The notes under the pieces were generated by a model. The model had not been told where the DNA came from, did no database searches, and saw only the letters and a program-made list of their open reading frames with translations. From a bacterium (lineage in GTDB: Bacteria > SZUA-182 > DTGQ01), in assembly GCA_040755755.1 (NCBI GenBank), contig JBFLZW010000022.1:66902-130901 (forward strand): a stretch of DNA of 64,000 nt. The letters are read 5' to 3'. Positions 1-64,000 of this stretch are shown in pieces. The position numbers and the translations under genes were made by a program. Positions within the stretch are counted from its first letter, which is position 1. Every line of letters starts with the position of its first letter.

Positions 1-242
1 TGAGAATCGATTTTCTGGTTTATCTGTACGATTTGAGAATCGATTTTCTGGTTTAATTGGCTACTCAGGTTATCGATCCTCTGACCCAGATTATCAATCC
101 TCTGATTCATAGTATCAAGACGTTGGTTAAAATACCGGGAGCTTTCCTCTTGTCGATGTTTAACCTCATCAATGGCTGAATAAATATCATCCAGCGTAAC
201 TCTCTTGAATACCCTGGCTGTTGTGGCTAATGGATCATTCAT
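1..242 (-). CDS. Coiled-coil protein, partial (cut by window edge)
   Basis: The reading frame opens at an ATG (complement of 240-242) and runs off the left edge, so only about 80 N-terminal residues are visible. It begins MNDPLATTARVFKRVTLDD and passes into repeats of the type NQRIDNLGQRIDNL and NQKIDSQ, a heptad/hendecad coiled-coil pattern. The layout (a short basic start, RVTL-DDIY, then a QEE-RYFNQRLDT stretch leading into ID-x-x-x repeats) matches the protein encoded at 39591-40100, so the two are probably paralogues. No catalytic motif is visible. The function is unknown, and a structural or tethering role is only a guess. Confidence 0.7.
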   Translation of the reverse strand, partial: MNDPLATTARVFKRVTLDDIYSAIDEVKHRQEESSRYFNQRLDTMNQRIDNLGQRIDNLSSQLNQKIDSQIVQINQKIDS

Positions 243-381
243 CGTGCGCCCTTTCAGTTTTTCTACACACCCTATTTACAATACCCAATATATCACCAAG
301 CAATGATCAAGATCAATAGTAAAAACTGGAGTAGATGACCTTGATTATCTCCATTATCAACTCCCCCACTGCAGCTCAGCA

Positions 382-1176
382 TCAACGCTGCTGAATGGCC
401 AGCTCGATTGCCTCAAGAGTTGCCTGTTCTCCGGACCGGGCCAGGCGGAGCAGAAACTCCAGGTTCCCCTTGGCCCCGGTGATTGGCGATGTCACCAGGC
501 CCCGGAAACACAGGCCAAGGCTTTGAGCATAATCGATGATTTCCCGCAGAACAGTGGCATGTTTTTCAGGATCGCGGACAATCCCGTTCTTGCCTACCTG
601 GCCTTTGCCCACTTCAAACTGGGGTTTGACCAGGGCCACGATTTCACCTTCGGCAGATAGAAACTCTTTGACTACCGGGAGCACCAGACGCAGGGAGATG
701 AACGAGACATCGATAGTGACCAAATCGAAAGGTCCGGAAAAATCTGACGGCACCCCGTGCCGGACATTTACCCGCTCGCGGTGAACCACCCGCGGGTCGC
801 GGGCGATCCTGGGGTCCATCTGGCCATATCCGACATCAAGGGCATAAACCCGGACAGCGCCATGCTGGAGCAGGCAATCGGTAAATCCGCCGGTTGACGC
901 TCCGATATCCAATGCCCTCTTATCCTGGACATCCAGGGCAAACTCGCGCAAAGCCCGCTCAAGCTTGAGCCCACCCCGGCTCACATACGGGTTGTCCGAT
1001 TCCCTGACTGTCAGTGGAGCCTCAAGGGGCACCAATTGGCCGGGTTTTTCGATCCGCATCTCGCCGCTGAATACACAGCCAGCCATAATCAGGGCCTTTG
1101 CCTTCTCCCGGCTGGGCACAAGACCCCGGTCAAAGAGGAGCTTATCAACCCGCTCCCTTTTTCGAGAACTTTTCAT
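382..1176 (-). CDS. tlyA: TlyA family rRNA (cytidine-2'-O)-methyltransferase
   Basis: The 264-residue product has the two-part TlyA layout. An S4 RNA-binding domain (about residues 7-67, beginning RVDKLLFDRGLV) is followed by an FtsJ/RrmJ-type Rossmann methyltransferase domain. The SAM-binding motif LDIGASTGGFTD ends near residue 100. LVTIDVSFISL and LVKPQFEVGKGQ carry the Asp and Lys expected of the K-D-K-E catalytic set. Family members 2'-O-methylate cytidines in 16S and/or 23S rRNA, and older records call them hemolysin A. Length is normal. The gene stands alone, separated from its upstream neighbour by a repeat-containing gap. Confidence 0.9.
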   Translation of the reverse strand: MKSSRKRERVDKLLFDRGLVPSREKAKALIMAGCVFSGEMRIEKPGQLVPLEAPLTVRESDNPYVSRGGLKLERALREFALDVQDKRALDIGASTGGFTDCLLQHGAVRVYALDVGYGQMDPRIARDPRVVHRERVNVRHGVPSDFSGPFDLVTIDVSFISLRLVLPVVKEFLSAEGEIVALVKPQFEVGKGQVGKNGIVRDPEKHATVLREIIDYAQSLGLCFRGLVTSPITGAKGNLEFLLRLARSGEQATLEAIELAIQQR

Positions 1177-1280
1177 GGTACTACACCCGCTGTTTTTTCA
1201 TTTTAGGCTCGACAAAGAGATCGCCTGCAGTATCCGGTGGGGCAAAAAAGCAGCCCCACCCTCCATATGCCTTGGTATTT

Positions 1281-1345
1281 CTCCCGCAGAGACGCAGAGA
1301 CGCAGAGGATAGCATTTTCGGCCATTCTCTGCGCCTCTGTAGTGT
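1281..1345. repeat. Dispersed inverted repeat (cgcagagacgcagag type)
   Basis: Between the DHS-like gene and tlyA, the motif cgcagagacgcagaggat is followed about 20 bases later by its near-inverse ctctgcgcctctgtag. The same words recur at 49907-49945 and inside the element at 61379-61641, always outside genes. This is a non-coding dispersed repeat of unknown function. Confidence 0.65.
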
Positions 1346-1402
1346 CCTTTGCCTTTGTCTTTGTTTTTGTTTTTTTGTAGCATTCGCAATTGAGAACCGC
1401 TA

Positions 1403-2374
1403 TCAGGCCCCCAGCCGTTCCAGGATGGCGGCAGCCAGAAGGGGGATCATGATTTCGTGATGACCGGTCAGGGAGTACCCCTTTCCGCCGCCAATGATCG
1501 GCCTTCGGACCACATTGGTATTGGGGCGGTAGTGCTGGATGAAATCCAGGTTCACGGTGGTAAAATCACGTAAGGGGTAGCCAAGATTCCGGACCAGGGT
1601 CAGGGCTTTCAGGAAAACTTCGGGCAGGATAACCGCAGAGCCGATATTGAAATACACACCGCCTTGATGCAGCGAGGTGATAACCGAGCACAGCAGCCGG
1701 AAATCCAGCATGCTCCCCTGGCCCAAAAGGTCTGGCCGGGCTTCAGGATGCATATGGATGATATCTGTCCCGATGGCTATATGGACCGTTGCCGGAATCC
1801 TCAACCGGCAGGCGGCTGCAAGGAGACTGGAACCGACATGGGGAGGGTTAAGCTCAACGAGATATTTGCCTATGGATTCACCGAGGCCAAGCCCTGATTC
1901 CACTCCTTCATTGATGGCCTGATTGATCTGTCTGCCGGTCTCTTCGGCCATGCCGAATTCTCCCCCGACAATGGCCTGATCGACATCTTCCGAGGTCTGA
2001 CCATGAATGGCCAGTTCATAATCATGGATAATCCCCGCTCCATTGAACGCCAGGCCGGTTATCACGCCCCGCTGCATCAGGTCGATCACAACCGGACTTA
2101 AGCCGCACTTGATCACGTGGGCACCCATGGCCAGAACAACGCCCTTGCTTTCTCTGACAGCCTGGACCACCCGGTCAATCACTTCGAGAAAATCCTGGCC
2201 AGCCAGAATCCTGGGCAGCCCGTCCAGGAATTGGGAAAATGTCTGGCCCTGTTTCCCTGGTTTGGCAAACAGCTCTATCCTCACCTTGCTCTTTCGCTCG
2301 GCCAGAGGTTTTGTCCTGAGCTTTTCAAACTTCAGGGGCGAGAATGACGCTGGAGAAGATGGTTTTTGACTCAT
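1403..2374 (-). CDS. Deoxyhypusine synthase-like protein
   Basis: The 323-residue product resembles the bacterial deoxyhypusine-synthase-like family (Rossmann-type NAD-binding fold). Telling stretches are MGAHVIKCGLSPVVIDLMQ, AFNGAGIIHDYELA, NIGSAVILPEVFLKAL and the end GHHEIMIPLLAA. Eukaryotic and archaeal DHS modifies eIF5A with spermidine, but bacteria lack eIF5A and these homologues have no agreed substrate. The lysine and active-site pattern of true DHS is not obvious here, so hypusine formation should not be assumed. The start codon overlaps the end of gmhA by four bases (ATGA), which indicates translational coupling with a sugar-phosphate isomerase. Family assignment is from memory of the motifs. 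Confidence 0.6.
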   Translation of the reverse strand: MSQKPSSPASFSPLKFEKLRTKPLAERKSKVRIELFAKPGKQGQTFSQFLDGLPRILAGQDFLEVIDRVVQAVRESKGVVLAMGAHVIKCGLSPVVIDLMQRGVITGLAFNGAGIIHDYELAIHGQTSEDVDQAIVGGEFGMAEETGRQINQAINEGVESGLGLGESIGKYLVELNPPHVGSSLLAAACRLRIPATVHIAIGTDIIHMHPEARPDLLGQGSMLDFRLLCSVITSLHQGGVYFNIGSAVILPEVFLKALTLVRNLGYPLRDFTTVNLDFIQHYRPNTNVVRRPIIGGGKGYSLTGHHEIMIPLLAAAILERLGA

Positions 2375-2964
2375 GCGCCTTTTGCCCCTTTCGGAAAAAT
2401 CGCTTCTTCCACCAATTCACAGATGGCATGACCAATGGTGATGTGGGTTTCCTGAATGCGGGGCGTTTCCCGGATGGGAACAATGAGGCAAAGATCAGCC
2501 GCAGCCTTGATCTTTCCTCCGTCGCCGCCAAGCAGGGCAATAGTATAGAGCTCCATCTCCCGCGCTTTTTGCAGCCCCAATAATACATTGGGTGAATTGC
2601 CGCTGGTGCTGATGCCGATGGCCACATCTCCTTCCCTCCCCAGAGCCTCGATCTGACGGCTGAAGATGTGATCATAAGCAGCATCGTTACTGATGCTGGT
2701 CAGAACCGAGCTGTCAGTAGTCAGTGCGATGGCGGGCAATGCCGGACGATCGTATAAGAACCGGTTGACAAACTCCGCAGCCAGATGCTGTGCATCGGCT
2801 GCGCTGCCGCCATTTCCAAACAGCATAACCTTGCCGCCGCTCTGCAGGGAGAGTACAATCCGCGAGACAGCGGTTTCCAGAAGGTTGAGGTTTGATTTCA
2901 GGAAAACTTCTTTGGCCTCGATGCTTCGTTGAAATATTTGCTTCAGGCGATTTTGCAGGTCCAT
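2371..2964 (-). CDS. gmhA: Phosphoheptose isomerase (sedoheptulose-7-phosphate isomerase)
   Basis: The 197-residue SIS-domain protein has the GmhA signatures. GNGGSAADAQHLAAEFVNRF includes the glutamate that acts as catalytic base, SISND follows, and HITIGHAICELVEEAIF carries the catalytic histidine. It converts sedoheptulose 7-phosphate to D-glycero-D-manno-heptose 7-phosphate, the first step toward LPS core heptose, and so supports a Gram-negative envelope. The start has an AAGGAG ribosome site. It is the first gene of a two-gene unit with the DHS-like gene. No other heptose genes are in the window. Confidence 0.92.
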   Translation of the reverse strand: MDLQNRLKQIFQRSIEAKEVFLKSNLNLLETAVSRIVLSLQSGGKVMLFGNGGSAADAQHLAAEFVNRFLYDRPALPAIALTTDSSVLTSISNDAAYDHIFSRQIEALGREGDVAIGISTSGNSPNVLLGLQKAREMELYTIALLGGDGGKIKAAADLCLIVPIRETPRIQETHITIGHAICELVEEAIFPKGAKGA

Positions 2965-3003
2965 ATAACTCCTTTGCCCTTGTTAAGTGAGGGTACTTTA
3001 TGC

Positions 3004-3032
3004 TTGACGGTCCTTTTCGTTTCTGATATATC
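3004..3032 (+). promoter_or_regulatory. Sigma-70-type promoter for the PilZ gene
   Basis: A TTGACG hexamer and a TATATC hexamer are separated by exactly 17 bases, placing a start of transcription near 3039, about 55 bases upstream of the PilZ gene. It lies in the divergent gap with gmhA. Confidence 0.55.
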
Positions 3033-3094
3033 CTGTATAGATTTTTTTACCCGCTTCGGAGATATTCACCCACCCGCGATGGAGACATTCACCC

Positions 3095-3799
3095 ATGGTC
3101 AAGGGAAAAATCCTTCTGGTTGTCACGGATGAAGCGAACAGGACAAAGTATGATCATTATCTGAAAAATATTACTCCGTTCGACCTGGCATCCGGATTGA
3201 ATGAAGCCTACCAGCAATGTCTGAAGAGCTACTACGATTTAATCCTCGTCGATTTGAAACTGAGTCTCGGTCATGGAAGGCTCTACATTGAAAAGCTCAA
3301 TTCCCTGTCGCATTCTCCTTCCATCCTGAAAATCAGGCCCCGGCAGGACCAGGTGGATGTCCTCCTCATGGAGCAGCGGGCGGTTGAGCGCCTGGATATT
3401 TTCCTCCAAAAGTTTTTTGCCAAACTTCAGGAGGAAGAAATCCTTGCTGCCAATGCCCGCAAATACAAGCGATACAGGTCTATCCTGCGGGTACTGATCA
3501 GGCAGGATCACTCTTCCGATTTTCTGCGGGCTAATACCCTCAATATATCCCAGGGGGGAATGTTTATCACCACCATATTTCCTTTCCAACCCGACCTCAG
3601 GCTTGAGGTCCAGATTCATGATGTGGCACCAGAGCCGATTCAAGCCGTTATTCGGGTTGCCTGGATGAGGCCCTGGGATGTCCCCCATCAATTGCCGGGC
3701 ATCGGAGTCCAGTTTCTCTCATTCGCCCCGGAATCGGATCAGTATGTCGTCATGGACTATCTCAATAAATACCATGAGCAGCATAGAGGCGACAAATGA
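3095..3799 (+). CDS. PilZ-domain protein with degenerate receiver-like N-terminus
   Basis: The 234-residue cytoplasmic protein has an N-terminal receiver-like fold (KILLVVTDEANR, then YYDLILVDLKLS with an aspartate in the phospho-acceptor position). It lacks a clear KP motif. The C-terminal PilZ domain (about residues 120-230) shows an Arg-rich entry (RKYKRYRSILRV) and NISQGGMFI, matching the RxxxR and (D/N)xSxxG c-di-GMP-binding motifs. The expected role is a c-di-GMP effector controlling surface behaviour. The gene is monocistronic, with a good sigma-70-like promoter upstream and a hairpin at its 3' end shared with the convergent psd gene. Confidence 0.8.
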   Translation: MVKGKILLVVTDEANRTKYDHYLKNITPFDLASGLNEAYQQCLKSYYDLILVDLKLSLGHGRLYIEKLNSLSHSPSILKIRPRQDQVDVLLMEQRAVERLDIFLQKFFAKLQEEEILAANARKYKRYRSILRVLIRQDHSSDFLRANTLNISQGGMFITTIFPFQPDLRLEVQIHDVAPEPIQAVIRVAWMRPWDVPHQLPGIGVQFLSFAPESDQYVVMDYLNKYHEQHRGDK

Positions 3800-3818
3800 G
3801 GCGCACAAGCCTCTTTGT
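3791..3818. terminator. Hairpin between convergent PilZ and psd genes
   Basis: gacaaa-t-gaggc pairs with gcctc-tttgtc around a six-base loop, an 11-bp stem with one bulged base. It overlaps the stop codons of both converging genes and could stop transcription in both directions. Confidence 0.5.
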
Positions 3819-4474
3819 CATACTTTGTTCGGCAGCGAGGAAAAGCGTGCCAAAACACTCTCCCCGGCTTTTACCCGGTCTCCGACCCTGGTGATAATAA
3901 CCGTATTCTCCCGGGGCAGGTATAAATCGACCCGGGACCCAAACCTGATGAGACCAAATCGCTTGCCCTTGTCCAGAGTGTCATCTACCTCTGCCCAGCA
4001 CACGATCCTGCACGCCACCTGCCCGGCGATTTGAGTCATCCGGACCGGCCCTCCTGCAGTATCGAGCATCAGCGTGAGCTGCTCATTCAAAAGCGAGGCC
4101 TTCTCCCGGAAGGCGGGAAGAAATTTCCCGGGGTTATACATTTTTTTCAGGACCTTTCCCCGCAAAGGCATCCGGTTGACATGAACATTGAAAAGAGACA
4201 TGAACACGCTGAGTTGAATGCCGGGGCATCCCAGAACATCTCCAGCCGGGATCTCGCGAATCTGGATCAGCGTGCCATCTGCTGGAGAAACAATCAGGTG
4301 CTCATCTTCCGGGGCCGTCCGCTCCGGATCGCGGAAGAAAAAGAGCACAAAGAGGGTCACAAAAAAAAGAAGCCCTGCTGCCAGGGGAAAACCTGTCAGC
4401 AGAGCCACAATCGTCAATGCAGCAAAAAAAAGAATAAAGGGAAAACCTTGTTTAGCTATTGGAATACGCATCAT
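3818..4474 (-). CDS. psd: Phosphatidylserine decarboxylase proenzyme (short, PSD-B/archaeal type)
   Basis: The 218-residue inner-membrane protein has two hydrophobic segments at residues 10-47. They are followed by the conserved VSPADGTLI and NVHVNRMP blocks and the self-cleavage site RFGS (residues 177-180). At this site Gly-Ser cleavage creates the pyruvoyl group that decarboxylates phosphatidylserine to phosphatidylethanolamine. The short length and RFGS rather than LGST place it in the compact family often found next to a phosphatidylserine synthase. No such synthase is visible here, because the gene runs into a convergent PilZ gene. It begins four bases after ilvC ends, so it is probably the last gene of the ilv transcription unit. 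Confidence 0.9.
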   Translation of the reverse strand: MMRIPIAKQGFPFILFFAALTIVALLTGFPLAAGLLFFVTLFVLFFFRDPERTAPEDEHLIVSPADGTLIQIREIPAGDVLGCPGIQLSVFMSLFNVHVNRMPLRGKVLKKMYNPGKFLPAFREKASLLNEQLTLMLDTAGGPVRMTQIAGQVACRIVCWAEVDDTLDKGKRFGLIRFGSRVDLYLPRENTVIITRVGDRVKAGESVLARFSSLPNKV

Positions 4475-4478
4475 TACT

Positions 4479-5471
4479 TCACTTTTTCAGCCAGCTCATC
4501 ATTCCTCGAATTTTTTGGCCAATCTGCTCTATCAAGTGCTCTTTCTGAATTCTCCGTTGAGCATTCAGCACCGGCCGGTTGGCTTTATTTTCAAGAATCC
4601 ATTCCCTGGCAAATTCTCCTGATTGAATTTCGGCTAAGATCATCCGCATCTCATCGCGCACATCTTCGTTGATCACCCGGCTTCCCCGGGTCAAATCCCC
4701 GTATTCGGCAGTATCGCTGATTGCCTGCCGCATGCCGGAGAATCCCTTGGCATAGATGAGATCGGTAATCAGTTTTACCTCATGGAGGCATTCAAAATAA
4801 GCGATCTCCGGCTGATATCCAGCATCAACCAGGGTATCGAAACCGGCCTTGATCAGCTCCGTCAGGCCGCCGCACAAAACCGCCTGCTCACCGAACAGGT
4901 CCGTTTCCGTTTCCTCGGCAAAGGTGGTTTCCAGAACTCCCGCTCTGGTAGCTCCGATTCCCTTGGCATGAGCCAGGGCCAGCTCCTTGGCCTTCCCGCT
5001 GGCATTCTGCTGGACCGCGATCAGGGCTGGCACGCCATTGCCCTGCTCATAGGTCTCCCGGACTAAAAATCCCGGTCCCTTGGGCGCTACCATATAAACA
5101 TCAACATCGGAGGGCGGCACAATCTGTCCGAAGTGGATGTTGAAGCCGTGGGAAAACACCAGGGCTTTGCCGCTGGTCATATGATCTTTGATATCCTGGG
5201 CATAAACATCGGCCTGATATTGATCGGGAACCAGGACCTGAATCACGTCGGCCCTGGCTGCCGCATCCCTGGTAGGCATGACCGTAAAGCCATCTTTTTC
5301 AGCCTGACTCCACTGCCGGCTTCCCATGATATCACTGATGATTACCGTGAGGCCGCTGTCCTTCATGTTCCTCGCCTGGGCAGCTCCCTGGTTTCCATAA
5401 CCTACTACGGCAATGGTTTTGTCCTGGAGATACTTTAAATCAGCATCCTGCTCATAATACATTTTAGCCAT
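4479..5471 (-). CDS. ilvC: Ketol-acid reductoisomerase
   Basis: The 330-residue class I enzyme has the nucleotide-binding motif [19 protein letters not shown] near residues 22-40, the metal-binding region [19 protein letters not shown], and the C-terminal knotted domain with [14 protein letters not shown]. It isomerises and reduces acetolactate to dihydroxy-isovalerate in valine/isoleucine synthesis. An AGGAGG ribosome site precedes the ATG. It follows the acetolactate synthase genes on the same strand, after one outer-membrane-protein gene, and is nearly fused to psd downstream. Confidence 0.96.
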
Positions 5472-5578
5472 TATATAACCTCCTTTTGTTTATTGCAAAT
5501 GGGGAATGTACGATTTTTTCATCCCCTTTTCCTTGAGAAAGCATGATTTCGGTTTGATCCGCGACTGGCTGCCAGAGG

Positions 5579-6472
5579 CTAGAAGACTACTCCGATATGT
5601 AAGCCGTACATATCAGCTTCCGATCTTGGCTGGGAGAGGTAACGATATCTATCCCACATTCTGACTTTAACCGGGTCCGATTGGGAGAATCTCAAAGTTT
5701 CGTAAAAGAAGCTGGCTCTGATTCCCGGAAATCGAGACTTTTGCCAGGCAACACCTGTTTCAAAATAGTAAGAAACCTCTTCCCCAGGCTTGATTGTGAC
5801 ATGCTCACCTTCCACTACATCATCTGATGTGTTTTCATTATCCAGGGGAATTTTGGCTACAAATTCAATGAATCCTTTAATGCCATGCCTGGGAAAGACC
5901 ATATCACCCCGGATGCCTAATGGAGCATAAATGCACGTCCATGTTTCCGTATACCCATGTACGTAGGTTGGATATAGATCATCGCTCTCCTGATACGTTG
6001 TATCGTTAATGTCTCTGTCCCAGTGCTTAACACCTAACCCGGCAAAGGGGCCAAATTGGACAAAGAGACCGTCGGAGATGTTGGAGTTTCTCGGTATGGT
6101 AAATCCTGGTCCGACGGTAAGCTCAGGCCTGTAGCCGAAATAGTCTACGTCGCTCGTTACCGGGTCGCCGCCCCAGGTTTGCCCGTCATAATCCACCGTG
6201 CCGCCAAATATCTCCAGCTTGCCTTTCAGCATCAGATGGACAGCGGTTTTTATTTTCGGCGGGATTTTCCCCGAGAATGTAAAACCTGCACCATAGATCG
6301 GGCCGGTTTCTTCCAGAAGACGTTCTCCATACTCATTGTATTCTGCCCATCTGTAGCTTTCTATTTTCTGATACACATTGAATTTAAATTCACTGGATCC
6401 ACCGGCGGCATAACAATCCGTCATGATCAACATCGATAATAGAATCAGTGCTGCTCCAGCCAATCGCTGCAT
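5579..6472 (-). CDS. Predicted outer-membrane beta-barrel protein
   Basis: The 297-residue product has a signal peptide (hydrophobic run ALILLSMLIM, cleavage likely after CYA). It then has alternating aromatic/polar strands and ends in GLHIGVVF, the terminal-phenylalanine signature of barrel proteins inserted by BamA. No family was recognised. It lies between two acetolactate synthase small-subunit genes and ilvC on the same strand, an odd place for an envelope gene. It may simply ride on the ilv transcript. The gap before it (6473-6558) contains a cactgaccactg repeat. Confidence 0.6.
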   Translation of the reverse strand: MQRLAGAALILLSMLIMTDCYAAGGSSEFKFNVYQKIESYRWAEYNEYGERLLEETGPIYGAGFTFSGKIPPKIKTAVHLMLKGKLEIFGGTVDYDGQTWGGDPVTSDVDYFGYRPELTVGPGFTIPRNSNISDGLFVQFGPFAGLGVKHWDRDINDTTYQESDDLYPTYVHGYTETWTCIYAPLGIRGDMVFPRHGIKGFIEFVAKIPLDNENTSDDVVEGEHVTIKPGEEVSYYFETGVAWQKSRFPGIRASFFYETLRFSQSDPVKVRMWDRYRYLSQPRSEADMYGLHIGVVF

Positions 6473-6558
6473 AATGGGTCTCTTTTCCCCTGATGAGCGT
6501 GGAAGCTCGTATGGCTTGATAACTCCAGATATTCATCAATCATCACTGACCACTGATT

Positions 6559-7086
6559 TTACTCCCCGTTGGCCGCTGCCTCCTGGATCCTGGCTCCGGA
6601 GCTCTTTTCCTGTTTTCCCCTCGACATGGCCACTTTCCCTGTCCGGGCGATTTCCTTGATGCCGATGGGTTTCAGCAGGTCGATCAGGGCATTGATCTTG
6701 CCCTCATCCCCGGTGACTTCCATAGTCATGGTTTTGGGATTCACATCAACGATCTTTCCCCGGAAGATGTCGGAAATCCGCAGAATCTCCGCCCGGTGAG
6801 TCTGAGGTGCGTCCACCTTGACGAGGACCATCTCCCGCTCCACATAATCGCTCTGAGTCAGATCACTGACCTTGATTACATCCACCAGGCGGCGCAGTTG
6901 CTTGATCACCTGCTCGATAATCTGGTCATCACCGCTGGTGAGAATGGTCATCCGCGAAATGCTCGGATCAATGGTCTCACCAACCGACAGGCTGTCGATG
7001 TTGAATCCCCGGGCACTGAACAGACTGGAAATCCTGGCCAGTACTCCGAACTTGTTCTCCACAAATACAGATATGGTATGTCGCAC
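6559..7086 (-). CDS. ilvN: Acetolactate synthase small subunit (copy 2)
   Basis: The 175-residue regulatory subunit has an N-terminal ACT domain ([20 protein letters not shown], then SRMTI) and the C-terminal ALS_ss domain ending [19 protein letters not shown]. Such subunits bind valine for feedback control and stimulate the catalytic subunit. It has a roughly 15-residue tail beyond the usual end. It is the second of two adjacent small-subunit genes, which differ clearly in sequence, and the pair matches the two large-subunit genes upstream. Confidence 0.9.
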
Positions 7087-7135
7087 GATTCTCCCTCTCC
7101 TCTTGTGATAGCTGCTTCTTTAGATCGCTTGCTAT

Positions 7136-7618
7136 TTATTCACTGCTTTTCATGGCCAGGGCAATCATGCCGGTCCTGGCCATTTCGCTGATGCCGAAAG
7201 GATTCAGCAGGCGCATCAGATTCTGGAGCACCCTTTCGGTTCCCGAAAGCTCAAGGGTGATAGTGTCTTCCGACATGTCAACGACTTTCGCTCCAAAGAC
7301 ATTGGCAATCTCGATAACTGACCCTCTGGTCTGGAGCGTGGTTTTGACGGTGATAATGGCCAGCTCTCTGGTGATAGCCTGATCATATTTCAAATCGGTG
7401 ACATTCAACACATCGACCAGCTTGTTAACCTGTTTCATGACCTGGTCCAGTACCAGATCGTCTCCGGTGACCACGATAGTGATCCGGGTGACATCGGGAT
7501 TTTCCGTTACCCCGGCAGCCAGGCTTTCGATGTTATATGAGCGCCGGGTAAACAGACCTACCACATGCGACAATACTCCGGGATGATTTCTTACCAGAAC
7601 CGAGATAATGTGTCTCAT
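7136..7618 (-). CDS. ilvH: Acetolactate synthase small subunit (copy 1)
   Basis: The 160-residue ACT-domain protein begins MRHIISVLVRNHPGVLSHVVG and ends NPFGISEMARTGMIAL. It has the family's standard length and conserved GDD in the middle. Its start codon follows the stop codon of the upstream large-subunit gene with no spacing, so the two subunits are probably translationally coupled. Confidence 0.92.
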   Translation of the reverse strand: MRHIISVLVRNHPGVLSHVVGLFTRRSYNIESLAAGVTENPDVTRITIVVTGDDLVLDQVMKQVNKLVDVLNVTDLKYDQAITRELAIITVKTTLQTRGSVIEIANVFGAKVVDMSEDTITLELSGTERVLQNLMRLLNPFGISEMARTGMIALAMKSSE

Positions 7619-9301
7619 TTACTCTTTCCTATCCAGCATATTATGGATGGCCCCTCCGGGCGGCACCATGGGGTAGACATTTTCCTCCGGGTCAACATGA
7701 AAATCGATAACCACCGGGTGATCCTCGGCAATAGCCCGCTCTATGGCGGAAGGCACATCTTCGGGTTTTTCCACCCGGATGCCAAGCGCCCCATACCCTT
7801 CGGCAATCTTGATGAAATCCGGGTTCCCGTTGAGTGTGGTCTGAGAATACCTGCGGCCGTAGAAAAGCTCCTGCCACTGCCGGACCATGCCTAAAAATCC
7901 ATTGTTCAAAATGGCTATCTTGACATTGACCTTATTGTAAACGGCAGTGGCCAGCTCCTGAATATTCATCTGGAAGCTGCCGTCTCCGGCGATATCGAAC
8001 ACGATGCGGTCCGGACATCCGATCTTGGCTCCGATTGCAGCCGGAAATCCATAACCCATAGTCCCAAGCCCTCCTGAAGTGATAAAGGTCCTGGGCCGGG
8101 TGCTTTTGAAATACTGGGCTGCCCACATCTGGTTTTGCCCTACCTCGGTGGTGATGATCGCCTCACCGCGGGTTTTTTCATAAATCTGCTCAACGACATA
8201 TTGGGGGCTGATCACTCCCTCTTTCTTCGGATAGGAAAGAGGAAAATCCCTTTTCCACTGGGCAATCTGCGAAATCCACTCTTCGTGGGCCTGGGGTTCG
8301 ACCCGGTCAGCCAGCTCCTGAAGAAGGTCCCTGGCCTGGCCAATGAGACAAGCATCCACCTGAATGATCTTTCCCACCTCTGCCGGATCGATATCGAGAT
8401 GGACGATTTTCGCCTCTTTGGCAAAGGTCGAGGGCTCCCCGGTTACCCGGTCATCGAACCTGGCCCCGACTGCAATCAAAAGATCACACTTGGCGACCGC
8501 GTAGTTGGCATACCGCGTTCCATGCATGCCCAGCATTCCCAGGCTTAAGGAATGGGTTTCCGGAAAACCTCCCTTGCCCATCAGGGTGGTGGTTACCGGC
8601 ATCTGAGCCTTCTCAGCCAGTCGCAGCAAAGCCTCATGTGCTTTGTCTGATTTGATGACCCCGCCTCCGGCATATATTACCGGCCGTTTGGCGTCCCGGA
8701 TCAGTGAAAGGATCTTCTCAAGCTGCCGATCCCGTTCGACTGGATCAAGATGCGGCCTCCTTTGCGGCAGGGTCAGCGCAGGAACCGGCGGATCATCGAT
8801 CTGAATGGTCTGGACATCCTTGGGAAGGTCGATCAGCACCGGCCCGGGCCGTCCGCTGATCGCCAGATGAAAGGCCTCATACATCACCTCTTTTAATCTG
8901 GATGTCTCCTTGACCAGGTAATTATACTTGGTTACCGGAATGCTGATGCCGTAGATATCCGCCTCCTGGAAGCTGTCAATGCCCAGAAGGTGTGTTGAAA
9001 CCTGGCCGGTAAAGGCAACCACGGGAACGGAATCCATAAAGGCGGTCGCCAGTCCGGTGACCAGGTTGGTGGCACCGGGGCCGGAGGTGGCCATGCAGAC
9101 ACCTACCTTGCCGGTGGCCCGTGCATATCCATCCGCTGCATGGATTGCACCCTGCTCATGCCGCGAGAGAATGTGGCGGATCGGAGCATGATAAAGCTCA
9201 TCGTAAATTGGCAGCAGCACTCCGCCTGGATAGCCGAACATCGTATTCACGCCATGCTCAAGCAACGTCTCGACAAATATTTTCGCACCTGTTTTTTTCA
9301 A
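7619..9301 (-). CDS. ilvB: Acetolactate synthase large subunit (copy 1)
   Basis: The 560-residue thiamine-diphosphate enzyme has the catalytic glutamate in [19 protein letters not shown], a central FAD-binding domain, and the ThDP/Mg motif GDGSFQMN followed by [15 protein letters not shown]. It condenses pyruvate to acetolactate, or pyruvate with 2-ketobutyrate to acetohydroxybutyrate. It lies directly downstream of a second large-subunit gene (15-bp gap) and directly upstream of a small subunit. Confidence 0.96.
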   Translation of the reverse strand: MKKTGAKIFVETLLEHGVNTMFGYPGGVLLPIYDELYHAPIRHILSRHEQGAIHAADGYARATGKVGVCMATSGPGATNLVTGLATAFMDSVPVVAFTGQVSTHLLGIDSFQEADIYGISIPVTKYNYLVKETSRLKEVMYEAFHLAISGRPGPVLIDLPKDVQTIQIDDPPVPALTLPQRRPHLDPVERDRQLEKILSLIRDAKRPVIYAGGGVIKSDKAHEALLRLAEKAQMPVTTTLMGKGGFPETHSLSLGMLGMHGTRYANYAVAKCDLLIAVGARFDDRVTGEPSTFAKEAKIVHLDIDPAEVGKIIQVDACLIGQARDLLQELADRVEPQAHEEWISQIAQWKRDFPLSYPKKEGVISPQYVVEQIYEKTRGEAIITTEVGQNQMWAAQYFKSTRPRTFITSGGLGTMGYGFPAAIGAKIGCPDRIVFDIAGDGSFQMNIQELATAVYNKVNVKIAILNNGFLGMVRQWQELFYGRRYSQTTLNGNPDFIKIAEGYGALGIRVEKPEDVPSAIERAIAEDHPVVIDFHVDPEENVYPMVPPGGAIHNMLDRKE

Positions 9302-9316
9302 AGGGGAAACCTCTCC

Positions 9317-10984
9317 TTACGATAACATCATTTCCTCGATCCCTGCACCGGCAGGGACCATGGGGAACACATTTTCCTCACAAGCGACCCGAAAATCGAT
9401 AACCACCGGCTTATCAACCGAAATAGCCTCGCTGATCACCGTGCGCACTTCATCCGGCCTGCTGGCCCGAAGACCCACGGCTCCGTAGGCCTCGGCCAGT
9501 TTGACAAAATCCGGAGCACACTTGAGACAGATACCGGAGTAGCGCTTGTGCATGAATAACTCCTGCCACTGCCGGACCATTCCCAGACACTGGTTATTGA
9601 TGATCGCTATCTTCACCGGCAGGTTATGCTGCACTGCCGTAGCCAGTTCCTGGAGGACCATCTGGAAGCTGCCGTCTCCGGCAATATCAAAGACCAGCTT
9701 GTCAGGGCAGGCAACCTGGGCACCGATGGCTGCCGGAAATCCGAAGCCCATAGTCCCCAGACCTCCGGAAGTTATCAGGGTCCTGCGGTCATTGAATTTA
9801 TAGTAATGGGCCACCCACATCTGATGCTGGCCGACATCCGTGGCAATAATGGCCCGGTCCTTGACCAGCTCGTAGATCTGCTCGATCACGTACTGGGGCT
9901 TGATGGTTTCATCATCCTGCTGATAGGAAAGCGGAAAATCCCTTTTCCATTCTCCGATCCGCTCGATCCAGGCCGCATAATCGCCGGGAACCACGTTTTT
10001 GTTGATTTCCCGGAGAATCAGTCTGGCATCGCCGACAATCGGTATATGGACCCGTACGTTTTTACTGATGGTTGCAGGATCGATATCGATGTGAACATAT
10101 TTGGCCTTGGGAGCGAATTTTTCCAGTTTTCCCGTAGCCCGGTCATCGAACCTGGCCCCGATGGCAATCAAAAGGTCACAATCCGTGACCGCCAGATTGG
10201 CATACTTGGTTCCATGCATGCCGAGCATTCCCAGAAACAGGGGATGGTCGCCGGGAATGCCTCCCAGGCCCAGCAGGGTGCTGGTAACCGGGATACTGGT
10301 TTTGGTGACCAGATCGAGCAGCTCCTGGGCCGCTCCGGAACGGATGACCCCTCCGCCGGAATAGATGAGCGGACGTTTGGCCCTGGCAATCAATTTGAGG
10401 GCCGATTCGATCTGTTTGGGGTGCCCGACATAGTTTGGCTTGTAACCGCGAATCGAAACCTCGGCAGGATAATGAAACTCGGTCTCGTCCAGGAGCACAT
10501 CCTTGGGCAGGTCTACCAGCACCGGCCCCGGTCTTCCGGTGGTGGCGATATGGAAAGCCTCTTTGATGGTTCTGGCCAGGTCCTTGACCTGGCTGACCAG
10601 GTAATTATGCTTGGTAATGGAGCGGGTAATGCCGACAATATCCACTTCCTGAAAGGCATCGTTGCCGATCATGCTGGTGGGGACCTGGCCGGTAAAGACC
10701 ACGACCGGGATGGAATCCATAAAGGCGGTGGCCAGGCCGGTCACGGTGTTCGTGGCTCCCGGACCGGAGGTGACCAGGCATACTCCCGGCTTTCCGGAAG
10801 CACGGGCATAGCCGTCAGCGGCATGAATCGCTCCCTGCTCATGCCGAACCAGAATGTGCTTGATATCCGATTCCAGAAACTGGTTGTAAATACCCAGGAT
10901 CGTTGCTCCGGGAAAGCCGAAAACATGACTTACCTTTTCTTCCTTCAGACTGCGAATAAATATTTCCGATCCGCTGATTTTCAC
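9317..10984 (-). CDS. ilvB: Acetolactate synthase large subunit (copy 2)
   Basis: The 555-residue paralogue of the adjacent copy has the same landmarks: [18 protein letters not shown], the ThDP motif GDGSFQMV, and [15 protein letters not shown]. Both copies look catalytically intact, so neither is a decaying duplicate. The central segments differ enough to suggest an old duplication rather than a recent one. The two copies may differ in small-subunit partner or valine sensitivity, but this is inference. Confidence 0.95.
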
Positions 10985-11074
10985 GGGTTGCTCCCATCAT
11001 TTTGGTGGTCTATGGATGTTCGTGGGGTGGGAAAGAAAATAACGGCAGATGCAGATACATTCCCCAACTCGCTC

Positions 11075-12730
11075 TTATTTTCGAAGAACAGCTCCCGTAT
11101 TGGCCGAAGTCACCAGTTGTGCGTAGCGCTTGAGATACCCTTTCTGGACCCGGCCTGCCGGAGCAGTCCACTGCCTGCGTCGCTCAGCTTCTGTTTTTTC
11201 ATCCACCTCCCAGATCAACTGTCGGGCAGGAATGTCAATCGTGATCCGATCTCCATCCTGAATCAGGGCAATCGGCCCTCCCTCCATAGCTTCAGGCGAG
11301 ACATGGCCGATGCAGGGGCCTCGTGTTCCTCCCGAAAACCGGCCATCGGTAATCAGAGCCACCGATTCGGTCAGGCCCATGCCAACCAGGGCAGCCGTGG
11401 GAGAGAGCATCTCGCGCATGCCCGGACCTCCCTTTGGTCCTTCATATCGAATAATCACCACACTGCCTTCGGAAATTTGTTTATTCATAATAGCCTGCAT
11501 GGCTTTCTCTTCGGAATCGAACACCCGGGCCTGGCCGGAAAACCGCAGGGTTTTTTCACTCACCGCCGACTGTTTGACAATGGCGCCATCCGGGGCCAGG
11601 TTTCCCCGCAGAACCGCAATTCCTCCCTCGGCATGATAGGGGTTATCCAGAGAATGAACGACATCCTCATCGAAGATCTCTGCCTGTTCGGCGATCCGGA
11701 CAATGGACTGGCCGCAGACGGTCGGATTATCTTTGAGCTTGCTGGCAAGCCTTTTCAATACTGCCGGAATGCCACCGGCGAATTCAAGATCTTCCATAAA
11801 GTGCTCACCACCCGGCCGAAGACTGGCAATATGTGCGGTATCCCTGCTCAGGCGGTCAAAAAGCTCAAGCGGAGTATCCACTTCCGCGTCTGCGGCAATG
11901 GCCGGGATATGTAAAACCGTATTGGTCGAGCCTCCAAGGGCAAGGTCAACCCGAATGGCATTCTCGAAAGCCGCCGGTGTCATGATCTGCCGGGGGGTAA
12001 TTCCATCCCTGATCAGAGACACTACCTGTCGTCCGCTTTCGAAGGCCAGTCTTTTCTTTTTGGCCGAGACAGCCAGAGCGGTAGCTGAACCGGGCAGTGA
12101 CATGCCAAGGGCTTCGGTAATGCAGGCCATGGTATTTGCCGTATACATTCCCTGACACGAACCGGCTCCAGGGCAGGCCTCGATTTCAAGTGCCTCGACT
12201 TCCTCTTCAGAAATCAATCCCTGCTGACACTTGCCCACTGCCTCAAAGGTATCCCGGACCAGCGATAACCTTCTGGTCTTATACCGTCCGGAAATCATCG
12301 GACCGGCGGTGACCACGATGGCCGGGATATCGAGCCGGGCTGCGGCCATTAACATGCCGGGCGTGATTTTATCACAATTGGTCAGCAGGATCAACCCGTC
12401 CAGACAATGGGCCGAGGCAATGGTTTCCACCATGTCGGCGATCAATTCCCGTGACGGCAGAGAGTATTTCATCCCCGAATGACCCATGGCGATTCCGTCA
12501 CAGATGCCGGGAATGCCGAACAAAAATGCATACCCTCCGCCGGTATGGATCCCCTTCTCAATGGCTCTTTCCAGGTCTCGCATACCCACATGCCCCGGAA
12601 TCAGGTCGGTAAAGGAGGAAGCGATTCCTACCTTGGGCATATCCAGTGCGCTTTTGGGAAATCCGGTTCCGTATAATAAGGCCCGGTGCGGTGCTCTCTC
12701 TAATCCTTTGGTAATGTCTTGACTCTTCAT
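11075..12730 (-). CDS. ilvD: Dihydroxy-acid dehydratase
   Basis: The 551-residue IlvD/Edd-family Fe-S enzyme has [16 protein letters not shown] and [16 protein letters not shown], which supply cluster-binding cysteines, and the C-terminal block [18 protein letters not shown] with the catalytic serine region. It dehydrates dihydroxy-isovalerate and dihydroxy-methylvalerate to the 2-keto acids. It is the first gene of the long minus-strand ilv run. Upstream lies an inverted repeat rather than an obvious attenuator. Confidence 0.96.
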
Positions 12731-12765
12731 CTTCCCCTCGAATTTTTGTTAAGAATAGAGAAACC

Positions 12766-12845
12766 GGGAGTCAGGAGTCAGAACACAGGAGTCAGGAGGA
12801 AAAGTATTTATTCTGACTTCTGACTTCTGACTCCTGACTCCTCCT
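12766..12845. repeat. Inverted repeat built of gtcaggag/ctcctgac words
   Basis: Left-arm copies of gagtcaggagtcag and right-arm copies of ctgacttctgactcctgactcc can pair into a long imperfect hairpin filling the gap between the ydcH-like gene and ilvD. The same structure recurs at 48020-48103. In the direction of ilvD transcription it lies just ahead of the gene. Confidence 0.65.
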
Positions 12846-13078
12846 TAATGAATTTGATTGCGGTATTGGCGAATAATCTGGGCCATGCGGTCCTTGGCCT
12901 GGAGTTTGAGTTTCTTGAGATCGGTTTGTTTAATCACCTGATCCTGGGTCAAGTGGTGGCTGCCGGCTAAAGATGCCAGTTCCTGTTCGTAGTGCTGATG
13001 AAGACTTTCCAACTGCCTGAATTCCCGGTTTGTCATTCGCAAAGAGGCTTTTATATCTTCTTCATACTGCTGGTCCAA
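12845..13078 (-). CDS. YdcH/DUF465 family small protein
   Basis: The 77-residue, mostly helical, charged protein ends in LKKLKLQAKDRMAQIIRQYR, which matches the LKKxKLxLKDxI signature of the DUF465/YdcH family. The family is common in Proteobacteria and its biochemical role is not established. The start is a TTG preceded by AGGAGG at nine bases, a clear ribosome site. It sits 21 bases downstream of the TPR gene and probably shares its transcript. Confidence 0.7.
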   Translation of the reverse strand: MDQQYEEDIKASLRMTNREFRQLESLHQHYEQELASLAGSHHLTQDQVIKQTDLKKLKLQAKDRMAQIIRQYRNQIH

Positions 13079-13099
13079 TCCCAGGGTCCTCCTTTGGTT

Positions 13100-14998
13100 T
13101 TATTGGGGAACAACTCTGTATCCATCACGTAAAGCAGTCAGTACCTCCTTCAACCTGGCCGGTGATTTCCTGGTCCTGATCAATTCCCATTTTTCCCTTT
13201 CCATCTCCTGCTTCTCCGCCTCGGTCAGGATGCGGACATAGGGAATATCAGCCAGTTCCTTACCTCCTAATCGGAAAGAAGAGACCCTTTCACCGGAGGG
13301 TAAAATATCGCTCTGGACTTTGGACAGGTATAACCTGGCCAATTCTTCAGGAGATTGCGCTTTGGCCTGGGTGAGTATCTCGGTAATCTCCTTCTGCATC
13401 TGGCTCATGACCAGAGGTACCAGGTCAGCGGCCTGGACATCCCTGGGGATGATGGTTTCAAGAAGAATTTCCCGGCCGCCGGATGGCTGGGCCGCCGGGC
13501 CTGCGGAAGCCGGTCTGGTCTGCGTTGCCTGCGGCAGAGGAACAGCGGCTGCCGGTTGCTGGGCAGGGGACTGAGGTATGGCCGCCGCTGCCGGAGACTG
13601 GGCAACAACTGCCGGTGCCGGAGGCTGGACCGCGACTTCAGGAGATTGGGAAATAATTGCCGATTGCAGCTCCGCTTGCCGGGTTTCAGTGCTCCTGGCC
13701 TCGTCTTTGGCCTTTGCCGGGGTATCCGCAGGGACAGGGAGAAATTCCTTGATATAATAATCTCCCTCTTTCTTTCCCCTGTTCAGAGCTTTTACTGCCG
13801 GTACCCTGGCTGTCGCCAGGGCAGGTGCGGCTGTCGGCTGAGATGCAGACTGGCTGCCGCTTTGCGGCTGCTCTTTGGCCTGCCTGGTCTGCGACTGGTA
13901 AACTTCTTCTGCTCTTCCCAGCCAGATCCTCACCTGGGCCGCATCCCGGCTGTTCGGGGATTCGAATTGCAGGAACTGCTGATAGTAGCGGATTGCATTG
14001 GCATAATCCTTCAGGCTGAAATCATAGGTCTTGGCAATATTATATAAAGCATCCGTATACTGCGGATAAATCTGCAGCGCTTTCAAATACTCTTTCACCG
14101 CTTCTTCAGGTTTCCCCATGTTGTTGTATTCGTTCCCCTTCTCTTTATATGCCCGGGCCTCTTCCTCCGGTGTCCGGGGGGCGGGGGCAGCCTGCTGCTG
14201 GCTCAATTCGGCGGGGACCGGCTGAATCTCCTGGGGTGCTGCCTGCTGTGGCGCCGCTTCCTGCGGCATTGTCTCTTGCCCGGGAAGAGCAGGGGAAGGA
14301 GGAATCGCGGCCACTGCTGCCGGGCTTTCCACCGGGGCCGGGCTTTCCACCGGGGATGCCGGTGGCTGCTCTGCCGCCTGGCCAGCCGCCTGGGATGGCG
14401 CGGGTGCGCTCTCCTGAGCGGATGAGGCTGCTGCCTGCGCGGTTCCCTGGGGAGCCATCACTGTCCCCTGGGATACTGCCGTCTGCTGAGACGGAGCTGC
14501 CACCTGAGCCGCTACCTGCTGGGATGATGAAGAGGCTTTTTGATCGCTCTTCGCCGGGGGTACCTCTTTCGCCTGTGCCGATTGGGCCTGCTGCGCTTGA
14601 TGTGCTGCTTCCTTTGGCCGGGTATTTTTTGCAGCAGCCAGTTTCTGTCCGGCCTCAGTCAGCCATTTTTTGACCTGCTTGCCATCGGCAGTGTCACCTT
14701 CGAGCTGAATGAACCGTTTGAAATAAGAAATTGCCTTGGCATAGTCCTTTAAATCCAGGTAGTAGGTCAGACCTGCATTGTACAGGGCATCGGTAAATCC
14801 GGGATACAGCTTGATGGCTTTTTCATATTCGGCAATCCCTTTTTCAAATTCCCCTTTCTCACAGTATTCGTTTCCCTTTTGATTATGATTTTTCGCTTCT
14901 TTGGGAATGGTCTGCGCATTAGCCATCCGGATACAGGACAAACTGATAAAGCTCATAAATATCAAGAGGAAAACCGCAAGCCGCCTCTTTTGTATCAT
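13100..14998 (-). CDS. Secreted TPR-repeat protein with long Ala/Pro/Gln linkers
   Basis: The product has 632 residues from the ATG at 14998. An earlier frame-open start at 15019 would put the GGAGGA ribosome site inside the gene. An N-terminal signal sequence (cleavage near ANAQT) is followed by a TPR pair (NQKGNEYCEKGEFEKGIAEY onward) and a long low-complexity segment rich in Q, A, P and S. A second TPR block (YKEKGNEYNNMGKPEEAVKEY) and another A/P/Q linker follow, and the C-terminal domain ends DGYRVVPQ. The two TPR blocks are clearly related to each other. The likely role is a periplasmic scaffold, and no enzyme motif is visible. Confidence 0.75.
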   Translation of the reverse strand: MIQKRRLAVFLLIFMSFISLSCIRMANAQTIPKEAKNHNQKGNEYCEKGEFEKGIAEYEKAIKLYPGFTDALYNAGLTYYLDLKDYAKAISYFKRFIQLEGDTADGKQVKKWLTEAGQKLAAAKNTRPKEAAHQAQQAQSAQAKEVPPAKSDQKASSSSQQVAAQVAAPSQQTAVSQGTVMAPQGTAQAAASSAQESAPAPSQAAGQAAEQPPASPVESPAPVESPAAVAAIPPSPALPGQETMPQEAAPQQAAPQEIQPVPAELSQQQAAPAPRTPEEEARAYKEKGNEYNNMGKPEEAVKEYLKALQIYPQYTDALYNIAKTYDFSLKDYANAIRYYQQFLQFESPNSRDAAQVRIWLGRAEEVYQSQTRQAKEQPQSGSQSASQPTAAPALATARVPAVKALNRGKKEGDYYIKEFLPVPADTPAKAKDEARSTETRQAELQSAIISQSPEVAVQPPAPAVVAQSPAAAAIPQSPAQQPAAAVPLPQATQTRPASAGPAAQPSGGREILLETIIPRDVQAADLVPLVMSQMQKEITEILTQAKAQSPEELARLYLSKVQSDILPSGERVSSFRLGGKELADIPYVRILTEAEKQEMEREKWELIRTRKSPARLKEVLTALRDGYRVVPQ

Positions 14999-15167
14999 GG
15001 TACATCCTCCTACAGACAAGAAGTATAAAGTATTCAGTAATGTTTTGTTTCAATTTATCATAGGAAAAGAGCTTATGTCAAGCACAAATCCTGACCTTGA
15101 TTTTTACCGGCCTTTTGTATTATGCTGGCTTTTTATGCTCGTAATCTGTTATTTGTGAGGAGATTTT

Positions 15168-15995
15168 ATGCCGGAACTGCCGGAGGTCGAAACCATTGTC
15201 CAAAGTCTGCGGCCACGCATTCTGGGAAGAAAAGTCACTGACCTGAAAATTTACCTGCCCAAGATCATCGGTGCTGCGGGGCAGGGTGTCCCGGAGAATC
15301 TGGTCGGTAAAACCCTGGTCAACGCCTTCCGCTGGGGGAAAAACATCATTCTGGAATTTTCAAAGGGATGGTATGCCCGGATTCATCTGAAAATGACCGG
15401 ACAACTGCTGGTGAATCTTCCCCGGGATCCTGTCCGCAAGCACACCCATGTCATTTTCTCGCTCGACGGAGGAGAGCTGGAATTACGGTACCGGGACATC
15501 CGGCAGTTTGGATACATCCAGATCCTGACTGCTGAAGAATGGACGAAGTGGCGCGATGGCAATTTTGTCGGACCCGATCCTCTGGAAATCTCCTTTCCCT
15601 GCTTCCGGGAAAGGCTTCAGTCCAGGAGAGGAAAAATCAAGGCCGTACTGTTGAACCAGGCTTTCCTGCGGGGCCTTGGAAACATTTATGTGGATGAAAC
15701 CCTGCACCATGCCGGGATCCACCCGGAAACCCCGGCAGCCCGGTTATCCACCGAAAAGATACAAGCTCTCTACCACACCATGCAAAGCGTTCTTCAGGAC
15801 GCTATCCGGCATCAGGGATCTTCAATCCGCGATTATGTTGAATCATCAGGAAAGCAGGGCCAATATCAAAACCAGCACCTGGTTTATGGCCGGTGTGGCC
15901 TCCCGTGCCGTCGATGCAGCACCAGGATAGAGAAAATTCAGGTGGCGGGCCGCAGCACCTGTTTCTGCCCACGGTGTCAGAGGAGAGGGGGGTGA
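15168..15995 (+). CDS. mutM: Formamidopyrimidine-DNA glycosylase
   Basis: The 275-residue Fpg/Nei-family repair enzyme begins MPELPEVETIV, so the mature N-terminal proline is the Schiff-base nucleophile and Glu3 is the catalytic acid. The H2TH region (LRGLGNIYVDETLHHAGIHP) and a C-terminal four-cysteine zinc finger (CGLPCRRC ... CFCPRC) are intact. It removes 8-oxoguanine and formamidopyrimidines and nicks the abasic site. It is a single gene with a GAGGAG ribosome site. Confidence 0.96.
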   Translation: MPELPEVETIVQSLRPRILGRKVTDLKIYLPKIIGAAGQGVPENLVGKTLVNAFRWGKNIILEFSKGWYARIHLKMTGQLLVNLPRDPVRKHTHVIFSLDGGELELRYRDIRQFGYIQILTAEEWTKWRDGNFVGPDPLEISFPCFRERLQSRRGKIKAVLLNQAFLRGLGNIYVDETLHHAGIHPETPAARLSTEKIQALYHTMQSVLQDAIRHQGSSIRDYVESSGKQGQYQNQHLVYGRCGLPCRRCSTRIEKIQVAGRSTCFCPRCQRRGG

Positions 15996-15997
15996 GG

Positions 15998-16028
15998 GGG
16001 AGTGGGGCGGCGTGCCTGCCCCACTCCC
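15998..16028. terminator. Hairpin between convergent mutM and porin genes
   Basis: gggagtggggc pairs perfectly with gccccactccc around a nine-base loop. The 11-bp stem fills the 42-bp gap between two converging stop codons. There is no T-run on either side, so it may block read-through without being a classic intrinsic terminator. Confidence 0.5.
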
Positions 16029-16037
16029 GAAAAGAAT

Positions 16038-17048
16038 TCAGAATTCGAGTCTCAACCGGAGAGTCCAGTCCTTGACGTTTGATACATCCGCATCTTCCAC
16101 TTCCGTAACCCGGTATTCAGACATCAGGGTGACATGCTCATGCAGCTCATAATTGATTCCCGCACTTACCCGGTATTCCACACCTACCAGTGAATCAGGA
16201 TCATAATCCTGGTAACCATCCACGCCATCATCGTATCCTTCAAACCTGCCGACCAGCTCCAGTTCCGGCTGGGGCTTGAAAGCTCCGGAAATGGAATAGG
16301 CCGAATCCTTGGAGCGGCCCTGGTCTCTTTCCAGTGCCTTGATATATTCGGCATCAAAGGTCAGACTATCCTGATATGCCGCCGACAGGCTGGCCCCCAG
16401 AGAATCGTTGCGGTCATTCACTCCCTGCTCTGAATCAAAGTAAACACTCATTTTGAGGAATTCCCCCGGAGCAAAGGAGGCATTGACCATATAATTGCCA
16501 AAATCGTTTTCAGGTTCAGCCAGGTTAGGATCTGCAAAGCGGGCCTCCCTGCTGGAATAGCCGGTCACGGAAACATCCACACCCTCGATTTCCTCCAGAG
16601 CAAAGATAAAACTCACTGCCGGGGCATTGATTTCATAGGCATCCTGGGTCAGGGGGTCTGTGGTCAGGTGATTGTTGAATACTCCAAAGGGAAGGTACCA
16701 CTTTCCGGCCATGATGGTCAGAGGCTGATCAACCAGCTTGGACAACGTCAGGTAAGCTTCATCCACAACAAGGTTGTAACTCTCTTCTTCATCTCCACCT
16801 TCGTATTCATAATTAACCAGAGCATGGGCTGAAACATGCTCGTCGAGCTCACTGTCGATGGACAGCTCAAACAAATCCAGTTTGAGGTCACTGGAAGTAT
16901 CGGTATTCTTTTGCTTTCCCCCGAACAGGTCCACATCAATGGTTCCGCCGATCTCCAGTTTCTCAGCCCGCGCCCGACCAGCAAAGCTCAGTGCACAAGC
17001 CAGGAGGACACAAATAAAAACCGTACGCAAGGTATATTCTTTTCCCAT
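16038..17048 (-). CDS. LbtU-type outer-membrane porin
   Basis: The 336-residue product has a signal peptide ending ARAEK and a beta-barrel pattern finishing in WTLRLRLEF (terminal Phe). The segment VDEAYLTLSKLVDQPLTIMAG, then LPFGVFNNHLTTDPLTQ, matches the LbtU siderophore-porin family named after the Legionella legiobactin receptor. In most bacteria the substrate is unknown. A TTGACA box on the minus strand near 17204-17199, with TATAAC 15 bases further on, may be its promoter. Confidence 0.75.
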   Translation of the reverse strand: MGKEYTLRTVFICVLLACALSFAGRARAEKLEIGGTIDVDLFGGKQKNTDTSSDLKLDLFELSIDSELDEHVSAHALVNYEYEGGDEEESYNLVVDEAYLTLSKLVDQPLTIMAGKWYLPFGVFNNHLTTDPLTQDAYEINAPAVSFIFALEEIEGVDVSVTGYSSREARFADPNLAEPENDFGNYMVNASFAPGEFLKMSVYFDSEQGVNDRNDSLGASLSAAYQDSLTFDAEYIKALERDQGRSKDSAYSISGAFKPQPELELVGRFEGYDDGVDGYQDYDPDSLVGVEYRVSAGINYELHEHVTLMSEYRVTEVEDADVSNVKDWTLRLRLEF

Positions 17049-17307
17049 TTTTTTCTCCTTCTCTACCTTTCTCTTATTTGAACCACGGTATTTCTGCCTG
17101 CTTTACCAATCCAACGGAAGGCATGATCAGCCTTTCGTCATAGCGGATGTCCCGAAATTAATAATAAACTATAATAAGTTATAATACTTCGATCTTTCTG
17201 TCAAGCATTTTGCTGTTCTGTTGCCGGTCACGGAATGCGAAATAGACAGGAACCCCATAATATAGTTATAAATATTATTAAATTTTATGTCTATTTTTAT
17301 TATTCGC

Positions 17308-17336
17308 TTGACTCAGGAATGAAGTGTGTTTACTAT
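17308..17336 (+). promoter_or_regulatory. Sigma-70-type promoter for the lipoprotein gene
   Basis: TTGACT and TACTAT are separated by 17 bases in an AT-rich gap. Transcription would start near 17343, about 35 bases ahead of the start codon at 17378. Confidence 0.6.
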
Positions 17337-17377
17337 TGAATCATTCACTTTTATTTAAAAAGTTGAGGAATTTGCCC

Positions 17378-18814
17378 ATGGCTACTGACATGGTTCAGGA
17401 GATCAGGTTAAGGACCTCGATTGTGCTTTTAGCCCTGGTTGTTGGTATCTCCTGCATTATCAGCATTTCCTCTCTGGGTGGATGCGGCGGAGGCGGTGGG
17501 AACATCACTCACGAGAATCCTGGACCTGGAGGACCTGGCCAGGTGCCGGATGAGGAGATACCCATCGAGGTGCCTGCCGACTCCTGGGGGCAGCTTCCTT
17601 TGGTCAGGATCATGGCCGAAGGTGAATTGAAGCCGAAGATCAGGGCTGTTTTCGACAGCGGGGGCAATGTGCACATCTCGTGCCTCCACGCCAGCGGCAT
17701 CGATGGAGAGTACCAGCTCAGTTGTCTGTCCTGGAACTGGAAAAACTTTCTGAATCCTGCCGGGCAGGAACTGGAGCCTGTTGCCGGTATCGACAATTGC
17801 CAGGTTCCGGCCTTTACCCTGACCAGGGATAACTGCCCGGTGCTCGCCTACCGGGGAGGAACACTGCGGGGGTGCAGCGGGGAAGAGCCGCTGCTGGAGT
17901 CAGATGCCATAATCAGTCTCAGGGAAAAAGGTGCCTGGTCATCCTGGACCGGTGCTGAAGGAGTAGCTGAAAAGGATTCTTCTGTGGGGCTTGCGGGGAC
18001 TGAAGTGTCGATAGTCACTGATTCGAAGGGATATATCCACCTGAGCTATCAGCTTCTTTCCGAAAGCTGCCGGGATAAAAGCGTATCTGCGGACCTTTAT
18101 TATCTCAAAAAACACCGCTCATCCCTTGGGAGCGGGGTTCTTGCGGAGAGGGTGGAAGAAGAGGACCGGAATGGCGAACGCCATTTCCTCGGAGCCCATT
18201 GCAGCATTATCCTGGACAGGGCTGAGAACCCGGTGATTTTCCACTTTGCCGAGTTTTCAGACCGGACAAAGGGACTTCGGGTTGCCCGAAAACGATCCGA
18301 TGGAACGTGGAGGAGCGAATGGATTGAGCAGGGATGCGAGGCAGGGTGCATTAGCTGTGCCAGAGACGTCAAAACCGGATATATTGGAGTCGCTTACCAG
18401 GTAAAGAGCTATACGCCTGACAGTGGCCGGGACGATATTTACTGCTTGCGATATGCGGTTGCGGATGAGCAATTCTCCACCTGGGAACTCATGATGGTGG
18501 ATGACAGTGTAAGGTGTGGAGATTATTGCAGTCTGGCCTTCGACTCACAGGGATGTCCGGCCATCGCCTATTATGAGATACAGAACCTCGATCCCCCATA
18601 CCCCTTGAAAAACCTTAAATTTGCCTATCTCAAGAACGGGTCCTGGAATACGGAAGTCATTGCTTCGCAAGGGGATATCGGCCTGTATAACAGTTTATGG
18701 CTGGATAAAGATAACCGGGCCTTCATCTGCTCCTGCTCCACTACGGACGAAACGGTTTACCTTTTCTATCGGGACCTCGCTCACCGGTATGATTCCGGTG
18801 AATCCTCCGAATAA
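17378..18814 (+). CDS. Secreted lipoprotein, probable beta-propeller
   Basis: The product is 478 residues from the ATG at 17378, chosen because GAGG lies nine bases upstream and the signal peptide then has a normal length. A lipobox (SSLGGC) is followed by a glycine/proline linker. The rest shows repeated strand pairs such as GYIHLSYQL, ENPVIFHFAEF, GYIGVAYQV, GCPAIAYYEI and RAFICSCST, each with an aspartate-rich turn. This is the pattern of a sialidase/BNR-like propeller reading D-S-x-G-x-x-H/A. No catalytic residues were identified. Its last 34 bases overlap the end of the convergent lipoprotein gene. Confidence 0.6.
   Translation: MATDMVQEIRLRTSIVLLALVVGISCIISISSLGGCGGGGGNITHENPGPGGPGQVPDEEIPIEVPADSWGQLPLVRIMAEGELKPKIRAVFDSGGNVHISCLHASGIDGEYQLSCLSWNWKNFLNPAGQELEPVAGIDNCQVPAFTLTRDNCPVLAYRGGTLRGCSGEEPLLESDAIISLREKGAWSSWTGAEGVAEKDSSVGLAGTEVSIVTDSKGYIHLSYQLLSESCRDKSVSADLYYLKKHRSSLGSGVLAERVEEEDRNGERHFLGAHCSIILDRAENPVIFHFAEFSDRTKGLRVARKRSDGTWRSEWIEQGCEAGCISCARDVKTGYIGVAYQVKSYTPDSGRDDIYCLRYAVADEQFSTWELMMVDDSVRCGDYCSLAFDSQGCPAIAYYEIQNLDPPYPLKNLKFAYLKNGSWNTEVIASQGDIGLYNSLWLDKDNRAFICSCSTTDETVYLFYRDLAHRYDSGESSE
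18781..18801. terminator. Hairpin in the overlap of two convergent genes
   Basis: tcaccgg and ccggtga form a perfect 7-bp stem around tatgatt within the coding overlap. Its position suggests a shared bidirectional transcription stop, but there is no T-run. Confidence 0.35.
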
Positions 18815-19152
18815 GTCGAATTGAAGGTATAGGAAGCCACAATGCCCTGGTCATCAAATCGTACGATAAGGTCGCGTGTCTTTGGACTTCCGAACAGGGA
18901 ATATCGATAGTAGGCGTAGGTCCAGGTTTTCATCCCATCATCAATTCCTGTACGCCACGGAGTCCCGAAGAGGCGGTCAACCTCCGCCCGGCTTGTCTTT
19001 CCTTTTTGGAGCTGATACACGGCTGCAACCGGAAAATCACGGCCAATAGTGACACAACCGGCTGCCGTAGCCAGGGTTGATACCGCAAGTATAAGGCAGG
19101 CACGGCAGGCAATTCCACCTTGCTTTCCGGCATGTCTTCCGAGTTCTCTCAT
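18781..19152 (-). CDS. SmpA/OmlA (BamE-like) lipoprotein
   Basis: The 123-residue product has a lipoprotein signal (lipobox ATAAGC). It then has a small alpha-beta domain with YQLQKGKTSRAEVDRLFGTPW, the typical BamE/SmpA start, followed by WTYAYYRYSLFG and LIVRFDDQGIVASY. Members of this fold sit in the periplasm at the outer membrane, but this short divergent copy need not be the BamE subunit itself. The 3' end overlaps the convergent lipoprotein gene by 34 bp. Confidence 0.7.
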   Translation of the reverse strand: MRELGRHAGKQGGIACRACLILAVSTLATAAGCVTIGRDFPVAAVYQLQKGKTSRAEVDRLFGTPWRTGIDDGMKTWTYAYYRYSLFGSPKTRDLIVRFDDQGIVASYTFNSTYSEDSPESYR

Positions 19153-19301
19153 AGTCGATTCCCCATCTTTCTCACTTATAGATCGGTAAGATCTGAAAAT
19201 TGTTGATACCTTCCATGAAAAAGCCGAAAATACATGAGGGAGAACAACTTTTTGATTTGCCTGTGATATCCGTGGTCATTTTTTCATGAGGATTTTCAGC
19301 T

Positions 19302-21155
19302 ATGGAAGGAAAAAGGGGACCTTCGGTGTCAGGGGTACCGGGCTGGTGGAGCACCCTTGTGTGGCCGCTTGTCCTTCTTATCCTGATTGTATATTTCCTG
19401 GGTGTCTACAGTACCAGAGAAGCCGGGGTAATATCCTACTCTGATTTCAAAAAGAACGTGAGTCAGGGGAAGGTATCGGAAATAACCTTCAAGGGCAGGG
19501 AAATAACCGGGACGCTTAAAGGGCCACAGCAGCCTCATGAGAGGGGACAGTATTTCAAAACCATCATGCCTGCTGTCGATGACCCTGAGCTCCTGGAGCT
19601 TCTTGAAAAAAATAACGTTATCATCAAAGCCGAATCGGGAAACAATGCCTGGTTCACTACTCTCCTCCTCGCTTTCCTTCCCTGGATCCTGATCATCGGT
19701 CTTTTGGTTTATAGCACCAGGAAAATGGGGGACCGGCTGGGCGGGGCAGGGGGAGGGCCGTTTGCATTCGGCAAATCCAGGGCCAGGCTCTACACCAGGT
19801 CGGATGTCAGGATTACTTTCCAGGATGTGGCCGGGCTCTCCAGTGCCAAAAAAGAGCTTCAGGAAATCGTTGACTTTCTGAAAAGGCCATCAAAATACCA
19901 GATGCTGGGTGGTGAGCTGCCAAAGGGTATCCTGCTGGTAGGACCTCCGGGAACGGGAAAGACATTGGTGGCACGGGCTACTGCCGGAGAGGCGGGGGTC
20001 CCTTTTTTCAGTATCAGCGGCTCCGAGTTTGTCGAGATGTTTGTCGGCGTCGGCGCAGCCAGAGTGAGGGATATGTTCAATAGAGCCAAAAAAGAAGCCC
20101 CTTCGATCATTTTCATCGATGAGATGGACTCCATCGGCCGCGTCCGGGGCACCGGGCTGGGAGGGGGCCATGATGAGCGGGAGCAGACCCTGAATCAGAT
20201 CCTCTCCGAGATGGACGGCTTTGCCCCTCATGAATCCGTGATCGTCATGGCGGCCACGAACCGGCCTGATGTCCTCGATCCCGCCCTGGTCAGGCCCGGA
20301 CGGTTCGATCGCCACATCACCCTTGAGCTTCCCCAGAGGAAAGCCCGTCATGAAATCCTGCAAATCCATACCCGGAAAATGCCGCTCACTCAGGATGTGA
20401 ACCTGGACAACCTGGCTGGCAGGACAGCGGGATTTTCCGGAGCGGACCTGAAAAACCTGGTCAATGAAGCTGCCCTTTTGGCCGCCCGTAAGGATAAGGT
20501 GGCGATCGATACCGGGGACTTTGACCAGGCCAGGGATAAAATCATCATGGGTGTCAAGCGGGATGAGATGGTCAGCGATAAGGAAAGAAAAATAATCGCT
20601 TATCATGAGGCTGGCCATGCCCTGCTGGCCAGGCTCCTGCCAGGGGCGGACCCCCTGGAAAAAGTAACCATTATCCCCCGCGGCCAATCTCTGGGAGCAA
20701 CCGAGCAAACTCCCAAAGAAGACCACTACAACCTGAGCCGCTCGTACCTGCTCAACCGCATAGCCATTATGCTGGGAGGAAGAGTGGCCGAAAAGCTCGT
20801 CTTTCAGGATATCACCTCCGGAGCAGCCGACGATCTGAAAGAGTCCACCCGGCTGGCGCGGCGCATGGTTTCCCAGTGGGGAATGAGCGATAAGCTTGGC
20901 CCCATTACCTTCTCACGGGGTGAGCCCCATCCGTTTCTGGGCCGGGAGCTTACCGAGCTGAAGGATTTCAGTGAGATCACCGCCCGGCTGATCGATGAGG
21001 AAATACAAAGGATTGTCCAGGATATGGAAAAGAAGGCGGAAGCGGTCCTGCATGCAAACCGCGACAAACTGGATACCCTGGCTCAAGGCTTGCTGGAGCA
21101 TGAGAGCCTGTCAAATGAGGAAGTCGATCAACTGCTGGGATTCATCGGGCCGTGA
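19302..21155 (+). CDS. ftsH: ATP-dependent zinc metalloprotease FtsH
   Basis: The 617-residue membrane-anchored AAA+ protease has transmembrane segments near residues 15-36 and 118-137 flanking a periplasmic domain. Walker A GPPGTGKT lies at 214-221, Walker B IIFIDEMD near 269-276, and the second region of homology at [13 protein letters not shown]. The zinc site HEAGH is near 435, with the third ligand expected in [16 protein letters not shown]. It degrades misfolded membrane proteins and regulators, and often LpxC in Gram-negatives. The gene is complete and of normal length, with a GAGG site before the ATG. Confidence 0.96.
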
Positions 21156-21353
21156 TCTCCAAGTGCACACCTGAGAGGTGGGCAAACCGAGCTGTTTTGC
21201 TATTCTTCCTCCATTTTCTGCTTTCTCCATGCAGGCAAAAGCTGCAAAGAGAACGATATCATAGATATGATTACCATCATGTTTATCGTAATAAGGTAGT
21301 AAAACGATAACAAAATAACTGCATAAAAAGCATACTAGTTAAGGAGAACAGCA

Positions 21354-21830
21354 ATGGCACCTGAATTAGCCAGACGGCGTGGCAGGGAAATGATGGCTCG
21401 ACCGATGTCCTCGCTCTTTCCTTCAATACGTGAGCAGATGGACAGGATAAGCAGAATGTTTGATGAGCTTTTCGGGATGGAGGAGATGGGTCCAATGGCC
21501 ATGTGGAGTCCTCCGCTCGATATATCTGAAACCAATGATAAGGTCATAGTCACGGCAGACCTGCCGGGGATCAAACCCGATAACCTGGAAATTTCCGTAT
21601 CGGAAAACATGCTCACCATGCGGGGAGAGAAAGAGGAGGAAAGAGAAGAGGAAGGAAAATACTCTTTCTGCCGTGAACGCAGATACGGATCGTTCAGCCG
21701 GAGTATAGAGCTTCCTACTGATGTGAACAGTGACAAGGTTAATGCTACATATCGTAACGGAGTGCTGAAAATTGAAATGCAGAAATTACCCGAACGGGCA
21801 CGCAAAAAAATAGCCGTAAGATCCGAATAG
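21354..21830 (+). CDS. Hsp20/alpha-crystallin small heat shock protein
   Basis: The 158-residue protein has an Arg/Met-rich N-terminus with SLFPSIREQMDRISRMFDELFG. The alpha-crystallin domain (about residues 50-145) has VIVTADLPGIKPDNLEISV and YGSFSRSIELPTDVN, ending GVLKIEMQKLP. It is an ATP-independent chaperone that holds unfolded proteins. AAGGAG precedes the ATG. It follows ftsH at about 200 bp, a sensible proteostasis pairing, but no heat-shock operator (CIRCE) was seen. Confidence 0.92.
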   Translation: MAPELARRRGREMMARPMSSLFPSIREQMDRISRMFDELFGMEEMGPMAMWSPPLDISETNDKVIVTADLPGIKPDNLEISVSENMLTMRGEKEEEREEEGKYSFCRERRYGSFSRSIELPTDVNSDKVNATYRNGVLKIEMQKLPERARKKIAVRSE

Positions 21831-21920
21831 CGGCAAAAACACCCTCTCTTGACCGCAGAGAAACTTCCATTGCATGTATGCAGCGTGTCAGAATTGGCTT
21901 TCCCAAGCGGTCTCAAGATT

Positions 21921-21970
21921 CCCTCTCACCCTATCCTTCTCCTCTCCAGGAGAAAGGGTGGGTGAGGGGG
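21921..21970. repeat. GC-rich CCTCACCC hairpin repeat
   Basis: ccctctcaccctatccttctcc is followed closely by its near-inverse ggagaaagggtgggtgaggg, forming a long imperfect hairpin downstream of hsp20. Related cctcaccc/ctccccgaagggg hairpins occur at 35255-35295, 61660-61710 and 63841-63862. It is REP-like and lies in a 298-bp gap that otherwise shows nothing but an AT-rich stretch before the next gene. Confidence 0.6.
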
Positions 21971-22128
21971 ATATCTTAAAAAAACTTACTGCTGATTATA
22001 ATAAATCATCGACATGGTTAAATAAATGAGCATAAACCTTCAGGGTTATTTAAATATTGTACGAGAAGAGATAGAAAAAGCGTTATTTTTTTATATGTGT
22101 GTTTTAATTTTTTATAAGGAGACGATAC

Positions 22129-23553
22129 ATGGTAAAAGCTGCAATAAGGCTTATTCTATCCAGCCTTTTGGTTTTGTGCCTCCTGCCGGCCAGCGCCGGT
22201 GCTGAATCCTGGGAACAGGTTGTCACCAGGGGATTTGGAGATCCAAGTAATGATTATGCCTGGAGTATGGCCACGTTTAAAGGAAAGCTCTATGTCGGAA
22301 CGCTGAATTTCATGAAGGGAGCGGAAATCTGGTTCAGCAGTACCGGTGATCCGGACAACTGGCACAGGGTTTATAATTCCCCTTCCTCCATTCTGGGCAA
22401 TATCGGGGTGCGCAATCTCTATGTTGACGACAATCAGGCCATGTATGCCTGCATGGTGAATGCCGGTGGAGCCGAAATTCTGAGGACGACGAACGGGCGC
22501 AGGTGGAACAGGGTCGGAAGGCTGAGTAATCGGGGCAATGCTGCTCTGCGCTGCATGGTCCGGTTTGGCGATTATCTCTATGCGGGTGCGGGCAGCGATA
22601 AAGCCCAGATGTATCGAAGCAGTAACGGATTCAACTGGCAGCCGGTCATGACCAACCCGGACCTGGCCTCCACGCAGGTCCATGGTCTTCAGTCAGGCAA
22701 AAAGGTCAACAATAATACCATGATTGGAGAATTGGCAGTTTTCAATAAGTATCTCTACGCCTTTACCTGGACCAGGGAGGTCAGATACCAGGATATCGTC
22801 GAGCACATGCTCGGACTGGAGGTGAAAAGAGAAAGATCCGAAGGGCGCAAGAATTGCTCTCCCGGTGCCTTTGAGGTCTGGCGCAGTAACGATGGAATTA
22901 ACTGGGAGAAAGTAATAGGCCAGGGTGATATCTACGGCAACGGCATGGGCTTAAGCCTTCGGGATCCTGATGCTGGCCTGGATAATGACGTGGTTACTTC
23001 AGCCATTGTTTTTCAGGACCGGCTCTATCTGGGAACCCTGAATGCCCATGCCGATACCGCCATCTGGAGAACATCCGATGGAACCGAATGGACCAAGGTT
23101 CTGGATTTTGAAGACCTGGGCGAGACGGCTAATTATTATATCTGGCGTATGATCGTTTTTCAGAACAGGCTCTTTATCGGCACCATGAATGTCGGGCCGG
23201 TCAAGAGAAACCCTGGAGTGACCGGCGCTCAAATCTGGGTTTCCGAATCCGGTGATCCGGGCACATTTTATAACCTTGTCCATAACGGCTTTGATGGACA
23301 GACCTGGTCCGATGGTGCAAACATAGAGATACCGAAAAACATCGGCATCCGCACCTTCGGTATCTTTCGCAATACTCTCTATGCAGGAACAGCCACGATC
23401 ATCAGCACTCCGGTACCCAGGAGCCAGTCAAATGGGGATACCCAACTTGCCGGCCTCGACATCGGGTGTGAAATCTGGCGGATGGTTTCTGAACCCGATC
23501 CTGCGGCCAACCCTTCACCTTCGGTCAACGTCCATCTCGACCCTCCTTTGTAG
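22129..23553 (+). CDS. Secreted protein with six-fold propeller-like repeats
   Basis: The 474-residue product has a signal peptide (cleavage near GAES). The mature protein contains about six related blocks: F-x-x-x-LY-x-G-T-x-N followed 10-30 residues later by A-x-IW-x-S-x-D-G-x-x-W-x-x-V. Examples are FKGKLYVGTLN, FGDYLYAGAG, FNKYLYAFTW, FQDRLYLGTLN, FQNRLFIGTMN and FRNTLYAGTA. This is a beta-propeller layout. No catalytic or metal site is evident, and no specific family was recognised. Confidence 0.6.
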   Translation: MVKAAIRLILSSLLVLCLLPASAGAESWEQVVTRGFGDPSNDYAWSMATFKGKLYVGTLNFMKGAEIWFSSTGDPDNWHRVYNSPSSILGNIGVRNLYVDDNQAMYACMVNAGGAEILRTTNGRRWNRVGRLSNRGNAALRCMVRFGDYLYAGAGSDKAQMYRSSNGFNWQPVMTNPDLASTQVHGLQSGKKVNNNTMIGELAVFNKYLYAFTWTREVRYQDIVEHMLGLEVKRERSEGRKNCSPGAFEVWRSNDGINWEKVIGQGDIYGNGMGLSLRDPDAGLDNDVVTSAIVFQDRLYLGTLNAHADTAIWRTSDGTEWTKVLDFEDLGETANYYIWRMIVFQNRLFIGTMNVGPVKRNPGVTGAQIWVSESGDPGTFYNLVHNGFDGQTWSDGANIEIPKNIGIRTFGIFRNTLYAGTATIISTPVPRSQSNGDTQLAGLDIGCEIWRMVSEPDPAANPSPSVNVHLDPPL

Positions 23554-23565
23554 AAATGGAGGGCT

Positions 23566-24357
23566 TTAGTCCGCCGAAGCTTTTCGGTCGAGAATTTCTC
23601 CCCGGCTGCTCACCCTTATTCTCTCAACCGGGATAGTAACACCTGCGGCAGCCAGACCCCTTTCAACAATTATGGACAGTCCGCTGCAGCAGGGAACTTC
23701 CATCATCAGGATGGTGATCCGCTTGATTTTGGCGGTTTGAAAGATGGCGGTAAATTTCCTGATATACTCTTCAGCCTGGTCGAATTTGGGACATCCCATC
23801 AGAACAGCTCTGCCGGATAAAAAGTCACGATGGAGATCGGGATAGGCAACGGCTGCACAGTCAGCAGTTACCAGAAGATCCGCTTCCTTGAGAAAGGGAG
23901 CGCTCGGCGGCACCAGCCTGATCTGAACAGGCCAGTGGGAAAGGCCTGAAGCGGTATCTGCACACTGGCAGGCCGGATGACTGTCCCCGGGGCCGGATCC
24001 TGACTGCCCGAAGCTCTCAAGATGGGTAGAAGGGCACCCGCAGGCCAGAGACGCCTCCTGCCGGGGCTGTCGGGTTTCTCCGGCTTTCACCTGATGGGCC
24101 TCCCGGCTCTCCTGGTGGTTCAGATACTCCTGGACAGATGCCGCGTCGAAGTCATCGGCCATTCGTTCGGTGATCTTCAGTGCTCCAGTGGGACACTCTC
24201 CAAGACAGGCCCCCAGTCCGTCACAGTACTTTTCAGCTACCAGCCGGGCCTTGCCGTCAATAATCTGAATGGCTCCTTCCGCGCACGAAGGCACGCACTG
24301 GCCGCAGCCGTTACAAAGCTCGTCGTTGATTTCAATAATTTTTCGTTTTACTTTCAT
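23566..24357 (-). CDS. Two-cluster 4Fe-4S ferredoxin protein
   Basis: The 263-residue product has an N-terminal ferredoxin module with two cysteine sets, CNGCGQCVPSC and CDGLGACLGEC. The second has one extra residue in the usual CxxC spacing (CDGLGAC). A hydrophilic linker is followed by a C-terminal domain with further cysteines (CGCP, CQC, DCAAVAY, GCPKFD, PCCSGL), likely another cluster or metal site. It is the last gene of the hcp cluster, so an electron-donor role to hybrid cluster protein is a reasonable inference. It converges on the propeller gene with a 12-bp gap. Confidence 0.8.
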   Translation of the reverse strand: MKVKRKIIEINDELCNGCGQCVPSCAEGAIQIIDGKARLVAEKYCDGLGACLGECPTGALKITERMADDFDAASVQEYLNHQESREAHQVKAGETRQPRQEASLACGCPSTHLESFGQSGSGPGDSHPACQCADTASGLSHWPVQIRLVPPSAPFLKEADLLVTADCAAVAYPDLHRDFLSGRAVLMGCPKFDQAEEYIRKFTAIFQTAKIKRITILMMEVPCCSGLSIIVERGLAAAGVTIPVERIRVSSRGEILDRKASAD

Positions 24358-24451
24358 GGCTTGTTCTCTCCCTGGTGCAGGTAAACCTCACCCGCCATAC
24401 AATCTGGAATTGCTGGATACAGCGACGATCTCTCCGAGCGAAAGATATCTC

Positions 24452-25174
24452 TCAAAGGAGTATGCTCCTGGCCAACTCACGGCCGCTCTCGGTCAGAAAT
24501 GCCCGGTCGATGATGGCTGATATCTTCTCTTTGCCCCTGGCAGTCTCTCCGGTCTCTTCCTCCTCCAGGTTGGTGATGAGATCGGCATCGTATACGGCCT
24601 TGAAATTCGCCGTCTCTTCAGCCCTGGGGTGATGGTGGTGGCCGACAATGTCGGCTACCTCATCGATCAGTTCCTGACTGGCCCCACAGCCGGCCAGGAT
24701 GTTCCTGGCGATTGGCGGCCCTTCCTCCTCCTGATAGCGGGCATCGGTACTGTTATACTTGCGCTCGGCCTCTTTGATGCCGATATCGTGCAGATAGGCG
24801 GCTGAAAGAACCACAGCCATATCCGCGCCAGTCTGCCGGGCGATTCGCTCAGCGTACCGGGCCACTTTGGTCGCATGACCGATCCGCCTGAAGTCCTTTT
24901 GAAAATAGCTCTTCATGGCCACAGCCACGCGGGATTTGAGGAGGTCATCCTTGTGAGTGACCCTGTCCGGATCTCCCAGACACTCCCTGGCAAACCGGCA
25001 ATAGGCCGCACACCCGAAATCCATCCGGGGGTTGAGCATCTCATGTCCGCAGTGCTTGCAGCGCCTTTTGGATTCGTCTTTGAAAAACTCTATGGCCTGC
25101 CCGCACCCCGGACATTTGACTTCAAATATGGCATCGGGCTTCCAGAAGCGGGTATCCTGACCCGGACATCTCAT
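24452..25174 (-). CDS. HD-domain phosphohydrolase with zinc-ribbon N-terminus
   Basis: The 240-residue product starts with a four-cysteine ribbon (KCPGCGQ ... CKHCGHEM) and a further CAAYCRFARECLG cysteine group. An HD domain follows: GHATKVARYAERIARQ, AAYLHDIGIKEAE, VGHHHHPRAE and YDADLITNLEEE give the H...HD...H...D ligand set. HD domains hydrolyse nucleotides or other phosphoesters, and the substrate here is unknown. It lies between hcp and the ferredoxin gene on the same strand, hence probably part of the same stress response. Confidence 0.8.
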   Translation of the reverse strand: MRCPGQDTRFWKPDAIFEVKCPGCGQAIEFFKDESKRRCKHCGHEMLNPRMDFGCAAYCRFARECLGDPDRVTHKDDLLKSRVAVAMKSYFQKDFRRIGHATKVARYAERIARQTGADMAVVLSAAYLHDIGIKEAERKYNSTDARYQEEEGPPIARNILAGCGASQELIDEVADIVGHHHHPRAEETANFKAVYDADLITNLEEEETGETARGKEKISAIIDRAFLTESGRELARSILL

Positions 25175-25192
25175 TGCAGTGTCCTCCCTTTG

Positions 25193-26845
25193 CTATCCCA
25201 GAATGGCCCGCAGGTCTTCATCGGGTGTGGTGATCGGCTTGATATTGAAATTGCTGACCAGAACATCGAGTACCGCTGGACTGACGAAAGCCGGAAGGCT
25301 TGGTCCCAGCCGAATGTCCCTGATGCCGAGAGAAAACAGGGTAAGCAGGATGGCTACAGCCTTCTGCTCATACCAGGAGAGGACCAGGGAAAGCGGCAGG
25401 TCATTGACTCCGCAGTTAAATGCCTGAGCCAGTGCCAGAGCGATCTGGATGGCCGAGTAGGCATCGTTGCACTGACCAATGTCCAGGAGCCTCGGAATAT
25501 TGCCGATCCGGCCAAGATCCTTATCGAAAAAGCGGAACTTGCCGCAGGCCAGCGTCAGGACCAGGCAGTCACGAGGTATCTTTTCGACCAGCTCGGTGTA
25601 GTAGCTGCGGCCAGGTTTTGCTCCATCGCAGCCTCCGACCAGGAAGATGTGGCGAAGGGCCTTGCTCTTGACCGCCCCGATCACCTGGTCAGCTACCGAC
25701 AGGACAGCGTTGCGGGCAAAACCCGCCATGACCGGGCGGCTGTCCGTGCTGTCCCCGGCAAAGCCGGGCAGGCTGAGGGCTTTTTCGATCACAGGGGCAA
25801 AATTGCGGCCGGCAATATGGGTTACTCCGGGCCAGCCCACTTCACCGCAGGTGAAGATATTGGCCTGATACGACTCTTTCGGTTTTTGCAGGCAGTTGGT
25901 GGTCATCAGGATTGCTCCGGGGAACTGAGGGAACTCTTTAGTCTGGTTTTGCCAGGCTGTCCCGTAATGGCCATAAAAGTGGGAGTATTTTTTCAACCCC
26001 GGATAGCCGTGAGCAGGCAGCATCTCGCCGTGAGTGTAAACCGTGATGCCCTTGCCCTCGCTTTGCTTCAATATCTCTTCGAGGTCCCTGAGGTCATGGC
26101 CTGAGACCAGGATGGCTTTTCCCTTTCTGGCCCCAAGCGGAACGACGGTCGGCACCGGATGACCGTAGGTGCCGGTATTGCCTGCATCGAGCAGTTCCAT
26201 GACCCGCAGATTGATCTGGCCGCACTGGAGAACGAGCCCGACCCAGTCATTCAGGGATAGATCCCGCTTCAGGGTAGCGGCCAGGCCTTTATGGATAAAA
26301 GCATAGACCGTATCATCCTCCTGACCCAGATCATGAGCATGCGTGGCATAGGCAGCCACCCCTTTCAGGCCGAGAATCAGGGTCTGCTGGAGAGAGAGAA
26401 TATCCGGCGGAATGGTTGGGTCAGACTTGATCCCCACAGCCTCCCCCTGTCTGATCAGGCCCGGCAGGCTAAACTCAGGGCTGAAAACGGCTGCCCCTTC
26501 GCTCTGAATGACAGGCTTGTCGCCGCCTGCCGCCGCCAGACTGCTTTTTAACTCCTCTCTCAACTCGACGCAGCGGTGTATGAATTCGACGAACCTTTGC
26601 GGATCGAAATTGACATTGGTCAGGGTAGCAAAAAGAGCCCTGGCAGTAAAGATATTTACCTGAGACATCAGGTCCTGCGGACCGCGCCTGCCCGATTCCC
26701 GGCTGGCTGCGGCAAAAATCGAAAGCCCCTTCAGGGCATACAGGAGAAGATCCTGGAGCGCTGCCACATCCGGCTGTTTGCCGCAAACACCCGTTACCGT
26801 GCATCCTTCTCCTCTGGCTGTCTGTTCGCATTGATAACAAAACAT
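25193..26845 (-). CDS. hcp: Hybrid cluster protein (hydroxylamine reductase)
   Basis: The 550-residue product begins MFCYQCEQTARGEGC, giving a CX2CX8CX5C cluster motif like class I Hcp of anaerobes. Downstream motifs for the 4Fe-2S-2O hybrid cluster are present: VSGHDLRD, HGEMLPAHGYPGLKKY, TNCLQ, GGCDGAKPGRSYY, LACGKFRF and IGQCNDAYSA. Hcp reduces hydroxylamine in vitro and nitric oxide in vivo and belongs to nitrosative-stress regulons. AAGGAG precedes the ATG. It is flanked by cupin, HD-domain and ferredoxin genes on the same strand. Confidence 0.96.
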   Translation of the reverse strand: MFCYQCEQTARGEGCTVTGVCGKQPDVAALQDLLLYALKGLSIFAAASRESGRRGPQDLMSQVNIFTARALFATLTNVNFDPQRFVEFIHRCVELREELKSSLAAAGGDKPVIQSEGAAVFSPEFSLPGLIRQGEAVGIKSDPTIPPDILSLQQTLILGLKGVAAYATHAHDLGQEDDTVYAFIHKGLAATLKRDLSLNDWVGLVLQCGQINLRVMELLDAGNTGTYGHPVPTVVPLGARKGKAILVSGHDLRDLEEILKQSEGKGITVYTHGEMLPAHGYPGLKKYSHFYGHYGTAWQNQTKEFPQFPGAILMTTNCLQKPKESYQANIFTCGEVGWPGVTHIAGRNFAPVIEKALSLPGFAGDSTDSRPVMAGFARNAVLSVADQVIGAVKSKALRHIFLVGGCDGAKPGRSYYTELVEKIPRDCLVLTLACGKFRFFDKDLGRIGNIPRLLDIGQCNDAYSAIQIALALAQAFNCGVNDLPLSLVLSWYEQKAVAILLTLFSLGIRDIRLGPSLPAFVSPAVLDVLVSNFNIKPITTPDEDLRAILG

Positions 26846-26863
26846 GATTATCTCCTTTTTTGT

Positions 26864-26908
26864 GAGTGGTCAGTGGCCAGTGGCCAGTGGTCAGTGGTCA
26901 GTGAAAAA
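26864..26908. repeat. Tandem gtcagtg/gccagtg repeat
   Basis: Five copies of a (g)gtcagtg / (g)gccagtg heptamer-octamer lie in the gap between the cupin gene and hcp. The same word occurs at 6545-6556, 33490-33512 and, inverted, at 38169-38226. Confidence 0.7.
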
Positions 26909-26929
26909 GCTGAAAATTGAATCAGCGGG

Positions 26930-27271
26930 TTACAGTATCTGAGTCGCCTTGGTTGGTCGCGGTGTTTTGACCACCAGAAACCGGAATACCGCCTGGCTGT
27001 CATTGATCAGCCGGTGCGCAATATTGGCCGGGCTTTCAATGAGGGTATCCGCCGATACTCTGGCCTGTTCCTCGCCGATCTCGACCAGGCCGCTGCCTTC
27101 AAGAATATAGAAGAATACATCCACGGGGGTAAGGTGCCTTTTAAGCTCCTCACCGGGCAGGAGTCTGATGTGCATGACCTGGGCATGCTCGGTATCGAGC
27201 AGCCTGCGAATATCCACTCCGTGGGGAGTCTTTGCCACCGGAGCCTGATCCGGCCTGATGCTCTTGATCAT
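26930..27271 (-). CDS. Cupin-domain protein
   Basis: The 113-residue single-domain cupin has MHIRLLPGEELKRHLTPVDVFFYILEGSG, which gives the first cupin motif although one canonical histidine is shifted. SPANIAHRLIND supplies the second motif histidine. Small cupins of this type bind a metal or ligand. The role is unknown, but it leads the hcp cluster and has an AGGAGG ribosome site. A palindromic FNR/HcpR-like site lies about 105 bp upstream. Confidence 0.8.
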   Translation of the reverse strand: MIKSIRPDQAPVAKTPHGVDIRRLLDTEHAQVMHIRLLPGEELKRHLTPVDVFFYILEGSGLVEIGEEQARVSADTLIESPANIAHRLINDSQAVFRFLVVKTPRPTKATQIL

Positions 27272-27376
27272 AATAGCCTCCTTTTTTTGGATAACGGTTA
27301 ATGGGTCCTCGAATACCAGCAGATGTTAAGTTTTTCAGCCTGTATGCCGATTATGCCACAAGTATTGATGATATCA

Positions 27377-27390
27377 CTGACTTAAGTCAA
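27377..27390. promoter_or_regulatory. HcpR/FNR-like palindromic operator
   Basis: ctgacttaagtcaa contains a perfect 12-base palindrome (tgacttaagtca) and matches TTGAC-N4-GTCAA, the form reported for HcpR-type CRP/FNR regulators upstream of hcp genes, at nine of ten positions. A second short palindrome, tgatatca, lies next to it. It is about 105 bp upstream of the cupin start. Confidence 0.55.
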
Positions 27391-27458
27391 GGATTGAATT
27401 TTTTTGCTGGTTGCAAAAATATTGGCAAAGTTTTACACTATTCATTGAAAAAGTCTCT

Positions 27459-27617
27459 CTACCGGACACTTTTGAGGTAACAACCGCGAATGAACGCGAA
27501 TGAACGCGAACTGAACAAAGAGGACTCGATAATGAAGGCAAATCAAAAGAATTTATTAGCGTCTATTCGTGTGCATTCGCGGTTGATTACAGGAATTGAA
27601 AAAAAAGTGTCCGGTAG
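27459..27617. mobile_element. MITE-like element with 15-bp perfect terminal inverted repeats
   Basis: ctaccggacactttt at 27459-27473 is exactly inverted at 27603-27617. Inside lie tandem gcgaatgaac repeats (27486-27508) with an inverted partner (gtgcattcgcggttg, about 27572-27586), so the whole 159-bp unit can fold back on itself. It has no coding capacity. A related end sequence (accggacactttt) is found at 40120-40132. The source transposase is not in the window. Confidence 0.65.
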
Positions 27618-27673
27618 CGAAGAAAAAGTAACCACCTTCGTGGCAGGTGGATGTTGGACAGGGAGATTTACCA

Positions 27674-28534
27674 ATGGTCACCATTGATCGAAAGGGCATC
27701 TTTTCATTTTTATCCATCACCTTCGGCCTCACCTATATGATCGAAGGGGGGCTCATCCTGGCGGGTTTTCGGATCACCGATCCTCCGTCTGCCTGGGCAG
27801 GATATAGTATTGCCGCCCTCATGTGGGTGCCGACTCTGGCTACAATTCTCACCGTCAGATACATTACACATGAGGAATTTTCGTGGGATTATCTGAAACC
27901 TGGCAGCTCGGGGAAACCGTACTGGATTTGTGCTCTGGTCATTCCCCCCTGCTTTGGGCTGGTCTATGGCCTGACCTGGCTCCTCGGCCTGGGCCGGCCT
28001 GATTTCACCCTGCAAAGGCTGCACAACCTTACTCAGTCCGGCGGAACTCTGTTTTCATCCATGCCCGGCATCCTGGAGATGTTCGTGATCACGGCGGTTT
28101 TTGCTCCCTTAGTCAACAGCCTGCTGGCTTTCGGCGAGGAATGCGGATGGCGCGGCTATCTTTTACCTAGGCTGCTGCCTCTTGGCAAGTTCAAAGCATA
28201 CCTTGTGCTCGGTATAATCTGGGGGCTGTGGCATGCTCCTCTTATCTGGATGGGATTCGATTATCCGGGTTATCCGGTTCAGGGCATCATTACCTTTGTC
28301 GGAGTAACCATTGCCGTCGGGATTTTCGTCAACGAATTGACCGTTCACTACCGCAGCGTTATCCTGGCCAGTTGGATCCATGGTGTTTTCAATAGTCAGA
28401 TTTATGGCTTCTGGCGAGTCCTCTTTCCGACGGTGAATCCTGTGCTGGGCGGTTTTACCGGACTGGTGGGCATTGTAATCTGGCTAATCCTCGGCCTGAC
28501 GACTATTCGGATTATGGGGAGCAAACAGCCTTAA
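27674..28534 (+). CDS. CPBP family intramembrane metalloprotease
   Basis: The product is 286 residues from the ATG at 27674, which has GGGAG eight bases upstream. It is multi-spanning, with about seven to eight hydrophobic segments. The family motifs are clear: EECGWRGYLLP (EExxxR) near the middle, then IIWGLWHAPLIW (FxxxH-like), and later ASWIHGVFNS. CPBP enzymes (Rce1-like) cleave within membranes or protect against toxic peptides. The substrate is unknown. It stands alone just after the MITE-like element. Confidence 0.88.
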   Translation: MVTIDRKGIFSFLSITFGLTYMIEGGLILAGFRITDPPSAWAGYSIAALMWVPTLATILTVRYITHEEFSWDYLKPGSSGKPYWICALVIPPCFGLVYGLTWLLGLGRPDFTLQRLHNLTQSGGTLFSSMPGILEMFVITAVFAPLVNSLLAFGEECGWRGYLLPRLLPLGKFKAYLVLGIIWGLWHAPLIWMGFDYPGYPVQGIITFVGVTIAVGIFVNELTVHYRSVILASWIHGVFNSQIYGFWRVLFPTVNPVLGGFTGLVGIVIWLILGLTTIRIMGSKQP

Positions 28535-28571
28535 ATTTTCATATTCAGGTTAAACCAGAGCACCCTGATCG

Positions 28572-29087
28572 CTAGATAACCGGGGCTAATCCGGCAGCCA
28601 GTCCGGGAGCGATTGCCGTTGTCGTGCCAATGAGAGGTGAAATGGGGAAAACGGCTGTCAGGGCTGCTGTTTGAGTTTGAATATACGGGCTTGTCGGGAT
28701 GGTCAGAAGTGATGGCAGAATAAATGTGTAAGATGAGGTTGCGGTTGTAGTGGCATTTAACGACGTTGTAACTGCTGGCACCGCTGTGACCTGAATGGTT
28801 GACAGCGTGGGAACGGAAAAGATGGTGATGGTTGCTGCGGCAAACCTTCGCACAGGGCTGGGAACACTTATTTGAGGCATCAGAAGAAGGGGTACAGGAG
28901 GCTGCACGGCAGCTACACCGGCAGGGGGAGCCAGGGGAGGCATGATCGCCGGATAAAGGGCAGGATATCCAAATGCGAAATTTTGTATTCCCCAGTAACC
29001 GGGAAAGGGGATCATCTGAGAAGTGGCAGGCTTACAAGTGAATAAGATGCTGATCAGGATGACCAAGGATAGGAAATACTTCCTCAT
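28572..29087 (-). CDS. Secreted Pro/Ala/Thr-rich low-complexity protein
   Basis: The 171-residue product has a clear signal peptide (cleavage near ATSQM). The mature part has an aromatic start (PFPGYWGIQNFAFGYP), then runs rich in Pro, Ala, Thr, Val and Ile with almost no charge. It ends LAAGLAPVI. No family was recognised. An uncharged, hydrophobic exported protein could be a surface coat or aggregating protein, which is speculation. Confidence 0.5.
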   Translation of the reverse strand: MRKYFLSLVILISILFTCKPATSQMIPFPGYWGIQNFAFGYPALYPAIMPPLAPPAGVAAVQPPVPLLLMPQISVPSPVRRFAAATITIFSVPTLSTIQVTAVPAVTTSLNATTTATSSYTFILPSLLTIPTSPYIQTQTAALTAVFPISPLIGTTTAIAPGLAAGLAPVI

Positions 29088-29293
29088 TGTTGCTTCCTCC
29101 CAAATATTTGTTGAGCTGAAAAGCGGGTTATAAATATGATGGATATGATGTTATGTTTTTCAGGAATTTGATAGTACGTTCGGAAGGGGGAACCCGATAA
29201 CGTGCAGAATCAGGAAGAGAGCTTATATTACTCCATACATTATCATACACACAAAATGGAAATAAAATCAACAGAAATTTCACAAACCAGCGA

Positions 29294-30052
29294 TTACATC
29301 CGGACTGGAATGCCCCGCTCTTTCAGGTATGCCTTGGCCTGATGGATAGTATAGGTGCGGTAGTGAAAGATGGATGCTGCCAGGACGGCGTCCGCTTTGC
29401 CTTCGACAAATGCCTGGTAAAGGTGCTCAAGCGTGCCTGCTCCGCCGGAAGCGATAACCGGAATCCGCACTCCTTCGGACACGGTTCGAACCAGGCCAAG
29501 GTCATAGCCATTGAGCTGGCCGTCCTGATCCATGCTGGTCAGGAGAATTTCACCGGCTCCGAGGGATTCAACTTCCCTGGCCCAGGTCAGAGCATCAAGC
29601 CCCCGTGCTGTTCTGCCGCCATGCGTGTATACTTCCCAGGATGCGGGACCGTTCTTCTTGGCATCAATAGCCACCACAATACACTGGCTGCCGAAGTACT
29701 CGGCTGCTTCGCGGACGAGCTGCGGGTTCTCGACAGCCGAGGTATTGATGGAAATCTTATCCGCTCCGGCTTTCAGCAGCCGCTCGATGTCCTTGAGACT
29801 GCGGATTCCTCCGCCAATGGTCAGCGGCATGAATACCATTTCGGAAGTTCTCCGGGCAACCTCAAGAATGGTATCCCGCTTCTCATGTGAGGCGGTAATA
29901 TCCAGAAAGACGACCTCGTCGGCTTCCTCCATCTCGTAGGTTTTGGCTACATCAGCCGGATCCCCCGCATCCCGCAGGTTGACAAAACTGACTCCCTTGA
30001 CCACCCGGCCATCCTTAATATCCAGACAGGGAATAATTCTTTTTGCTAACAT
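29294..30052 (-). CDS. hisF: Imidazole glycerol phosphate synthase, cyclase subunit
   Basis: The 252-residue TIM barrel begins [21 protein letters not shown] with the catalytic Asp11 equivalent. IVVAIDAKK carries the second catalytic aspartate. [12 protein letters not shown] and IASGGAG follow, forming the phosphate-binding loops. It works with HisH to make IGP and AICAR in histidine synthesis. It is the last gene of the his run. Confidence 0.96.
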
Positions 30053-30063
30053 AATTGATCCAC

Positions 30064-30822
30064 CTACTTCCCCTGAGCGTACCTGATATCTGCCGAATTG
30101 TTCTGATACAACCGGACTGCCTCCTGCAAATCAATGCTGCCGGTATAGATTGCCTTGCCGATAATGGCCCCCTCAAGACCCAGGGGTTCCAGCTCAGCCA
30201 GATTGTGCAGGTCATCCATGCTGGATATGCCGCCTGAAGCGATGAGCGGAATATCGATATGTTCAATCATGTTTCTGATGGCTTCAATATTGGGACCCTG
30301 CAAGGTCCCATCCGTTCGGATATCGGTAAAAATGATATTCCTGACCCCCCAGTCCTCTATCTGACGGCAGAATTCCAAAGCCTGCGCCTCGGTCGTATTC
30401 TTCCATCCGTGAATGGCTATCATGCCATCTCTGGTGTCGATACCCACCGAGATTCGTCCGGGAAATTCCCGGCACAGGGTCTTGACCTGCATGGGTTCGA
30501 AAAAAGCAATCGTTCCGAGGATAACCCGGTCGATACCCGATTCCAGCAGCTTTCTGGCCATGGCTGAAGTCCTGATACCACCGCCAAGCTCGACGGGAAT
30601 GTCCAGGTCCTGAACAATCTGCATAACGGTAGAAAGGTTCTGGGGACTTCCGGAAAACGCTCCATCCAGATCCACGATGTGGATCAGCTCAGCGCCCTGA
30701 TTTTGCCAGGTCCTGGCAATTTCCAGAGGAGAGGAGGAAAAGACCGTTTTTTCCTCTTCCTTCCCCTGGTATAAACGAACACATTCCCCTTTAATAAGGT
30801 CAATTGCTGGTATAATAAGCAT
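30064..30822 (-). CDS. hisA: Phosphoribosylformimino-AICAR isomerase
   Basis: The product is 252 residues from the ATG at 30822, which has GGGGGAG immediately upstream. A GTG twelve bases earlier would bury that site. The TIM barrel starts [20 protein letters not shown] with the catalytic Asp, then [22 protein letters not shown] and IASGGISS. It catalyses the Amadori isomerisation in histidine synthesis. It lies 11 bp upstream of hisF. Confidence 0.96.
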
Positions 30823-30893
30823 AGCTCCCCCCACGGCGTTTATTCATTTACGGGTAAATATCCAATATTGGAACACTGCTCAAGCAATCCCTG

Positions 30894-31493
30894 TTAAAGC
30901 TCGGCAAAGACCTTCAGTATTTTTAACCCGCTTGATTGACTTTTTTCCGGGTGAAACTGAGTGGCAAACAGGGCATCCTGACTGATGGCCGAGGTAAAAT
31001 GAATTCCGTATTCTGTTGTTGCGGCAACGCAATCCGGGTTTTCCGGCTCTCCATAATATGAATGGACGAAGTAAAAATACTCTCCCTGCGCGGAATTCCG
31101 GAAAAGGGGAGTTTGTTTCTTAATGTCAAGAGAATTCCAGCCCATATGAGGAACTTTCAGATCGACTGCAAACCGTTTTACCCTGCCGGGTATGATGGCA
31201 AGTCCCCGGGTCGTGCCAAACTCCTCGCTTTCGGTAAAAAGCAACTGCATTCCCAGACAGATCCCCATGACCGGTTTCCCTGCTTCGACAGCCTTATAAA
31301 TCGGAGTAATCAGATCGTAGCGGTCAAGATTCTTCATCCCATCCCGAAAGGCTCCGACTCCGGGAAGAATCAGCTTATGGGCCGATTGGATCTTTGCCCG
31401 ATTTCGGGTAATTATCGCCTCATGACCGACCTGCTCGAATCCTTTTTGAATACTTCGCAGATTTCCCATGTCAAAATCAAGGATGGCAATCAT
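30894..31493 (-). CDS. hisH: Imidazole glycerol phosphate synthase, glutaminase subunit
   Basis: The 199-residue class I glutamine amidotransferase has the oxyanion region LPGVGAFRDGM, the nucleophile in GICLGMQLLF, and the His-Glu pair in ATQFHPEKSQSSG. It supplies ammonia to HisF. It sits between hisB and hisA in a compact same-strand run. Confidence 0.96.
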   Translation of the reverse strand: MIAILDFDMGNLRSIQKGFEQVGHEAIITRNRAKIQSAHKLILPGVGAFRDGMKNLDRYDLITPIYKAVEAGKPVMGICLGMQLLFTESEEFGTTRGLAIIPGRVKRFAVDLKVPHMGWNSLDIKKQTPLFRNSAQGEYFYFVHSYYGEPENPDCVAATTEYGIHFTSAISQDALFATQFHPEKSQSSGLKILKVFAEL

Positions 31494-31538
31494 TTTTGAA
31501 AACCTCTTCCTTTCAGGCAGATATCATCATCTGCCTGA

Positions 31539-32123
31539 CTAGAGCTTCCCTTTGGTGGACAGAATTCCTTCCCTCGTGGGATCGATTCGGGTGGCCTGGC
31601 TCAATGCTCTGCCAAAGGCCTTGAATATGGCTTCGGCAATATGGTGGTTGTTGCTCCCGTAAAAAAGATTGATGTGGAGAGTTATCATGCTGTTGCCGAC
31701 AAAGGCCCGGAAAAATTCCTTTATCAGGTCCACATTGAAATCCCCGATCATGCCGTGTATATCGACATTATAGACCAGATGGGAGCGGGAGCAGATGTCC
31801 AGGGCCACCGTAGCCAGGGCTTCATCCATAGGCAGGGTGGCTGCCCCATAGCGCCGGATCCGGTTTTTATCTGTAAGTATCTGACGAAAAGCTGTGCCGA
31901 AAGTTATGCCGATATCTTCCACCAGGTGATGGTAGTCGACATCGATATCCCCGCTGGCCTGAAGCTTTACATTGAACAAACTATGCTTGCACATCGCGGA
32001 AAGCATATGGTCCATAAAGGGAACAGAGGTCGATATCTCATATACTCCCTGTCCATCAAGCTCAATTTCCAGAGAGATATCAGTCTCTGTGGTTTTCCGC
32101 TCAATTTTTGTATTTCGACCCAT
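31539..32123 (-). CDS. hisB: Imidazoleglycerol-phosphate dehydratase
   Basis: The 194-residue monofunctional HisB has the metal-binding repeats DYHHLVEDIGI and SNNHHIAEAIFKAFGRAL, the two halves of the duplicated fold. The phosphatase domain of the enteric fusion is absent, as in most non-enteric bacteria. It follows hisC. Confidence 0.96.
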   Translation of the reverse strand: MGRNTKIERKTTETDISLEIELDGQGVYEISTSVPFMDHMLSAMCKHSLFNVKLQASGDIDVDYHHLVEDIGITFGTAFRQILTDKNRIRRYGAATLPMDEALATVALDICSRSHLVYNVDIHGMIGDFNVDLIKEFFRAFVGNSMITLHINLFYGSNNHHIAEAIFKAFGRALSQATRIDPTREGILSTKGKL

Positions 32124-32186
32124 AATATTTTAACCTTATATTATCATTAAGTGATGAAACCATCTGTCAAAACCGCCAGCCTCTGA

Positions 32187-33275
32187 TCAACGAGGATGAG
32201 AGAGAATCTGCGTCAGTGCGTCCAGAAAACGAATACATTCTTCCCTGGTACCGACCGTTACCCGAAAATGATCCTTCAGCCTTCCCTCACAGCCAAAACC
32301 TTTCACCAGGATCCCCGCAGCCAGCAGATGCTCGAATACCCCGGAGACGTTCGAATCCACCTTGAACAGAATGAAATTGGCGCTCGATGGATAAACCCGC
32401 AGGCCCTGGATCTGCCTCATCTGCTCATACAGCCAGTCCCGGTTCTGCTTGATCTGGTTGATGCCGGGGGTGATGCTCTCCCTTTGAGACAGGGCAATTC
32501 TGGCTATGGTTTCGGACAGGATATTGATGTTATAGGGAAGCTTTACCCGCTGAATATGCTGGATGATGGCTGTATCAGCCAGCAGGAATCCCATCCGGAT
32601 TCCGGCCAGACCGATCTTGGAGAGGGTGCGCAGGATAATCAGGTTGGGATGCTCAGGCAGAAGGTCGAGAAAATTCCCCTCGGCAAAATCTGCATAGGCT
32701 TCATCGAGACAGACAATTCCCGGAAAATTCTCAAGGATTTCCCCGATGACCGATCGGCCAAAGCAATTCCCGGTGGGATTATTGGGCACAGCCAGAAAGA
32801 TGATATTGCCGGGCTGTGCCGGCTCATACATCTGACCCCGCCAGGCATCCGACAGAGCCAGATCAAAATCTTCGGTCAGGGGAATCTCTTCCACCTGTTC
32901 GCCCAAAGATCTGGCAATGATCCGGTACATGGCAAATGAAGGGCTGGGAACGAAAATCGTTTTCCCCGGCCCGCCGAAGGCAATGATAATTGCCTGAATC
33001 AATTCATCGGACCCATTTCCCGGCAGTATCCTGTCCGCAGCCCACCCCCACTCCTGCGCCGCCATGTGCCGCAATTCCCGATAGCCCGGATCAGGGTACC
33101 GATTCAAACGGGCATGGCCGAGACTCTGAAGGACTTGCGTCAGCAGGTCAGCAGGGATGTCATACGGACTCTCATTAGCGTCCAGTTTGACGGCTTCCGG
33201 AAAAACAGAAATCTCGTAGGCTGGAGCCTGGCGGGGATCAACCCGCAGAAACTTTTGAATGTCAATCGATTTCAT
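32187..33275 (-). CDS. hisC: Histidinol-phosphate aminotransferase
   Basis: The 362-residue fold-type I PLP enzyme has LDANESPYDIP at the start, GNGSDELIQAII, NNPTGN, DEAYADF and the Schiff-base lysine in TLSKIGLAGIRMGF. It ends with the Arg-binding region FRVTVGTREE. It transaminates imidazole acetol phosphate. It is the first gene of hisCBHAF, and hisG, hisD and hisI must lie elsewhere. Confidence 0.95.
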   Translation of the reverse strand: MKSIDIQKFLRVDPRQAPAYEISVFPEAVKLDANESPYDIPADLLTQVLQSLGHARLNRYPDPGYRELRHMAAQEWGWAADRILPGNGSDELIQAIIIAFGGPGKTIFVPSPSFAMYRIIARSLGEQVEEIPLTEDFDLALSDAWRGQMYEPAQPGNIIFLAVPNNPTGNCFGRSVIGEILENFPGIVCLDEAYADFAEGNFLDLLPEHPNLIILRTLSKIGLAGIRMGFLLADTAIIQHIQRVKLPYNINILSETIARIALSQRESITPGINQIKQNRDWLYEQMRQIQGLRVYPSSANFILFKVDSNVSGVFEHLLAAGILVKGFGCEGRLKDHFRVTVGTREECIRFLDALTQILSHPR

Positions 33276-33489
33276 GCAATCTTTCCATCTACATCCGGTA
33301 AGGAGGGCTTAAACGTAAAACAGATAATTGTATGATCAATGGCAGGAGATTGTCAAGGATTTTTGACATGATTACATGATTAAGAATTGTGAAACCGTAA
33401 AGCAATCCGACAACTTGACTGGACATCCGATGGAGGGGTCCACCTGCTCTGCATCCCCCCATTCCCCTCCATCAGCGGCCAGTAAAGAG

Positions 33490-33512
33490 AGTGGTCAGTG
33501 GTCAGTAAAAAA
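33490..33512. repeat. gtggtcagtggtcagt repeat
   Basis: Two copies of the ggtcagt word lie in the 260-bp gap between hisC and the response regulator. The rest of the gap contains C-rich sequence (33450-33472) and nothing else recognisable. Confidence 0.6.
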
Positions 33513-33536
33513 TCGAAAGTGACCGCAAATCACCGG

Positions 33537-33938
33537 TTAATTTCTCTGGAATACGCCAGAGGCGAAGTATCTGTTTTGGCCGAGAACCTTGGCCACCATG
33601 ATTTTCAGCATTTCAATATTCAGCGGTTTGGTAATGTAGTCAAAAGCCCCGTTGTGCATGGCCTTGAGATAAGTTTCCAATTCACCAAAGCCGGTCATGA
33701 TGATGAATTGGATATCCGGGTGGAGGCTCTTTACTTCACGTAACAGATCCAACCCTCCCATACAGGGCATGTTAATGTCAGTAATGATCAAATCCGGTGT
33801 AATCTCCCGGACAATCTGCAAGGCTTCGCTTCCATTTTCGGCCACCATCACCTCATAGCCTTCATCGGCCAGGATATCCTGCATAATGCTGCACATATTG
33901 GCTTCATCATCAACGATCAAGATTCGCTTGGTATCCAT
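33537..33938 (-). CDS. Single-domain response regulator (CheY-like)
   Basis: The 133-residue receiver domain has ILIVDDEANM (acidic pair), DLIITDINMP (phospho-acceptor Asp), IIMTGFGE (conserved Thr) and YITKPL (Lys). There is no output domain, only a short tail. It would act by phosphorylation-dependent protein contact. No histidine kinase is nearby. The 286-bp gap upstream of it (33939-34225) shows no feature. Confidence 0.9.
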   Translation of the reverse strand: MDTKRILIVDDEANMCSIMQDILADEGYEVMVAENGSEALQIVREITPDLIITDINMPCMGGLDLLREVKSLHPDIQFIIMTGFGELETYLKAMHNGAFDYITKPLNIEMLKIMVAKVLGQNRYFASGVFQRN

Positions 33939-34225
33939 GACATTATGCCCCTTTACATTAAGAATGAAACAACAGGTAACTGGTGGATGTATCGTTTTTC
34001 GGTTTCCTCGTTTACTGAAAGCAAATTGGATGCCAGGATCTGTATCGGCAGAAAGAGGCTAATTTTAGCCAATAAGTGTTTGAAATAGAGTATTAATACC
34101 ATTTTGACCCGGCAGGCAGGGTCAGGTGAAATTTCGCACAACAGTGACCAAATGTTTATCAGGGTCCTCCGGCTGAACAGGCGAATTCCATAAGGTCTTG
34201 AAATTGCAGGGGAATAATCAGAGAA

Positions 34226-34594
34226 TCAATCTCCTTTCTCTTTGGCGGGAGGAGCTTGCTTGTCTATCCATTTATTGAGTAAGTCCGGTATCTGTTCAGA
34301 AAGTGTATCAAGCGGGCCTTTCTTTCCCAGACCCAGCAGGGAAACCCGGTCTTTTTGAACTACCAGAAAGGCCACGGGCTCTACTTTCAGGCCGCCGCCT
34401 CCGCCGCTTCCTCTTTCTTCAGATTTTTTGTTATTCATGCCTGCACCGGCCCCGACTCCCAGAGAAAGCTTGCTGATGGGCACTATGGTTATTTCCCCTA
34501 TATGCAGTTCCTTGCCGATCACACTATCCGTAGCTCCATATTTTTGAAACTCCCGCAGTAAAACAGAAATCGTCTCAATAACCTGATCTTCCAT
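34226..34594 (-). CDS. GerW/YtfJ family protein
   Basis: The product is 122 residues from the ATG at 34594, which has TTGGAGGA just upstream. It has the family layout: an N-terminal helix (VIETISVLLREF), VIGKELHIGEITIVPISKLSLGVGAG, a Gly/Ser-rich loop (SGGGGG), then KVEPVAFLVVQKDRVSLL. GerW is a spore-germination protein in Bacillus, but the family is widespread in non-sporeformers with unknown function. Its start overlaps the end of the DUF2953 gene by 20 bases. Confidence 0.82.
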   Translation of the reverse strand: MEDQVIETISVLLREFQKYGATDSVIGKELHIGEITIVPISKLSLGVGAGAGMNNKKSEERGSGGGGGLKVEPVAFLVVQKDRVSLLGLGKKGPLDTLSEQIPDLLNKWIDKQAPPAKEKGD

Positions 34595-35162
34595 TTTTCC
34601 TCCAACCTTTCCTCGATGAAACCGGACGGGCAAGGAGAAACTTGAGTCCTACCCAGATCACCGCCCACAGATGGATCGTAAACCAGCCAACCAGCCAGTT
34701 TTCTTCAAGGTAATTCACCCGTATCCTGACTCCCCGGAAGTTTGTATGCAGAAAAATCACCGACAGCACTGCGTTGGCCATATAATCCGGAGTGCACAGG
34801 TTTATGTCCATATCCCAGCTTGACAGGCGCCAAAGAGTGTGCCACGAATCCTTAAGCCCGGCAAGCACCCCGGAATACGCCTCCCGATCCTGTTTCAGCA
34901 CCACCCCAAGCTGCTTCAGCCTGTTTCGGTTCCAGGTGACAGGCCACCTGATTTCCCTGGTCCAGGAGCAGCCAAAAAGAGAGAACCGCAAGAACTTTGG
35001 GGTTTGAAGATAATCATAATTAATTCGGAATATCCCAGCCAGAATGAGGGCATATTCCTGCTCGATAGTATTGATCCTCAAAGAAATGGGTGCCAGCAGC
35101 ACCAGAGTGCAGACCGCAAGGATACCAGCAGCAAGGATAAGGGTAAGGGAAAACAGCATCAC
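34575..35162 (-). CDS. DUF2953 family membrane protein
   Basis: The 195-residue product has an N-terminal transmembrane helix (SLTLILAAGILAVCTLVLLA). A middle region contains FSLFGCSW, and a C-terminal region has GVRIRVNYLEENWLVGWF and a second hydrophobic stretch. This matches the DUF2953 pattern. In Firmicutes a DUF2953 gene (ytfI) precedes ytfJ/gerW, the arrangement seen here, which supports both assignments. Confidence 0.7.
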   Translation of the reverse strand: MMLFSLTLILAAGILAVCTLVLLAPISLRINTIEQEYALILAGIFRINYDYLQTPKFLRFSLFGCSWTREIRWPVTWNRNRLKQLGVVLKQDREAYSGVLAGLKDSWHTLWRLSSWDMDINLCTPDYMANAVLSVIFLHTNFRGVRIRVNYLEENWLVGWFTIHLWAVIWVGLKFLLARPVSSRKGWRKNGRSGY

Positions 35163-35254
35163 TGGCTGACATCCTCCTGATCAATTGTGAAGACAGAGAT
35201 CGCCCCCCATTCTTCAAGGGCAATATCGTGAACATTATACTACTAACCCCAAAC

Positions 35255-35296
35255 GCCCCTCACCCCAGCCCTCTCCCCGAAGGGGCGAGGGAGCAA
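35255..35296. repeat. CCTCACCCC / CTCCCCGAAGGGG hairpin repeat
   Basis: cccctcaccccagccctctccccgaaggggcgaggg lies in the gap between the sulfatase-TPR gene and the DUF2953 gene, and its end can fold (ccctctcccc/ggggcgaggg). It belongs to the same REP-like class as 21921-21970. Confidence 0.55.
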
Positions 35297-35312
35297 ACCG
35301 CTGCCCCCTATC

Positions 35313-38168
35313 TCAATGCCTGCTCTTAACCTGTTGCAGCAGCTCATTCGCCCTGGGATACCGGGGATTGATTTTGAGCACCTTGAGCAGTTCGCTTTCA
35401 CCTCTGGCCATCATTCCCTGCTGAAGGAAGATAATGGCCAGGTTGAAGTGCAGATCAGCACTCTCCGGTCTGATCTCGACCGCTTTTTGCCAGTATCGTT
35501 TGGCCTCTTCCGGCATCCCTTTTTGTATACAGGCTGAGCCGAGGTTCGAGAGTGCCTCGAAGTTTCCGGGCTCTGCTTCGAGCACCTTTTTCCACTCCGA
35601 AATGGCGGATTGGATATCCCCCTGCTGAAACCTGGCTGATCCAAGGTGAAGATGAGCGGATGCGGAATTAGGATCGATGCGCAGAATTTCCTTCCAGGCC
35701 GCGATCGCCTCATTCACCTTCCCCTGCTGAAAGCAGGCTGCACCCAGGTTATGGTAAGCCTCGAGGTTTTTCGGATTCAGGCTGATCGCCTTCTTCCAGT
35801 TGCTGAAAGCCTCGGCATTCTGCCCCTGCTGAAAGAACAGGTTGCCCAGTTTCGTATATGCCTGGTCACATCCAGGGTCGAGGCGGATTGCCGCTTCCCA
35901 TTCTTTTCGGGCTTTTGGCCAATAATCCTGCAGCGCATATGCCTGTCCAAGCAGCAGGCGGGTTCCGGCCCGCTTCGGAGAAGTCTGAATTACCTGCTCG
36001 AACAGGATTCTGGCCTTCTCCGGCTGGCCCTTCTGAAGGTAAATGCGGCCAAGTCCCTCCCTGGCTTCAATCGAACCAGGCTCCAGGAGGAGGGCCCGCT
36101 GAAAATGCTTTTCAGCCAGGCTGTAGTGTTTGTGCTGAAGACAGGCATTTGCCAGGTTGATCAGTATTCCGGCATTCTGCGGATCAAGATCTCCGGCCAG
36201 AGTAAGCTCCCTGAGTGCCTGTGCCTGCTTTCCCTGCTGGCCATAGAGGACGCCCAGATTGTTGTGGGCATCGGCGTACTCCGGCCAGAGGGAGATGGCT
36301 TTTCGAAAATCCCCTTCCGCCCCGGCCGGATCACCCTCCCTGATCCGGATTTTCCCCCGCAGGTTATACCCTTCGGCAGAGGTCTGGTCAAGCCGGAGAA
36401 GGGTCCGGACAGTGTCCAGGGCTTTTTGGATTTTTCCCTGATCAGCATAATCTACAGCCAGATTATAGTAAGCCTCGGCATGGTTGGGGTGGAGCTCGAT
36501 TTCCTGCCGGAACTCCCGGATAGCCTGATTCGGGTCATGTATTTCATGGTAGATGCTTCCCAGGTGGTTATGGATATCCAGGTGTGTCGGGTCAAGATCG
36601 AGGATTTTTCTTAAAGCATCTATGGCCGAAGAGTATTGGCGCAGCCTGCGGTAGAGGCAGGCCTGATAGAACAGGGCGGAAATATTCGCCGGATCGGACC
36701 CGACGATTGCAGTGAACTTCCCAAGGGCTTCCTGATACCTGCCCTGGGCAAGATCAGCCACTCCCTCGTCAATGCCTTTGAGCACTTCCACCTTATCCTT
36801 GGCATCCGGCAGGTTTGCCCACGCCCTCGGAGAGAGCGGGGCCTTCACCTGAAGATAGCCAAGGCTCTGAAGCTGCTCCCGTATCAGGCGGTTCCGCTGG
36901 GCAGGGGAAGAGGAAGAAGGGGAGGGGAGTCGCCCCAGACGACGGCTGCTTTCCAGGCTGGAGCGAAGCTCTGACGCCTTGGGATGCTGCTGCCGGTAGA
37001 GATTGACTTTCTCCCCCGGATCCTGGATCAGATAATACAGCTCAGGTTTTGGCGCTTCGATGTATTTCCATTGGGCTGTCCGCACGCCAAGCTCAGGGCT
37101 CCATCCATAGTGAAAAAGAGGAGAAAAGGTTTCACATCGAAGACATCGCTCATTATTCTGATCCTGAGATCTCCTGATGAGGGGCAGCATGCTCAGACCA
37201 TCGATCTTTTTCGGGATATAGGCGGAGAGTCCGGCCAGGTCAAGGATAGTCGGCAGGACATCAATGGTTCGAACCAGGGATTTTACCTGCTTCGGATCGC
37301 CGTCAGGGGCATTTTTCGGGAGCTTGAGAATAAGAGGAACCCGGATCGTGGAATCGTAGAGAAAATTCCCATGTGTGCTCTCCTGATGCTCTCCCAGCCC
37401 TTCCCCATGATCAGCCGTGAGCACGATGAGTGTCTGGTCAAAGAGCCCCTGTTTTTTCAACTCCTGAAACAGGGTGCCGAGACAGTGGTCAACTGAGGCG
37501 ATTTCCCCGTCATAGGGAGATTGGCTGTACCGGCCTTTGAACGGCTCCGGGGCTTCATAAGGTGCATGCGGATCGAAGTAGTGGAGCCAGAGGAAAAAGG
37601 GGAATCGCTTCCGGTTCTTGTGATCCCTGATCCGGGAAAGAGCAAGGCCGGTCACTTCGGCAGCCCGGCGCTCACTGAAATGGACAGCCATAGTCGTCTG
37701 CTGCTTTGGCAGGTGGTCATTGTAATCGTCAAATCCCTGGTCCAGGCCGAAGGTGGAATCAAGGACAAAGGAGCCGATAATCGCGCCGGTGGAAAACCCT
37801 CGCTCCTTCAGGATCTCCGCCAGGGTCAGCGTTTCCTTTTTCAGGGAGAATGAGCCGTTATCCAAAACCCCGTGCTGATGAGGATAGAGGCCGCTCAAGA
37901 GAGAAACATGTGAGGGAAGGGTAATCGGGACCGGGGTAAAGGCTTGCCAAAACAGCACGCCCTGTCTGGCCAGGGCATCGATGTTTGGAGTCTGAATGGC
38001 CCGATATCCATAGCAGCCAAGATGGTCTGCCCGAAGCGTATCAATGGTGATCAGAAGCACATTGCACGGCCGCTGCTTTTCTCCCTGAACCGGCCAGGCA
38101 GCAGGAAGGCAGGTGAGGAGCAGAAGGAGGAAAACCATGAAAGAAAGGAATGATTTTATCTTTAACAT
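35313..38168 (-). CDS. Sulfatase-superfamily enzyme fused to about 14 TPRs, Thr nucleophile
   Basis: The product is about 951 residues from the ATG at 38168, and a GTG four codons earlier is possible. The signal peptide or anchor (FLSFMVFLLLLLTCLPAAW) is followed by an alkaline-phosphatase-fold domain: LLITIDTLRADHLGCYGY, ITLPSHVSLLSGLYP, FLWLHYFDPHAPYE and LTADHGEGLGEH. The usual sulfatase C/S-x-P-S-R motif reads T-L-P-S-H, so formylglycine cannot form and Thr is probably the nucleophile, as in phosphoethanolamine and phosphoglycerol transferases. About 14 34-residue TPRs fill the second half. The substrate is unknown, and a periplasmic hydrolase or transferase acting in a complex is inferred. 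A gtcagtg repeat abuts the start codon. Confidence 0.85.
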   Translation of the reverse strand: MLKIKSFLSFMVFLLLLLTCLPAAWPVQGEKQRPCNVLLITIDTLRADHLGCYGYRAIQTPNIDALARQGVLFWQAFTPVPITLPSHVSLLSGLYPHQHGVLDNGSFSLKKETLTLAEILKERGFSTGAIIGSFVLDSTFGLDQGFDDYNDHLPKQQTTMAVHFSERRAAEVTGLALSRIRDHKNRKRFPFFLWLHYFDPHAPYEAPEPFKGRYSQSPYDGEIASVDHCLGTLFQELKKQGLFDQTLIVLTADHGEGLGEHQESTHGNFLYDSTIRVPLILKLPKNAPDGDPKQVKSLVRTIDVLPTILDLAGLSAYIPKKIDGLSMLPLIRRSQDQNNERCLRCETFSPLFHYGWSPELGVRTAQWKYIEAPKPELYYLIQDPGEKVNLYRQQHPKASELRSSLESSRRLGRLPSPSSSSPAQRNRLIREQLQSLGYLQVKAPLSPRAWANLPDAKDKVEVLKGIDEGVADLAQGRYQEALGKFTAIVGSDPANISALFYQACLYRRLRQYSSAIDALRKILDLDPTHLDIHNHLGSIYHEIHDPNQAIREFRQEIELHPNHAEAYYNLAVDYADQGKIQKALDTVRTLLRLDQTSAEGYNLRGKIRIREGDPAGAEGDFRKAISLWPEYADAHNNLGVLYGQQGKQAQALRELTLAGDLDPQNAGILINLANACLQHKHYSLAEKHFQRALLLEPGSIEAREGLGRIYLQKGQPEKARILFEQVIQTSPKRAGTRLLLGQAYALQDYWPKARKEWEAAIRLDPGCDQAYTKLGNLFFQQGQNAEAFSNWKKAISLNPKNLEAYHNLGAACFQQGKVNEAIAAWKEILRIDPNSASAHLHLGSARFQQGDIQSAISEWKKVLEAEPGNFEALSNLGSACIQKGMPEEAKRYWQKAVEIRPESADLHFNLAIIFLQQGMMARGESELLKVLKINPRYPRANELLQQVKSRH

Positions 38169-38226
38169 TCCACTGACCACTATTCACAGACCACTAACCA
38201 CTGTCTTTACTGACCACTGACCACTC
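38169..38226. repeat. Inverted array of cactgaccac words
   Basis: Five degenerate ctgaccact/cagaccac/ctaaccact words fill the whole gap between the regulator's stop and the sulfatase gene's start. On the minus strand they read agtggtcagtgg and reach to within one base of the ATG, so the repeat occupies the ribosome-site region. Confidence 0.65.
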
Positions 38227-39138
38227 CTATCGCCTTGCACTGATTTTGCCAATAGGTTGAAGTGTAGAGGAAAGCTGTTCTTCGGCCTTTTGCAGGATGA
38301 TGTTCCAATTATCCGGCAGCGGGAAATCGAGGGTATGAGGAAACAGATGAATGCACTGCACCTCTGATAGTTGAGTCAACACAGGAATACAGAACAGGGT
38401 AGAGAGATTCAGAGTATTGGTTTGACCATGCTCTTTTTCCACGATCCGGATAGCTGGAAAGTCCAGAGTCACGACATGCTGCCTTTGAATGCACTCCAGG
38501 GTCGGCGGAGTGAACCGCTCCAGGGGGAAATTTCCGGAAACTTCCGGTATGTTGGTTAGATACGGTGGAGGCGGAATCTCGTAGGCCCTGGTTACGGCCT
38601 TACTGCAATCTTCGATGGTGATCGAGTCCGGCTGCCTGAGCCCGATGAAGCCCCATTCCGATTTACAGTTCGGTGCCAGAAGAAAGGAGATGTGATGGCA
38701 GACCATAGTCAGGCATTGCCTGATATAGCCTGTCCCTTCTTTCCCTTCGAACAGAACATTGCCGACAGCCTGTATCAGGCAGGAGGGATGAAAAGGCTTG
38801 ATGACATAGTCCTTTACCCCTGCCCGGAATGCCTCTTCAACCTTGGCGGTTGAGCTGTTCCCGGAGCAGACGATGACCGGAAGGTCTGGCCGGGTTTTCT
38901 TGATTGTCTCGAGAAAAAAGATGCCGCTATCGCCGCAGTGGGTCAGATCAGTGACCAGTAAATCGATGGGTTCTCTCCTGAGAAGTTCAAGAGCCCTATC
39001 CCCTGAGTCCACCGTAGAGAAAACAATCCCCTGGCCATATTTTTGGAACAGGGTTTCATAGAGAAGCAAAAGGTCCGGACAATCATCGACAAACAGTATT
39101 CTGGGCTTTGTGAGATCATGGCAATTTTTCTGGTCCAT
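38227..39138 (-). CDS. Response regulator with GAF-like C-terminal region
   Basis: The 303-residue product has a complete receiver domain (ILFVDDCPDLL, DLLVTDLTHCGD with the phospho-acceptor Asp, VIVCSGNSS, YVIKPFHP). The uncharacterised C-terminal 170 residues include LFCIPVLTQLSEVQCIHLF and ILQKAEEQLSSTL, a weak resemblance to the end of a GAF domain. There is no DNA-binding helix-turn-helix and no GGDEF/HD-GYP motif. It is 58 bp upstream of the sulfatase-TPR gene on the same strand and may regulate or accompany it. Confidence 0.75.
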   Translation of the reverse strand: MDQKNCHDLTKPRILFVDDCPDLLLLYETLFQKYGQGIVFSTVDSGDRALELLRREPIDLLVTDLTHCGDSGIFFLETIKKTRPDLPVIVCSGNSSTAKVEEAFRAGVKDYVIKPFHPSCLIQAVGNVLFEGKEGTGYIRQCLTMVCHHISFLLAPNCKSEWGFIGLRQPDSITIEDCSKAVTRAYEIPPPPYLTNIPEVSGNFPLERFTPPTLECIQRQHVVTLDFPAIRIVEKEHGQTNTLNLSTLFCIPVLTQLSEVQCIHLFPHTLDFPLPDNWNIILQKAEEQLSSTLQPIGKISARR

Positions 39139-39166
39139 ACTTTCTACCTGCTTTATTTCTCCCCTC

Positions 39167-39571
39167 TTAACCTATCTCCTTTAAGGTTATGATCTCTTCT
39201 TTTTTTATTTCATCGACAATCCAGTGAGCAGCAGAAAAAGCACTTACCCGGTCAGCAGCCGAGACAATGACCAGGAGAATATCATCTCCGGGCCTGGCAT
39301 TACCCAGTCTATGGCTGATGTAGACCTGCTGAAGGTAATGGAACTTTTCGCCTGCACGCTCTCCGATTTTGTATAACTCCCGTGGAGCATCTCCCTCAAG
39401 CCGCTCTTTCAGGAGCACTGAAGACAGATTGGCCACCTTTTTGCCAGGCGATTTCACTTTTCCCCGATGGATGACGATACTTCCTGTCTGGTGAGTCTCC
39501 TTTTGCTCGAATCTTTGCAAAAGGCGAGATAAGTCAAAGTTTTCCTGGGATACTTCTGCCTGGATGATCAT
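39167..39571 (-). CDS. MoaE-like protein (molybdopterin synthase large-subunit family)
   Basis: The 134-residue product has SIVIHRGKVKSPGKKVANLS and QQVYISHRLGNARPGDDILLVIVSAADRVSAFSAAHWIVDEIKKEE. These correspond to the MoaE core (HR-x-G-x-x-x-x-GD, then R-x-x-AF and a DxxKxxxxxxK end). The final aromatic residue before the last lysine in E. coli MoaE is not conserved. No MoaD or other cofactor gene is nearby, so a role in molybdopterin synthesis is likely but not certain. Confidence 0.7.
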   Translation of the reverse strand: MIIQAEVSQENFDLSRLLQRFEQKETHQTGSIVIHRGKVKSPGKKVANLSSVLLKERLEGDAPRELYKIGERAGEKFHYLQQVYISHRLGNARPGDDILLVIVSAADRVSAFSAAHWIVDEIKKEEIITLKEIG

Positions 39572-39590
39572 AAGTTTTTGCTGGATCCTT

Positions 39591-40100
39591 CTACGATTCT
39601 TTTTGTTTTTTCACGAGGAATTGAAGGATAGTTTGATTGAGCTGGGATATTTCCTGTCTAACCTGCCCGATTTCTTGCCTGACCTGCCCGATTTCAGAGT
39701 CAATCTTCTGACTTAATCCATCTATCCTCTGGTTTACTTGCCCGATTTCTTGCCTGACCTGTCCGATTTGAGTATCAATCTTCTGGTTTACCTGCCCGAT
39801 TTCAGAGTCAATCTTATGGCTTACCTGCCCGATTTGAGAGTCAATCTTATGGCTTACCTGCCCGATTTGAGAGTCAATCTTATGGCTTATTTGCCCTATT
39901 TCAGAATCAATCTTTTGTCCAAGGGTATCGATCCGCTGGTTCAGGTACCGGAAATCCTCCTCTTGCTTTTGTTTTAATTCCGCGATGTCTGTCCTGATTT
40001 CGGCAGTTCTCTCCTCTACGGTCTCATAGATCACTTCCAGGGTAACTTTTCTGACTACCTTTTTGACCATCTCCTTTGATATTGGAATCTTGGGTATCAT
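39591..40100 (-). CDS. Hendecad coiled-coil repeat protein
   Basis: The 169-residue product has an N-terminal basic/helical region with KVTLEVIYETVEER. It is followed from residue 64 by tandem 11-residue units of the type IDSQIGQVSHK, some shortened to seven residues (IGQVNQR), ending LNQTILQFLVKKQ. Hendecad plus heptad mixing predicts a long right- to left-handed coiled coil, probably trimeric or dimeric. It is a close relative of the fragment at 1-242. There is no signal peptide. The function is unknown. Confidence 0.72.
   Translation of the reverse strand: MIPKIPISKEMVKKVVRKVTLEVIYETVEERTAEIRTDIAELKQKQEEDFRYLNQRIDTLGQKIDSEIGQISHKIDSQIGQVSHKIDSQIGQVSHKIDSEIGQVNQKIDTQIGQVRQEIGQVNQRIDGLSQKIDSEIGQVRQEIGQVRQEISQLNQTILQFLVKKQKES
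39636..39911 (-). repeat. Tandem 33-bp coding repeat in the coiled-coil gene
   Basis: 33-bp units (one hendecad each), together with shorter 21-bp units, repeat nearly unchanged. The three copies around 39800-39890 are almost identical, which suggests slippage-driven length change. Confidence 0.8.
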
Positions 40101-40119
40101 TTCTGGACCACCTCTCTCG

Positions 40120-40132
40120 ACCGGACACTTTT
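40120..40132. repeat. Solo copy of the MITE end sequence
   Basis: accggacactttt matches 13 bases of the 15-bp terminal repeat at 27459 and lies just upstream of the coiled-coil gene. A partner inverted copy was not seen nearby, so it may be a remnant end. Confidence 0.4.
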
Positions 40133-40224
40133 AAGAAAAAGTCTTAACTGCCACTAATATCAGTTTAGGATCTAGTGTGAAATTTATCATATATATGCTT
40201 TTTTGTCAAAAAGGAACGAAAAAA

Positions 40225-40254
40225 AGGGGCGGCCCCCTGGTCGGGGCCGCCCCT
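40225..40254 (-). terminator. Rho-independent terminator of the giant Cys-rich gene
   Basis: aggggcggcccc and ggggccgcccct form a perfect 12-bp GC-rich stem with a six-base loop. On the minus strand it is followed by a T-run (TTTTTCG). It lies 36 bp beyond the stop codon at 40290. Confidence 0.9.
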
Positions 40255-40289
40255 GAATAATTGCTGTAAGCTGAAGCCGGGCTTAACGC

Positions 40290-43200
40290 TTACTGGTTAT
40301 CCAGGCAGGAAGGCTGTCCCAGATACTTTTTAAACAGGCACAGAGCGTCAGCCGGAGTAACGCTGCCATTCCCATCGACATCGGCACAATCGCTGCACGG
40401 TCCTGCGGCAAGATAACACTGGAAGGCGATCAGAGCGTCTTTTGGCGTAATGCTGCCATCTCCGTTAAGATCGCCATCGCAGCTATAGATGCAGAAGCAG
40501 CCTGGAGTGGCGGAAAACTTTGCCAGATCGTCCGTCAATTCTTCCAGCCTCAGGGGATAACATCCACCTTCCATGCCACCCCTGACCTTGAACTTCAGGA
40601 TGACCACAGTACCGCTTGCTTCCTTCGGGATACCCTGGGTGGAGTATCCTCCTGCGATCAGTCTGCCGGAGCCAATGGAATTGACCGAAAAGCTCGGGAA
40701 AGAGGTTACCAGGTTCCCTGGTTCAAACCCCAGGTACTCCAGGACAGATGGCTTGTAGCTTACCTCAAAGCCAAGGGAAGAGACTGCACCGGGCGCTTTT
40801 TGAATCCTTACCGGTATCTTGACTTCTTCGTCCACCCTGCCTTGGGTCCCTTCGATGTCCAGTTTTCCGGAATCATCTTCCTCGCACACGATCGGTTGAA
40901 TGGTGATCGTAGCTGTGCAGGAGATGGTGTTACCGGCCTTATCACTGGCAGTAAAGATGACCGTGGTCTTGCCAGGCGGCAGGATTTGCGGAAGCGCGGA
41001 TTTTATCCCTTCCTCGTTGACACCGGAGGGGACATGGCAGGTAACCTCAACCTTGCCATCTACCGCATCCCAGGCTTTAGCCTCGGACAGGAAGGCAACT
41101 ATTTCGGGATCGTCAGCAGGCGTACCTGCACTGGTTATCTGGGCAATGACCCTGTCTGCCGGGCAGTCGATTTCAGGTGGAACAGTGTCCTTCAGGCAGA
41201 TACATCCTCCGGTTTTGGAAAATTGAACCAGATCATCGATCGGTTTTTCCAGGTCTAAAGGATAGCAGCCGTCTTCCAGATCACCGATAACCTTGAATTT
41301 CAGCCATACGAGCCTGCCGCTTGTTCCCTTGGGGATTGCTTTATCAGAAGCTCCTCCGACGATGAGTCTATCAGTGCCAATGGAATTGACCTGAAACAAG
41401 CGGAAAGAAGTTACCAGATCGCCTGGTTCATATCCAATGTACTGCAAAATATCCGGCCTGTAGACTACTTCAAAGCCAAGGGCAGAGACACTGGTGGGCG
41501 CCTTTTGAATCCGTACCGGGATTTTAACCTCACCTCCCGCTATCCCCTGGGCTCCTTCGATATCCAGCGCTCCGCTACTTTCCTCTGTACATCCAGTTAC
41601 TAGCGGATGGCACCACAAAACGCTTCCAGCGGCCTGGGCAGTGGAGATGGGGCAGCAGATCTGGGCGGGTTGAGTACTGCTTGCCGGACAGGGTCTGCAC
41701 CACAGGACATCCGAGCTTACTTCGGCTGTTGCCAGCGGGCAGCAGTAGTTGATAATGCTGCCATCGACATTTTGGGCAAACGGACAGGGGCGGCACCAGA
41801 GAATATCGGAGCTGACCTCTGCGGCTGGCAGGGGGCAGCACCACTGCCTGAGAGTCTCATCCACACCGGCAGCCAGAGGACAGGGTTTGCACCACAGATC
41901 CTGGCCGGTACTGGTGGCAATGGGACAGCAGTAAATATTCAGCTCCTTGTCAGCAGTTTTGGGATAAGGACAGGGCCTGCACCAGAGCTGGTTATCGACC
42001 TCTTTGGCTATCGGACAGCACCAGCGGGTGAGCAGGCCGTCTTTTTCCACCACATAGGGGCAGGGTCTGCACCACAGGGCCTGATCGGCCACATCAGCCT
42101 GGGCCAGCGGACAGCACCAGCGAATGACACTGTTATCCAGCTTGGCAGCTATGGGACAGGGTCTGCACCACAGGCGCACTCCTTCCACGGAAACATCGGG
42201 CACCGGACAGCACCACACCTGGATACTGTTATCAACATTCGTGGCCAGAGGACAGGGTCTGCACCACAGTGCCTGGTTAGTTACTGTGGCTGTAGCCACC
42301 GGGCAGCAGTAGGCATTGGGGCCTGCCGTTCCAGTATCAGCCACAGGACAGGGCCTGCACCAGAGCTGAATATCGGCGGTGGCAGCCACCGGACAGCAGT
42401 ACCTGACCTCGCCGGTTGGCAGCTTGTACGCATAGGGGCAGGGCTTGCACCACAGAACATCCGCGCTCACCTCGGCTGTGGCCAGGGGGCAGGGATAACA
42501 AATTTGAGCCGGAGGAATCACTTGAGCCTGAGCATCATACTTTTCAATAGTGATTGAGATAATCCGGCCACTTGCATCCATCTCGAAACAAACCTTGACC
42601 TGATCGCCGGCCTCGATATCTTCAGCCTGGGTCAAAGGTACCGAAATCTCACGGATATTTCCCGACTCATCAACTATCTTCAGATCAGAGCGGCCTGTTG
42701 AGACATGGTGCTGGATTTCCCTTACCTTGGCGATTATGCAATTGTCAGGCAGCGGTGTTACCGGCACCGGACAGGGTTTGCAGATCAGAGCAGGCGATGT
42801 ACCGGCAACTATCGGGCAGGGATAGCAGCGGAGGACATTTGCGCTCACCTCGGCTGTAGCCAGCGGGCAGCAGCGTTTTATGGTTCCATCGGCCATCTTG
42901 ATCTCATAGGGACAGGGTCTGCACCACAGAACATCCGAGCTTACTTCGGCTGTTGCCAGCGGGCAGCAGTAGTTGATAATGCCGCCATCGACATTTTGAA
43001 CAAACGGGCAGGGGCGGCACCAGAGAACATCGGAGTTGACCTCTGCGGTTGGCAGCGGGCAGCACCACTGCCTGAGAGCCTCATCCACGCCAGCGGCCAG
43101 AGGACAGGGTTTGCACCACAGATCCTGGCCGGTACTGGTGGCAATGGGACAGCAGTAAATGTTCAGCTCCTTATCCGTGGTTTTGGGATTGGGACAGGGC

Positions 43201-46200
43201 CTGCACCAGAGCTGGTTATCGACCTCTTTGGCCAGTGGACAGCACCAGCGGGTGAGCTGGCCATCCTTTTCCACCACATAGGGGCAGGGTCTGCACCACA
43301 GGGCCTGATTGGCCACATCAGCCTGGGCCACCGGGCAGCACCAGCGTATGACAGAGTTATCGAGCTGGACAGCTATGGGGCAGGGTCTGCACCACAGGCG
43401 CACTCCTTCCACGGTCGCATCCGACACCGGGCAGCACCATGCCTGGATATTGTCATCAACATTCGTGGCCAGAGGACAGGGCCTGCACCACAGTGCCTGA
43501 CTGTCCGCCGTAGTTGCAGCCACCGGGCAGCAGTAGGCATTGGGGCCTGCCGTTCCGGTATCAGCCACAGGACAGGGCCTGCACCAGAGCTGAATATCGG
43601 CGGTGGCAGCCACCGGACAGCAGTACCTGACCTCGCCGGTTGGCAGCTTGTACGCATAGGGGCAGGGCTTGCAGATCAGACTGGGCGATGTACCGGCAAC
43701 TATCGGGCAGGGATAGCAGCGGAGGACATTTGCGCTCACCTCGGCTGTAGCCAGCGGGCAGCAGCGTTTTATGGTTCCATCGGCCATCTTGATCTCATAG
43801 GGACAGGGTCTGCACCACAGAACATCCGAGCTTACTTCGGCTGTTGCCAGCGGGCAGCAGTAGTTGATAATGCCGCCATCGACATTTTGAACAAACGGGC
43901 AGGGGCGGCACCAGAGAACATCGGAGTTGACCTCTGCGGTTGGCAGCGGGCAGCACCACTGCCTGAGAGCCTCATCCACGCCAGCGGCCAGAGGACAGGG
44001 TTTGCACCACAGATCCTGGCCGGTACTGGTGGCAATGGGACAGCAGTAAATGTTCAGCTCCTTATCCGTGGTTTTGGGATTGGGACAGGGCCTGCACCAG
44101 AGCTGGTTATCGACCTCTTTGGCCAGTGGACAGCACCAGCGGGTGAGCTGGCCATCCTTTTCCACCACATAGGGGCAGGGTCTGCACCACAGGGCCTGAT
44201 TGGCCACATCAGCCTGGGCCACCGGGCAGCACCAGCGTATGACAGAGTTATCGAGCTGGACAGCTATGGGGCAGGGTCTGCACCACAGGCGCACTCCTTC
44301 CACGGTCGCATCCGACACCGGGCAGCACCATGCCTGGATATTGTCATCAACATTCGTGGCCAGAGGACAGGGCCTGCACCACAGTGCCTGACTGTCCGCC
44401 GTAGTTGCAGCCACCGGGCAGCAGTAGGCATTGGGGCCTGCCGTTCCGGTATCAGCCACAGGACAGGGCCTGCACCAGAGCTGAATATCGGCGGTGGCAG
44501 CCACCGGACAGCAGTACCTGACCTCGCCGGTTGGCAGCTTGTACGCATAGGGGCAGGGCCTGCACCACAGAACATCCGAGCTTACATCGGCTGTAGCCAG
44601 CGGGCAGCAGATTATTTGCGGGGCAGTTCCGGTCGTCGGACAGGGATAGCACCAGGGGATAGAATCGCAGTTTTGGCCCCAGATGGTTAGATCATCCCAG
44701 AATACTTTCAGGTAGTCGCCCGATCCTGGCGGGAAATTCCCCGCTGCGGTCAATATCACCTGGATGGTTCTGACCTCGCACCACTTGATGGGAATGTCCT
44801 TTTCAAGACTTCTCTCCAGGGTATTCCATTTGTCCTGAGTGGAGGATTCTATGAGAATCGTGGTGTTCGGTTCCAAAGACTGGGAACCGTTCTTGAACAA
44901 AACATAGGAGCGCTGGCCCATGGTCTGTCCGGAGGCGTTACGGGCAATAACTTCCACACTCACTCTGCGATAGGCGCTGCGGGAAGTCATAACCTGTTGA
45001 ATGCGATAGGAAAGCTTAAGGTTGAGGTCTTCGCATCCGCAGAGATAAAATTCACGGGAAGCGCTGACCTTGCCTGGATATTTTTCCGGGTCGATTGGCG
45101 CTATTATGGTGGGATCCACGACTATCTGAGTGGCATCCGCCACGAGCAGAGGATTCGCAGCTATCAGAGTATCACTTGAAGCCTTGATAGTAGCGGTACT
45201 GCTGCTGGTCTTTTCCAGATAACCTTCCAGAAAAGCCCGGATTGACCGTTTGGGCGAGACATATGCTTCCGTTGAATAATCAATTTCCTGGGTCACCGGA
45301 AACGGCTTGGTTACTGGTCCCTTGGTGAACTTCCAGGTGTCCAGTTCCATGTTATCGAAGTGCCTGCATGGACAGCAGAATTGGGCTGGCACTGTATCGG
45401 CAGCAACCGGGCAGGGCACCGGGCACACTATGCACTTTTGCTCCGGAATGGCAGAAGCATAGGGGCAGCACCTGTTTATGGGATCGGTGCAGGGAAGCGG
45501 GCAGCATTTTTGCGCTGGAGCAGTGCTGGAAATCGGGCAAACAATAGGCGGGATAACCACCTCTTTAATCACGCCGAGCAATTGCCCGGTTTTCTTATTG
45601 AAGAATTTCACTTCATACGTGCCGGGCTCCAGGCATCCGATTTTTGTAGTGATATCATACGTGCAGATACATCTGCATCCACTGCCTTCTAACTTTTCCT
45701 CTTCATAGATATTGATGGTATTTCCCGTCATACTCATGGTGACGGCGATTTCCTCAATGCAGCAGTTGTACGAGGCGTTCTCATGGAACAGGTAAAGGAG
45801 ATTGTCATGATAACTGCAGGTAAATTTCTCCTCTTCCGCAGATCGTCCCGTAGTGGAGGAAATCTCTTTTTTGCAGCCGCTGTTTTCATAATTCACGATT
45901 GAAGGGCCGGTTATGGATGTCCCAACAGGAGTTGCAGTTACAGCGGTTTTCGATATATCGATATTCGAAGCTATAGTCGAAGAGACAGAAGCAGTAAGCG
46001 CGCCAGCGGCAGTGACAGCCTCCCGGTAGCGGACCTGGACATCGGGTTGCGGAGCAAATCCGGTCGGCAGGATAGCGGCATAGACATTTTTATGACCGCT
46101 TCTGGAATCGACCCAGATAATCCTGTCCCCGGAAATAGCCGGGAAAGTCTGATCTCCGCTCTGGTCGGTAATTTGAAATTCCTTATGGGTATTCAGATCG

Positions 46201-47123
46201 TAACCATAGATATCCCAGTTTCCGTTTCGGTCATCCTGCCAGACAACGATATTGCCGCAGATATCCGGAACCTGCTGCTTCCCTTCGTGGACGCAGATGG
46301 CGATTTCCTGCTTTGTGGCCAGATCGTACAGGTAAATATCGTCGTTGCCGTTTCTTTTGTCCTGCCAGACAACCTTTGTTCCACTGACAGCCGGGTAAGC
46401 CTGATTATCAGCCGCCGTACAGATGGGGAACTCCCGGCCGGTCGTCAGGTCAAGGCCATAGATGTCATAATTGCCCGACCGCTCGTCCATCCAGATGATG
46501 TAATTGTCGGAAATGACCGGATTCCCCTGCCAGGAAGGATCGAGGCAAATAGCATATTCCTGGCTGGTTCGCAGGTCATAGAGAAAGATGTCCGGGCTGC
46601 CGGTCCGCAGGTCCGCATACACGACGCGCTCTTTCTGAATATCTCCGTACCCCTGCCATTCCGGATTCGTGCAGATGGGAAACTCCTCATCTGTCTCCAG
46701 GTCATATCCGTACATGTCGTAGTATTTGAAGATGTATGCATATTTATTCTCGACAGACGGATCATCCATGATGCTCCGGTAATCCATCCAGATAACCTTG
46801 TTTCCCCAGATGGCCGGATACTTTTCCGCAGCCGCGCTTTGACCGAGTTGCCTGCTGCTGCCGGTCTCAAGGTCACTCAGGAATACCTTGTAGTAATAAT
46901 CGTCTCCCTGCTGCATCCAGACGACTTTCGTATCGTAGATTTCCGGAACTTCCTGATCCACGGGCTGAGGATACAGCGCCTGCCCGCTCAGAGACAGATT
47001 CGTCTCCGAATTTGTCCTGCCTTCCTGAACTCCCGTAAACCCTATGCCAATGGCCATGATGAAGAACACGAGGCAACAGAAGCTCGACAACTTGGCCCAC
47101 CAGATGTTTTTTAACTTAGCCAT
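40290..47123 (-). CDS. Giant secreted propeller / CxPCP-CCP repeat / cohesin / dockerin protein
   Basis: The product is about 2,277 residues from the ATG at 47123; a GTG at 47132 is an alternative. In order it has a signal or anchor segment (residues 10-33) and a TolB/PD40-like propeller (about 50-345, blades ending like VVWQDDRNGNWDIYGYDL). A Cys-rich patch (about 530-595) and a jelly-roll-like domain (about 600-820) follow. About 1,000 residues (825-1845) then have C-x-P-C-P alternating with C-C-P every 30 or so residues, typically WCRPCP-x(11)-WCCPLA. A non-repetitive insert of about 90 residues lies at 1455-1545. Two cohesin-like domains (about 1850-1980 and 2090-2215) flank an HYR-like domain. 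A dockerin (two DxNGDGxxTxxDA loops) ends the protein. There are about 32 CxPCP motifs. None is CxxCH, so haem attachment is not expected; disulfide or metal binding is inferred. Family unknown for the repeats. Confidence 0.85.
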   Translation of the reverse strand: MAKLKNIWWAKLSSFCCLVFFIMAIGIGFTGVQEGRTNSETNLSLSGQALYPQPVDQEVPEIYDTKVVWMQQGDDYYYKVFLSDLETGSSRQLGQSAAAEKYPAIWGNKVIWMDYRSIMDDPSVENKYAYIFKYYDMYGYDLETDEEFPICTNPEWQGYGDIQKERVVYADLRTGSPDIFLYDLRTSQEYAICLDPSWQGNPVISDNYIIWMDERSGNYDIYGLDLTTGREFPICTAADNQAYPAVSGTKVVWQDKRNGNDDIYLYDLATKQEIAICVHEGKQQVPDICGNIVVWQDDRNGNWDIYGYDLNTHKEFQITDQSGDQTFPAISGDRIIWVDSRSGHKNVYAAILPTGFAPQPDVQVRYREAVTAAGALTASVSSTIASNIDISKTAVTATPVGTSITGPSIVNYENSGCKKEISSTTGRSAEEEKFTCSYHDNLLYLFHENASYNCCIEEIAVTMSMTGNTINIYEEEKLEGSGCRCICTYDITTKIGCLEPGTYEVKFFNKKTGQLLGVIKEVVIPPIVCPISSTAPAQKCCPLPCTDPINRCCPYASAIPEQKCIVCPVPCPVAADTVPAQFCCPCRHFDNMELDTWKFTKGPVTKPFPVTQEIDYSTEAYVSPKRSIRAFLEGYLEKTSSSTATIKASSDTLIAANPLLVADATQIVVDPTIIAPIDPEKYPGKVSASREFYLCGCEDLNLKLSYRIQQVMTSRSAYRRVSVEVIARNASGQTMGQRSYVLFKNGSQSLEPNTTILIESSTQDKWNTLERSLEKDIPIKWCEVRTIQVILTAAGNFPPGSGDYLKVFWDDLTIWGQNCDSIPWCYPCPTTGTAPQIICCPLATADVSSDVLWCRPCPYAYKLPTGEVRYCCPVAATADIQLWCRPCPVADTGTAGPNAYCCPVAATTADSQALWCRPCPLATNVDDNIQAWCCPVSDATVEGVRLWCRPCPIAVQLDNSVIRWCCPVAQADVANQALWCRPCPYVVEKDGQLTRWCCPLAKEVDNQLWCRPCPNPKTTDKELNIYCCPIATSTGQDLWCKPCPLAAGVDEALRQWCCPLPTAEVNSDVLWCRPCPFVQNVDGGIINYCCPLATAEVSSDVLWCRPCPYEIKMADGTIKRCCPLATAEVSANVLRCYPCPIVAGTSPSLICKPCPYAYKLPTGEVRYCCPVAATADIQLWCRPCPVADTGTAGPNAYCCPVAATTADSQALWCRPCPLATNVDDNIQAWCCPVSDATVEGVRLWCRPCPIAVQLDNSVIRWCCPVAQADVANQALWCRPCPYVVEKDGQLTRWCCPLAKEVDNQLWCRPCPNPKTTDKELNIYCCPIATSTGQDLWCKPCPLAAGVDEALRQWCCPLPTAEVNSDVLWCRPCPFVQNVDGGIINYCCPLATAEVSSDVLWCRPCPYEIKMADGTIKRCCPLATAEVSANVLRCYPCPIVAGTSPALICKPCPVPVTPLPDNCIIAKVREIQHHVSTGRSDLKIVDESGNIREISVPLTQAEDIEAGDQVKVCFEMDASGRIISITIEKYDAQAQVIPPAQICYPCPLATAEVSADVLWCKPCPYAYKLPTGEVRYCCPVAATADIQLWCRPCPVADTGTAGPNAYCCPVATATVTNQALWCRPCPLATNVDNSIQVWCCPVPDVSVEGVRLWCRPCPIAAKLDNSVIRWCCPLAQADVADQALWCRPCPYVVEKDGLLTRWCCPIAKEVDNQLWCRPCPYPKTADKELNIYCCPIATSTGQDLWCKPCPLAAGVDETLRQWCCPLPAAEVSSDILWCRPCPFAQNVDGSIINYCCPLATAEVSSDVLWCRPCPASSTQPAQICCPISTAQAAGSVLWCHPLVTGCTEESSGALDIEGAQGIAGGEVKIPVRIQKAPTSVSALGFEVVYRPDILQYIGYEPGDLVTSFRLFQVNSIGTDRLIVGGASDKAIPKGTSGRLVWLKFKVIGDLEDGCYPLDLEKPIDDLVQFSKTGGCICLKDTVPPEIDCPADRVIAQITSAGTPADDPEIVAFLSEAKAWDAVDGKVEVTCHVPSGVNEEGIKSALPQILPPGKTTVIFTASDKAGNTISCTATITIQPIVCEEDDSGKLDIEGTQGRVDEEVKIPVRIQKAPGAVSSLGFEVSYKPSVLEYLGFEPGNLVTSFPSFSVNSIGSGRLIAGGYSTQGIPKEASGTVVILKFKVRGGMEGGCYPLRLEELTDDLAKFSATPGCFCIYSCDGDLNGDGSITPKDALIAFQCYLAAGPCSDCADVDGNGSVTPADALCLFKKYLGQPSCLDNQ
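42793..43668 (-). repeat. Tandem duplication, unit 891 bp, downstream copy
   Basis: This stretch reads the same as 43684-44559 at an offset of 891 bp (297 codons) wherever I compared lines. Both copies lie in frame inside the giant Cys-rich gene. The borders are marked by a few substitutions at 42790-42792 and at 43669. Confidence 0.85.
43684..44559 (-). repeat. Tandem duplication, unit 891 bp, upstream copy
   Basis: This is the second member of the apparently identical in-frame pair. Each unit carries ten CxPCP and nine CCP motifs. A third, clearly diverged copy follows at about 41600-42480. Confidence 0.85.
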
Positions 47124-47331
47124 GATCCTCACTACTCCTTTCTCTGACTCTCCTCTTTTTTTTTACTCTCAACTACCTGTGCTTCCAAGACAAATTATAA
47201 AGAATTACCTGTTTTTTTCCTCTTCGCCGTGTTCACCTCCTTATGAAAAGGGCGCTCATATGTGCTGGTATGCCGGGGCATTTCAGGAGCCGGGAAACCG
47301 GACAGGATATCCCTCTCCCCTATTTTGAGGC

Positions 47332-47366
47332 GGATCGAGGGGGAATTTCACGTCCCGCCTCGATCC
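47332..47366. other. Hairpin between the small membrane gene and the giant gene
   Basis: ggatcgaggggg pairs with cccgcctcgatcc with one mismatch or bulge. It lies in the 315-bp leader region of the giant gene and could be an attenuator, a processing site or a weak terminator of the small upstream gene. The rest of 47124-47438 shows nothing else. Confidence 0.4.
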
Positions 47367-47438
47367 TTTCAGGAAAGAGGGGATTCTGGAATCCCCCCGC
47401 TCCCCTCCTCCTTGTGCGCCTCTTGAGACCAGAATGTC

Positions 47439-47666
47439 TCAGTGCTGTGCATTGCCGTGCAGATATGAGCGAAAAAGGTTGACTATCGGTTCAACTGAAC
47501 ATATAAGATTTTTGCCAGGGATATTTCGAGCGCTAATGGCCCGGTGCGGCAGTAAGACAAATTTTTTCTGTTGAGCCAGGGTGAAAGAAATGGTGGTGGT
47601 AATGACCAGGAGGATAATATGGCCTGCAGAAATGGTGACTATCAGATTGCTCAACAAGCTTTCCAT
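47439..47666 (-). CDS. Small single-pass membrane protein candidate
   Basis: A 75-residue frame starts at an ATG with AAGGAGGG seven bases upstream, which is among the best ribosome sites in the window. It encodes a hydrophobic N-terminal helix (LIVTISAGHIILLVITTTISFTL) followed by a basic tail (QQKKFVLLPHRAISARN). No family was recognised. It is upstream of the giant Cys-rich gene on the same strand. It could be real or chance; the ribosome site and helix argue for real. Confidence 0.4.
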   Translation of the reverse strand: MESLLSNLIVTISAGHIILLVITTTISFTLAQQKKFVLLPHRAISARNIPGKNLICSVEPIVNLFRSYLHGNAQH

Positions 47667-47714
47667 GCGAAACCCTCCTTTTCGATCGAAACCGCTCACA
47701 ACCTCTCTCCCCAA

Positions 47715-48354
47715 AAAGGGATAAGAGGATCATAACGAATACTTCTGAACTGCTTCCAGATTCATTCACTGACCGCGTGTACTGGTACGGTGCAGGTTAC
47801 AGTAAAGCGCAAGTTATTCGTGCTGGCTATTACTCTATTATACTACATTTATAATGCAACCCGCATGCCATAAGGTTGCCGCTGATTGGGGGGTATTCTG
47901 TAAGCTACGATATAACAAAATGTTATGAGGTAATCTCCGCTGATCAGATCAGCGTGAATTATTTTGAAGGCCATTTTGTCGTCAACGATGTTTACGTAAG
48001 GAGGCTGAAATCCATTATTCAGAAGTCAGAAGTCAGGAGCCAGGAGTCAGGAAAAGATGATTGCTTATTCTGAATTCTGACGCCTGATTCCTGACTCCCC
48101 TGGAAAAGTTCAGCTCTCAGCCGTTTAGAGTATAAGCTCAGGGAAGCGTTTTTCTCCCTCATTCGTTTGACTTTATATGGCAAGTATTCCAGAACTATAG
48201 TAGAATTATGGAAAGAATCCCGCTACCAATCTGGAAAGCCGGTACGGATTTAATGTGCAGTGGATTCAGAGCATCTCACAGGACAGCATCAACGGTGAGA
48301 TGTCAACGGTGTTATTAATAGTAAACTTAATTTACAAAAGGTGGAGGGAAAAGA
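47715..48354. other. Intergenic region with inverted repeat, upstream of the sigma-54 activator
   Basis: This 640-bp gap between divergent genes holds an imperfect inverted repeat at 48020-48103, with gtcagaagtcaggag words paired to ctgacgcctgattcctgactcc. It is the same repeat type as 12766-12845. No convincing gene or clean promoter was found in it. Confidence 0.55.
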
Positions 48355-49902
48355 GTGGCGGTAAATGAGCCTGAAACGATTTACCAGCGACTTGCCAACC
48401 TTAAGTTTCGGCTGGAGCAGGTTACCCGATCCTGGACAGTTGATGATTATGAAGCCCTGTTGAAGTTTTACGTGGCCATTCTGCCGAAGGTTATGGATGC
48501 CGAACGCTGCACCATTTTCATGGCTGACGCTGAGATAGGCAAGATCTGGTCGATGTTCGGCACCGGGCTGGAAGGAATAAAAATCGAGCCGCCGAAAGAT
48601 GAAAGCGTTGTCGGCAGGGCTGTCTCGACCGGCCAGTGTATTGTCGAGCATGACCTGGACAAGCGGCAGGGATTTCATACCGAAACTGATGCCAGGACCG
48701 GCTTTGTCACTCACAGTCTGGTCTGCGCCCCCATCAGGAGTCTGACCGGACGTGGTGTGGCCGGTGCCATCGAAGTGCTGAACAAGGCAGAGGGGCGGCA
48801 GTTTACCCGGCAGGATGTGGAGCGGTTGCAGGAAATCGCCAATTTCCTTTCAGCTTCCATCGAGGGCATACTCCTGAGCCGGGAGATCCTGCGGATATCA
48901 AGCCAGTTGAACTGCGAGGTCGAGCAATTTGAAAAAAATTATTTCCGGGATGTCCTCTTTATTGTCGAAAGCCCGGTCATGAGGAATATCATCGACGAAG
49001 TGCGGATGATCAGCAAGACCCCGGTCAATGTATTTATTCATGGAGAGCACGGGACAGGCAAAGAGCTGATTGCCCGTATGATCCATGAAGGAAGTGACCG
49101 GCGCGATAAGCCCTTTGTGGCTGTCAACTGCGCTTCGATCCTTGAAAGCCTGATGGAAAGCGAGTTCTTCGGCTATGAAAAGGGGGCTTTCACCGGCGCT
49201 GTGGCGAGCCGCAAAGGCCGGTTTGAAGAGGCTGACGGCGGCACGTTATTTCTGGATGAGGTGGCCGATATGCCCCTGGCCATCCAGCCGAAGTTTCTCC
49301 GGGCCATTCAGGAAGGGGAAGGCTGCCGGCTGGGAAGCAACAGGCTGATGCGCTATAATCTGCGCATCATCAGCTCCACCAACAAGGATCTTCGGCAGGA
49401 GGTGGCGAGCGGGCGTTTCCGTGAGGATCTGTTCTTCCGGCTGTTTTCGGTCGAGATTCATATTCCGCCCCTGAGAGAACGCCGGGAGGATATCGTTACC
49501 ATGGCCCTGGCTTTTCTGGACAGGGTAAGCCAGCGCTTTAAAAAAAGGGTGGCCGGGTTCTCTCCGGAAGTGTTGAGCTTATTCGAGGAGTATTCATGGC
49601 CGGGAAATGTTCGTCAATTACTTCGGGAGGTGGAACATCTGGTTGCCTTGACCCCTGAAGGGGAGCGGATTACCATTGACAAGTGCTCGCGGGAGCTGCA
49701 AAATTTCGGCCATTCTCTGCACGAGAAAGAGACCGCCGGTTATTCGCTTCCTGACCAGGTAAGAGCCCTGGAAATCAGACTCATCAGGAAAGCGCTCCAG
49801 GAAGCCCGGGGGAATAAGAATAAGGCCTCCGCCTTACTGGGGATTACCAGGCAGGGCCTGCATAAGAAAATCAAGCGGTACTGCCTTGACGAGGAGCCGT
49901 GA
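48355..49902 (+). CDS. Sigma-54-dependent activator with GAF sensor domain
   Basis: The 515-residue NtrC-family regulator uses a GTG start with GGAGGG six bases upstream. An N-terminal GAF domain (about 30-180, with DAERCTIFMADAE and VVGRAV) replaces a receiver domain. The AAA+ module has Walker A GEHGTGKE near 230, the sigma-54 contact loop GAFTGA near 277, Walker B GGTLFLDEVADM and the R-finger region. The C-terminal Fis-type helix-turn-helix is at about 470-505 (ARGNKNKASALLGITRQGLH). It directly precedes the cytochrome island, whose first gene has a -24/-12 promoter, so local control is likely. The GAF ligand is unknown. Confidence 0.94.
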   Translation: MAVNEPETIYQRLANLKFRLEQVTRSWTVDDYEALLKFYVAILPKVMDAERCTIFMADAEIGKIWSMFGTGLEGIKIEPPKDESVVGRAVSTGQCIVEHDLDKRQGFHTETDARTGFVTHSLVCAPIRSLTGRGVAGAIEVLNKAEGRQFTRQDVERLQEIANFLSASIEGILLSREILRISSQLNCEVEQFEKNYFRDVLFIVESPVMRNIIDEVRMISKTPVNVFIHGEHGTGKELIARMIHEGSDRRDKPFVAVNCASILESLMESEFFGYEKGAFTGAVASRKGRFEEADGGTLFLDEVADMPLAIQPKFLRAIQEGEGCRLGSNRLMRYNLRIISSTNKDLRQEVASGRFREDLFFRLFSVEIHIPPLRERREDIVTMALAFLDRVSQRFKKRVAGFSPEVLSLFEEYSWPGNVRQLLREVEHLVALTPEGERITIDKCSRELQNFGHSLHEKETAGYSLPDQVRALEIRLIRKALQEARGNKNKASALLGITRQGLHKKIKRYCLDEEP

Positions 49903-49906
49903 GAAA

Positions 49907-49945
49907 AGACAAAGGACACCACTCAAGACACAGAGGCACAGAGGG
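49907..49945. repeat. Half copy of the cagaggcacagag repeat
   Basis: gacaaaggacaccactcaagacacagaggcacagag matches the outer half of the repeat at 1281-1345 (inverted) right after the regulator's stop codon. No inverted partner follows. Confidence 0.5.
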
Positions 49946-50080
49946 AAAACTGCTATAAGCGAAGATGTCTGGTAAAAATAATGAGATTAGTATTGACTAA
50001 ATCTGCATTTTTTTTCATAATATGTGTAATTACGTAACCAGCAGAGTTTGGCGCAGACACTCTCCCCGGCCAATTTATGA

Positions 50081-50098
50081 ACGGCACATGTCTTGCTT
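50081..50098 (+). promoter_or_regulatory. Sigma-54 (-24/-12) promoter of the cytochrome island
   Basis: acggcacatgtcttgctt has GG and GC separated by exactly ten bases and matches GGCAC-N5-TTGCT of the consensus. The predicted start is near 50108, 61 bases ahead of the NHL gene's likely ATG at 50169. An imperfect inverted repeat about 85-95 bases further upstream (near 49985-50003) could be an activator site. Confidence 0.7.
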
Positions 50099-50168
50099 AT
50101 TACAAACTCCGGAGAATAACTGATAACTGATGACTGTCTTTGCAGGGCTTCGGGAGCGGAAGAAATTT

Positions 50169-51161
50169 ATGATGTTTTTGAAATTGATTTTAAAGCACAA
50201 AGGATTTCCGGCAGGTTCCTGTATTTTGTCACTTTTCTTTCTTTTCCTCTTCACCTGTCCAGTCCGGGCCAGGGAGCCCTCCGGGGCGGACGCATTGTAT
50301 CGGTTTGACCGGCAGGTTCAAATGAGTTTTTCCGGAGCACGGTCCGGCAAGCCCACGTCCCTGGCTATCGATTCGACCGGCAGGCTCTTTGTTGTCTGCT
50401 CGCTGACAAACGATGTCCGGGTCTTTGATTCCGCCGGACGGTTTCTGTTTGCTTTCGGCAGAGAGTCTTCCAGCCAGGACAAGTCTGGTAACAAAGGGGT
50501 GCTCAAAGAGCCTTCGGGGATAGCGATTGATAAACAGGACCTTATCTACATCAGTGATCTGGCTGCGGACAGGATTTTGATTTACAGCTCGGATGGCAGG
50601 TTTCTGGACCAGTTTCCTTTGCATCAGCCGGAAAAGGGGCGTGAAACCTGTGCTCCTTTTATCGCCTATAATCCTTATGACAATCGGCTTTATGCTGCCG
50701 ATGCCTGCAATCACCTGGTTGGGGTCTACACGCTGAAGGGAGAATTCAAAGCCAGTTTTGGCACAGCAGGAACAGGGGAGGGGGATTTGAGCGGCCCGGC
50801 TCATATCTCGTTCGATACCAGGGGAAATATCTATGTGGTTGATGCAGGTAATTTCAGGGTTCAATCTTATACTCCTGATTTCAAGTTCCGCTTTGCGTTC
50901 GGCAGGAGCGGGACGAAAGAGGGAGAGTTTGTCCGGCCTTATGGCCTGGCCATCGATGCCAAAGACCGGATTTATGTTTCCGATTTTATTGCGAATTCAG
51001 TCCAGGTATTCAACAATAAAGGGCAATACCTGGTCTCGGTGAGTCAGCCTGATAATCCCAGACTGTTCAGCCAGCCTCTCGGTCTGGCATGGGTGAATAA
51101 TAAAATCTATGTGGTTAATGCGGAGACAAAAGTTGTTTCAGTATTCGACATTGCAAAGTAG
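50169..51161 (+). CDS. Secreted NHL-repeat beta-propeller (cytochrome partner 1)
   Basis: The product is 330 residues from the ATG at 50169 (GGAAG six bases upstream); an earlier ATG at 50130 lacks a well-placed site. The signal peptide ends near VRARE. Six NHL-type blades follow: SLAIDSTGRLFVVCSLTNDV, GIAIDKQDLIYISDL, IAYNPYDNRLYAAD, HISFDTRGNIYVVDAGNFRV, GLAIDAKDRIYVSDF and GLAWVNNKIYVVNA. The protein is extracytoplasmic. NHL propellers are found next to secreted multihaem cytochromes in Geobacter-type bacteria, where their role is unclear. Its end overlaps the cytochrome gene start by 53 bp. Confidence 0.85.
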   Translation: MMFLKLILKHKGFPAGSCILSLFFLFLFTCPVRAREPSGADALYRFDRQVQMSFSGARSGKPTSLAIDSTGRLFVVCSLTNDVRVFDSAGRFLFAFGRESSSQDKSGNKGVLKEPSGIAIDKQDLIYISDLAADRILIYSSDGRFLDQFPLHQPEKGRETCAPFIAYNPYDNRLYAADACNHLVGVYTLKGEFKASFGTAGTGEGDLSGPAHISFDTRGNIYVVDAGNFRVQSYTPDFKFRFAFGRSGTKEGEFVRPYGLAIDAKDRIYVSDFIANSVQVFNNKGQYLVSVSQPDNPRLFSQPLGLAWVNNKIYVVNAETKVVSVFDIAK

Positions 51162-53154
51162 GTATCGGAGAATCACTCTCCAGTGGACTGTAGGCATTGT
51201 TGGTGCTCTGGTGACGATATTTTTCAGCTTTCAAACCGTCTGCGCTCTCAACGGACCCCATGCCTGGTGCGTACCCGATGACCCCTGCGGGGCCTGTCAT
51301 CTTCCTCACCATGCTGCCGATGACCTTCTCTGGGCGCGTACTCCGGGAGGAGAATTTACCGGAACCAAGCGGCTGTGCGGTACCTGTCACGGAACTCATC
51401 TCTTTGGGGCCAGGGATTACATTTTTATTGAGGAAGGAAATGATCATCCCATGGGAGCCAATGCTTCCCTTCAAGGGCCGGCAGTGACCCGGAAAGACTG
51501 GGCCGAATTCCCTCTGCGGATAAAGGAGGGGGGGGATGGGTTCTATTGCGGGAGCTGTCATAATCCTCACACCGATCCATTCGAGGGCGGCGATTACCTG
51601 CGGGAGTCCTCCCCGGGCACGATTCAGAATACCTCACAGAAACATTATGAATTCTGCATTCAATGCCATGCCCCCCTCATCCAGGGCAATGCTCGTGGAC
51701 ACGGAACCAGAGACGGCTGCTTTGACTGCCACACTCCGCATTATTCTCCCAATCGCGGAAAAAAAATTATCAGGACCGAAAGCACCGTTCTCTTCAAGGC
51801 AGTGCCCAACGTACCCGGTTTTTCCGATCCGGCGGCTGAATCGTATGCAGCCAGTTGCTATGGCTGCCATCGGGCACAGGGCGGGGGCGATGGATCATTC
51901 ATGGCCCCGTTCAATGGAGACGATTGTCAGATCAGATACGAACATCACCCTATGGGCACAGGCGCGGACGCTACACTCGATGGGCATCAGAAGACCGCGG
52001 CAGGCCCCCTCTCGCCGGAAGGAGAACTTTACTGCAAATCCTGCCATGATCCTCACAAGGGTACCAATGGAAAATACCTGAATCCCCAGGTCATCACCAG
52101 CTACGATCCGGCTCATCCCGGAGCCTTCTGTGTCGCCTGCCATTCTGATAAAGCGGTCAGTGATCTTGAGCCCACTTCAGGACGGGGGCATAATCAGGTC
52201 GGGCGTTCAACCGGCCAGCAGTCCCAGAATGAAAATGAGTGCCTTTTCTGCCACTCCATTCATCAATCAGCGGATGAACCAGCGGCTGTTTGCCAGACTG
52301 ATAGCGATATCGCAACCGAAGTGAATTCCTCAGTTTCGACCGATGTAATCATGCGGATTGTGCCGGTAAACCTGCAATGGGCTGATAAATTCCAGGACCA
52401 GGATACCCGTGATTATGAGGATGCCTGCTATGGCTGCCATGCGCGGTCTGAAATCGTTGGGTCAAAAGATGCTGATAACGATAAAAATTCCCTCCTCTTT
52501 GACAATGTGGACGAGCGGTACTTTTCACACCGGTTTAATGTCGTGCCGAGCAAAGTCATCAATACCCTGGATCCCTTTGAGGATGGGAAACCGGTTGTTT
52601 CCGATGGCAGAGAGAAGAAGTGCCAAAATGACTACGGGATCGAGAAGGATAAAATCTGGTGTGGAAGCTGTCACAATGTCCATAGGCAGGATTCCCCGCC
52701 TGTCCACTACTCGCAGGAATTTACCATCCGGCGCACAGCGTACCTTCGCAGGTCGAATGTGACCGAGGACTTTTCCGGCTCTGCACTGTGCATTGCCTGT
52801 CACACCAGTAAGCCGATATCTGCCGAGACCGAATCCTCCCATCCGGTCAACAGGCCGCTGAAACAGAAAGCGGTTCAATTCGGTGCTCATTTTCAGGGTT
52901 ATGTCACCGCCGGTTTCAGTGGAGGGATTGGAGGACAGACCTCAAACGACACGCTGGATGGAGATATCATCTGCCAGTCCTGCCACAGTGTCCATACAGC
53001 CGTGACCAGGCATGACGGGATCAGCCGGGCTGGAAAAGTGAATGCCGGAAAACTCCTGATCATTGATAATGCCATCGGCGGCAGGTTCATGAATCAGCCC
53101 GAGTACCAGTATGGCAGTGGATTATGCTTTAATTGCCATTATGGGATGAATTAA
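51109..53154 (+). CDS. Secreted 14-haem c-type cytochrome
   Basis: The 681-residue product has a long basic N-region and a signal helix (GIVGALVTIFFSFQTVCA). I count 14 CxxCH haem-binding motifs, from CGACH near residue 60 to CFNCH nine residues before the end, with many additional histidines as distal ligands. The paired motif style (CGSCHNPH, CKSCHDPH, CQSCHSVH) is typical of large deltaproteobacterial cytochromes. The start overlaps the NHL gene in another frame, implying coupled translation; an ATG three codons later is also possible. It is probably periplasmic or extracellular in electron transfer, with partner unknown. Confidence 0.92.
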   Translation: MWLMRRQKLFQYSTLQSRYRRITLQWTVGIVGALVTIFFSFQTVCALNGPHAWCVPDDPCGACHLPHHAADDLLWARTPGGEFTGTKRLCGTCHGTHLFGARDYIFIEEGNDHPMGANASLQGPAVTRKDWAEFPLRIKEGGDGFYCGSCHNPHTDPFEGGDYLRESSPGTIQNTSQKHYEFCIQCHAPLIQGNARGHGTRDGCFDCHTPHYSPNRGKKIIRTESTVLFKAVPNVPGFSDPAAESYAASCYGCHRAQGGGDGSFMAPFNGDDCQIRYEHHPMGTGADATLDGHQKTAAGPLSPEGELYCKSCHDPHKGTNGKYLNPQVITSYDPAHPGAFCVACHSDKAVSDLEPTSGRGHNQVGRSTGQQSQNENECLFCHSIHQSADEPAAVCQTDSDIATEVNSSVSTDVIMRIVPVNLQWADKFQDQDTRDYEDACYGCHARSEIVGSKDADNDKNSLLFDNVDERYFSHRFNVVPSKVINTLDPFEDGKPVVSDGREKKCQNDYGIEKDKIWCGSCHNVHRQDSPPVHYSQEFTIRRTAYLRRSNVTEDFSGSALCIACHTSKPISAETESSHPVNRPLKQKAVQFGAHFQGYVTAGFSGGIGGQTSNDTLDGDIICQSCHSVHTAVTRHDGISRAGKVNAGKLLIIDNAIGGRFMNQPEYQYGSGLCFNCHYGMN

Positions 53155-53827
53155 CGTAACTACCCAGGTTCAGAGGGGCAAAGGCAGCTCAACTTCCCGA
53201 ATAATTGGAAATTACCGATTGACTTGGGTTTATACCTTTGTTATATTATATCATATTTGTAAATATGCAACCCTATGTATTTTACGCTGAGTATACTTCT
53301 CTGAGACAAGAGATCGCCTCCCCGGCAGGATTATACAGTAGACGAATGCATTTTCTGATGGGCTGAAATGGCATTTCCTGTCATGGTAAATCGGAGAAAC
53401 AGCCGATATATGACAATACACTCGAAATCTTGTGAATACTCCTCTGATGTCGAAGGCGTTGACCACACCCCGGCAGTGAATAATAAGTTCGCATTTTCTT
53501 TCATACTGTGTAATCGGATTCATAGTTGATATTTTCTATTCCTGTTTGCCGGAATAACCTTGAGAATTTCAGGGAAGGGCTCCTGGTTTTTGTTCAGGCC
53601 AGTTACCTTCACCAGCAAAAAATCTCGGGATACCAGCCAGGTATGGGGGAGTCGTGGTATTTATTTTGCATCCTTTAATGATGCACTATGTCGGAGCGGT
53701 TTTTGAGGAGCGGGGTTTTTCGGAGTTTTTTCCCGGGCTGACTGAATAACCTGGCGCGAGTTGAGTAGCGGTGCATGCGGAGAAAATAGATGACGGCACA
53801 ATTCAAACTTGGAGGGGGATAAGATTT
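53155..53827. other. Intergenic regulatory region before the second NHL gene
   Basis: This 673-bp gap is AT-rich and has no supported gene; a 90-codon minus-strand frame at 53251-53523 has no family or ribosome-site support. It contains the sigma-54-like element at 53655-53671 and an adjoining inverted repeat (tgcatc ... gatgca, 53667-53685). Confidence 0.5.
53655..53671 (+). promoter_or_regulatory. Possible second sigma-54 promoter
   Basis: tggtatttattttgcat has GG and GC ten bases apart and a good -12 half (TTGCAT), but the -24 half is only TGG. The predicted start near 53681 would leave a leader of about 147 bases. A short palindrome overlaps the start site. Confidence 0.45.
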
Positions 53828-54913
53828 ATGAAGCGGTTTTCATCCAGTTTATGGATTTTTTTCCTGATCAATCTGCTGGTCCAGTTTTTTCTTGTTTCAC
53901 CGCCGGCCTTTTTCAAAGCTGAAGCCAAAGAGACCACGGCAGGTAACAAGGCAGGCAGACAGAAGGCCGGGGACCGGAAAGATGCTCAGGCTGAAGACGA
54001 TCAGGAGCAGAAGGTTGAAAACAGGTCGGTTAAACTTGTCGGCACCCTGGGTGAATCCCGGACTGTCGAGATGAAGGGAGGCCAGGATGGTATCGCGGTA
54101 CATCTGGCCCAGAATTCGAAGGGTGATCTTTATGTAGTAAAAAATATACCCTCCGAGATAGCGGTTTACAGCAGGGATGGCAAGTTTTTATTCAAATTCG
54201 GCAAGGAAGGCAGTGGTCCGGGTCAGTTCCTCCAGCCGTTCAGCGTCGCCATTGATAGTCAGGATAAAGTATACATCTGTGATGTCAAGCGGGAGAAGAT
54301 ACTGGTTTTTTCCTTTGCCGGTGAATTTGTGGAAGAATTTTCCTCCAAGTCGGCTCTGACCGCAGATGACAAATATCAGAATGCCGCTCCGGGTTGCATT
54401 GCCATTGATAAGAAAAGCAATCGGCTCTATGTCAGTGATGCCTCGAATGGCCATATCTGGATTTATGATCTGCATGGCAAGTTTTTGCAGTATTTTAAAG
54501 GCAAGGAACAAGGCATGTTTTGCACTCCCGGAGTTGTCTGCTTCGATCAGCAGAACCGGATATTTGTGCCGGAAGGTATGTGCGACCGGGTTCGGGTTTT
54601 TAAGCAGGACGGAACAGAGCTTTTTCAGATCGGCGGGCAAAGCGGGGAACTGGCCGGTCAGTTTTCCCGTTTGACGGGAGTGGCTGTTGACAGTAAAGGC
54701 CGGGCTTATGTAAGCGACCTCCTTCTGAAATGTGTTCAGGTATTCAGCCCTGAAGGGAAATTTGTCGGTGCAATCAAGTGGATGGACAGCAAAGAGGGTA
54801 AGACCTATTTCACCATGCCAACGGGAATCTTTATCGGGAATGACGGCTCGATTTTGGTTACTGATCAGGAGGTCAATAAGATTTATATAGTCAAGGATGG
54901 AAATCAAAAATAA
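53828..54913 (+). CDS. Secreted NHL-repeat beta-propeller (cytochrome partner 2)
   Basis: The product is 361 residues from the ATG at 53828, which has GGAGGGG nine bases upstream. A signal segment (WIFFLINLLVQFFLV) leads to a charged Lys/Glu/Asp linker (residues 35-70), then NHL blades: AVYSRDGKFLFKFGKEG, SVAIDSQDKVYICDV, IAIDKKSNRLYVSDASNGH, VCFDQQNRIFVPEGM, GVAVDSKGRAYVSDL and GIFIGNDGSILVTD. It is related to the propeller at 50169-51161 and likewise precedes a multihaem cytochrome, so the pair looks duplicated as a module. Confidence 0.85.
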   Translation: MKRFSSSLWIFFLINLLVQFFLVSPPAFFKAEAKETTAGNKAGRQKAGDRKDAQAEDDQEQKVENRSVKLVGTLGESRTVEMKGGQDGIAVHLAQNSKGDLYVVKNIPSEIAVYSRDGKFLFKFGKEGSGPGQFLQPFSVAIDSQDKVYICDVKREKILVFSFAGEFVEEFSSKSALTADDKYQNAAPGCIAIDKKSNRLYVSDASNGHIWIYDLHGKFLQYFKGKEQGMFCTPGVVCFDQQNRIFVPEGMCDRVRVFKQDGTELFQIGGQSGELAGQFSRLTGVAVDSKGRAYVSDLLLKCVQVFSPEGKFVGAIKWMDSKEGKTYFTMPTGIFIGNDGSILVTDQEVNKIYIVKDGNQK

Positions 54914-55118
54914 TCATGTCTATCAGTCAATAAACAGCTTATTGAAAAAGGGAAGGAGTGGACAATGATGACGTAGCCGGTGATTGAATGGAGAGATTCG
55001 ATTTTGAGAGTTTGGGAAGGTTGTTATTATCCGGAATTGAGAGGGTTTAAAATTTAAGATGCTGAACCGTATTAAAATGGTTGGGAGAGAGTGCTTATGG
55101 AAGAGAGGGGATCGAACA

Positions 55119-57386
55119 ATGAATAAAAAGCTAAAAACGATACTGTCTTTTCTCGGAATCTGTCTGTTTATCCTTTTCTGCTGTTCCCCTGGAGCTTACG
55201 CGGTTGACGGATCAAGGCAAACACCGTATAACGGGCATTTGTGCGTGGTATCTGGATCGAACAAGCAGGTTTGCGCCAATTGTCATATCCCCCACGCAGG
55301 AAAGGGAGCAAGAATCTGGGCCAGGAGTGAGGTTCAGGGCAAGGAGGCAACGGTAAAGACCCTGTGCGCCAGTTGCCACTATCAGGGAAATAAAGATTTT
55401 CCCCAGGTTGAATCCGGGCTGCGCATGAAGGGAAACGGCCAATATGGAGGCAAGTTCGCTGATTTGAATAATAAAAATGGAAACGTTTTTTCGGGAGGCA
55501 GCGCCAACCATGTCATGGGGCCACAATTCCAGCCCAACAGGGATGGAGGCACAAGCTATCTCAGCAGCACTGAGGGAGATGGAGGCAGAGAGGCTGAGGT
55601 CGTCGGTTTCCCCTTCTCAAAAACCGAGGGCTTTTATTGCGGCTCCTGCCATAACCCCCACCAGCAGCCAAATAATGATGAATCAGGACATGGAGATTAC
55701 CTGCGGCTTAACTCGAAAACCGGCAGTGCAGGTGAAACCCACGACCGCAGGGCATTCTGCCGTCAGTGCCATCCGAAGGAAGGTAATATCAAGGGCACGG
55801 ATGGAAAGTCGGTGGTCCATGTCCACGCGGGTGACGAAGGTGATCCTCAGTGCGAAGCCTGCCACCGCCCCCATGATGGATTCCACGATGCTGATCATCC
55901 AGAAAATGATGCCATGATATTTCTCGATCGTCTGGACCCCCTGGGAATCTGGACCTACGGAACAGAAAACTCGGGGTTCCAGCAATCTCTGGGGAGAAAT
56001 GCCGGGGCTCTCGGTGTGAAATATGAATCGCAGAATTGTACTTCATGCCATCTTTCAACGACTACCTGGCCCAATGCTCCGAAATTGGATAAAACCCGTG
56101 CTCATCACCCCATGGGTCAACGATGGGCACAGACCTCCTGCGGTGTTTCGGGATGTCATGAAGGCAAGGTTCCAGGAAATGGGCTCCTTTTTAAATTGGA
56201 AGGTTCCACTGCAGATGGAAAATCCGCCCCCTTTGATCAGCAGATTTTTGGCTGTACCTCATGCCATGCATCCCATACTACCGAGATAGAGGGCAATCCA
56301 AGCTTCCTGCGGTTTGCCTCTTTCAAAGATGACGATACTGCCCTGTGCGAATATTGCCACAACGATCCCAAGCATCCCAAAAGCCGGAAAATGCTTGAAG
56401 CCAATGGCGGACTTCATTTTAAAACCAGGAACGATACCAAGAACCGGGTTGAACGGACCTTCAAGGCCACGAGTGTCCGTCCGGAGAAGAAGGTTAAATG
56501 CGGCGGCTGCATGTTCTGCCATTTCATTCACTCGAACGACAAGGATGATCCCAGAGCTGGTGTATCTCCGCTCCGGGCTGATATCGATGCCATGATGAGA
56601 GTCCCTGCCGTAAAACTGGATTGGGGATCTCAGGGAGATACCACCCTGAAAGCCGATCCACTCGACCGATATGAAGCCATGTGCTATGGCTGCCATAGTA
56701 ATTCCACCATTGTCGGCAGCTACGAGAAGAACGGATCGCTCCTGAACCCGACGGCGCGCCAGAGCCATCGGTTTGCCTGCAAACCGGTCAGTCCCAATAC
56801 CCGTGAGAACATCATTTCCGCGGGGGGCGTCGGTGTTCCGAAATTCCTGAAGGCCGACGGCAAGGCGGGTTCGGCAGGCGGGGTCATGGATGATTATGGC
56901 ACGGTCGAGGGACAGATCTTCTGCGGTACCTGCCATGATGTCCATATTAATACCAAACCGCCGTATCTGTATCGCCTGACCGAGGACGACCATAAATCGC
57001 CGTTCGAGGCCAATGGCTACTGCGAACAGTGCCATTGCACGGCCACGAATCCTGACCCGATGGCCCAGGGGACGACTCACCCGGTTGGAGCCGACAAGAA
57101 ACCCAATGGCCGCAATACCTGCACGGCATTTCCCAAGCAATTTTTCGGCGGCAAGAGCGGTTCCCCGCTGGGTGTTACTGCCGGGAACAATACCGCCACG
57201 GATGGTGTATTGTGCCTGACCTGCCACAACACCCATGCAGCCGCAACCGCCTGGGATGGAACCATTGCCGGAGAGACTCGTCCAGCCGCTGGACAAAAAG
57301 GCAAGCATGGCCAACTGCTCGTTCAGGATAACTACTCGGCGGCACCAGGCAGCAATATGTGCAGCGCCTGTCATGATCAATTCTAA
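55119..57386 (+). CDS. Secreted 15-haem c-type cytochrome (14 CxxCH + 1 CX4CH)
   Basis: The product is 755 residues from the ATG at 55119 (GAGGGG eight bases upstream); the frame is open further up without a site. A classic signal peptide ends near AYAVD. I count 14 CxxCH motifs plus one CGVSGCH (CX4CH), which can also bind covalent haem. One motif is embedded in the cysteine-rich string KCGGCMFCHFIHS. It shares motif style and the C-terminal pattern (CLTCHNTHAA ... GQLLVQDN ... CSACH) with the 14-haem protein, so the two are homologous but diverged. It is the last gene before the terminator at 57469. Confidence 0.93.
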   Translation: MNKKLKTILSFLGICLFILFCCSPGAYAVDGSRQTPYNGHLCVVSGSNKQVCANCHIPHAGKGARIWARSEVQGKEATVKTLCASCHYQGNKDFPQVESGLRMKGNGQYGGKFADLNNKNGNVFSGGSANHVMGPQFQPNRDGGTSYLSSTEGDGGREAEVVGFPFSKTEGFYCGSCHNPHQQPNNDESGHGDYLRLNSKTGSAGETHDRRAFCRQCHPKEGNIKGTDGKSVVHVHAGDEGDPQCEACHRPHDGFHDADHPENDAMIFLDRLDPLGIWTYGTENSGFQQSLGRNAGALGVKYESQNCTSCHLSTTTWPNAPKLDKTRAHHPMGQRWAQTSCGVSGCHEGKVPGNGLLFKLEGSTADGKSAPFDQQIFGCTSCHASHTTEIEGNPSFLRFASFKDDDTALCEYCHNDPKHPKSRKMLEANGGLHFKTRNDTKNRVERTFKATSVRPEKKVKCGGCMFCHFIHSNDKDDPRAGVSPLRADIDAMMRVPAVKLDWGSQGDTTLKADPLDRYEAMCYGCHSNSTIVGSYEKNGSLLNPTARQSHRFACKPVSPNTRENIISAGGVGVPKFLKADGKAGSAGGVMDDYGTVEGQIFCGTCHDVHINTKPPYLYRLTEDDHKSPFEANGYCEQCHCTATNPDPMAQGTTHPVGADKKPNGRNTCTAFPKQFFGGKSGSPLGVTAGNNTATDGVLCLTCHNTHAAATAWDGTIAGETRPAAGQKGKHGQLLVQDNYSAAPGSNMCSACHDQF

Positions 57387-58000
57387 GTCGAAAGCTTGGG
57401 CTGATGTTGAGCTGGAGCTGTAGTTGAAGGCACCCGTCAAAGGGCCTTGATTCTGAGAATTACACTATCCCTGGGGTTTCTGATGGTAAGGAAACCCCAG
57501 GGTGTTTTTGAGACTCCAATCTCTTGCCGAAACGCAACCACATAAATACCCCAGATCCAGAGAAAATTCTCCGCTAGTTTCTTCTTGCCAGTGGTCCATA
57601 GTAAGAAACGCCAGTTTGCCCAGCGGCTGAAACACGCCGCAGAAAAAAATAGCAATTTTTATATAATTAAGCTAAGATAATAAACAAAAGTTTTTCCACG
57701 AAAAGGCAAAATATAGTCGCTCATGTTGAGATACATGGCACAACATCCGGTGACCCGCAGTAAGGATGGGGAGAAATACAACACTGCCATGTCGTCTTTC
57801 CCATAAGAGCGAAGATAGTAGCTTATATGGTTCAGATGAGGATGGTTTTACCCTATGGCCCCTGTTTACCGCGCTGGGTATTTGGTTAACATCATCGTGT
57901 ATTAAGGGCAGGAGGGGGGGCTTTGAAAAAGGAAAAGTTGGTTGATGGTTAATAAATACAGGCAAGAACAGCAAAACAAAGGCAAACGGGAGGAATTACC
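57387..58000. other. Intergenic region after the cytochrome island
   Basis: This 614-bp gap holds the intrinsic terminator at 57469-57510 and then about 480 bp of AT-rich DNA without a supported gene. GGAGG lies just ahead of the next start at 58001. Minus-strand frames of 72 and 100 codons here have no support. Confidence 0.5.
57469..57510 (+). terminator. Rho-independent terminator of the cytochrome island
   Basis: ccctggggtttc and gaaaccccaggg form a perfect 12-bp stem with a ten-base loop, followed by tgttttt. It lies 83 bp past the second cytochrome's stop codon. Confidence 0.88.
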
Positions 58001-61000
58001 ATGAAAGTCAGGTTATCGAAGAACACTGTGTGCTTCATTATATCAACAATCTTGTGTACTTTTCTGCTGAAAGGTCCGGTAGCCAGGGCCCAGGTCGCTG
58101 GCCCCGGTCCGTATGTATGGATAGATGTGTCCTCAAAATCCGGCAGGGAAAACCTGACTCTTGGGGATGATGATTTTCGAACTGTGGACCTGGAAAGTAT
58201 CGGGTTTCATTTCTCTTTTTTGGGAGAGCCGCTGACTCAGCTTAAGATTTCTTCCAATGGATATCTCACCTTTGGCAATAACGATGCTGCCAAGTGGAGC
58301 AATGAGCCCCTGGCTGATTCGGCTGATCCGAATAAAGCCTATACGGGAAATCCCGGTGATATTATTGCTCCCCTGTGGGCTGATCTCGATCCCGCAACTG
58401 GGGGGGCAGTCTATTACCTTGTTGACAGGGTGAGTAAACCTGCCCGGCTTATTGTCGAGTGGCATGATATTCCCATGCGCCACTATACCGGCGAGATTGC
58501 CTCGGACACCGTTACCTTTGAGGTGATCCTGTATGAGGAAAGTAATGAAATTGTATTTCAGTACAAGGATGTTATAACAGGAAGCGACCGTTCAACCCGC
58601 GGGGCCTGTGCTACAATCGGCCTCAAGTATCACAACCAGACAGTCAGACAGTATTCGTACAATACCAGGAATGCACTCAGCAATGGGATGGCTGTCTCCT
58701 TTAACCAGGCAGCGCGATTTGTACCCCAGGTCTACCAGGGGACAACAGGCTCAACTCCCGGCGGGAGTACCGAGCCCGGCAGCGGGACTACGCCTGGCAG
58801 TGGGACTGCACCCGGCAGTAGCACAATACCCAGTGGGAGCACTGAACCTGGCAGTGGCTCAATAGCCGGCAGCAGCGCTCCCCCCGGCAGCAGCCCCCCC
58901 CCTGCTGCCAGTACCATTCCTGTTGCCGATACCACCCCTGCCAGCGGCCAGAATTGTGAGCCGATTATCGAAGCTATCAATCCACCCCCCAATTCCACGA
59001 ATATTTCGGTCAACCCGAAGATTACCCTGAATATCAGGGCCCTGTGTGGCGGGCTCGACCGGAATTCCATCCGCCTTTTTGTCGATGGACGCAATGTCAC
59101 CAGTGCAGCCACCATCGCCGATACTTCACAGGGGCTCACCCTGAGCTACCGGCCCAATACACCCCTTGCGTGCTCGACCATTATCCCGGTCAGGGTCGAG
59201 GCAAGCGATCAGTCCGGTCATTCGGCAACCCGCAGCTATTTCCTCTACAGCGAGGATTCCTGCAAGCCATATCTGACAAGCAGTAATCCTCCTGACCAGT
59301 CCTGTGTACCGGCCAATGCCACCTTTACCTATGGTATCGGCGATCTTGGATCAGGCGTGGACATTGGCTCCGTGCACCTGACAGTAAACGGAAGTGATGT
59401 TACCGCAAAGGCAAGCATCACTGCAACAGATGAGCAGGGATGCCTCATTTCCTACACTTCCGCTGCACCGTTTGAAAAGAATCAGCGGGTTTCAGTCAGG
59501 ATAACAGCCAGTGATTATGCTGTGCCCCCCAATAGCATGGAGGCTGTTTTTGAGTATATGACCTGCTATCAGGGATGGACTTATTTTTGGCTCGACAGAC
59601 CGGTCTCCGATCTTGCCCTGGATAAGAAAGGCATTCTCTGGGCAGCAACCCTCGGAGCCGGACTGTTCAAGTATTCTCCCAAAGCTGACGGGGACCCGCT
59701 GAAGCCGGTTTATTGGACCGACTACCATCCCGTTACGGGTCTGCCCGGCGATTGGATCACCTGCCTGGCTGGAGATAAGCAAGGGAATCTCTGGCTCTGC
59801 GCTCAACCGGACAATGATACGGGAGGGGGCGTGGTCAAGTTCGATCCGGACAAGGGTACCGTAGTCAAGTTTTTTCCGAAGGGGCAAAACGGGCTGCCCG
59901 ATGATCCGATCCATGATCTTGCGATCGACCCCAATGACGGTGTCTGGGTAGCGACCCAGAATCACGGCGTTTTCCGTTTGTACAACCAGCAGTGGAAGCT
60001 CATGTTTGATACCAGTCGCGGCCTGACTGATAACTGGGTCAAGGCCATAGCCCCGGATGATGCAGGCAATATCTGGCTGGCTACGGAATTCGGCGACATC
60101 TTTAAATTCAATTCAGCCAACCAGCTCATTTACAGCTCGAACCTTGACAGCTCGTTCTCCGTTTTCAATGCCTATGGTATCAATATCAACTCACTTTTCT
60201 TCGACCCTGTGGAAGATACTCTCTGGGTAGCTACAGGAGATGGAGCATATCATTATCGTGCCGATCGTGCGGTCCGGTGGTCCAAAGTAACCGGCCTGGC
60301 AAGCAAGGGCGTAAACGCGATTTTTCCGGTGACCCGGAGTGATTATCCCGGTGAAAAGTACTGGTTTGCTGCCGATGGCGGCATTTTTGCCACCACTGAC
60401 TGGAAAGCCTGGAAGAGTTATACTGCCCAGATGAATCCATATTCTTCTCCTGATGATCAGATACGGTGCATTCAGCAGGATGCCAGCGGCAATTTGTGGT
60501 TCGGTACGGACAGTGGAGTCAGCAGGCTGGATATTACTCCGCCGGTGGTGAAGAGTATTACGCCCAATCCCGATGCCACTGAGGTCAGTTTATCGCAGGA
60601 TATAACTATTACCTTCAGTGAGCCTATGGATTTTGCCTCCCTGCTGGAGAATATTACGATTACGCCGGATGACCCGAACTTTACAGTCAAACCATCGCCG
60701 GACCTGACCTCGATCACTTTTCAGGCCCCCAAATCAAAGCTGGCCCCAAAGACCACCTACCAGATCAGCATTGACCAGGGCGTCATGGATCTTTCCGGAA
60801 ATCAGCTCAGCTCGGCAAGAAGCAGCTCTTTCGTGACCCAACAGCAGGCCAGTACGACGACAAATACCAGCCAAACTACTTCTTATTCTTATGGAATTTG
60901 GCCGTTGTACACGTCGAACTGGCTGGCATTATTAAATCCAGACTGGTGGTCATCCTATAGCTCAAGCGGGTGGTCATCGTATGATCAGAATTCGTGGCCA

Positions 61001-61207
61001 TCCTCTCATTCAGGTTGGTGGTCATCGAACAGCTCGAACCCCTGGTCATCCTATAATTCAAGCTGGCTGCCATCGTATAGTTCGAGCGGGTGGCCATCGT
61101 ATGGCCATTCTTCCTCATATGGCCTGTTCAATAATTCATTCGGTAATTCATATAACTGGTCTGGCAACAACTGGTCTGGGACAAATCTGTGGTCAAGCTG
61201 GCCTTAA
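58001..61207 (+). CDS. Large secreted multidomain surface protein with Trp/Ser/Asn-rich tail
   Basis: The 1,068-residue product has a signal peptide (cleavage near VARAQ). A NIDO-like beta domain (about 32-235) has ISSNGYLTFGN and GDIIAPLWADLDP. A Gly/Ser/Pro/Thr linker (about 245-325, with repeats like STEPGSGTTPGSG) is followed by two Ig-like Big domains (about 330-540, each with a VDGRNVTSAA or VNGSDVTAKA motif). A two-component-regulator-type propeller (about 545-850: GLPGDWITCLAGDKQGNLWL, GVWVATQNHGVF, GNIWLATEFG, GNLWFGTDSGVSRL) leads to an SbsA-like Ig domain (about 855-960, TFSEPMD). The last 90 or so residues are a low-complexity tail of SSGWPSYSS-like units. The role is unknown; the domains suggest adhesion or matrix assembly. 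It follows the cytochrome island on the same strand but after a terminator. Confidence 0.8.
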   Translation: MKVRLSKNTVCFIISTILCTFLLKGPVARAQVAGPGPYVWIDVSSKSGRENLTLGDDDFRTVDLESIGFHFSFLGEPLTQLKISSNGYLTFGNNDAAKWSNEPLADSADPNKAYTGNPGDIIAPLWADLDPATGGAVYYLVDRVSKPARLIVEWHDIPMRHYTGEIASDTVTFEVILYEESNEIVFQYKDVITGSDRSTRGACATIGLKYHNQTVRQYSYNTRNALSNGMAVSFNQAARFVPQVYQGTTGSTPGGSTEPGSGTTPGSGTAPGSSTIPSGSTEPGSGSIAGSSAPPGSSPPPAASTIPVADTTPASGQNCEPIIEAINPPPNSTNISVNPKITLNIRALCGGLDRNSIRLFVDGRNVTSAATIADTSQGLTLSYRPNTPLACSTIIPVRVEASDQSGHSATRSYFLYSEDSCKPYLTSSNPPDQSCVPANATFTYGIGDLGSGVDIGSVHLTVNGSDVTAKASITATDEQGCLISYTSAAPFEKNQRVSVRITASDYAVPPNSMEAVFEYMTCYQGWTYFWLDRPVSDLALDKKGILWAATLGAGLFKYSPKADGDPLKPVYWTDYHPVTGLPGDWITCLAGDKQGNLWLCAQPDNDTGGGVVKFDPDKGTVVKFFPKGQNGLPDDPIHDLAIDPNDGVWVATQNHGVFRLYNQQWKLMFDTSRGLTDNWVKAIAPDDAGNIWLATEFGDIFKFNSANQLIYSSNLDSSFSVFNAYGININSLFFDPVEDTLWVATGDGAYHYRADRAVRWSKVTGLASKGVNAIFPVTRSDYPGEKYWFAADGGIFATTDWKAWKSYTAQMNPYSSPDDQIRCIQQDASGNLWFGTDSGVSRLDITPPVVKSITPNPDATEVSLSQDITITFSEPMDFASLLENITITPDDPNFTVKPSPDLTSITFQAPKSKLAPKTTYQISIDQGVMDLSGNQLSSARSSSFVTQQQASTTTNTSQTTSYSYGIWPLYTSNWLALLNPDWWSSYSSSGWSSYDQNSWPSSHSGWWSSNSSNPWSSYNSSWLPSYSSSGWPSYGHSSSYGLFNNSFGNSYNWSGNNWSGTNLWSSWP

Positions 61208-61246
61208 CCTTCTTCCGGCACCCATCGGGAGTATGATTGTTTTATC

Positions 61247-61279
61247 CGGGCTCGCAGCCGCCATCAGGCTGCGAGCCCG
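61247..61279 (+). terminator. Strong hairpin terminator after the surface-protein gene
   Basis: cgggctcgcagcc and ggctgcgagcccg form a perfect 13-bp stem with a seven-base loop, followed by ttcctt. It lies 40 bp past the stop codon at 61207. The T-run is short, so it may need help. Confidence 0.75.
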
Positions 61280-61378
61280 TTCCTTATCGATTCCGTTGGC
61301 TCATAGTGGTAAGACAACACACCTTTTACCAGTGATCACCCCCCTGGGGGGCAATGTCATTAATTTCAGGATTAACGG

Positions 61379-61641
61379 GAATGGCACTTACATAAGCCAA
61401 GCTTATAATAGAGAGGACACAAAGCACACAGGGAAAAAGATCTCCCGCAGAGACGCAGAGAACAACCAATCCGGCAAGGTCCTGATGAAAGTCGGGATAT
61501 ATCGATGTGTCAACGGCCTGGAAGCAAGCAAAAAGTAAAAAGGCACAAGGAGGAACTTGTTTTACTTTTACTTTTCAATGATATCCTCTGCGTCTCAGCG
61601 TCTCTGCGGGAGAATTACTAATTCTTATGTAAGTGCCATTC
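61379..61641. mobile_element. MITE-like palindromic element with 18-bp perfect terminal inverted repeats
   Basis: gaatggcacttacataag at 61379-61396 is exactly inverted at 61624-61641. Inside are a second inverted pair (ctcccgcagagacgcagag near 61442 against ctgcgtctcagcgtctctgcgggag near 61588) and A/T-rich complementary runs. The 263-bp unit has no gene. ggattaacgg flanks it on both sides (61369-61378 and 61642-61651), a possible 10-bp target-site duplication. No transposase is present in the window. Confidence 0.7.
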
Positions 61642-61927
61642 GGATTAACGGCGATCAACGCCCCTCACCTTGCCCCAGGGGCTCCCTGCCGGCCATCTCC
61701 CCGAAGGGCACAGGTGTTAAGCTGAATAAGAAGGGGGACACGAAGAGCACGAAGGGGAACACGGAGCACGAAGAGAGAGAAAGACTGGCATGGGCATCCT
61801 GCCCATGCCACGAGGGACCTTGCTCTGGACCCTGACCCTTTAAAAAGCTTAATCTCTGCGTGGTCTTCGTACCCTTGGTGTCCTTCGATGAGGGCAAGAA
61901 GGGGAAGAAGGGGGCGTGCCTTATGCC

Positions 61928-63247
61928 TTACAACCTCGTTCCTGACGGGATTACCGCACCTTTGGGGATAATGGTGATACCGTCCCGGACCCAGGCGATA
62001 TCGCTCTGAGAATCTTTGGCTTCCGGTTTTGCCCGGATGATGACCTCATCACCGATGCGCACGTTTTTATCGATGATGGCCCGCTCGATCTGGCAGCCTC
62101 TCCCGATGCCAAGTCGGGGCAGATCCTTGTCCGTTTCCCGGAATCTGCCCGGTTTTCTTTTCATTTCCCGGAAGTTGCCCAGTACCTGTTCGCCGTCGTA
62201 GAAATCGGCTCCCAGCATGACCACGTTATCGAGGCGGCTTCCCTTGCGGACCACGCCGCGCATGCCCACAATGGAATCAATGATGTGGGCGCCTTTGATT
62301 TCCGAGCCTTCGACTACCAGGCTGTCAATGATCCTGGATTGCACGATCCTGCTGGGCGGCAGGGCACGGTTGCGGGTATAGAAGGGCCACCGGGGCCAGT
62401 ACAGGGAAAAAGGAGGCTCAGGCTGGAGCAGGGCGAGGTTGGCCTCGAAGAAGGTGGCGATCGTCCCGATATCTTTCCAGTAGCCGGAAAAAGGATAGGC
62501 CATGACCCGGTATTGCCCGATGGCTGAAGGAATGACCTCATGCCCGAAGTCATTTTTGGCCTGGTCGGCCAGGAGTTCGGTCAGAACCTTTGACTCGAAG
62601 ACATAAATACCCATCGAGGCCAGGCAGCGGTCCGGATCGAGGGTCAGCCCCTGTGATTCAAAGATGTTCCGCGAAGCCATGAAGTGCTCGATAACTGCCG
62701 GATCTTCGGGCTTTTCGACAAACTCCTGCACCGCTCCCGACTCATCCACCTTGAGCAGCCCCATGCCCGGAGCTTCCGCCGGAGTGACCGGATAGACACA
62801 CAAGGTGACATCGGCCTTCTTTTCCCGGTGAAAGCGGATGAGGTCGGCGTAATTCATCCGGTACAGGTGATCACCAGAGAGAATGAGCATCTGCTCCGTC
62901 CGGTAATACAGGGTATGCTTCAGGGTGGCCCGCACGGCATCTGCCGTACCCTGGAACCAGTCCGTCCGCTGAAGGGTCTGCTCGGCAGCCAGAAGATCTA
63001 CCAGTCCGCCTCTGAACAGGTCAAACTGATAGGTCTGCATGACATGCCGGTGCAGACTGGCTGACATGAATTGCGTCAGGACGAAGATCCGGTTGATTCC
63101 GGAATTGATGCTGTTCGAGATAGGAATGTCGATCAGCCGGTATTTACCGGCAAAGCTCACGGCCGGCTTGGCCCGCTCAAGCGTGAGGGGAAGCAGCCGT
63201 GTGCCGCGCCCGCCACCGAGAATAACAGCTATGACATCGTTTAACAT
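61928..63247 (-). CDS. glgC: Glucose-1-phosphate adenylyltransferase
   Basis: The 439-residue product has an N-terminal nucleotidyltransferase domain with VILGGGRGTRLLPLT, the catalytic Asp in LILSGDHLYRMNYADL, VEKPEDP, and the sugar-phosphate site in SMGIYVF. A C-terminal left-handed helix domain follows (IVQSRIIDSLVVEGSEI, CQIERAIIDKNVRIG). It makes ADP-glucose for glycogen or maltosyl-phosphate pathways. The length is at the upper normal range. It stands alone; glgA/B are not in the window. Confidence 0.95.
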   Translation of the reverse strand: MLNDVIAVILGGGRGTRLLPLTLERAKPAVSFAGKYRLIDIPISNSINSGINRIFVLTQFMSASLHRHVMQTYQFDLFRGGLVDLLAAEQTLQRTDWFQGTADAVRATLKHTLYYRTEQMLILSGDHLYRMNYADLIRFHREKKADVTLCVYPVTPAEAPGMGLLKVDESGAVQEFVEKPEDPAVIEHFMASRNIFESQGLTLDPDRCLASMGIYVFESKVLTELLADQAKNDFGHEVIPSAIGQYRVMAYPFSGYWKDIGTIATFFEANLALLQPEPPFSLYWPRWPFYTRNRALPPSRIVQSRIIDSLVVEGSEIKGAHIIDSIVGMRGVVRKGSRLDNVVMLGADFYDGEQVLGNFREMKRKPGRFRETDKDLPRLGIGRGCQIERAIIDKNVRIGDEVIIRAKPEAKDSQSDIAWVRDGITIIPKGAVIPSGTRL

Positions 63248-63475
63248 GGTAAATCACCCGCCTCCTGGTTATTGTATCGGATGAATTCATTGAAAAGTAG
63301 ATTACCAGGATGAAATATTCCTCATAAAACACCTGAAACACACAAAATAATAGGCCCAGGAGATACTTTTGTACTCATGATAATATATTTTTTTACTTAT
63401 AGCCGAAATAGATTTGTATGATAGCATGCTGGTATCAACCAATTAACCCTAAACCACGGTGATGAGGTGAAGCGT

Positions 63476-63769
63476 ATGAAAAAGAAAACCCAACGCAGGT
63501 TAACCCTTTCCCTTGCATCCATACTCATAGGTAGCTTGATCTTTGCCGGTTCAGCTTTGGCTGAACCTCCAACACCACTACCAACAGGCCCTTTCATCGG
63601 CCCGGTGAGAGAAAAACTGATAGCGTTTATCAGTAATTTCAACCCGGATATAGCTGAAGAAATGACCACGAGAATAGAGGAAAGACAGGAAAAAATCAAA
63701 GATTTCATTAAGAAGATATGGTCTTCCTCGAACGATTCCCTGGACGACACAGCATCAAGCAAGAAGTAG
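63476..63769 (+). CDS. Small secreted charged-helix protein
   Basis: The product is 97 residues from the ATG at 63476 (GAGG eight bases upstream; a GTG at 63467 overlaps that site). A signal peptide (LASILIGSLIFAGSALA) is followed by a proline-rich start (EPPTPLPTGPF), then an amphipathic charged helix (IAEEMTTRIEERQEKIKDFIKKI) and a Ser/Asp tail. No family was recognised. A periplasmic helper or chaperone-like protein is possible but unproven. Confidence 0.55.
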   Translation: MKKKTQRRLTLSLASILIGSLIFAGSALAEPPTPLPTGPFIGPVREKLIAFISNFNPDIAEEMTTRIEERQEKIKDFIKKIWSSSNDSLDDTASSKK

Positions 63770-63775
63770 CCTGGA

Positions 63776-63899
63776 CAGATGTTCCCCATGTTCCTTTTCT
63801 CGATGAGGAAGGTGAAAAATAACCATCACCCCCACCCAGCCTCCCCCCTCAAGGGGGAGGGGAGTTATGGAGGCTTTCATCCAAGATGGGGAACATCTG
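63776..63899. repeat. Inverted repeat flanking a GC-rich hairpin
   Basis: cagatgttccccat at 63776-63789 is exactly inverted at 63886-63899. Between them lies ctcccccctcaagggggaggg, itself a strong hairpin. The 124-bp unit begins seven bases after the small secreted gene's stop and may act as its terminator or be a small mobile repeat. The remaining 63900-64000 shows nothing recognisable. Confidence 0.6.
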
Positions 63900-64000
63900 C
63901 AGCCTGGAGAAAAAGAGATTCTTTACGGAGGGTGATACTGCCCCTGGTTTCCGGTCGAGAAAATGCCTTACAAGGGCTGTGTGATATGCAACCGGAATGT

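Follow-up and report, generated by a model that had tools for sequence, protein, structure and literature searches.

An apparently undescribed array of cysteine-pair motifs in a predicted cohesin-dockerin surface protein of an uncultured bacterial lineage

Introduction

The described proteins closest to the one analysed here are the cohesin-dockerin surface proteins that do not belong to cellulosomes, such as those of ANME archaea. In the part of the published account used here, these proteins are likewise exported, with two cohesins and one dockerin, and the genomes that encode them likewise contain many cohesin and dockerin domains (PMC9012536). The propeller repeat of our protein, TIGR04275, belongs to a family that was named from Methanosarcina. 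The difference lies in an array of cysteine pairs of about 1000 residues, which was found neither in the libraries searched nor in the same part of that account (PMC9012536).

Cysteine-rich proteins of other kinds resemble the array locally. The cysteine-rich domains (CRDs) of minicollagens, from cnidarian nematocysts, are extracellular like the array and share with it conserved prolines and vicinal CC (PMC4863159). This comparison was made by motif alone; a minicollagen CRD is a compact six-cysteine domain located at the ends of a collagen, whereas the array is a tandem structure with 12-residue spacers, and its cysteine positions do not follow the CRD pattern CX3CX3CX3CX3CC. Keratin-associated proteins contain CCxPx pentapeptides and therefore, like the array, CC and Pro at short intervals. 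However, they have a 5-residue period, belong to the intracellular hair matrix and lack the Trp-flanked CxPCP and the longer spacing of the array. The local string W-C-x-P-C is shared with thioredoxin, but the array has no thioredoxin domain and repeats the motif every 16-32 residues or so. Metallothioneins, rubredoxin and zinc knuckles also have paired cysteines at short spacing; unlike them, the array contains 69 aromatic residues, 12% Cys and Pro in place of Gly, and has no match to these families.

Architecture of the array protein

The window, that is the whole stretch of 64,000 nucleotides of bacterial DNA that was analysed, contains the array gene and its parts at the following positions:

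40290..47132, minus strand: array gene, one open frame of 2280 codons from a GTG, encoding a predicted exported multi-domain protein
47028..47123, minus strand: export signal, a basic N-terminus and then a hydrophobic stretch, as read from the sequence
46062..46955, minus strand: N-terminal beta-propeller, TolB-like, with seven TIGR04275 (beta_prop_Msarc) repeats (NCBIfam)
45363..45539, minus strand: small Cys/Pro cluster with three CCP, residues 532-590, present also in the sister species
44667..45362, minus strand: domain of about 230 residues, ending in ...FWDDLTIWG, between the Cys/Pro cluster and the array
43674..44657, minus strand: cysteine-pair array, entry cap and block A, residues 826-1153
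42765..43673, minus strand: cysteine-pair array, block B, residues 1154-1456, a near-identical copy of block A
42513..42746, minus strand: segment of about 75 residues that interrupts the array (NCIIAKVREIQHHV...ITIEKY)
41589..42506, minus strand: cysteine-pair array, block C, residues 1543-1848
41268..41570, minus strand: cohesin domain 1 (PF00963, Pfam)
40899..41192, minus strand: HYR-like domain, sub-threshold (20.4 bits against a Pfam cut-off of 21.7)
40563..40865, minus strand: cohesin domain 2 (PF00963, Pfam)
40329..40475, minus strand: C-terminal dockerin type I (PF00404, 24.5 bits against a cut-off of 22.9)

From the N-terminus onwards, the order is export signal, propeller, linker with the Cys/Pro cluster, ~230-residue domain, array, cohesin, HYR-like domain, cohesin and dockerin. 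The propeller matched TIGR04275 with an E-value of 1.5e-77 (255 bits as compared to a cut-off of 85 bits, NCBIfam), and PF00963 was found in two stretches, both over the cut-off (69.8 bits as compared to 24.1). With cohesin and dockerin both over the Pfam cut-off, the protein is, on its domain matches, an exported, scaffoldin-like cohesin-dockerin surface protein. A reading made earlier from the letters of the window (the sequence-only reading) had described a giant secreted protein, in agreement with the export signal, but had overlooked the cohesin-cohesin-dockerin tail and the propeller, which would make the protein part of a cohesin-dockerin surface network. As that reading also stated, CxxCH haem sites are lacking (0 in 2280 residues), so that the protein is not a multihaem cytochrome. 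The frame is intact, being open over all the 2280 codons, and an intact orthologue of 2064 codons is present in the sister species, from an independent assembly. An ATG at 47123, where the sequence-only reading had placed the end of its interval, is preceded by AAGGAG and is a likelier start than the GTG.

The three CCP motifs located outside the dense array cluster at residues 543-590, and the small Cys/Pro cluster may be a short precursor of the array. The domain at 44667..45362 gave no PDB match, and a stretch overlapping it had no Pfam match; from the look of its sequence only, it is possibly a binding module of the jelly-roll type. The segment of about 75 residues that interrupts the array is unrelated to it in sequence, gave no Pfam match over the cut-off and is kept in the sister species. 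Two antisense open reading frames over the array, at 41607-42557 and 42705-44690 (plus strand), were rejected as genes, since the propeller, cohesin and dockerin domains are encoded in the minus frame.

Repeat grammar and block structure

The array protein contains 32 CxPCP and 31 CCP motifs, which confirms the count of about 32 CxPCP, alternating with CCP, given by the sequence-only reading. When the same protein was shuffled, the two motifs together occurred 1.2 times on average and 6 times at most, as compared to the 63 observed. The dense array corresponds to residues 826-1848 (about 41589-44657) and contains 28 of the 31 CCP and 124 of the 171 cysteines of the whole protein (12% Cys), together with 40 Trp, 29 Tyr, 3 His and 3 Met in 1023 residues. 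The proposed cysteine-repeat region of roughly 1,000 residues is therefore this dense array, and not the whole 40290-47123 interval.

The step from CxPCP to CCP is 17 residues in 26 of 28 cases, and the step from CCP to CxPCP is either 13 (9 cases) or 15 residues (18 cases). When the arrays of three genomes were pooled, 95 of 112 spacers between motifs of either type were 12 or 10 residues long. Between CxPCP and CCP, 42 of 48 spacers had 12 residues; between CCP and CxPCP the same length was found in 31 of 48, and 13 of the remainder had 10. The spacer is mostly about 12 residues long whichever motif types flank it, and the elementary unit is a two-cysteine motif followed by this spacer, that is about 16 residues and not 30. 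The previous description of four cysteines per 30-residue module is correct as a density, but not as the repeating unit. Similarly, alternation is the general pattern without being strict, since two CxPCP directly succeed each other three times in this array and 13 times in that of the sister species. Of the 32 CxPCP, 27 have Trp before them and 28 have Arg or Lys as x, while CCP is preceded in most cases by Trp or Tyr.

The array is made of three blocks. A (residues 857-1153) and B (residues 1154-1450), of 891 nt each, differ by 4 mismatches, all close to the block ends; they are so alike either through recent duplication or, possibly, because of an error in the assembly. Over 250 shared codons, the DNA of block C has 92% identity with that of A. 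Since the array of the sister species has an internal block duplication of its own, growth by whole-block, in-frame duplication is probably real.

Selection on the array

When blocks A and C were compared, 7 silent and no replacing changes were counted in Cys, Pro and Trp codons, and 32 of 32 cysteines were kept, 4 of them through a silent codon change; the remaining codons gave a dN/dS of 0.39. For the window's genome compared with the sister species, dN/dS was 0.14 for the array and 0.15 for the cohesin-dockerin part, both rough values as dS is above 1. When two-module units of three genomes were aligned, only columns of Cys, Pro and Trp were invariant. Judged by these substitutions, the array is under selection at the protein level.

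Novelty and distribution

No match to the array was found in Pfam (best score 11.9 bits as compared to a cut-off of 27) or in NCBIfam, and the array profile had no match in the PDB. The sequence-only reading knew of no named repeat family with this pattern, and on these searches the repeat indeed appears to be previously unnamed and undescribed. When 386 genomes across Bacteria were searched with a profile, the array was found in only three related genomes, namely the window's genome (G000), the sister species (G001) and a genome (G004) that belongs to the same order but to another family. In a sample of nine genomes of the phylum, the array is missing from two other genera of the window's family. 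As far as the sampled genomes show, it appears restricted to one order. The array gene of G004 is truncated by the start of its contig, and the array continues into MopE-type motifs (PF11617) and a Gly-rich tail, which replace the cohesin-dockerin end.

A degenerate DNA motif scan of 84,980 species, with one genome each, returned two true contigs, from the sister species and from G004; as it requires Trp before one CxPCP, strongly diverged relatives could be missed. Six further whole-genome matches and two viral ones were attributed to chance, most of them being broken by stops and none fitting the array profile. Three plasmid matches obtained by tblastn (24-38% identity) were also set aside; that on a Vibrio plasmid is antisense to an annotated gene, and that on a Paenibacillus plasmid has no annotated gene.

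The cohesin-dockerin set

The window's genome contains 25 cohesin and 29 dockerin domains and the sister species 21 and 19, respectively, as compared to 0-9 of each in the other phylum members. Several other large secreted proteins of the window's genome have a similar C-terminal cohesin-dockerin arrangement, with heads that include VWA, a PQQ-type propeller with Kazal, NosD-like and MopE motifs. Because this end is shared, the array protein is, by domain content, one of a set of cohesin-dockerin proteins, in which the array likely determines how long or how stiff its own protein is.

Low-complexity C-terminal tails rich in Trp/Ser or in Gly/Tyr/Pro were seen on several large exported proteins (58001-61207 on the plus strand, L077 and L056:1-1740); they are possibly a sorting or surface signal.

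State of the cysteines and possible role of the array

Structure prediction, which the sequence-only reading had named as a way to check its proposal, gave no fold: with staggered 19-row and 5-row orthologue alignments, AlphaFold2 returned no confident residue (pLDDT of 34.8 and 30.8). A test for the hydrophobicity alternation of beta-hairpins in the spacers was also negative (p of 0.62 and 0.38). DsbB and VKOR were not found in the nine phylum genomes, nor was a canonical DsbA in the three carriers. The window's genome has a DsbA-like protein with a CPFG motif, the sister species has one weak match and G004 has none. DsbA matches are present in six of six non-carriers of the phylum, as compared to canonical DsbA in none of three carriers; this anti-correlation is suggestive, in a sample of few, related and incomplete genomes (n = 9). 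The lack of canonical DsbA in carriers sharpens the question of the state of the array cysteines. Kazal domains, which in known proteins are a disulfide-bonded fold, occur in the secretome of the window's genome (E = 1.5e-13), so that disulfides can probably be made outside the cell.

Starting from the grammar, the export-type architecture, the cohesin and dockerin domains, the selection on Cys, Pro and Trp and the block duplication, we tentatively prefer to see the array as a stiff structural stalk or rigid spacer, braced by cysteine pairs, in an exported scaffold. Each unit would consist of a two-cysteine corner (CxPCP or CCP), which usually comes after Trp or Tyr and ends in Pro, and of a spacer some 12 residues long. 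The corner cysteines may be tied as disulfides, either within the corner or to the next one, and would make of the chain a compact, protease-resistant rod. The rod would keep the propeller head at a distance from the cohesin-cohesin-dockerin end, and this end would plug the protein into the cohesin-dockerin surface network of the cell. Interchangeable two-cysteine motifs with a spacer that does not depend on the motif are what is expected of self-contained corners, and variation in block number by in-frame duplication is like that of length-variable stalks. The conservation of Cys, Pro and Trp, between blocks A and C and among the three genomes, also favours a stalk. The Kazal domains, the export and the even cysteine number of the motifs favour the disulfides, as does the unlikeness of CxPCP to a rubredoxin or zinc knuckle. 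On the other side, the low pLDDT and the negative beta-hairpin test count against it, and carriers devoid of DsbB, VKOR and canonical DsbA are awkward for about 60 disulfides per chain, although the inventory covered these three proteins in only nine, related genomes and other oxidases may exist.

The same lack of canonical DsbA, DsbB and VKOR may allow free thiols to persist, and CxPC and CC corners together give four thiolates per module of about 30 residues, the right number for tetrathiolate sites. An extracellular rod loaded with a soft metal or cluster (Zn, Cu, Cd, Ni or Fe-S), for storage, detoxification or stiffness, is thus credible, although rather unlikely, and the MopE-type putative metal-binding motifs into which the G004 array protein continues are in line with it. 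However, no metal-binding family of Pfam or NCBIfam matched the array at a meaningful score, Zn_ribbon_RPB9 reaching only 11.1 bits against a cut-off of 25.2. Metallothioneins are short, with about 30% Cys and almost no aromatics, Trp and Tyr being atypical of them, whereas in the 1023 residues of the array aromatics flank the cysteines and His and Met are nearly lacking. Furthermore, CxPCP has Pro and not Gly after the second Cys, in contrast to the CPxCG-type knuckle of rubredoxin and zinc ribbons, and this Pro occupies a hydrogen-bonding position, where rubredoxin and zinc knuckles use a backbone NH. It is doubtful that the array is a new tandem-repeat fold of one small lineage, whose corners, Trp-flanked CxPC and vicinal CC, would line up along a surface rod plugged into the network as a continuous ladder of redox-active dithiols or of sites where thiolates hold metal. 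We regard as improbable that the cysteines form intermolecular cross-links, giving an insoluble sheath or matrix and not a monomeric stalk, as in minicollagens or hair keratin-associated proteins. The dense Cys-Pro corners in a long chain resemble minicollagen CRDs, which form polymers through the reshuffling of disulfides (PMC4863159), and cohesins and dockerin would bring chains together; nevertheless, the even number of cysteines per motif fits intramolecular pairing too, and the Dsb problem is the same as for a stalk.

That about 60 dithiol pairs store reducing equivalents, or hand them on, at the surface of the cell seems quite improbable. LWCxPCP is similar to the thioredoxin active site WCxPC, a string that hardly varies among the CxPCP corners, a vicinal disulfide can form at CC, and multihaem cytochrome genes are divergent neighbours in both species of the genus. 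Yet the array did not match thioredoxin at E<=10, its 12-residue spacers are too short for the fold, and the NHL/cytochrome neighbourhood is shown in one genus only, with the genes oppositely oriented. Moreover, disulfide exchange is two-electron chemistry, which is not known to conduct over distance. Finally, the very low AlphaFold confidence and the growth by duplication might indicate a fast-evolving, largely unstructured low-complexity linker with passive cysteines, but we consider this very improbable, given that Cys, Pro and Trp are unchanged across diverged copies and three genomes while silent changes accumulate.

The array is a clean repeat, simple in its grammar and strongly selected at its corners, and the uncultured lineage that carries it has unusually many cohesins and dockerins. 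Protein materials would gain a building block from any of three outcomes, with corners that act as disulfide braces, bind metal or work as redox units.

Genomic neighbourhood

The genes on the upstream side are oriented divergently from the array gene:

48355..49902, plus strand: GAF-sigma54 activator, divergent upstream neighbour of the array gene
50130..57386, plus strand: NHL/multihaem cytochrome genes, two pairs

Downstream, on the array strand, there are genes for a small coiled-coil-like protein, a short protein, a response regulator and a sulfatase-TPR fusion. Most neighbour genes are in the same order in the sister species (54-88% identity), including the activator and the NHL/cytochrome genes; G004 has other downstream neighbours, and its upstream side is past the contig end. 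The adjacency to NHL/cytochrome genes noticed by the sequence-only reading is thus conserved in the sister species, but these genes lie beyond the sigma54 regulator and on the opposite strand. Relatives of the cytochrome encoded at 55059-57386 occur in nine of nine phylum genomes, whether the array is present or absent. The idea of an electron-conducting fibre, which has only proximity in one genus in its favour, gained no further support, and a functional link between array and cytochromes is possible but unsupported.

A sigma54-like -24/-12 site with one mismatch was observed at 47855-47870 (minus strand), about 730 bp upstream of the array gene and near the GAF-sigma54 activator gene; 2.5 such sites are expected by chance in the window. 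The small open reading frame at 39591-40100 (minus strand) encodes coiled-coil-like 11-residue repeats (KIDSQIGQVSH) that derive from a 33-bp tandem DNA repeat, and its best match in the stretch fetched from the sister species sits elsewhere on the contig. In the gene at 35313-38180 (minus strand), a sulfatase domain is fused to a long TPR array.

Follow-up and report, generated by a model that had tools for sequence, protein, structure and literature searches.

A 2280-residue protein with two cohesins and a C-terminal dockerin, a candidate branching link in a non-cellulosomal bacterial surface assembly

The window analyzed here is a 64,000-nucleotide stretch of a bacterial genome (5.26 Mb in 88 contigs, 97.6% complete; hereafter G000). 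A single large open reading frame on its minus strand encodes a protein of 2280 amino acids. The listed start codon is GTG, with AGAAAGGAGTA immediately 5' of it, and an ATG three codons inside the listed start is a possible alternative. From the N-terminus to the C-terminus, the protein comprises a hydrophobic, signal-like segment (identified by eye), a beta-propeller, a cysteine-containing module, a long array of cysteine-rich repeats, and the succession cohesin 1, HYR, cohesin 2, dockerin (Coh1-HYR-Coh2-Doc):

40290..47132, minus strand: whole open reading frame, 2280 aa, GTG start listed
46053..46940, minus strand: N-terminal beta-propeller, TIGR04275 (beta_prop_Msarc) repeats in 7 stretches, NCBIfam E-value 1.5e-77; outer borders approximate
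45528..45968, minus strand: Cys-containing module, common to two more proteins of the genome (G000:C78:688-1116 and G000:C30:144716-145147)
41583..44654, minus strand: Cys-rich repeat stalk of ~1000 aa, alternating WCRPCP (17 aa) and WCCP (13-15 aa) units
41214..41576, minus strand: cohesin 1, type A, link clade (Pfam and lineage HMM; pLDDT mostly >90)
40899..41192, minus strand: HYR-like domain (Pfam HYR, 20.4 bits against a cut-off of 21.7; low-confidence model)
40509..40871, minus strand: cohesin 2, type A, link clade (Pfam, lineage HMM and fold match)
40299..40484, minus strand: C-terminal type I dockerin with two calcium loops and six cysteines, ending ...KYLGQPSCLDNQ-stop

Among the other genes of the window, 35313-38180 (minus strand) encodes a protein in which a sulfatase-family domain is joined to a long TPR array. 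The adjoining region on the opposite strand (50130-57386, plus) encodes two proteins with NHL propellers and two multihaem proteins, the latter with 14 CXXCH motifs each, and looks like an extracellular electron-transfer cluster.

The cohesin-dockerin interaction is among the strongest natural protein pairings and is best known from cellulose-degrading machines. A sequence-only reading of this DNA proposed that the polypeptide combines two cohesin-like domains with a terminal dockerin, and profile searches bear out the domains, their coordinates and their order. Pfam detects two cohesin stretches (PF00963, E-value 3.7e-19, 69.8 bits against a cut-off of 24.1) and one Dockerin_1 (PF00404, E-value 3.2e-5, 24.5 bits against a cut-off of 22.9), so that both scores stand above noise. 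Lineage-specific HMMs, from the training set of which the window protein was left out, place Coh1 at residues 1853-1973 (3e-43), Coh2 at 2088-2208 (6e-46) and Doc at 2217-2278 (2e-33). The cohesin motifs that had been pointed out are present, namely GALDIEG/GKLDIEG, LGFEV and a DGCYPL/GGCYPL end, and the HYR-like domain said to lie between the cohesins is found there just below the Pfam cut-off. The two calcium loops of the dockerin had both been described as DxNGDG; both loops are indeed present, the first one being DLNGDGSITPKDA, but the second, DVDGNGSVTPADA, reads DxDGNG. Only ~8 residues separate cohesin 2 from the dockerin.

Structure prediction agrees with the profiles. The AlphaFold model of Coh2-Doc (mean pLDDT 93.7, pTM 0.75) contains a nine-stranded jelly-roll that matches several solved type I cohesins with Z-scores of 16-19 and rmsd mostly of 1.4-2.2 A, among them 5nrm (Z 19.3). 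The dockerin part of the model has two helices (residues 145-155 and 175-185) beside the two calcium loops. Nearly all of the fold-comparison alignments span residues 1-133, that is, the cohesin part, and the dockerin part was assessed by sequence profile: the cassette profile matches the solved dockerins 2y3n_B, 1ohz_B and 2mte_A, and also solved cohesins. Thus, both cohesins and the type I dockerin are real; a chance motif is ruled out by Pfam, by the HMMs trained without this protein and by the fold. The recurrence of both families in an independent scan of the whole genome, and the retention of the domain order in a genome of the same genus, likewise speak against chance. A prediction of the complex within the protein, suggested as a check by the sequence-only reading, was informative only in part: in the Coh2-Doc model as well as in that of the entire Coh1-HYR-Coh2-Doc region (pTM 0.48) the domains fold, but there is no fixed arrangement of the dockerin relative to the cohesins.

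Searches of Pfam, NCBIfam and PDB sequences gave no match to the cysteine-rich repeats, and Tandem Repeats Finder run over 40000-47500 reported nothing, although the repeats are plain at the amino acid level; 57 CxP turns and 171 cysteines were counted in the 2280-aa protein. A block of 297 aa is present twice (42777-43667 and 43668-44558) with 99.6% DNA identity, and this near-identical 891-bp duplication may mask an assembly error in the number of repeats, the C-terminal domains being untouched. The repeats are also found in a genome of the same genus (G001, record JAILZY01, MAG HOT.CON.50) and in a genome from another family of the same order (G004), where the homologue, encoded by a contig-edge gene, is 55% identical but has a different C-terminus, namely, a MopE-like stretch followed by a Gly/aromatic tail (...GGISYPFGGI...SVFNLLYKY) in place of Coh-Doc.

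The G001 ortholog retains the Coh-HYR-Coh-Doc order, with two cohesins and one dockerin. Judging by the identities and dN/dS values, the latter only rough because synonymous sites are near or beyond saturation, the propeller (87%, dN/dS 0.05) and the dockerin (85%, 0.04) are the most constrained parts; the values are 73% and 0.16 for HYR, 71% and 0.19 for Coh2, 62% and 0.18 for Coh1, and 60% and 0.17 for the Cys repeats. A scan of the sequence collection with the single cassette sequence identified JAILZY01 and two distant clostridial loci that match the dockerin only.

A search of the full genome for other dockerin proteins, which had likewise been suggested, yielded 29 dockerin matches along with 25 cohesin matches. 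After the proteins were rebuilt from all loci and counted with the lineage HMMs, the G000 census comprises 15 proteins with both domains ('links'), 13 with a dockerin only ('caps') and 7 with cohesins only ('anchors'); the links include L036:4409-6592 despite its divergent dockerin, and one dockerin-only frame, L046, is a short contig-end fragment resembling the last part of a Coh-Doc protein. The corresponding numbers in G001 are 13, 5 and 5. The accompanying domains in G000 are PQQ and NHL propellers, right-handed beta-helices, VWA, CotH kinase-like, C25 peptidase, HYR and other Ig-like domains and MopE metal-binding motifs, and the set also holds a protein with two CXXCH motifs. Many of these proteins have signal-like N-termini (by eye) and there is no cellulase among them, as is typical of non-cellulosomal surface systems. 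An SLH domain was not detected anywhere in the genome, with four controls recovered; anchors of other kinds may be in use.

Among the members of this set, L043:6674-8968 belongs to the prismane/CO-dehydrogenase family, bears a Tat-like signal and ends in a dockerin, and is apparently an exported metalloenzyme; a prismane gene without the dockerin tag lies inside the window (25193-26845). Two C25 (gingipain-family) peptidases end in Coh-Doc or HYR-Doc (L020:5202-8279 and L042:354-4019); members of this family known from elsewhere typically rely on a type IX secretion tail. At L036:4409-7238 and L092:3542-6239, a 161-aa single-cohesin protein is encoded beside one of 720 aa whose cohesin is divergent and whose dockerin is degenerate, and the pair is kept in two genera.

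Little variation is seen among the 45 well-scoring dockerins of G000 and G001, which form one class. Loop position 10 is proline in 39 of 44 in both repeats, position 17 is phenylalanine in 41/44 and 40/44 in the two repeats, respectively, and position 18 is mostly Arg, Lys or Gln; there are usually six cysteines, and YLGQPSCLD-stop is a common ending. The two repeats are alike, a property that in clostridial dockerins is tied to dual, two-orientation binding (PMC5429695). The cohesins, by contrast, split into two clades in the phylogenetic tree (SH-aLRT 98.6, UFBoot 92), and the clades differ in their association with dockerins: a dockerin is present on the same chain in none of the 9 anchor-clade proteins compared with 27 of the 32 link-clade proteins (p 6e-6). 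Because orthologs are not independent, the comparison was also made in G000 alone (0/4 against 14/17, p 0.006), and both p-values come from a test devised after the pattern had been noticed. In the unrelated genome G047, 8 of the 9 cohesin frames have a dockerin in the same frame. The anchor clade includes a lipobox protein with two cohesins (lipobox by eye), which is kept in G001, and proteins with uncharged tails rich in Tyr, Trp and Phe as well as in Gly, Ser and Asn.

Such aromatic-rich, uncharged C-terminal tails occur on surface proteins across the class (58001-61207, plus strand, in the window, and L029, L079, L019, L069, L038, L078, L085, L091 and L094), and possibly represent an unrecognised surface-attachment tail. 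The tails are found on chains that contain cohesins only and are absent from those that end in a dockerin. Together with the tail of the G004 homologue, this distribution suggests that the aromatic tail and the Coh-Doc cassette might be alternative attachment modules, as far as one contig-edge gene and about six proteins can indicate.

Taken together, these observations are best compatible, with moderate confidence, with the window protein being a branching link subunit of a cohesin-dockerin surface assembly that is not a cellulosome. The protein would be secreted, and its C-terminal dockerin would plug into a cohesin of an anchor protein (the two-cohesin lipoprotein or an aromatic-tailed one) or of another link protein, and its own two cohesins would receive the dockerins of further surface proteins, its own copies included. 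The Cys-rich repeats could then be a stiff spacer and the N-terminal propeller the domain displayed outside the cell. Since a single dockerin class faces cohesins of two clades, the most economical arrangement would have three roles: anchors would provide sockets fixed to the cell, links would combine a plug with one or two sockets, and caps would have a plug alone. A chain that, like the window protein, has two sockets for its one plug would give rise to a branched structure rather than a strictly head-to-tail one.

The main rival of this scheme is the possibility that the adjacent cohesin is a rigid support that holds or presents the dockerin, as the X module does in X-dockerin dyads, with only the anchor-clade cohesins engaged in binding. 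The geometry is suggestive, given that no more than 7-12 residues separate the envelopes of cohesin and dockerin in 26 of the 27 cassettes and that a link-clade cohesin usually comes together with a dockerin, and the putative docking sheet shows no clear extra conservation (25/40 strand positions are alike between the clades, against 15/33 for the rest; p 0.16). However, some link-clade cohesins are on chains that lack a dockerin (L031:7627-8544, L034/L076 and L038/L078), Coh1 of the window protein is an extra, distant copy, and the anchor and link clades have consensus residues in common on strands 3 and 6; this alternative appears less likely than the link scheme. Because there is a single abundant dockerin class, the link-clade cohesins, if they bind anything, would have to bind it. 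Cohesin strand 3 carries a nearly invariant glycine (G36) at the place where a key aspartate sits in the C. thermocellum complex; hence, recognition must differ in detail from the C. thermocellum case.

The sequence-only reading had raised self-polymerisation of this chain, which would be possible and, with a single dockerin class, parsimonious. In its pure form, with the dockerin binding mainly the cohesins of its own copies to yield a head-to-tail fiber, it draws on the presence of both partners on one chain and on the multi-cohesin scaffoldins of Limousia, for which AlphaFold3 predicts binding to their own dockerins (PMC12997984). Still, similar sockets are available on 14 more link proteins and on seven proteins with cohesins only, and two sockets per plug imply branching, which makes a pure fiber quite improbable. 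Given that ~35 potential partners exist, with 15 link proteins among them, the window protein included, a mixed assembly would be at least as likely as pure self-assembly.

The sequence-only reading had also set the protein apart from cellulosome scaffoldins on the ground that no carbohydrase is encoded nearby, and the wider search upholds both points: a glycoside hydrolase domain is found neither in the scanned neighboring proteins of the window nor in the 36 scanned proteins of the genome that carry a cohesin or a dockerin, and GH9 is absent from the entire genome, with controls recovered (a GH48 search of the genome gave no match, and its positive control did not score either). The cellulosome reading is accordingly rejected for lack of GH partners. 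A cellulosome-like complex for the breakdown of proteins or polysaccharides is very improbable, even though two C25 peptidases and one polysaccharide deacetylase of G000 carry dockerins and Ca. Stygibacter combines dockerin peptidases with a cohesin scaffoldin (PMC8542988), because, besides the missing GH domains, the partners are mostly propellers, beta-helices, VWA, CotH and Ig-like proteins.

Elements of this organization are known from other systems. Clostridial scaffoldins (CipA of C. thermocellum and its relatives) similarly combine cohesins of the type I fold with a C-terminal dockerin on one chain, but there the dockerin and the cohesins of a chain differ in type, and the CBM, SLH and GH modules of those systems are missing here. 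Among non-cellulosomal cohesins, the closest in fold to Coh2 is 2xdh from Archaeoglobus fulgidus (Z 18.6, rmsd 1.4 A over 121 residues), at only 23% identity; A. fulgidus has a much smaller set of cohesin/dockerin proteins. A close parallel is provided by ANME archaea and their sulfate-reducing partners, which encode many cohesin/dockerin proteins without cellulases and for which non-cellulosomal surface roles have been proposed (PMC9012536, PMC10553843); as in the window protein, one dockerin and several cohesins (up to five in ANME) can share a chain (PMC9012536), and an adhesin of Hot-Seep1 has 'adjacent cohesin/dockerin domains' (PMC10553843). Here, however, the bearer is a bacterium of a small class, a standard, mostly C-terminal Coh-Doc cassette is present on 15 different proteins, the dockerins are Cys-rich, the cohesin anchors are aromatic-tailed proteins and lipoproteins, and SLH was not found. 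The Limousia mucinolysome scaffoldins cSca1 and cSca2 also join several cohesins to a dockerin of the class that they are predicted to bind, but they serve mucin-degrading GHs together with a sortase-anchored scaffoldin, in contrast to the GH-free set with lipoprotein or aromatic-tail anchors described here (PMC12997984). In Clostridium perfringens and Akkermansia, GH31 glycosidases with a cohesin and a dockerin on one chain assemble pairwise without a scaffoldin (PMC12997984), whereas in the present case the fusions are to propellers, peptidases and repeats. Thus, the combination of cohesin and dockerin on one chain is already known; what is new, with no description found in the literature compared, is the scale, the uniform linker-poor cassette, the six-cysteine dockerin and the aromatic-tail alternative.

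A broader picture, which is put forward only tentatively, is that of an outer layer woven from one plug-socket pair, in which ~15 proteins with the linker-poor Coh-Doc cassette would be combined with lipid or aromatic-tail cohesin anchors, the tail being exchangeable with the cassette, and with dockerin-plugged redox proteins (the Tat-signal prismane/CO-dehydrogenase-family protein and the two-haem protein). If the link-subunit interpretation is correct, cohesin-dockerin pairs would make up a general cell-surface construction kit of ~35 non-cellulolytic proteins, 15 of which have plug and sockets on one chain. The anchor-link-cap logic of such a kit would be testable with a handful of purified domains, and would offer a way to interpret the cohesin/dockerin repertoires of ANME consortia, so far unexplained.
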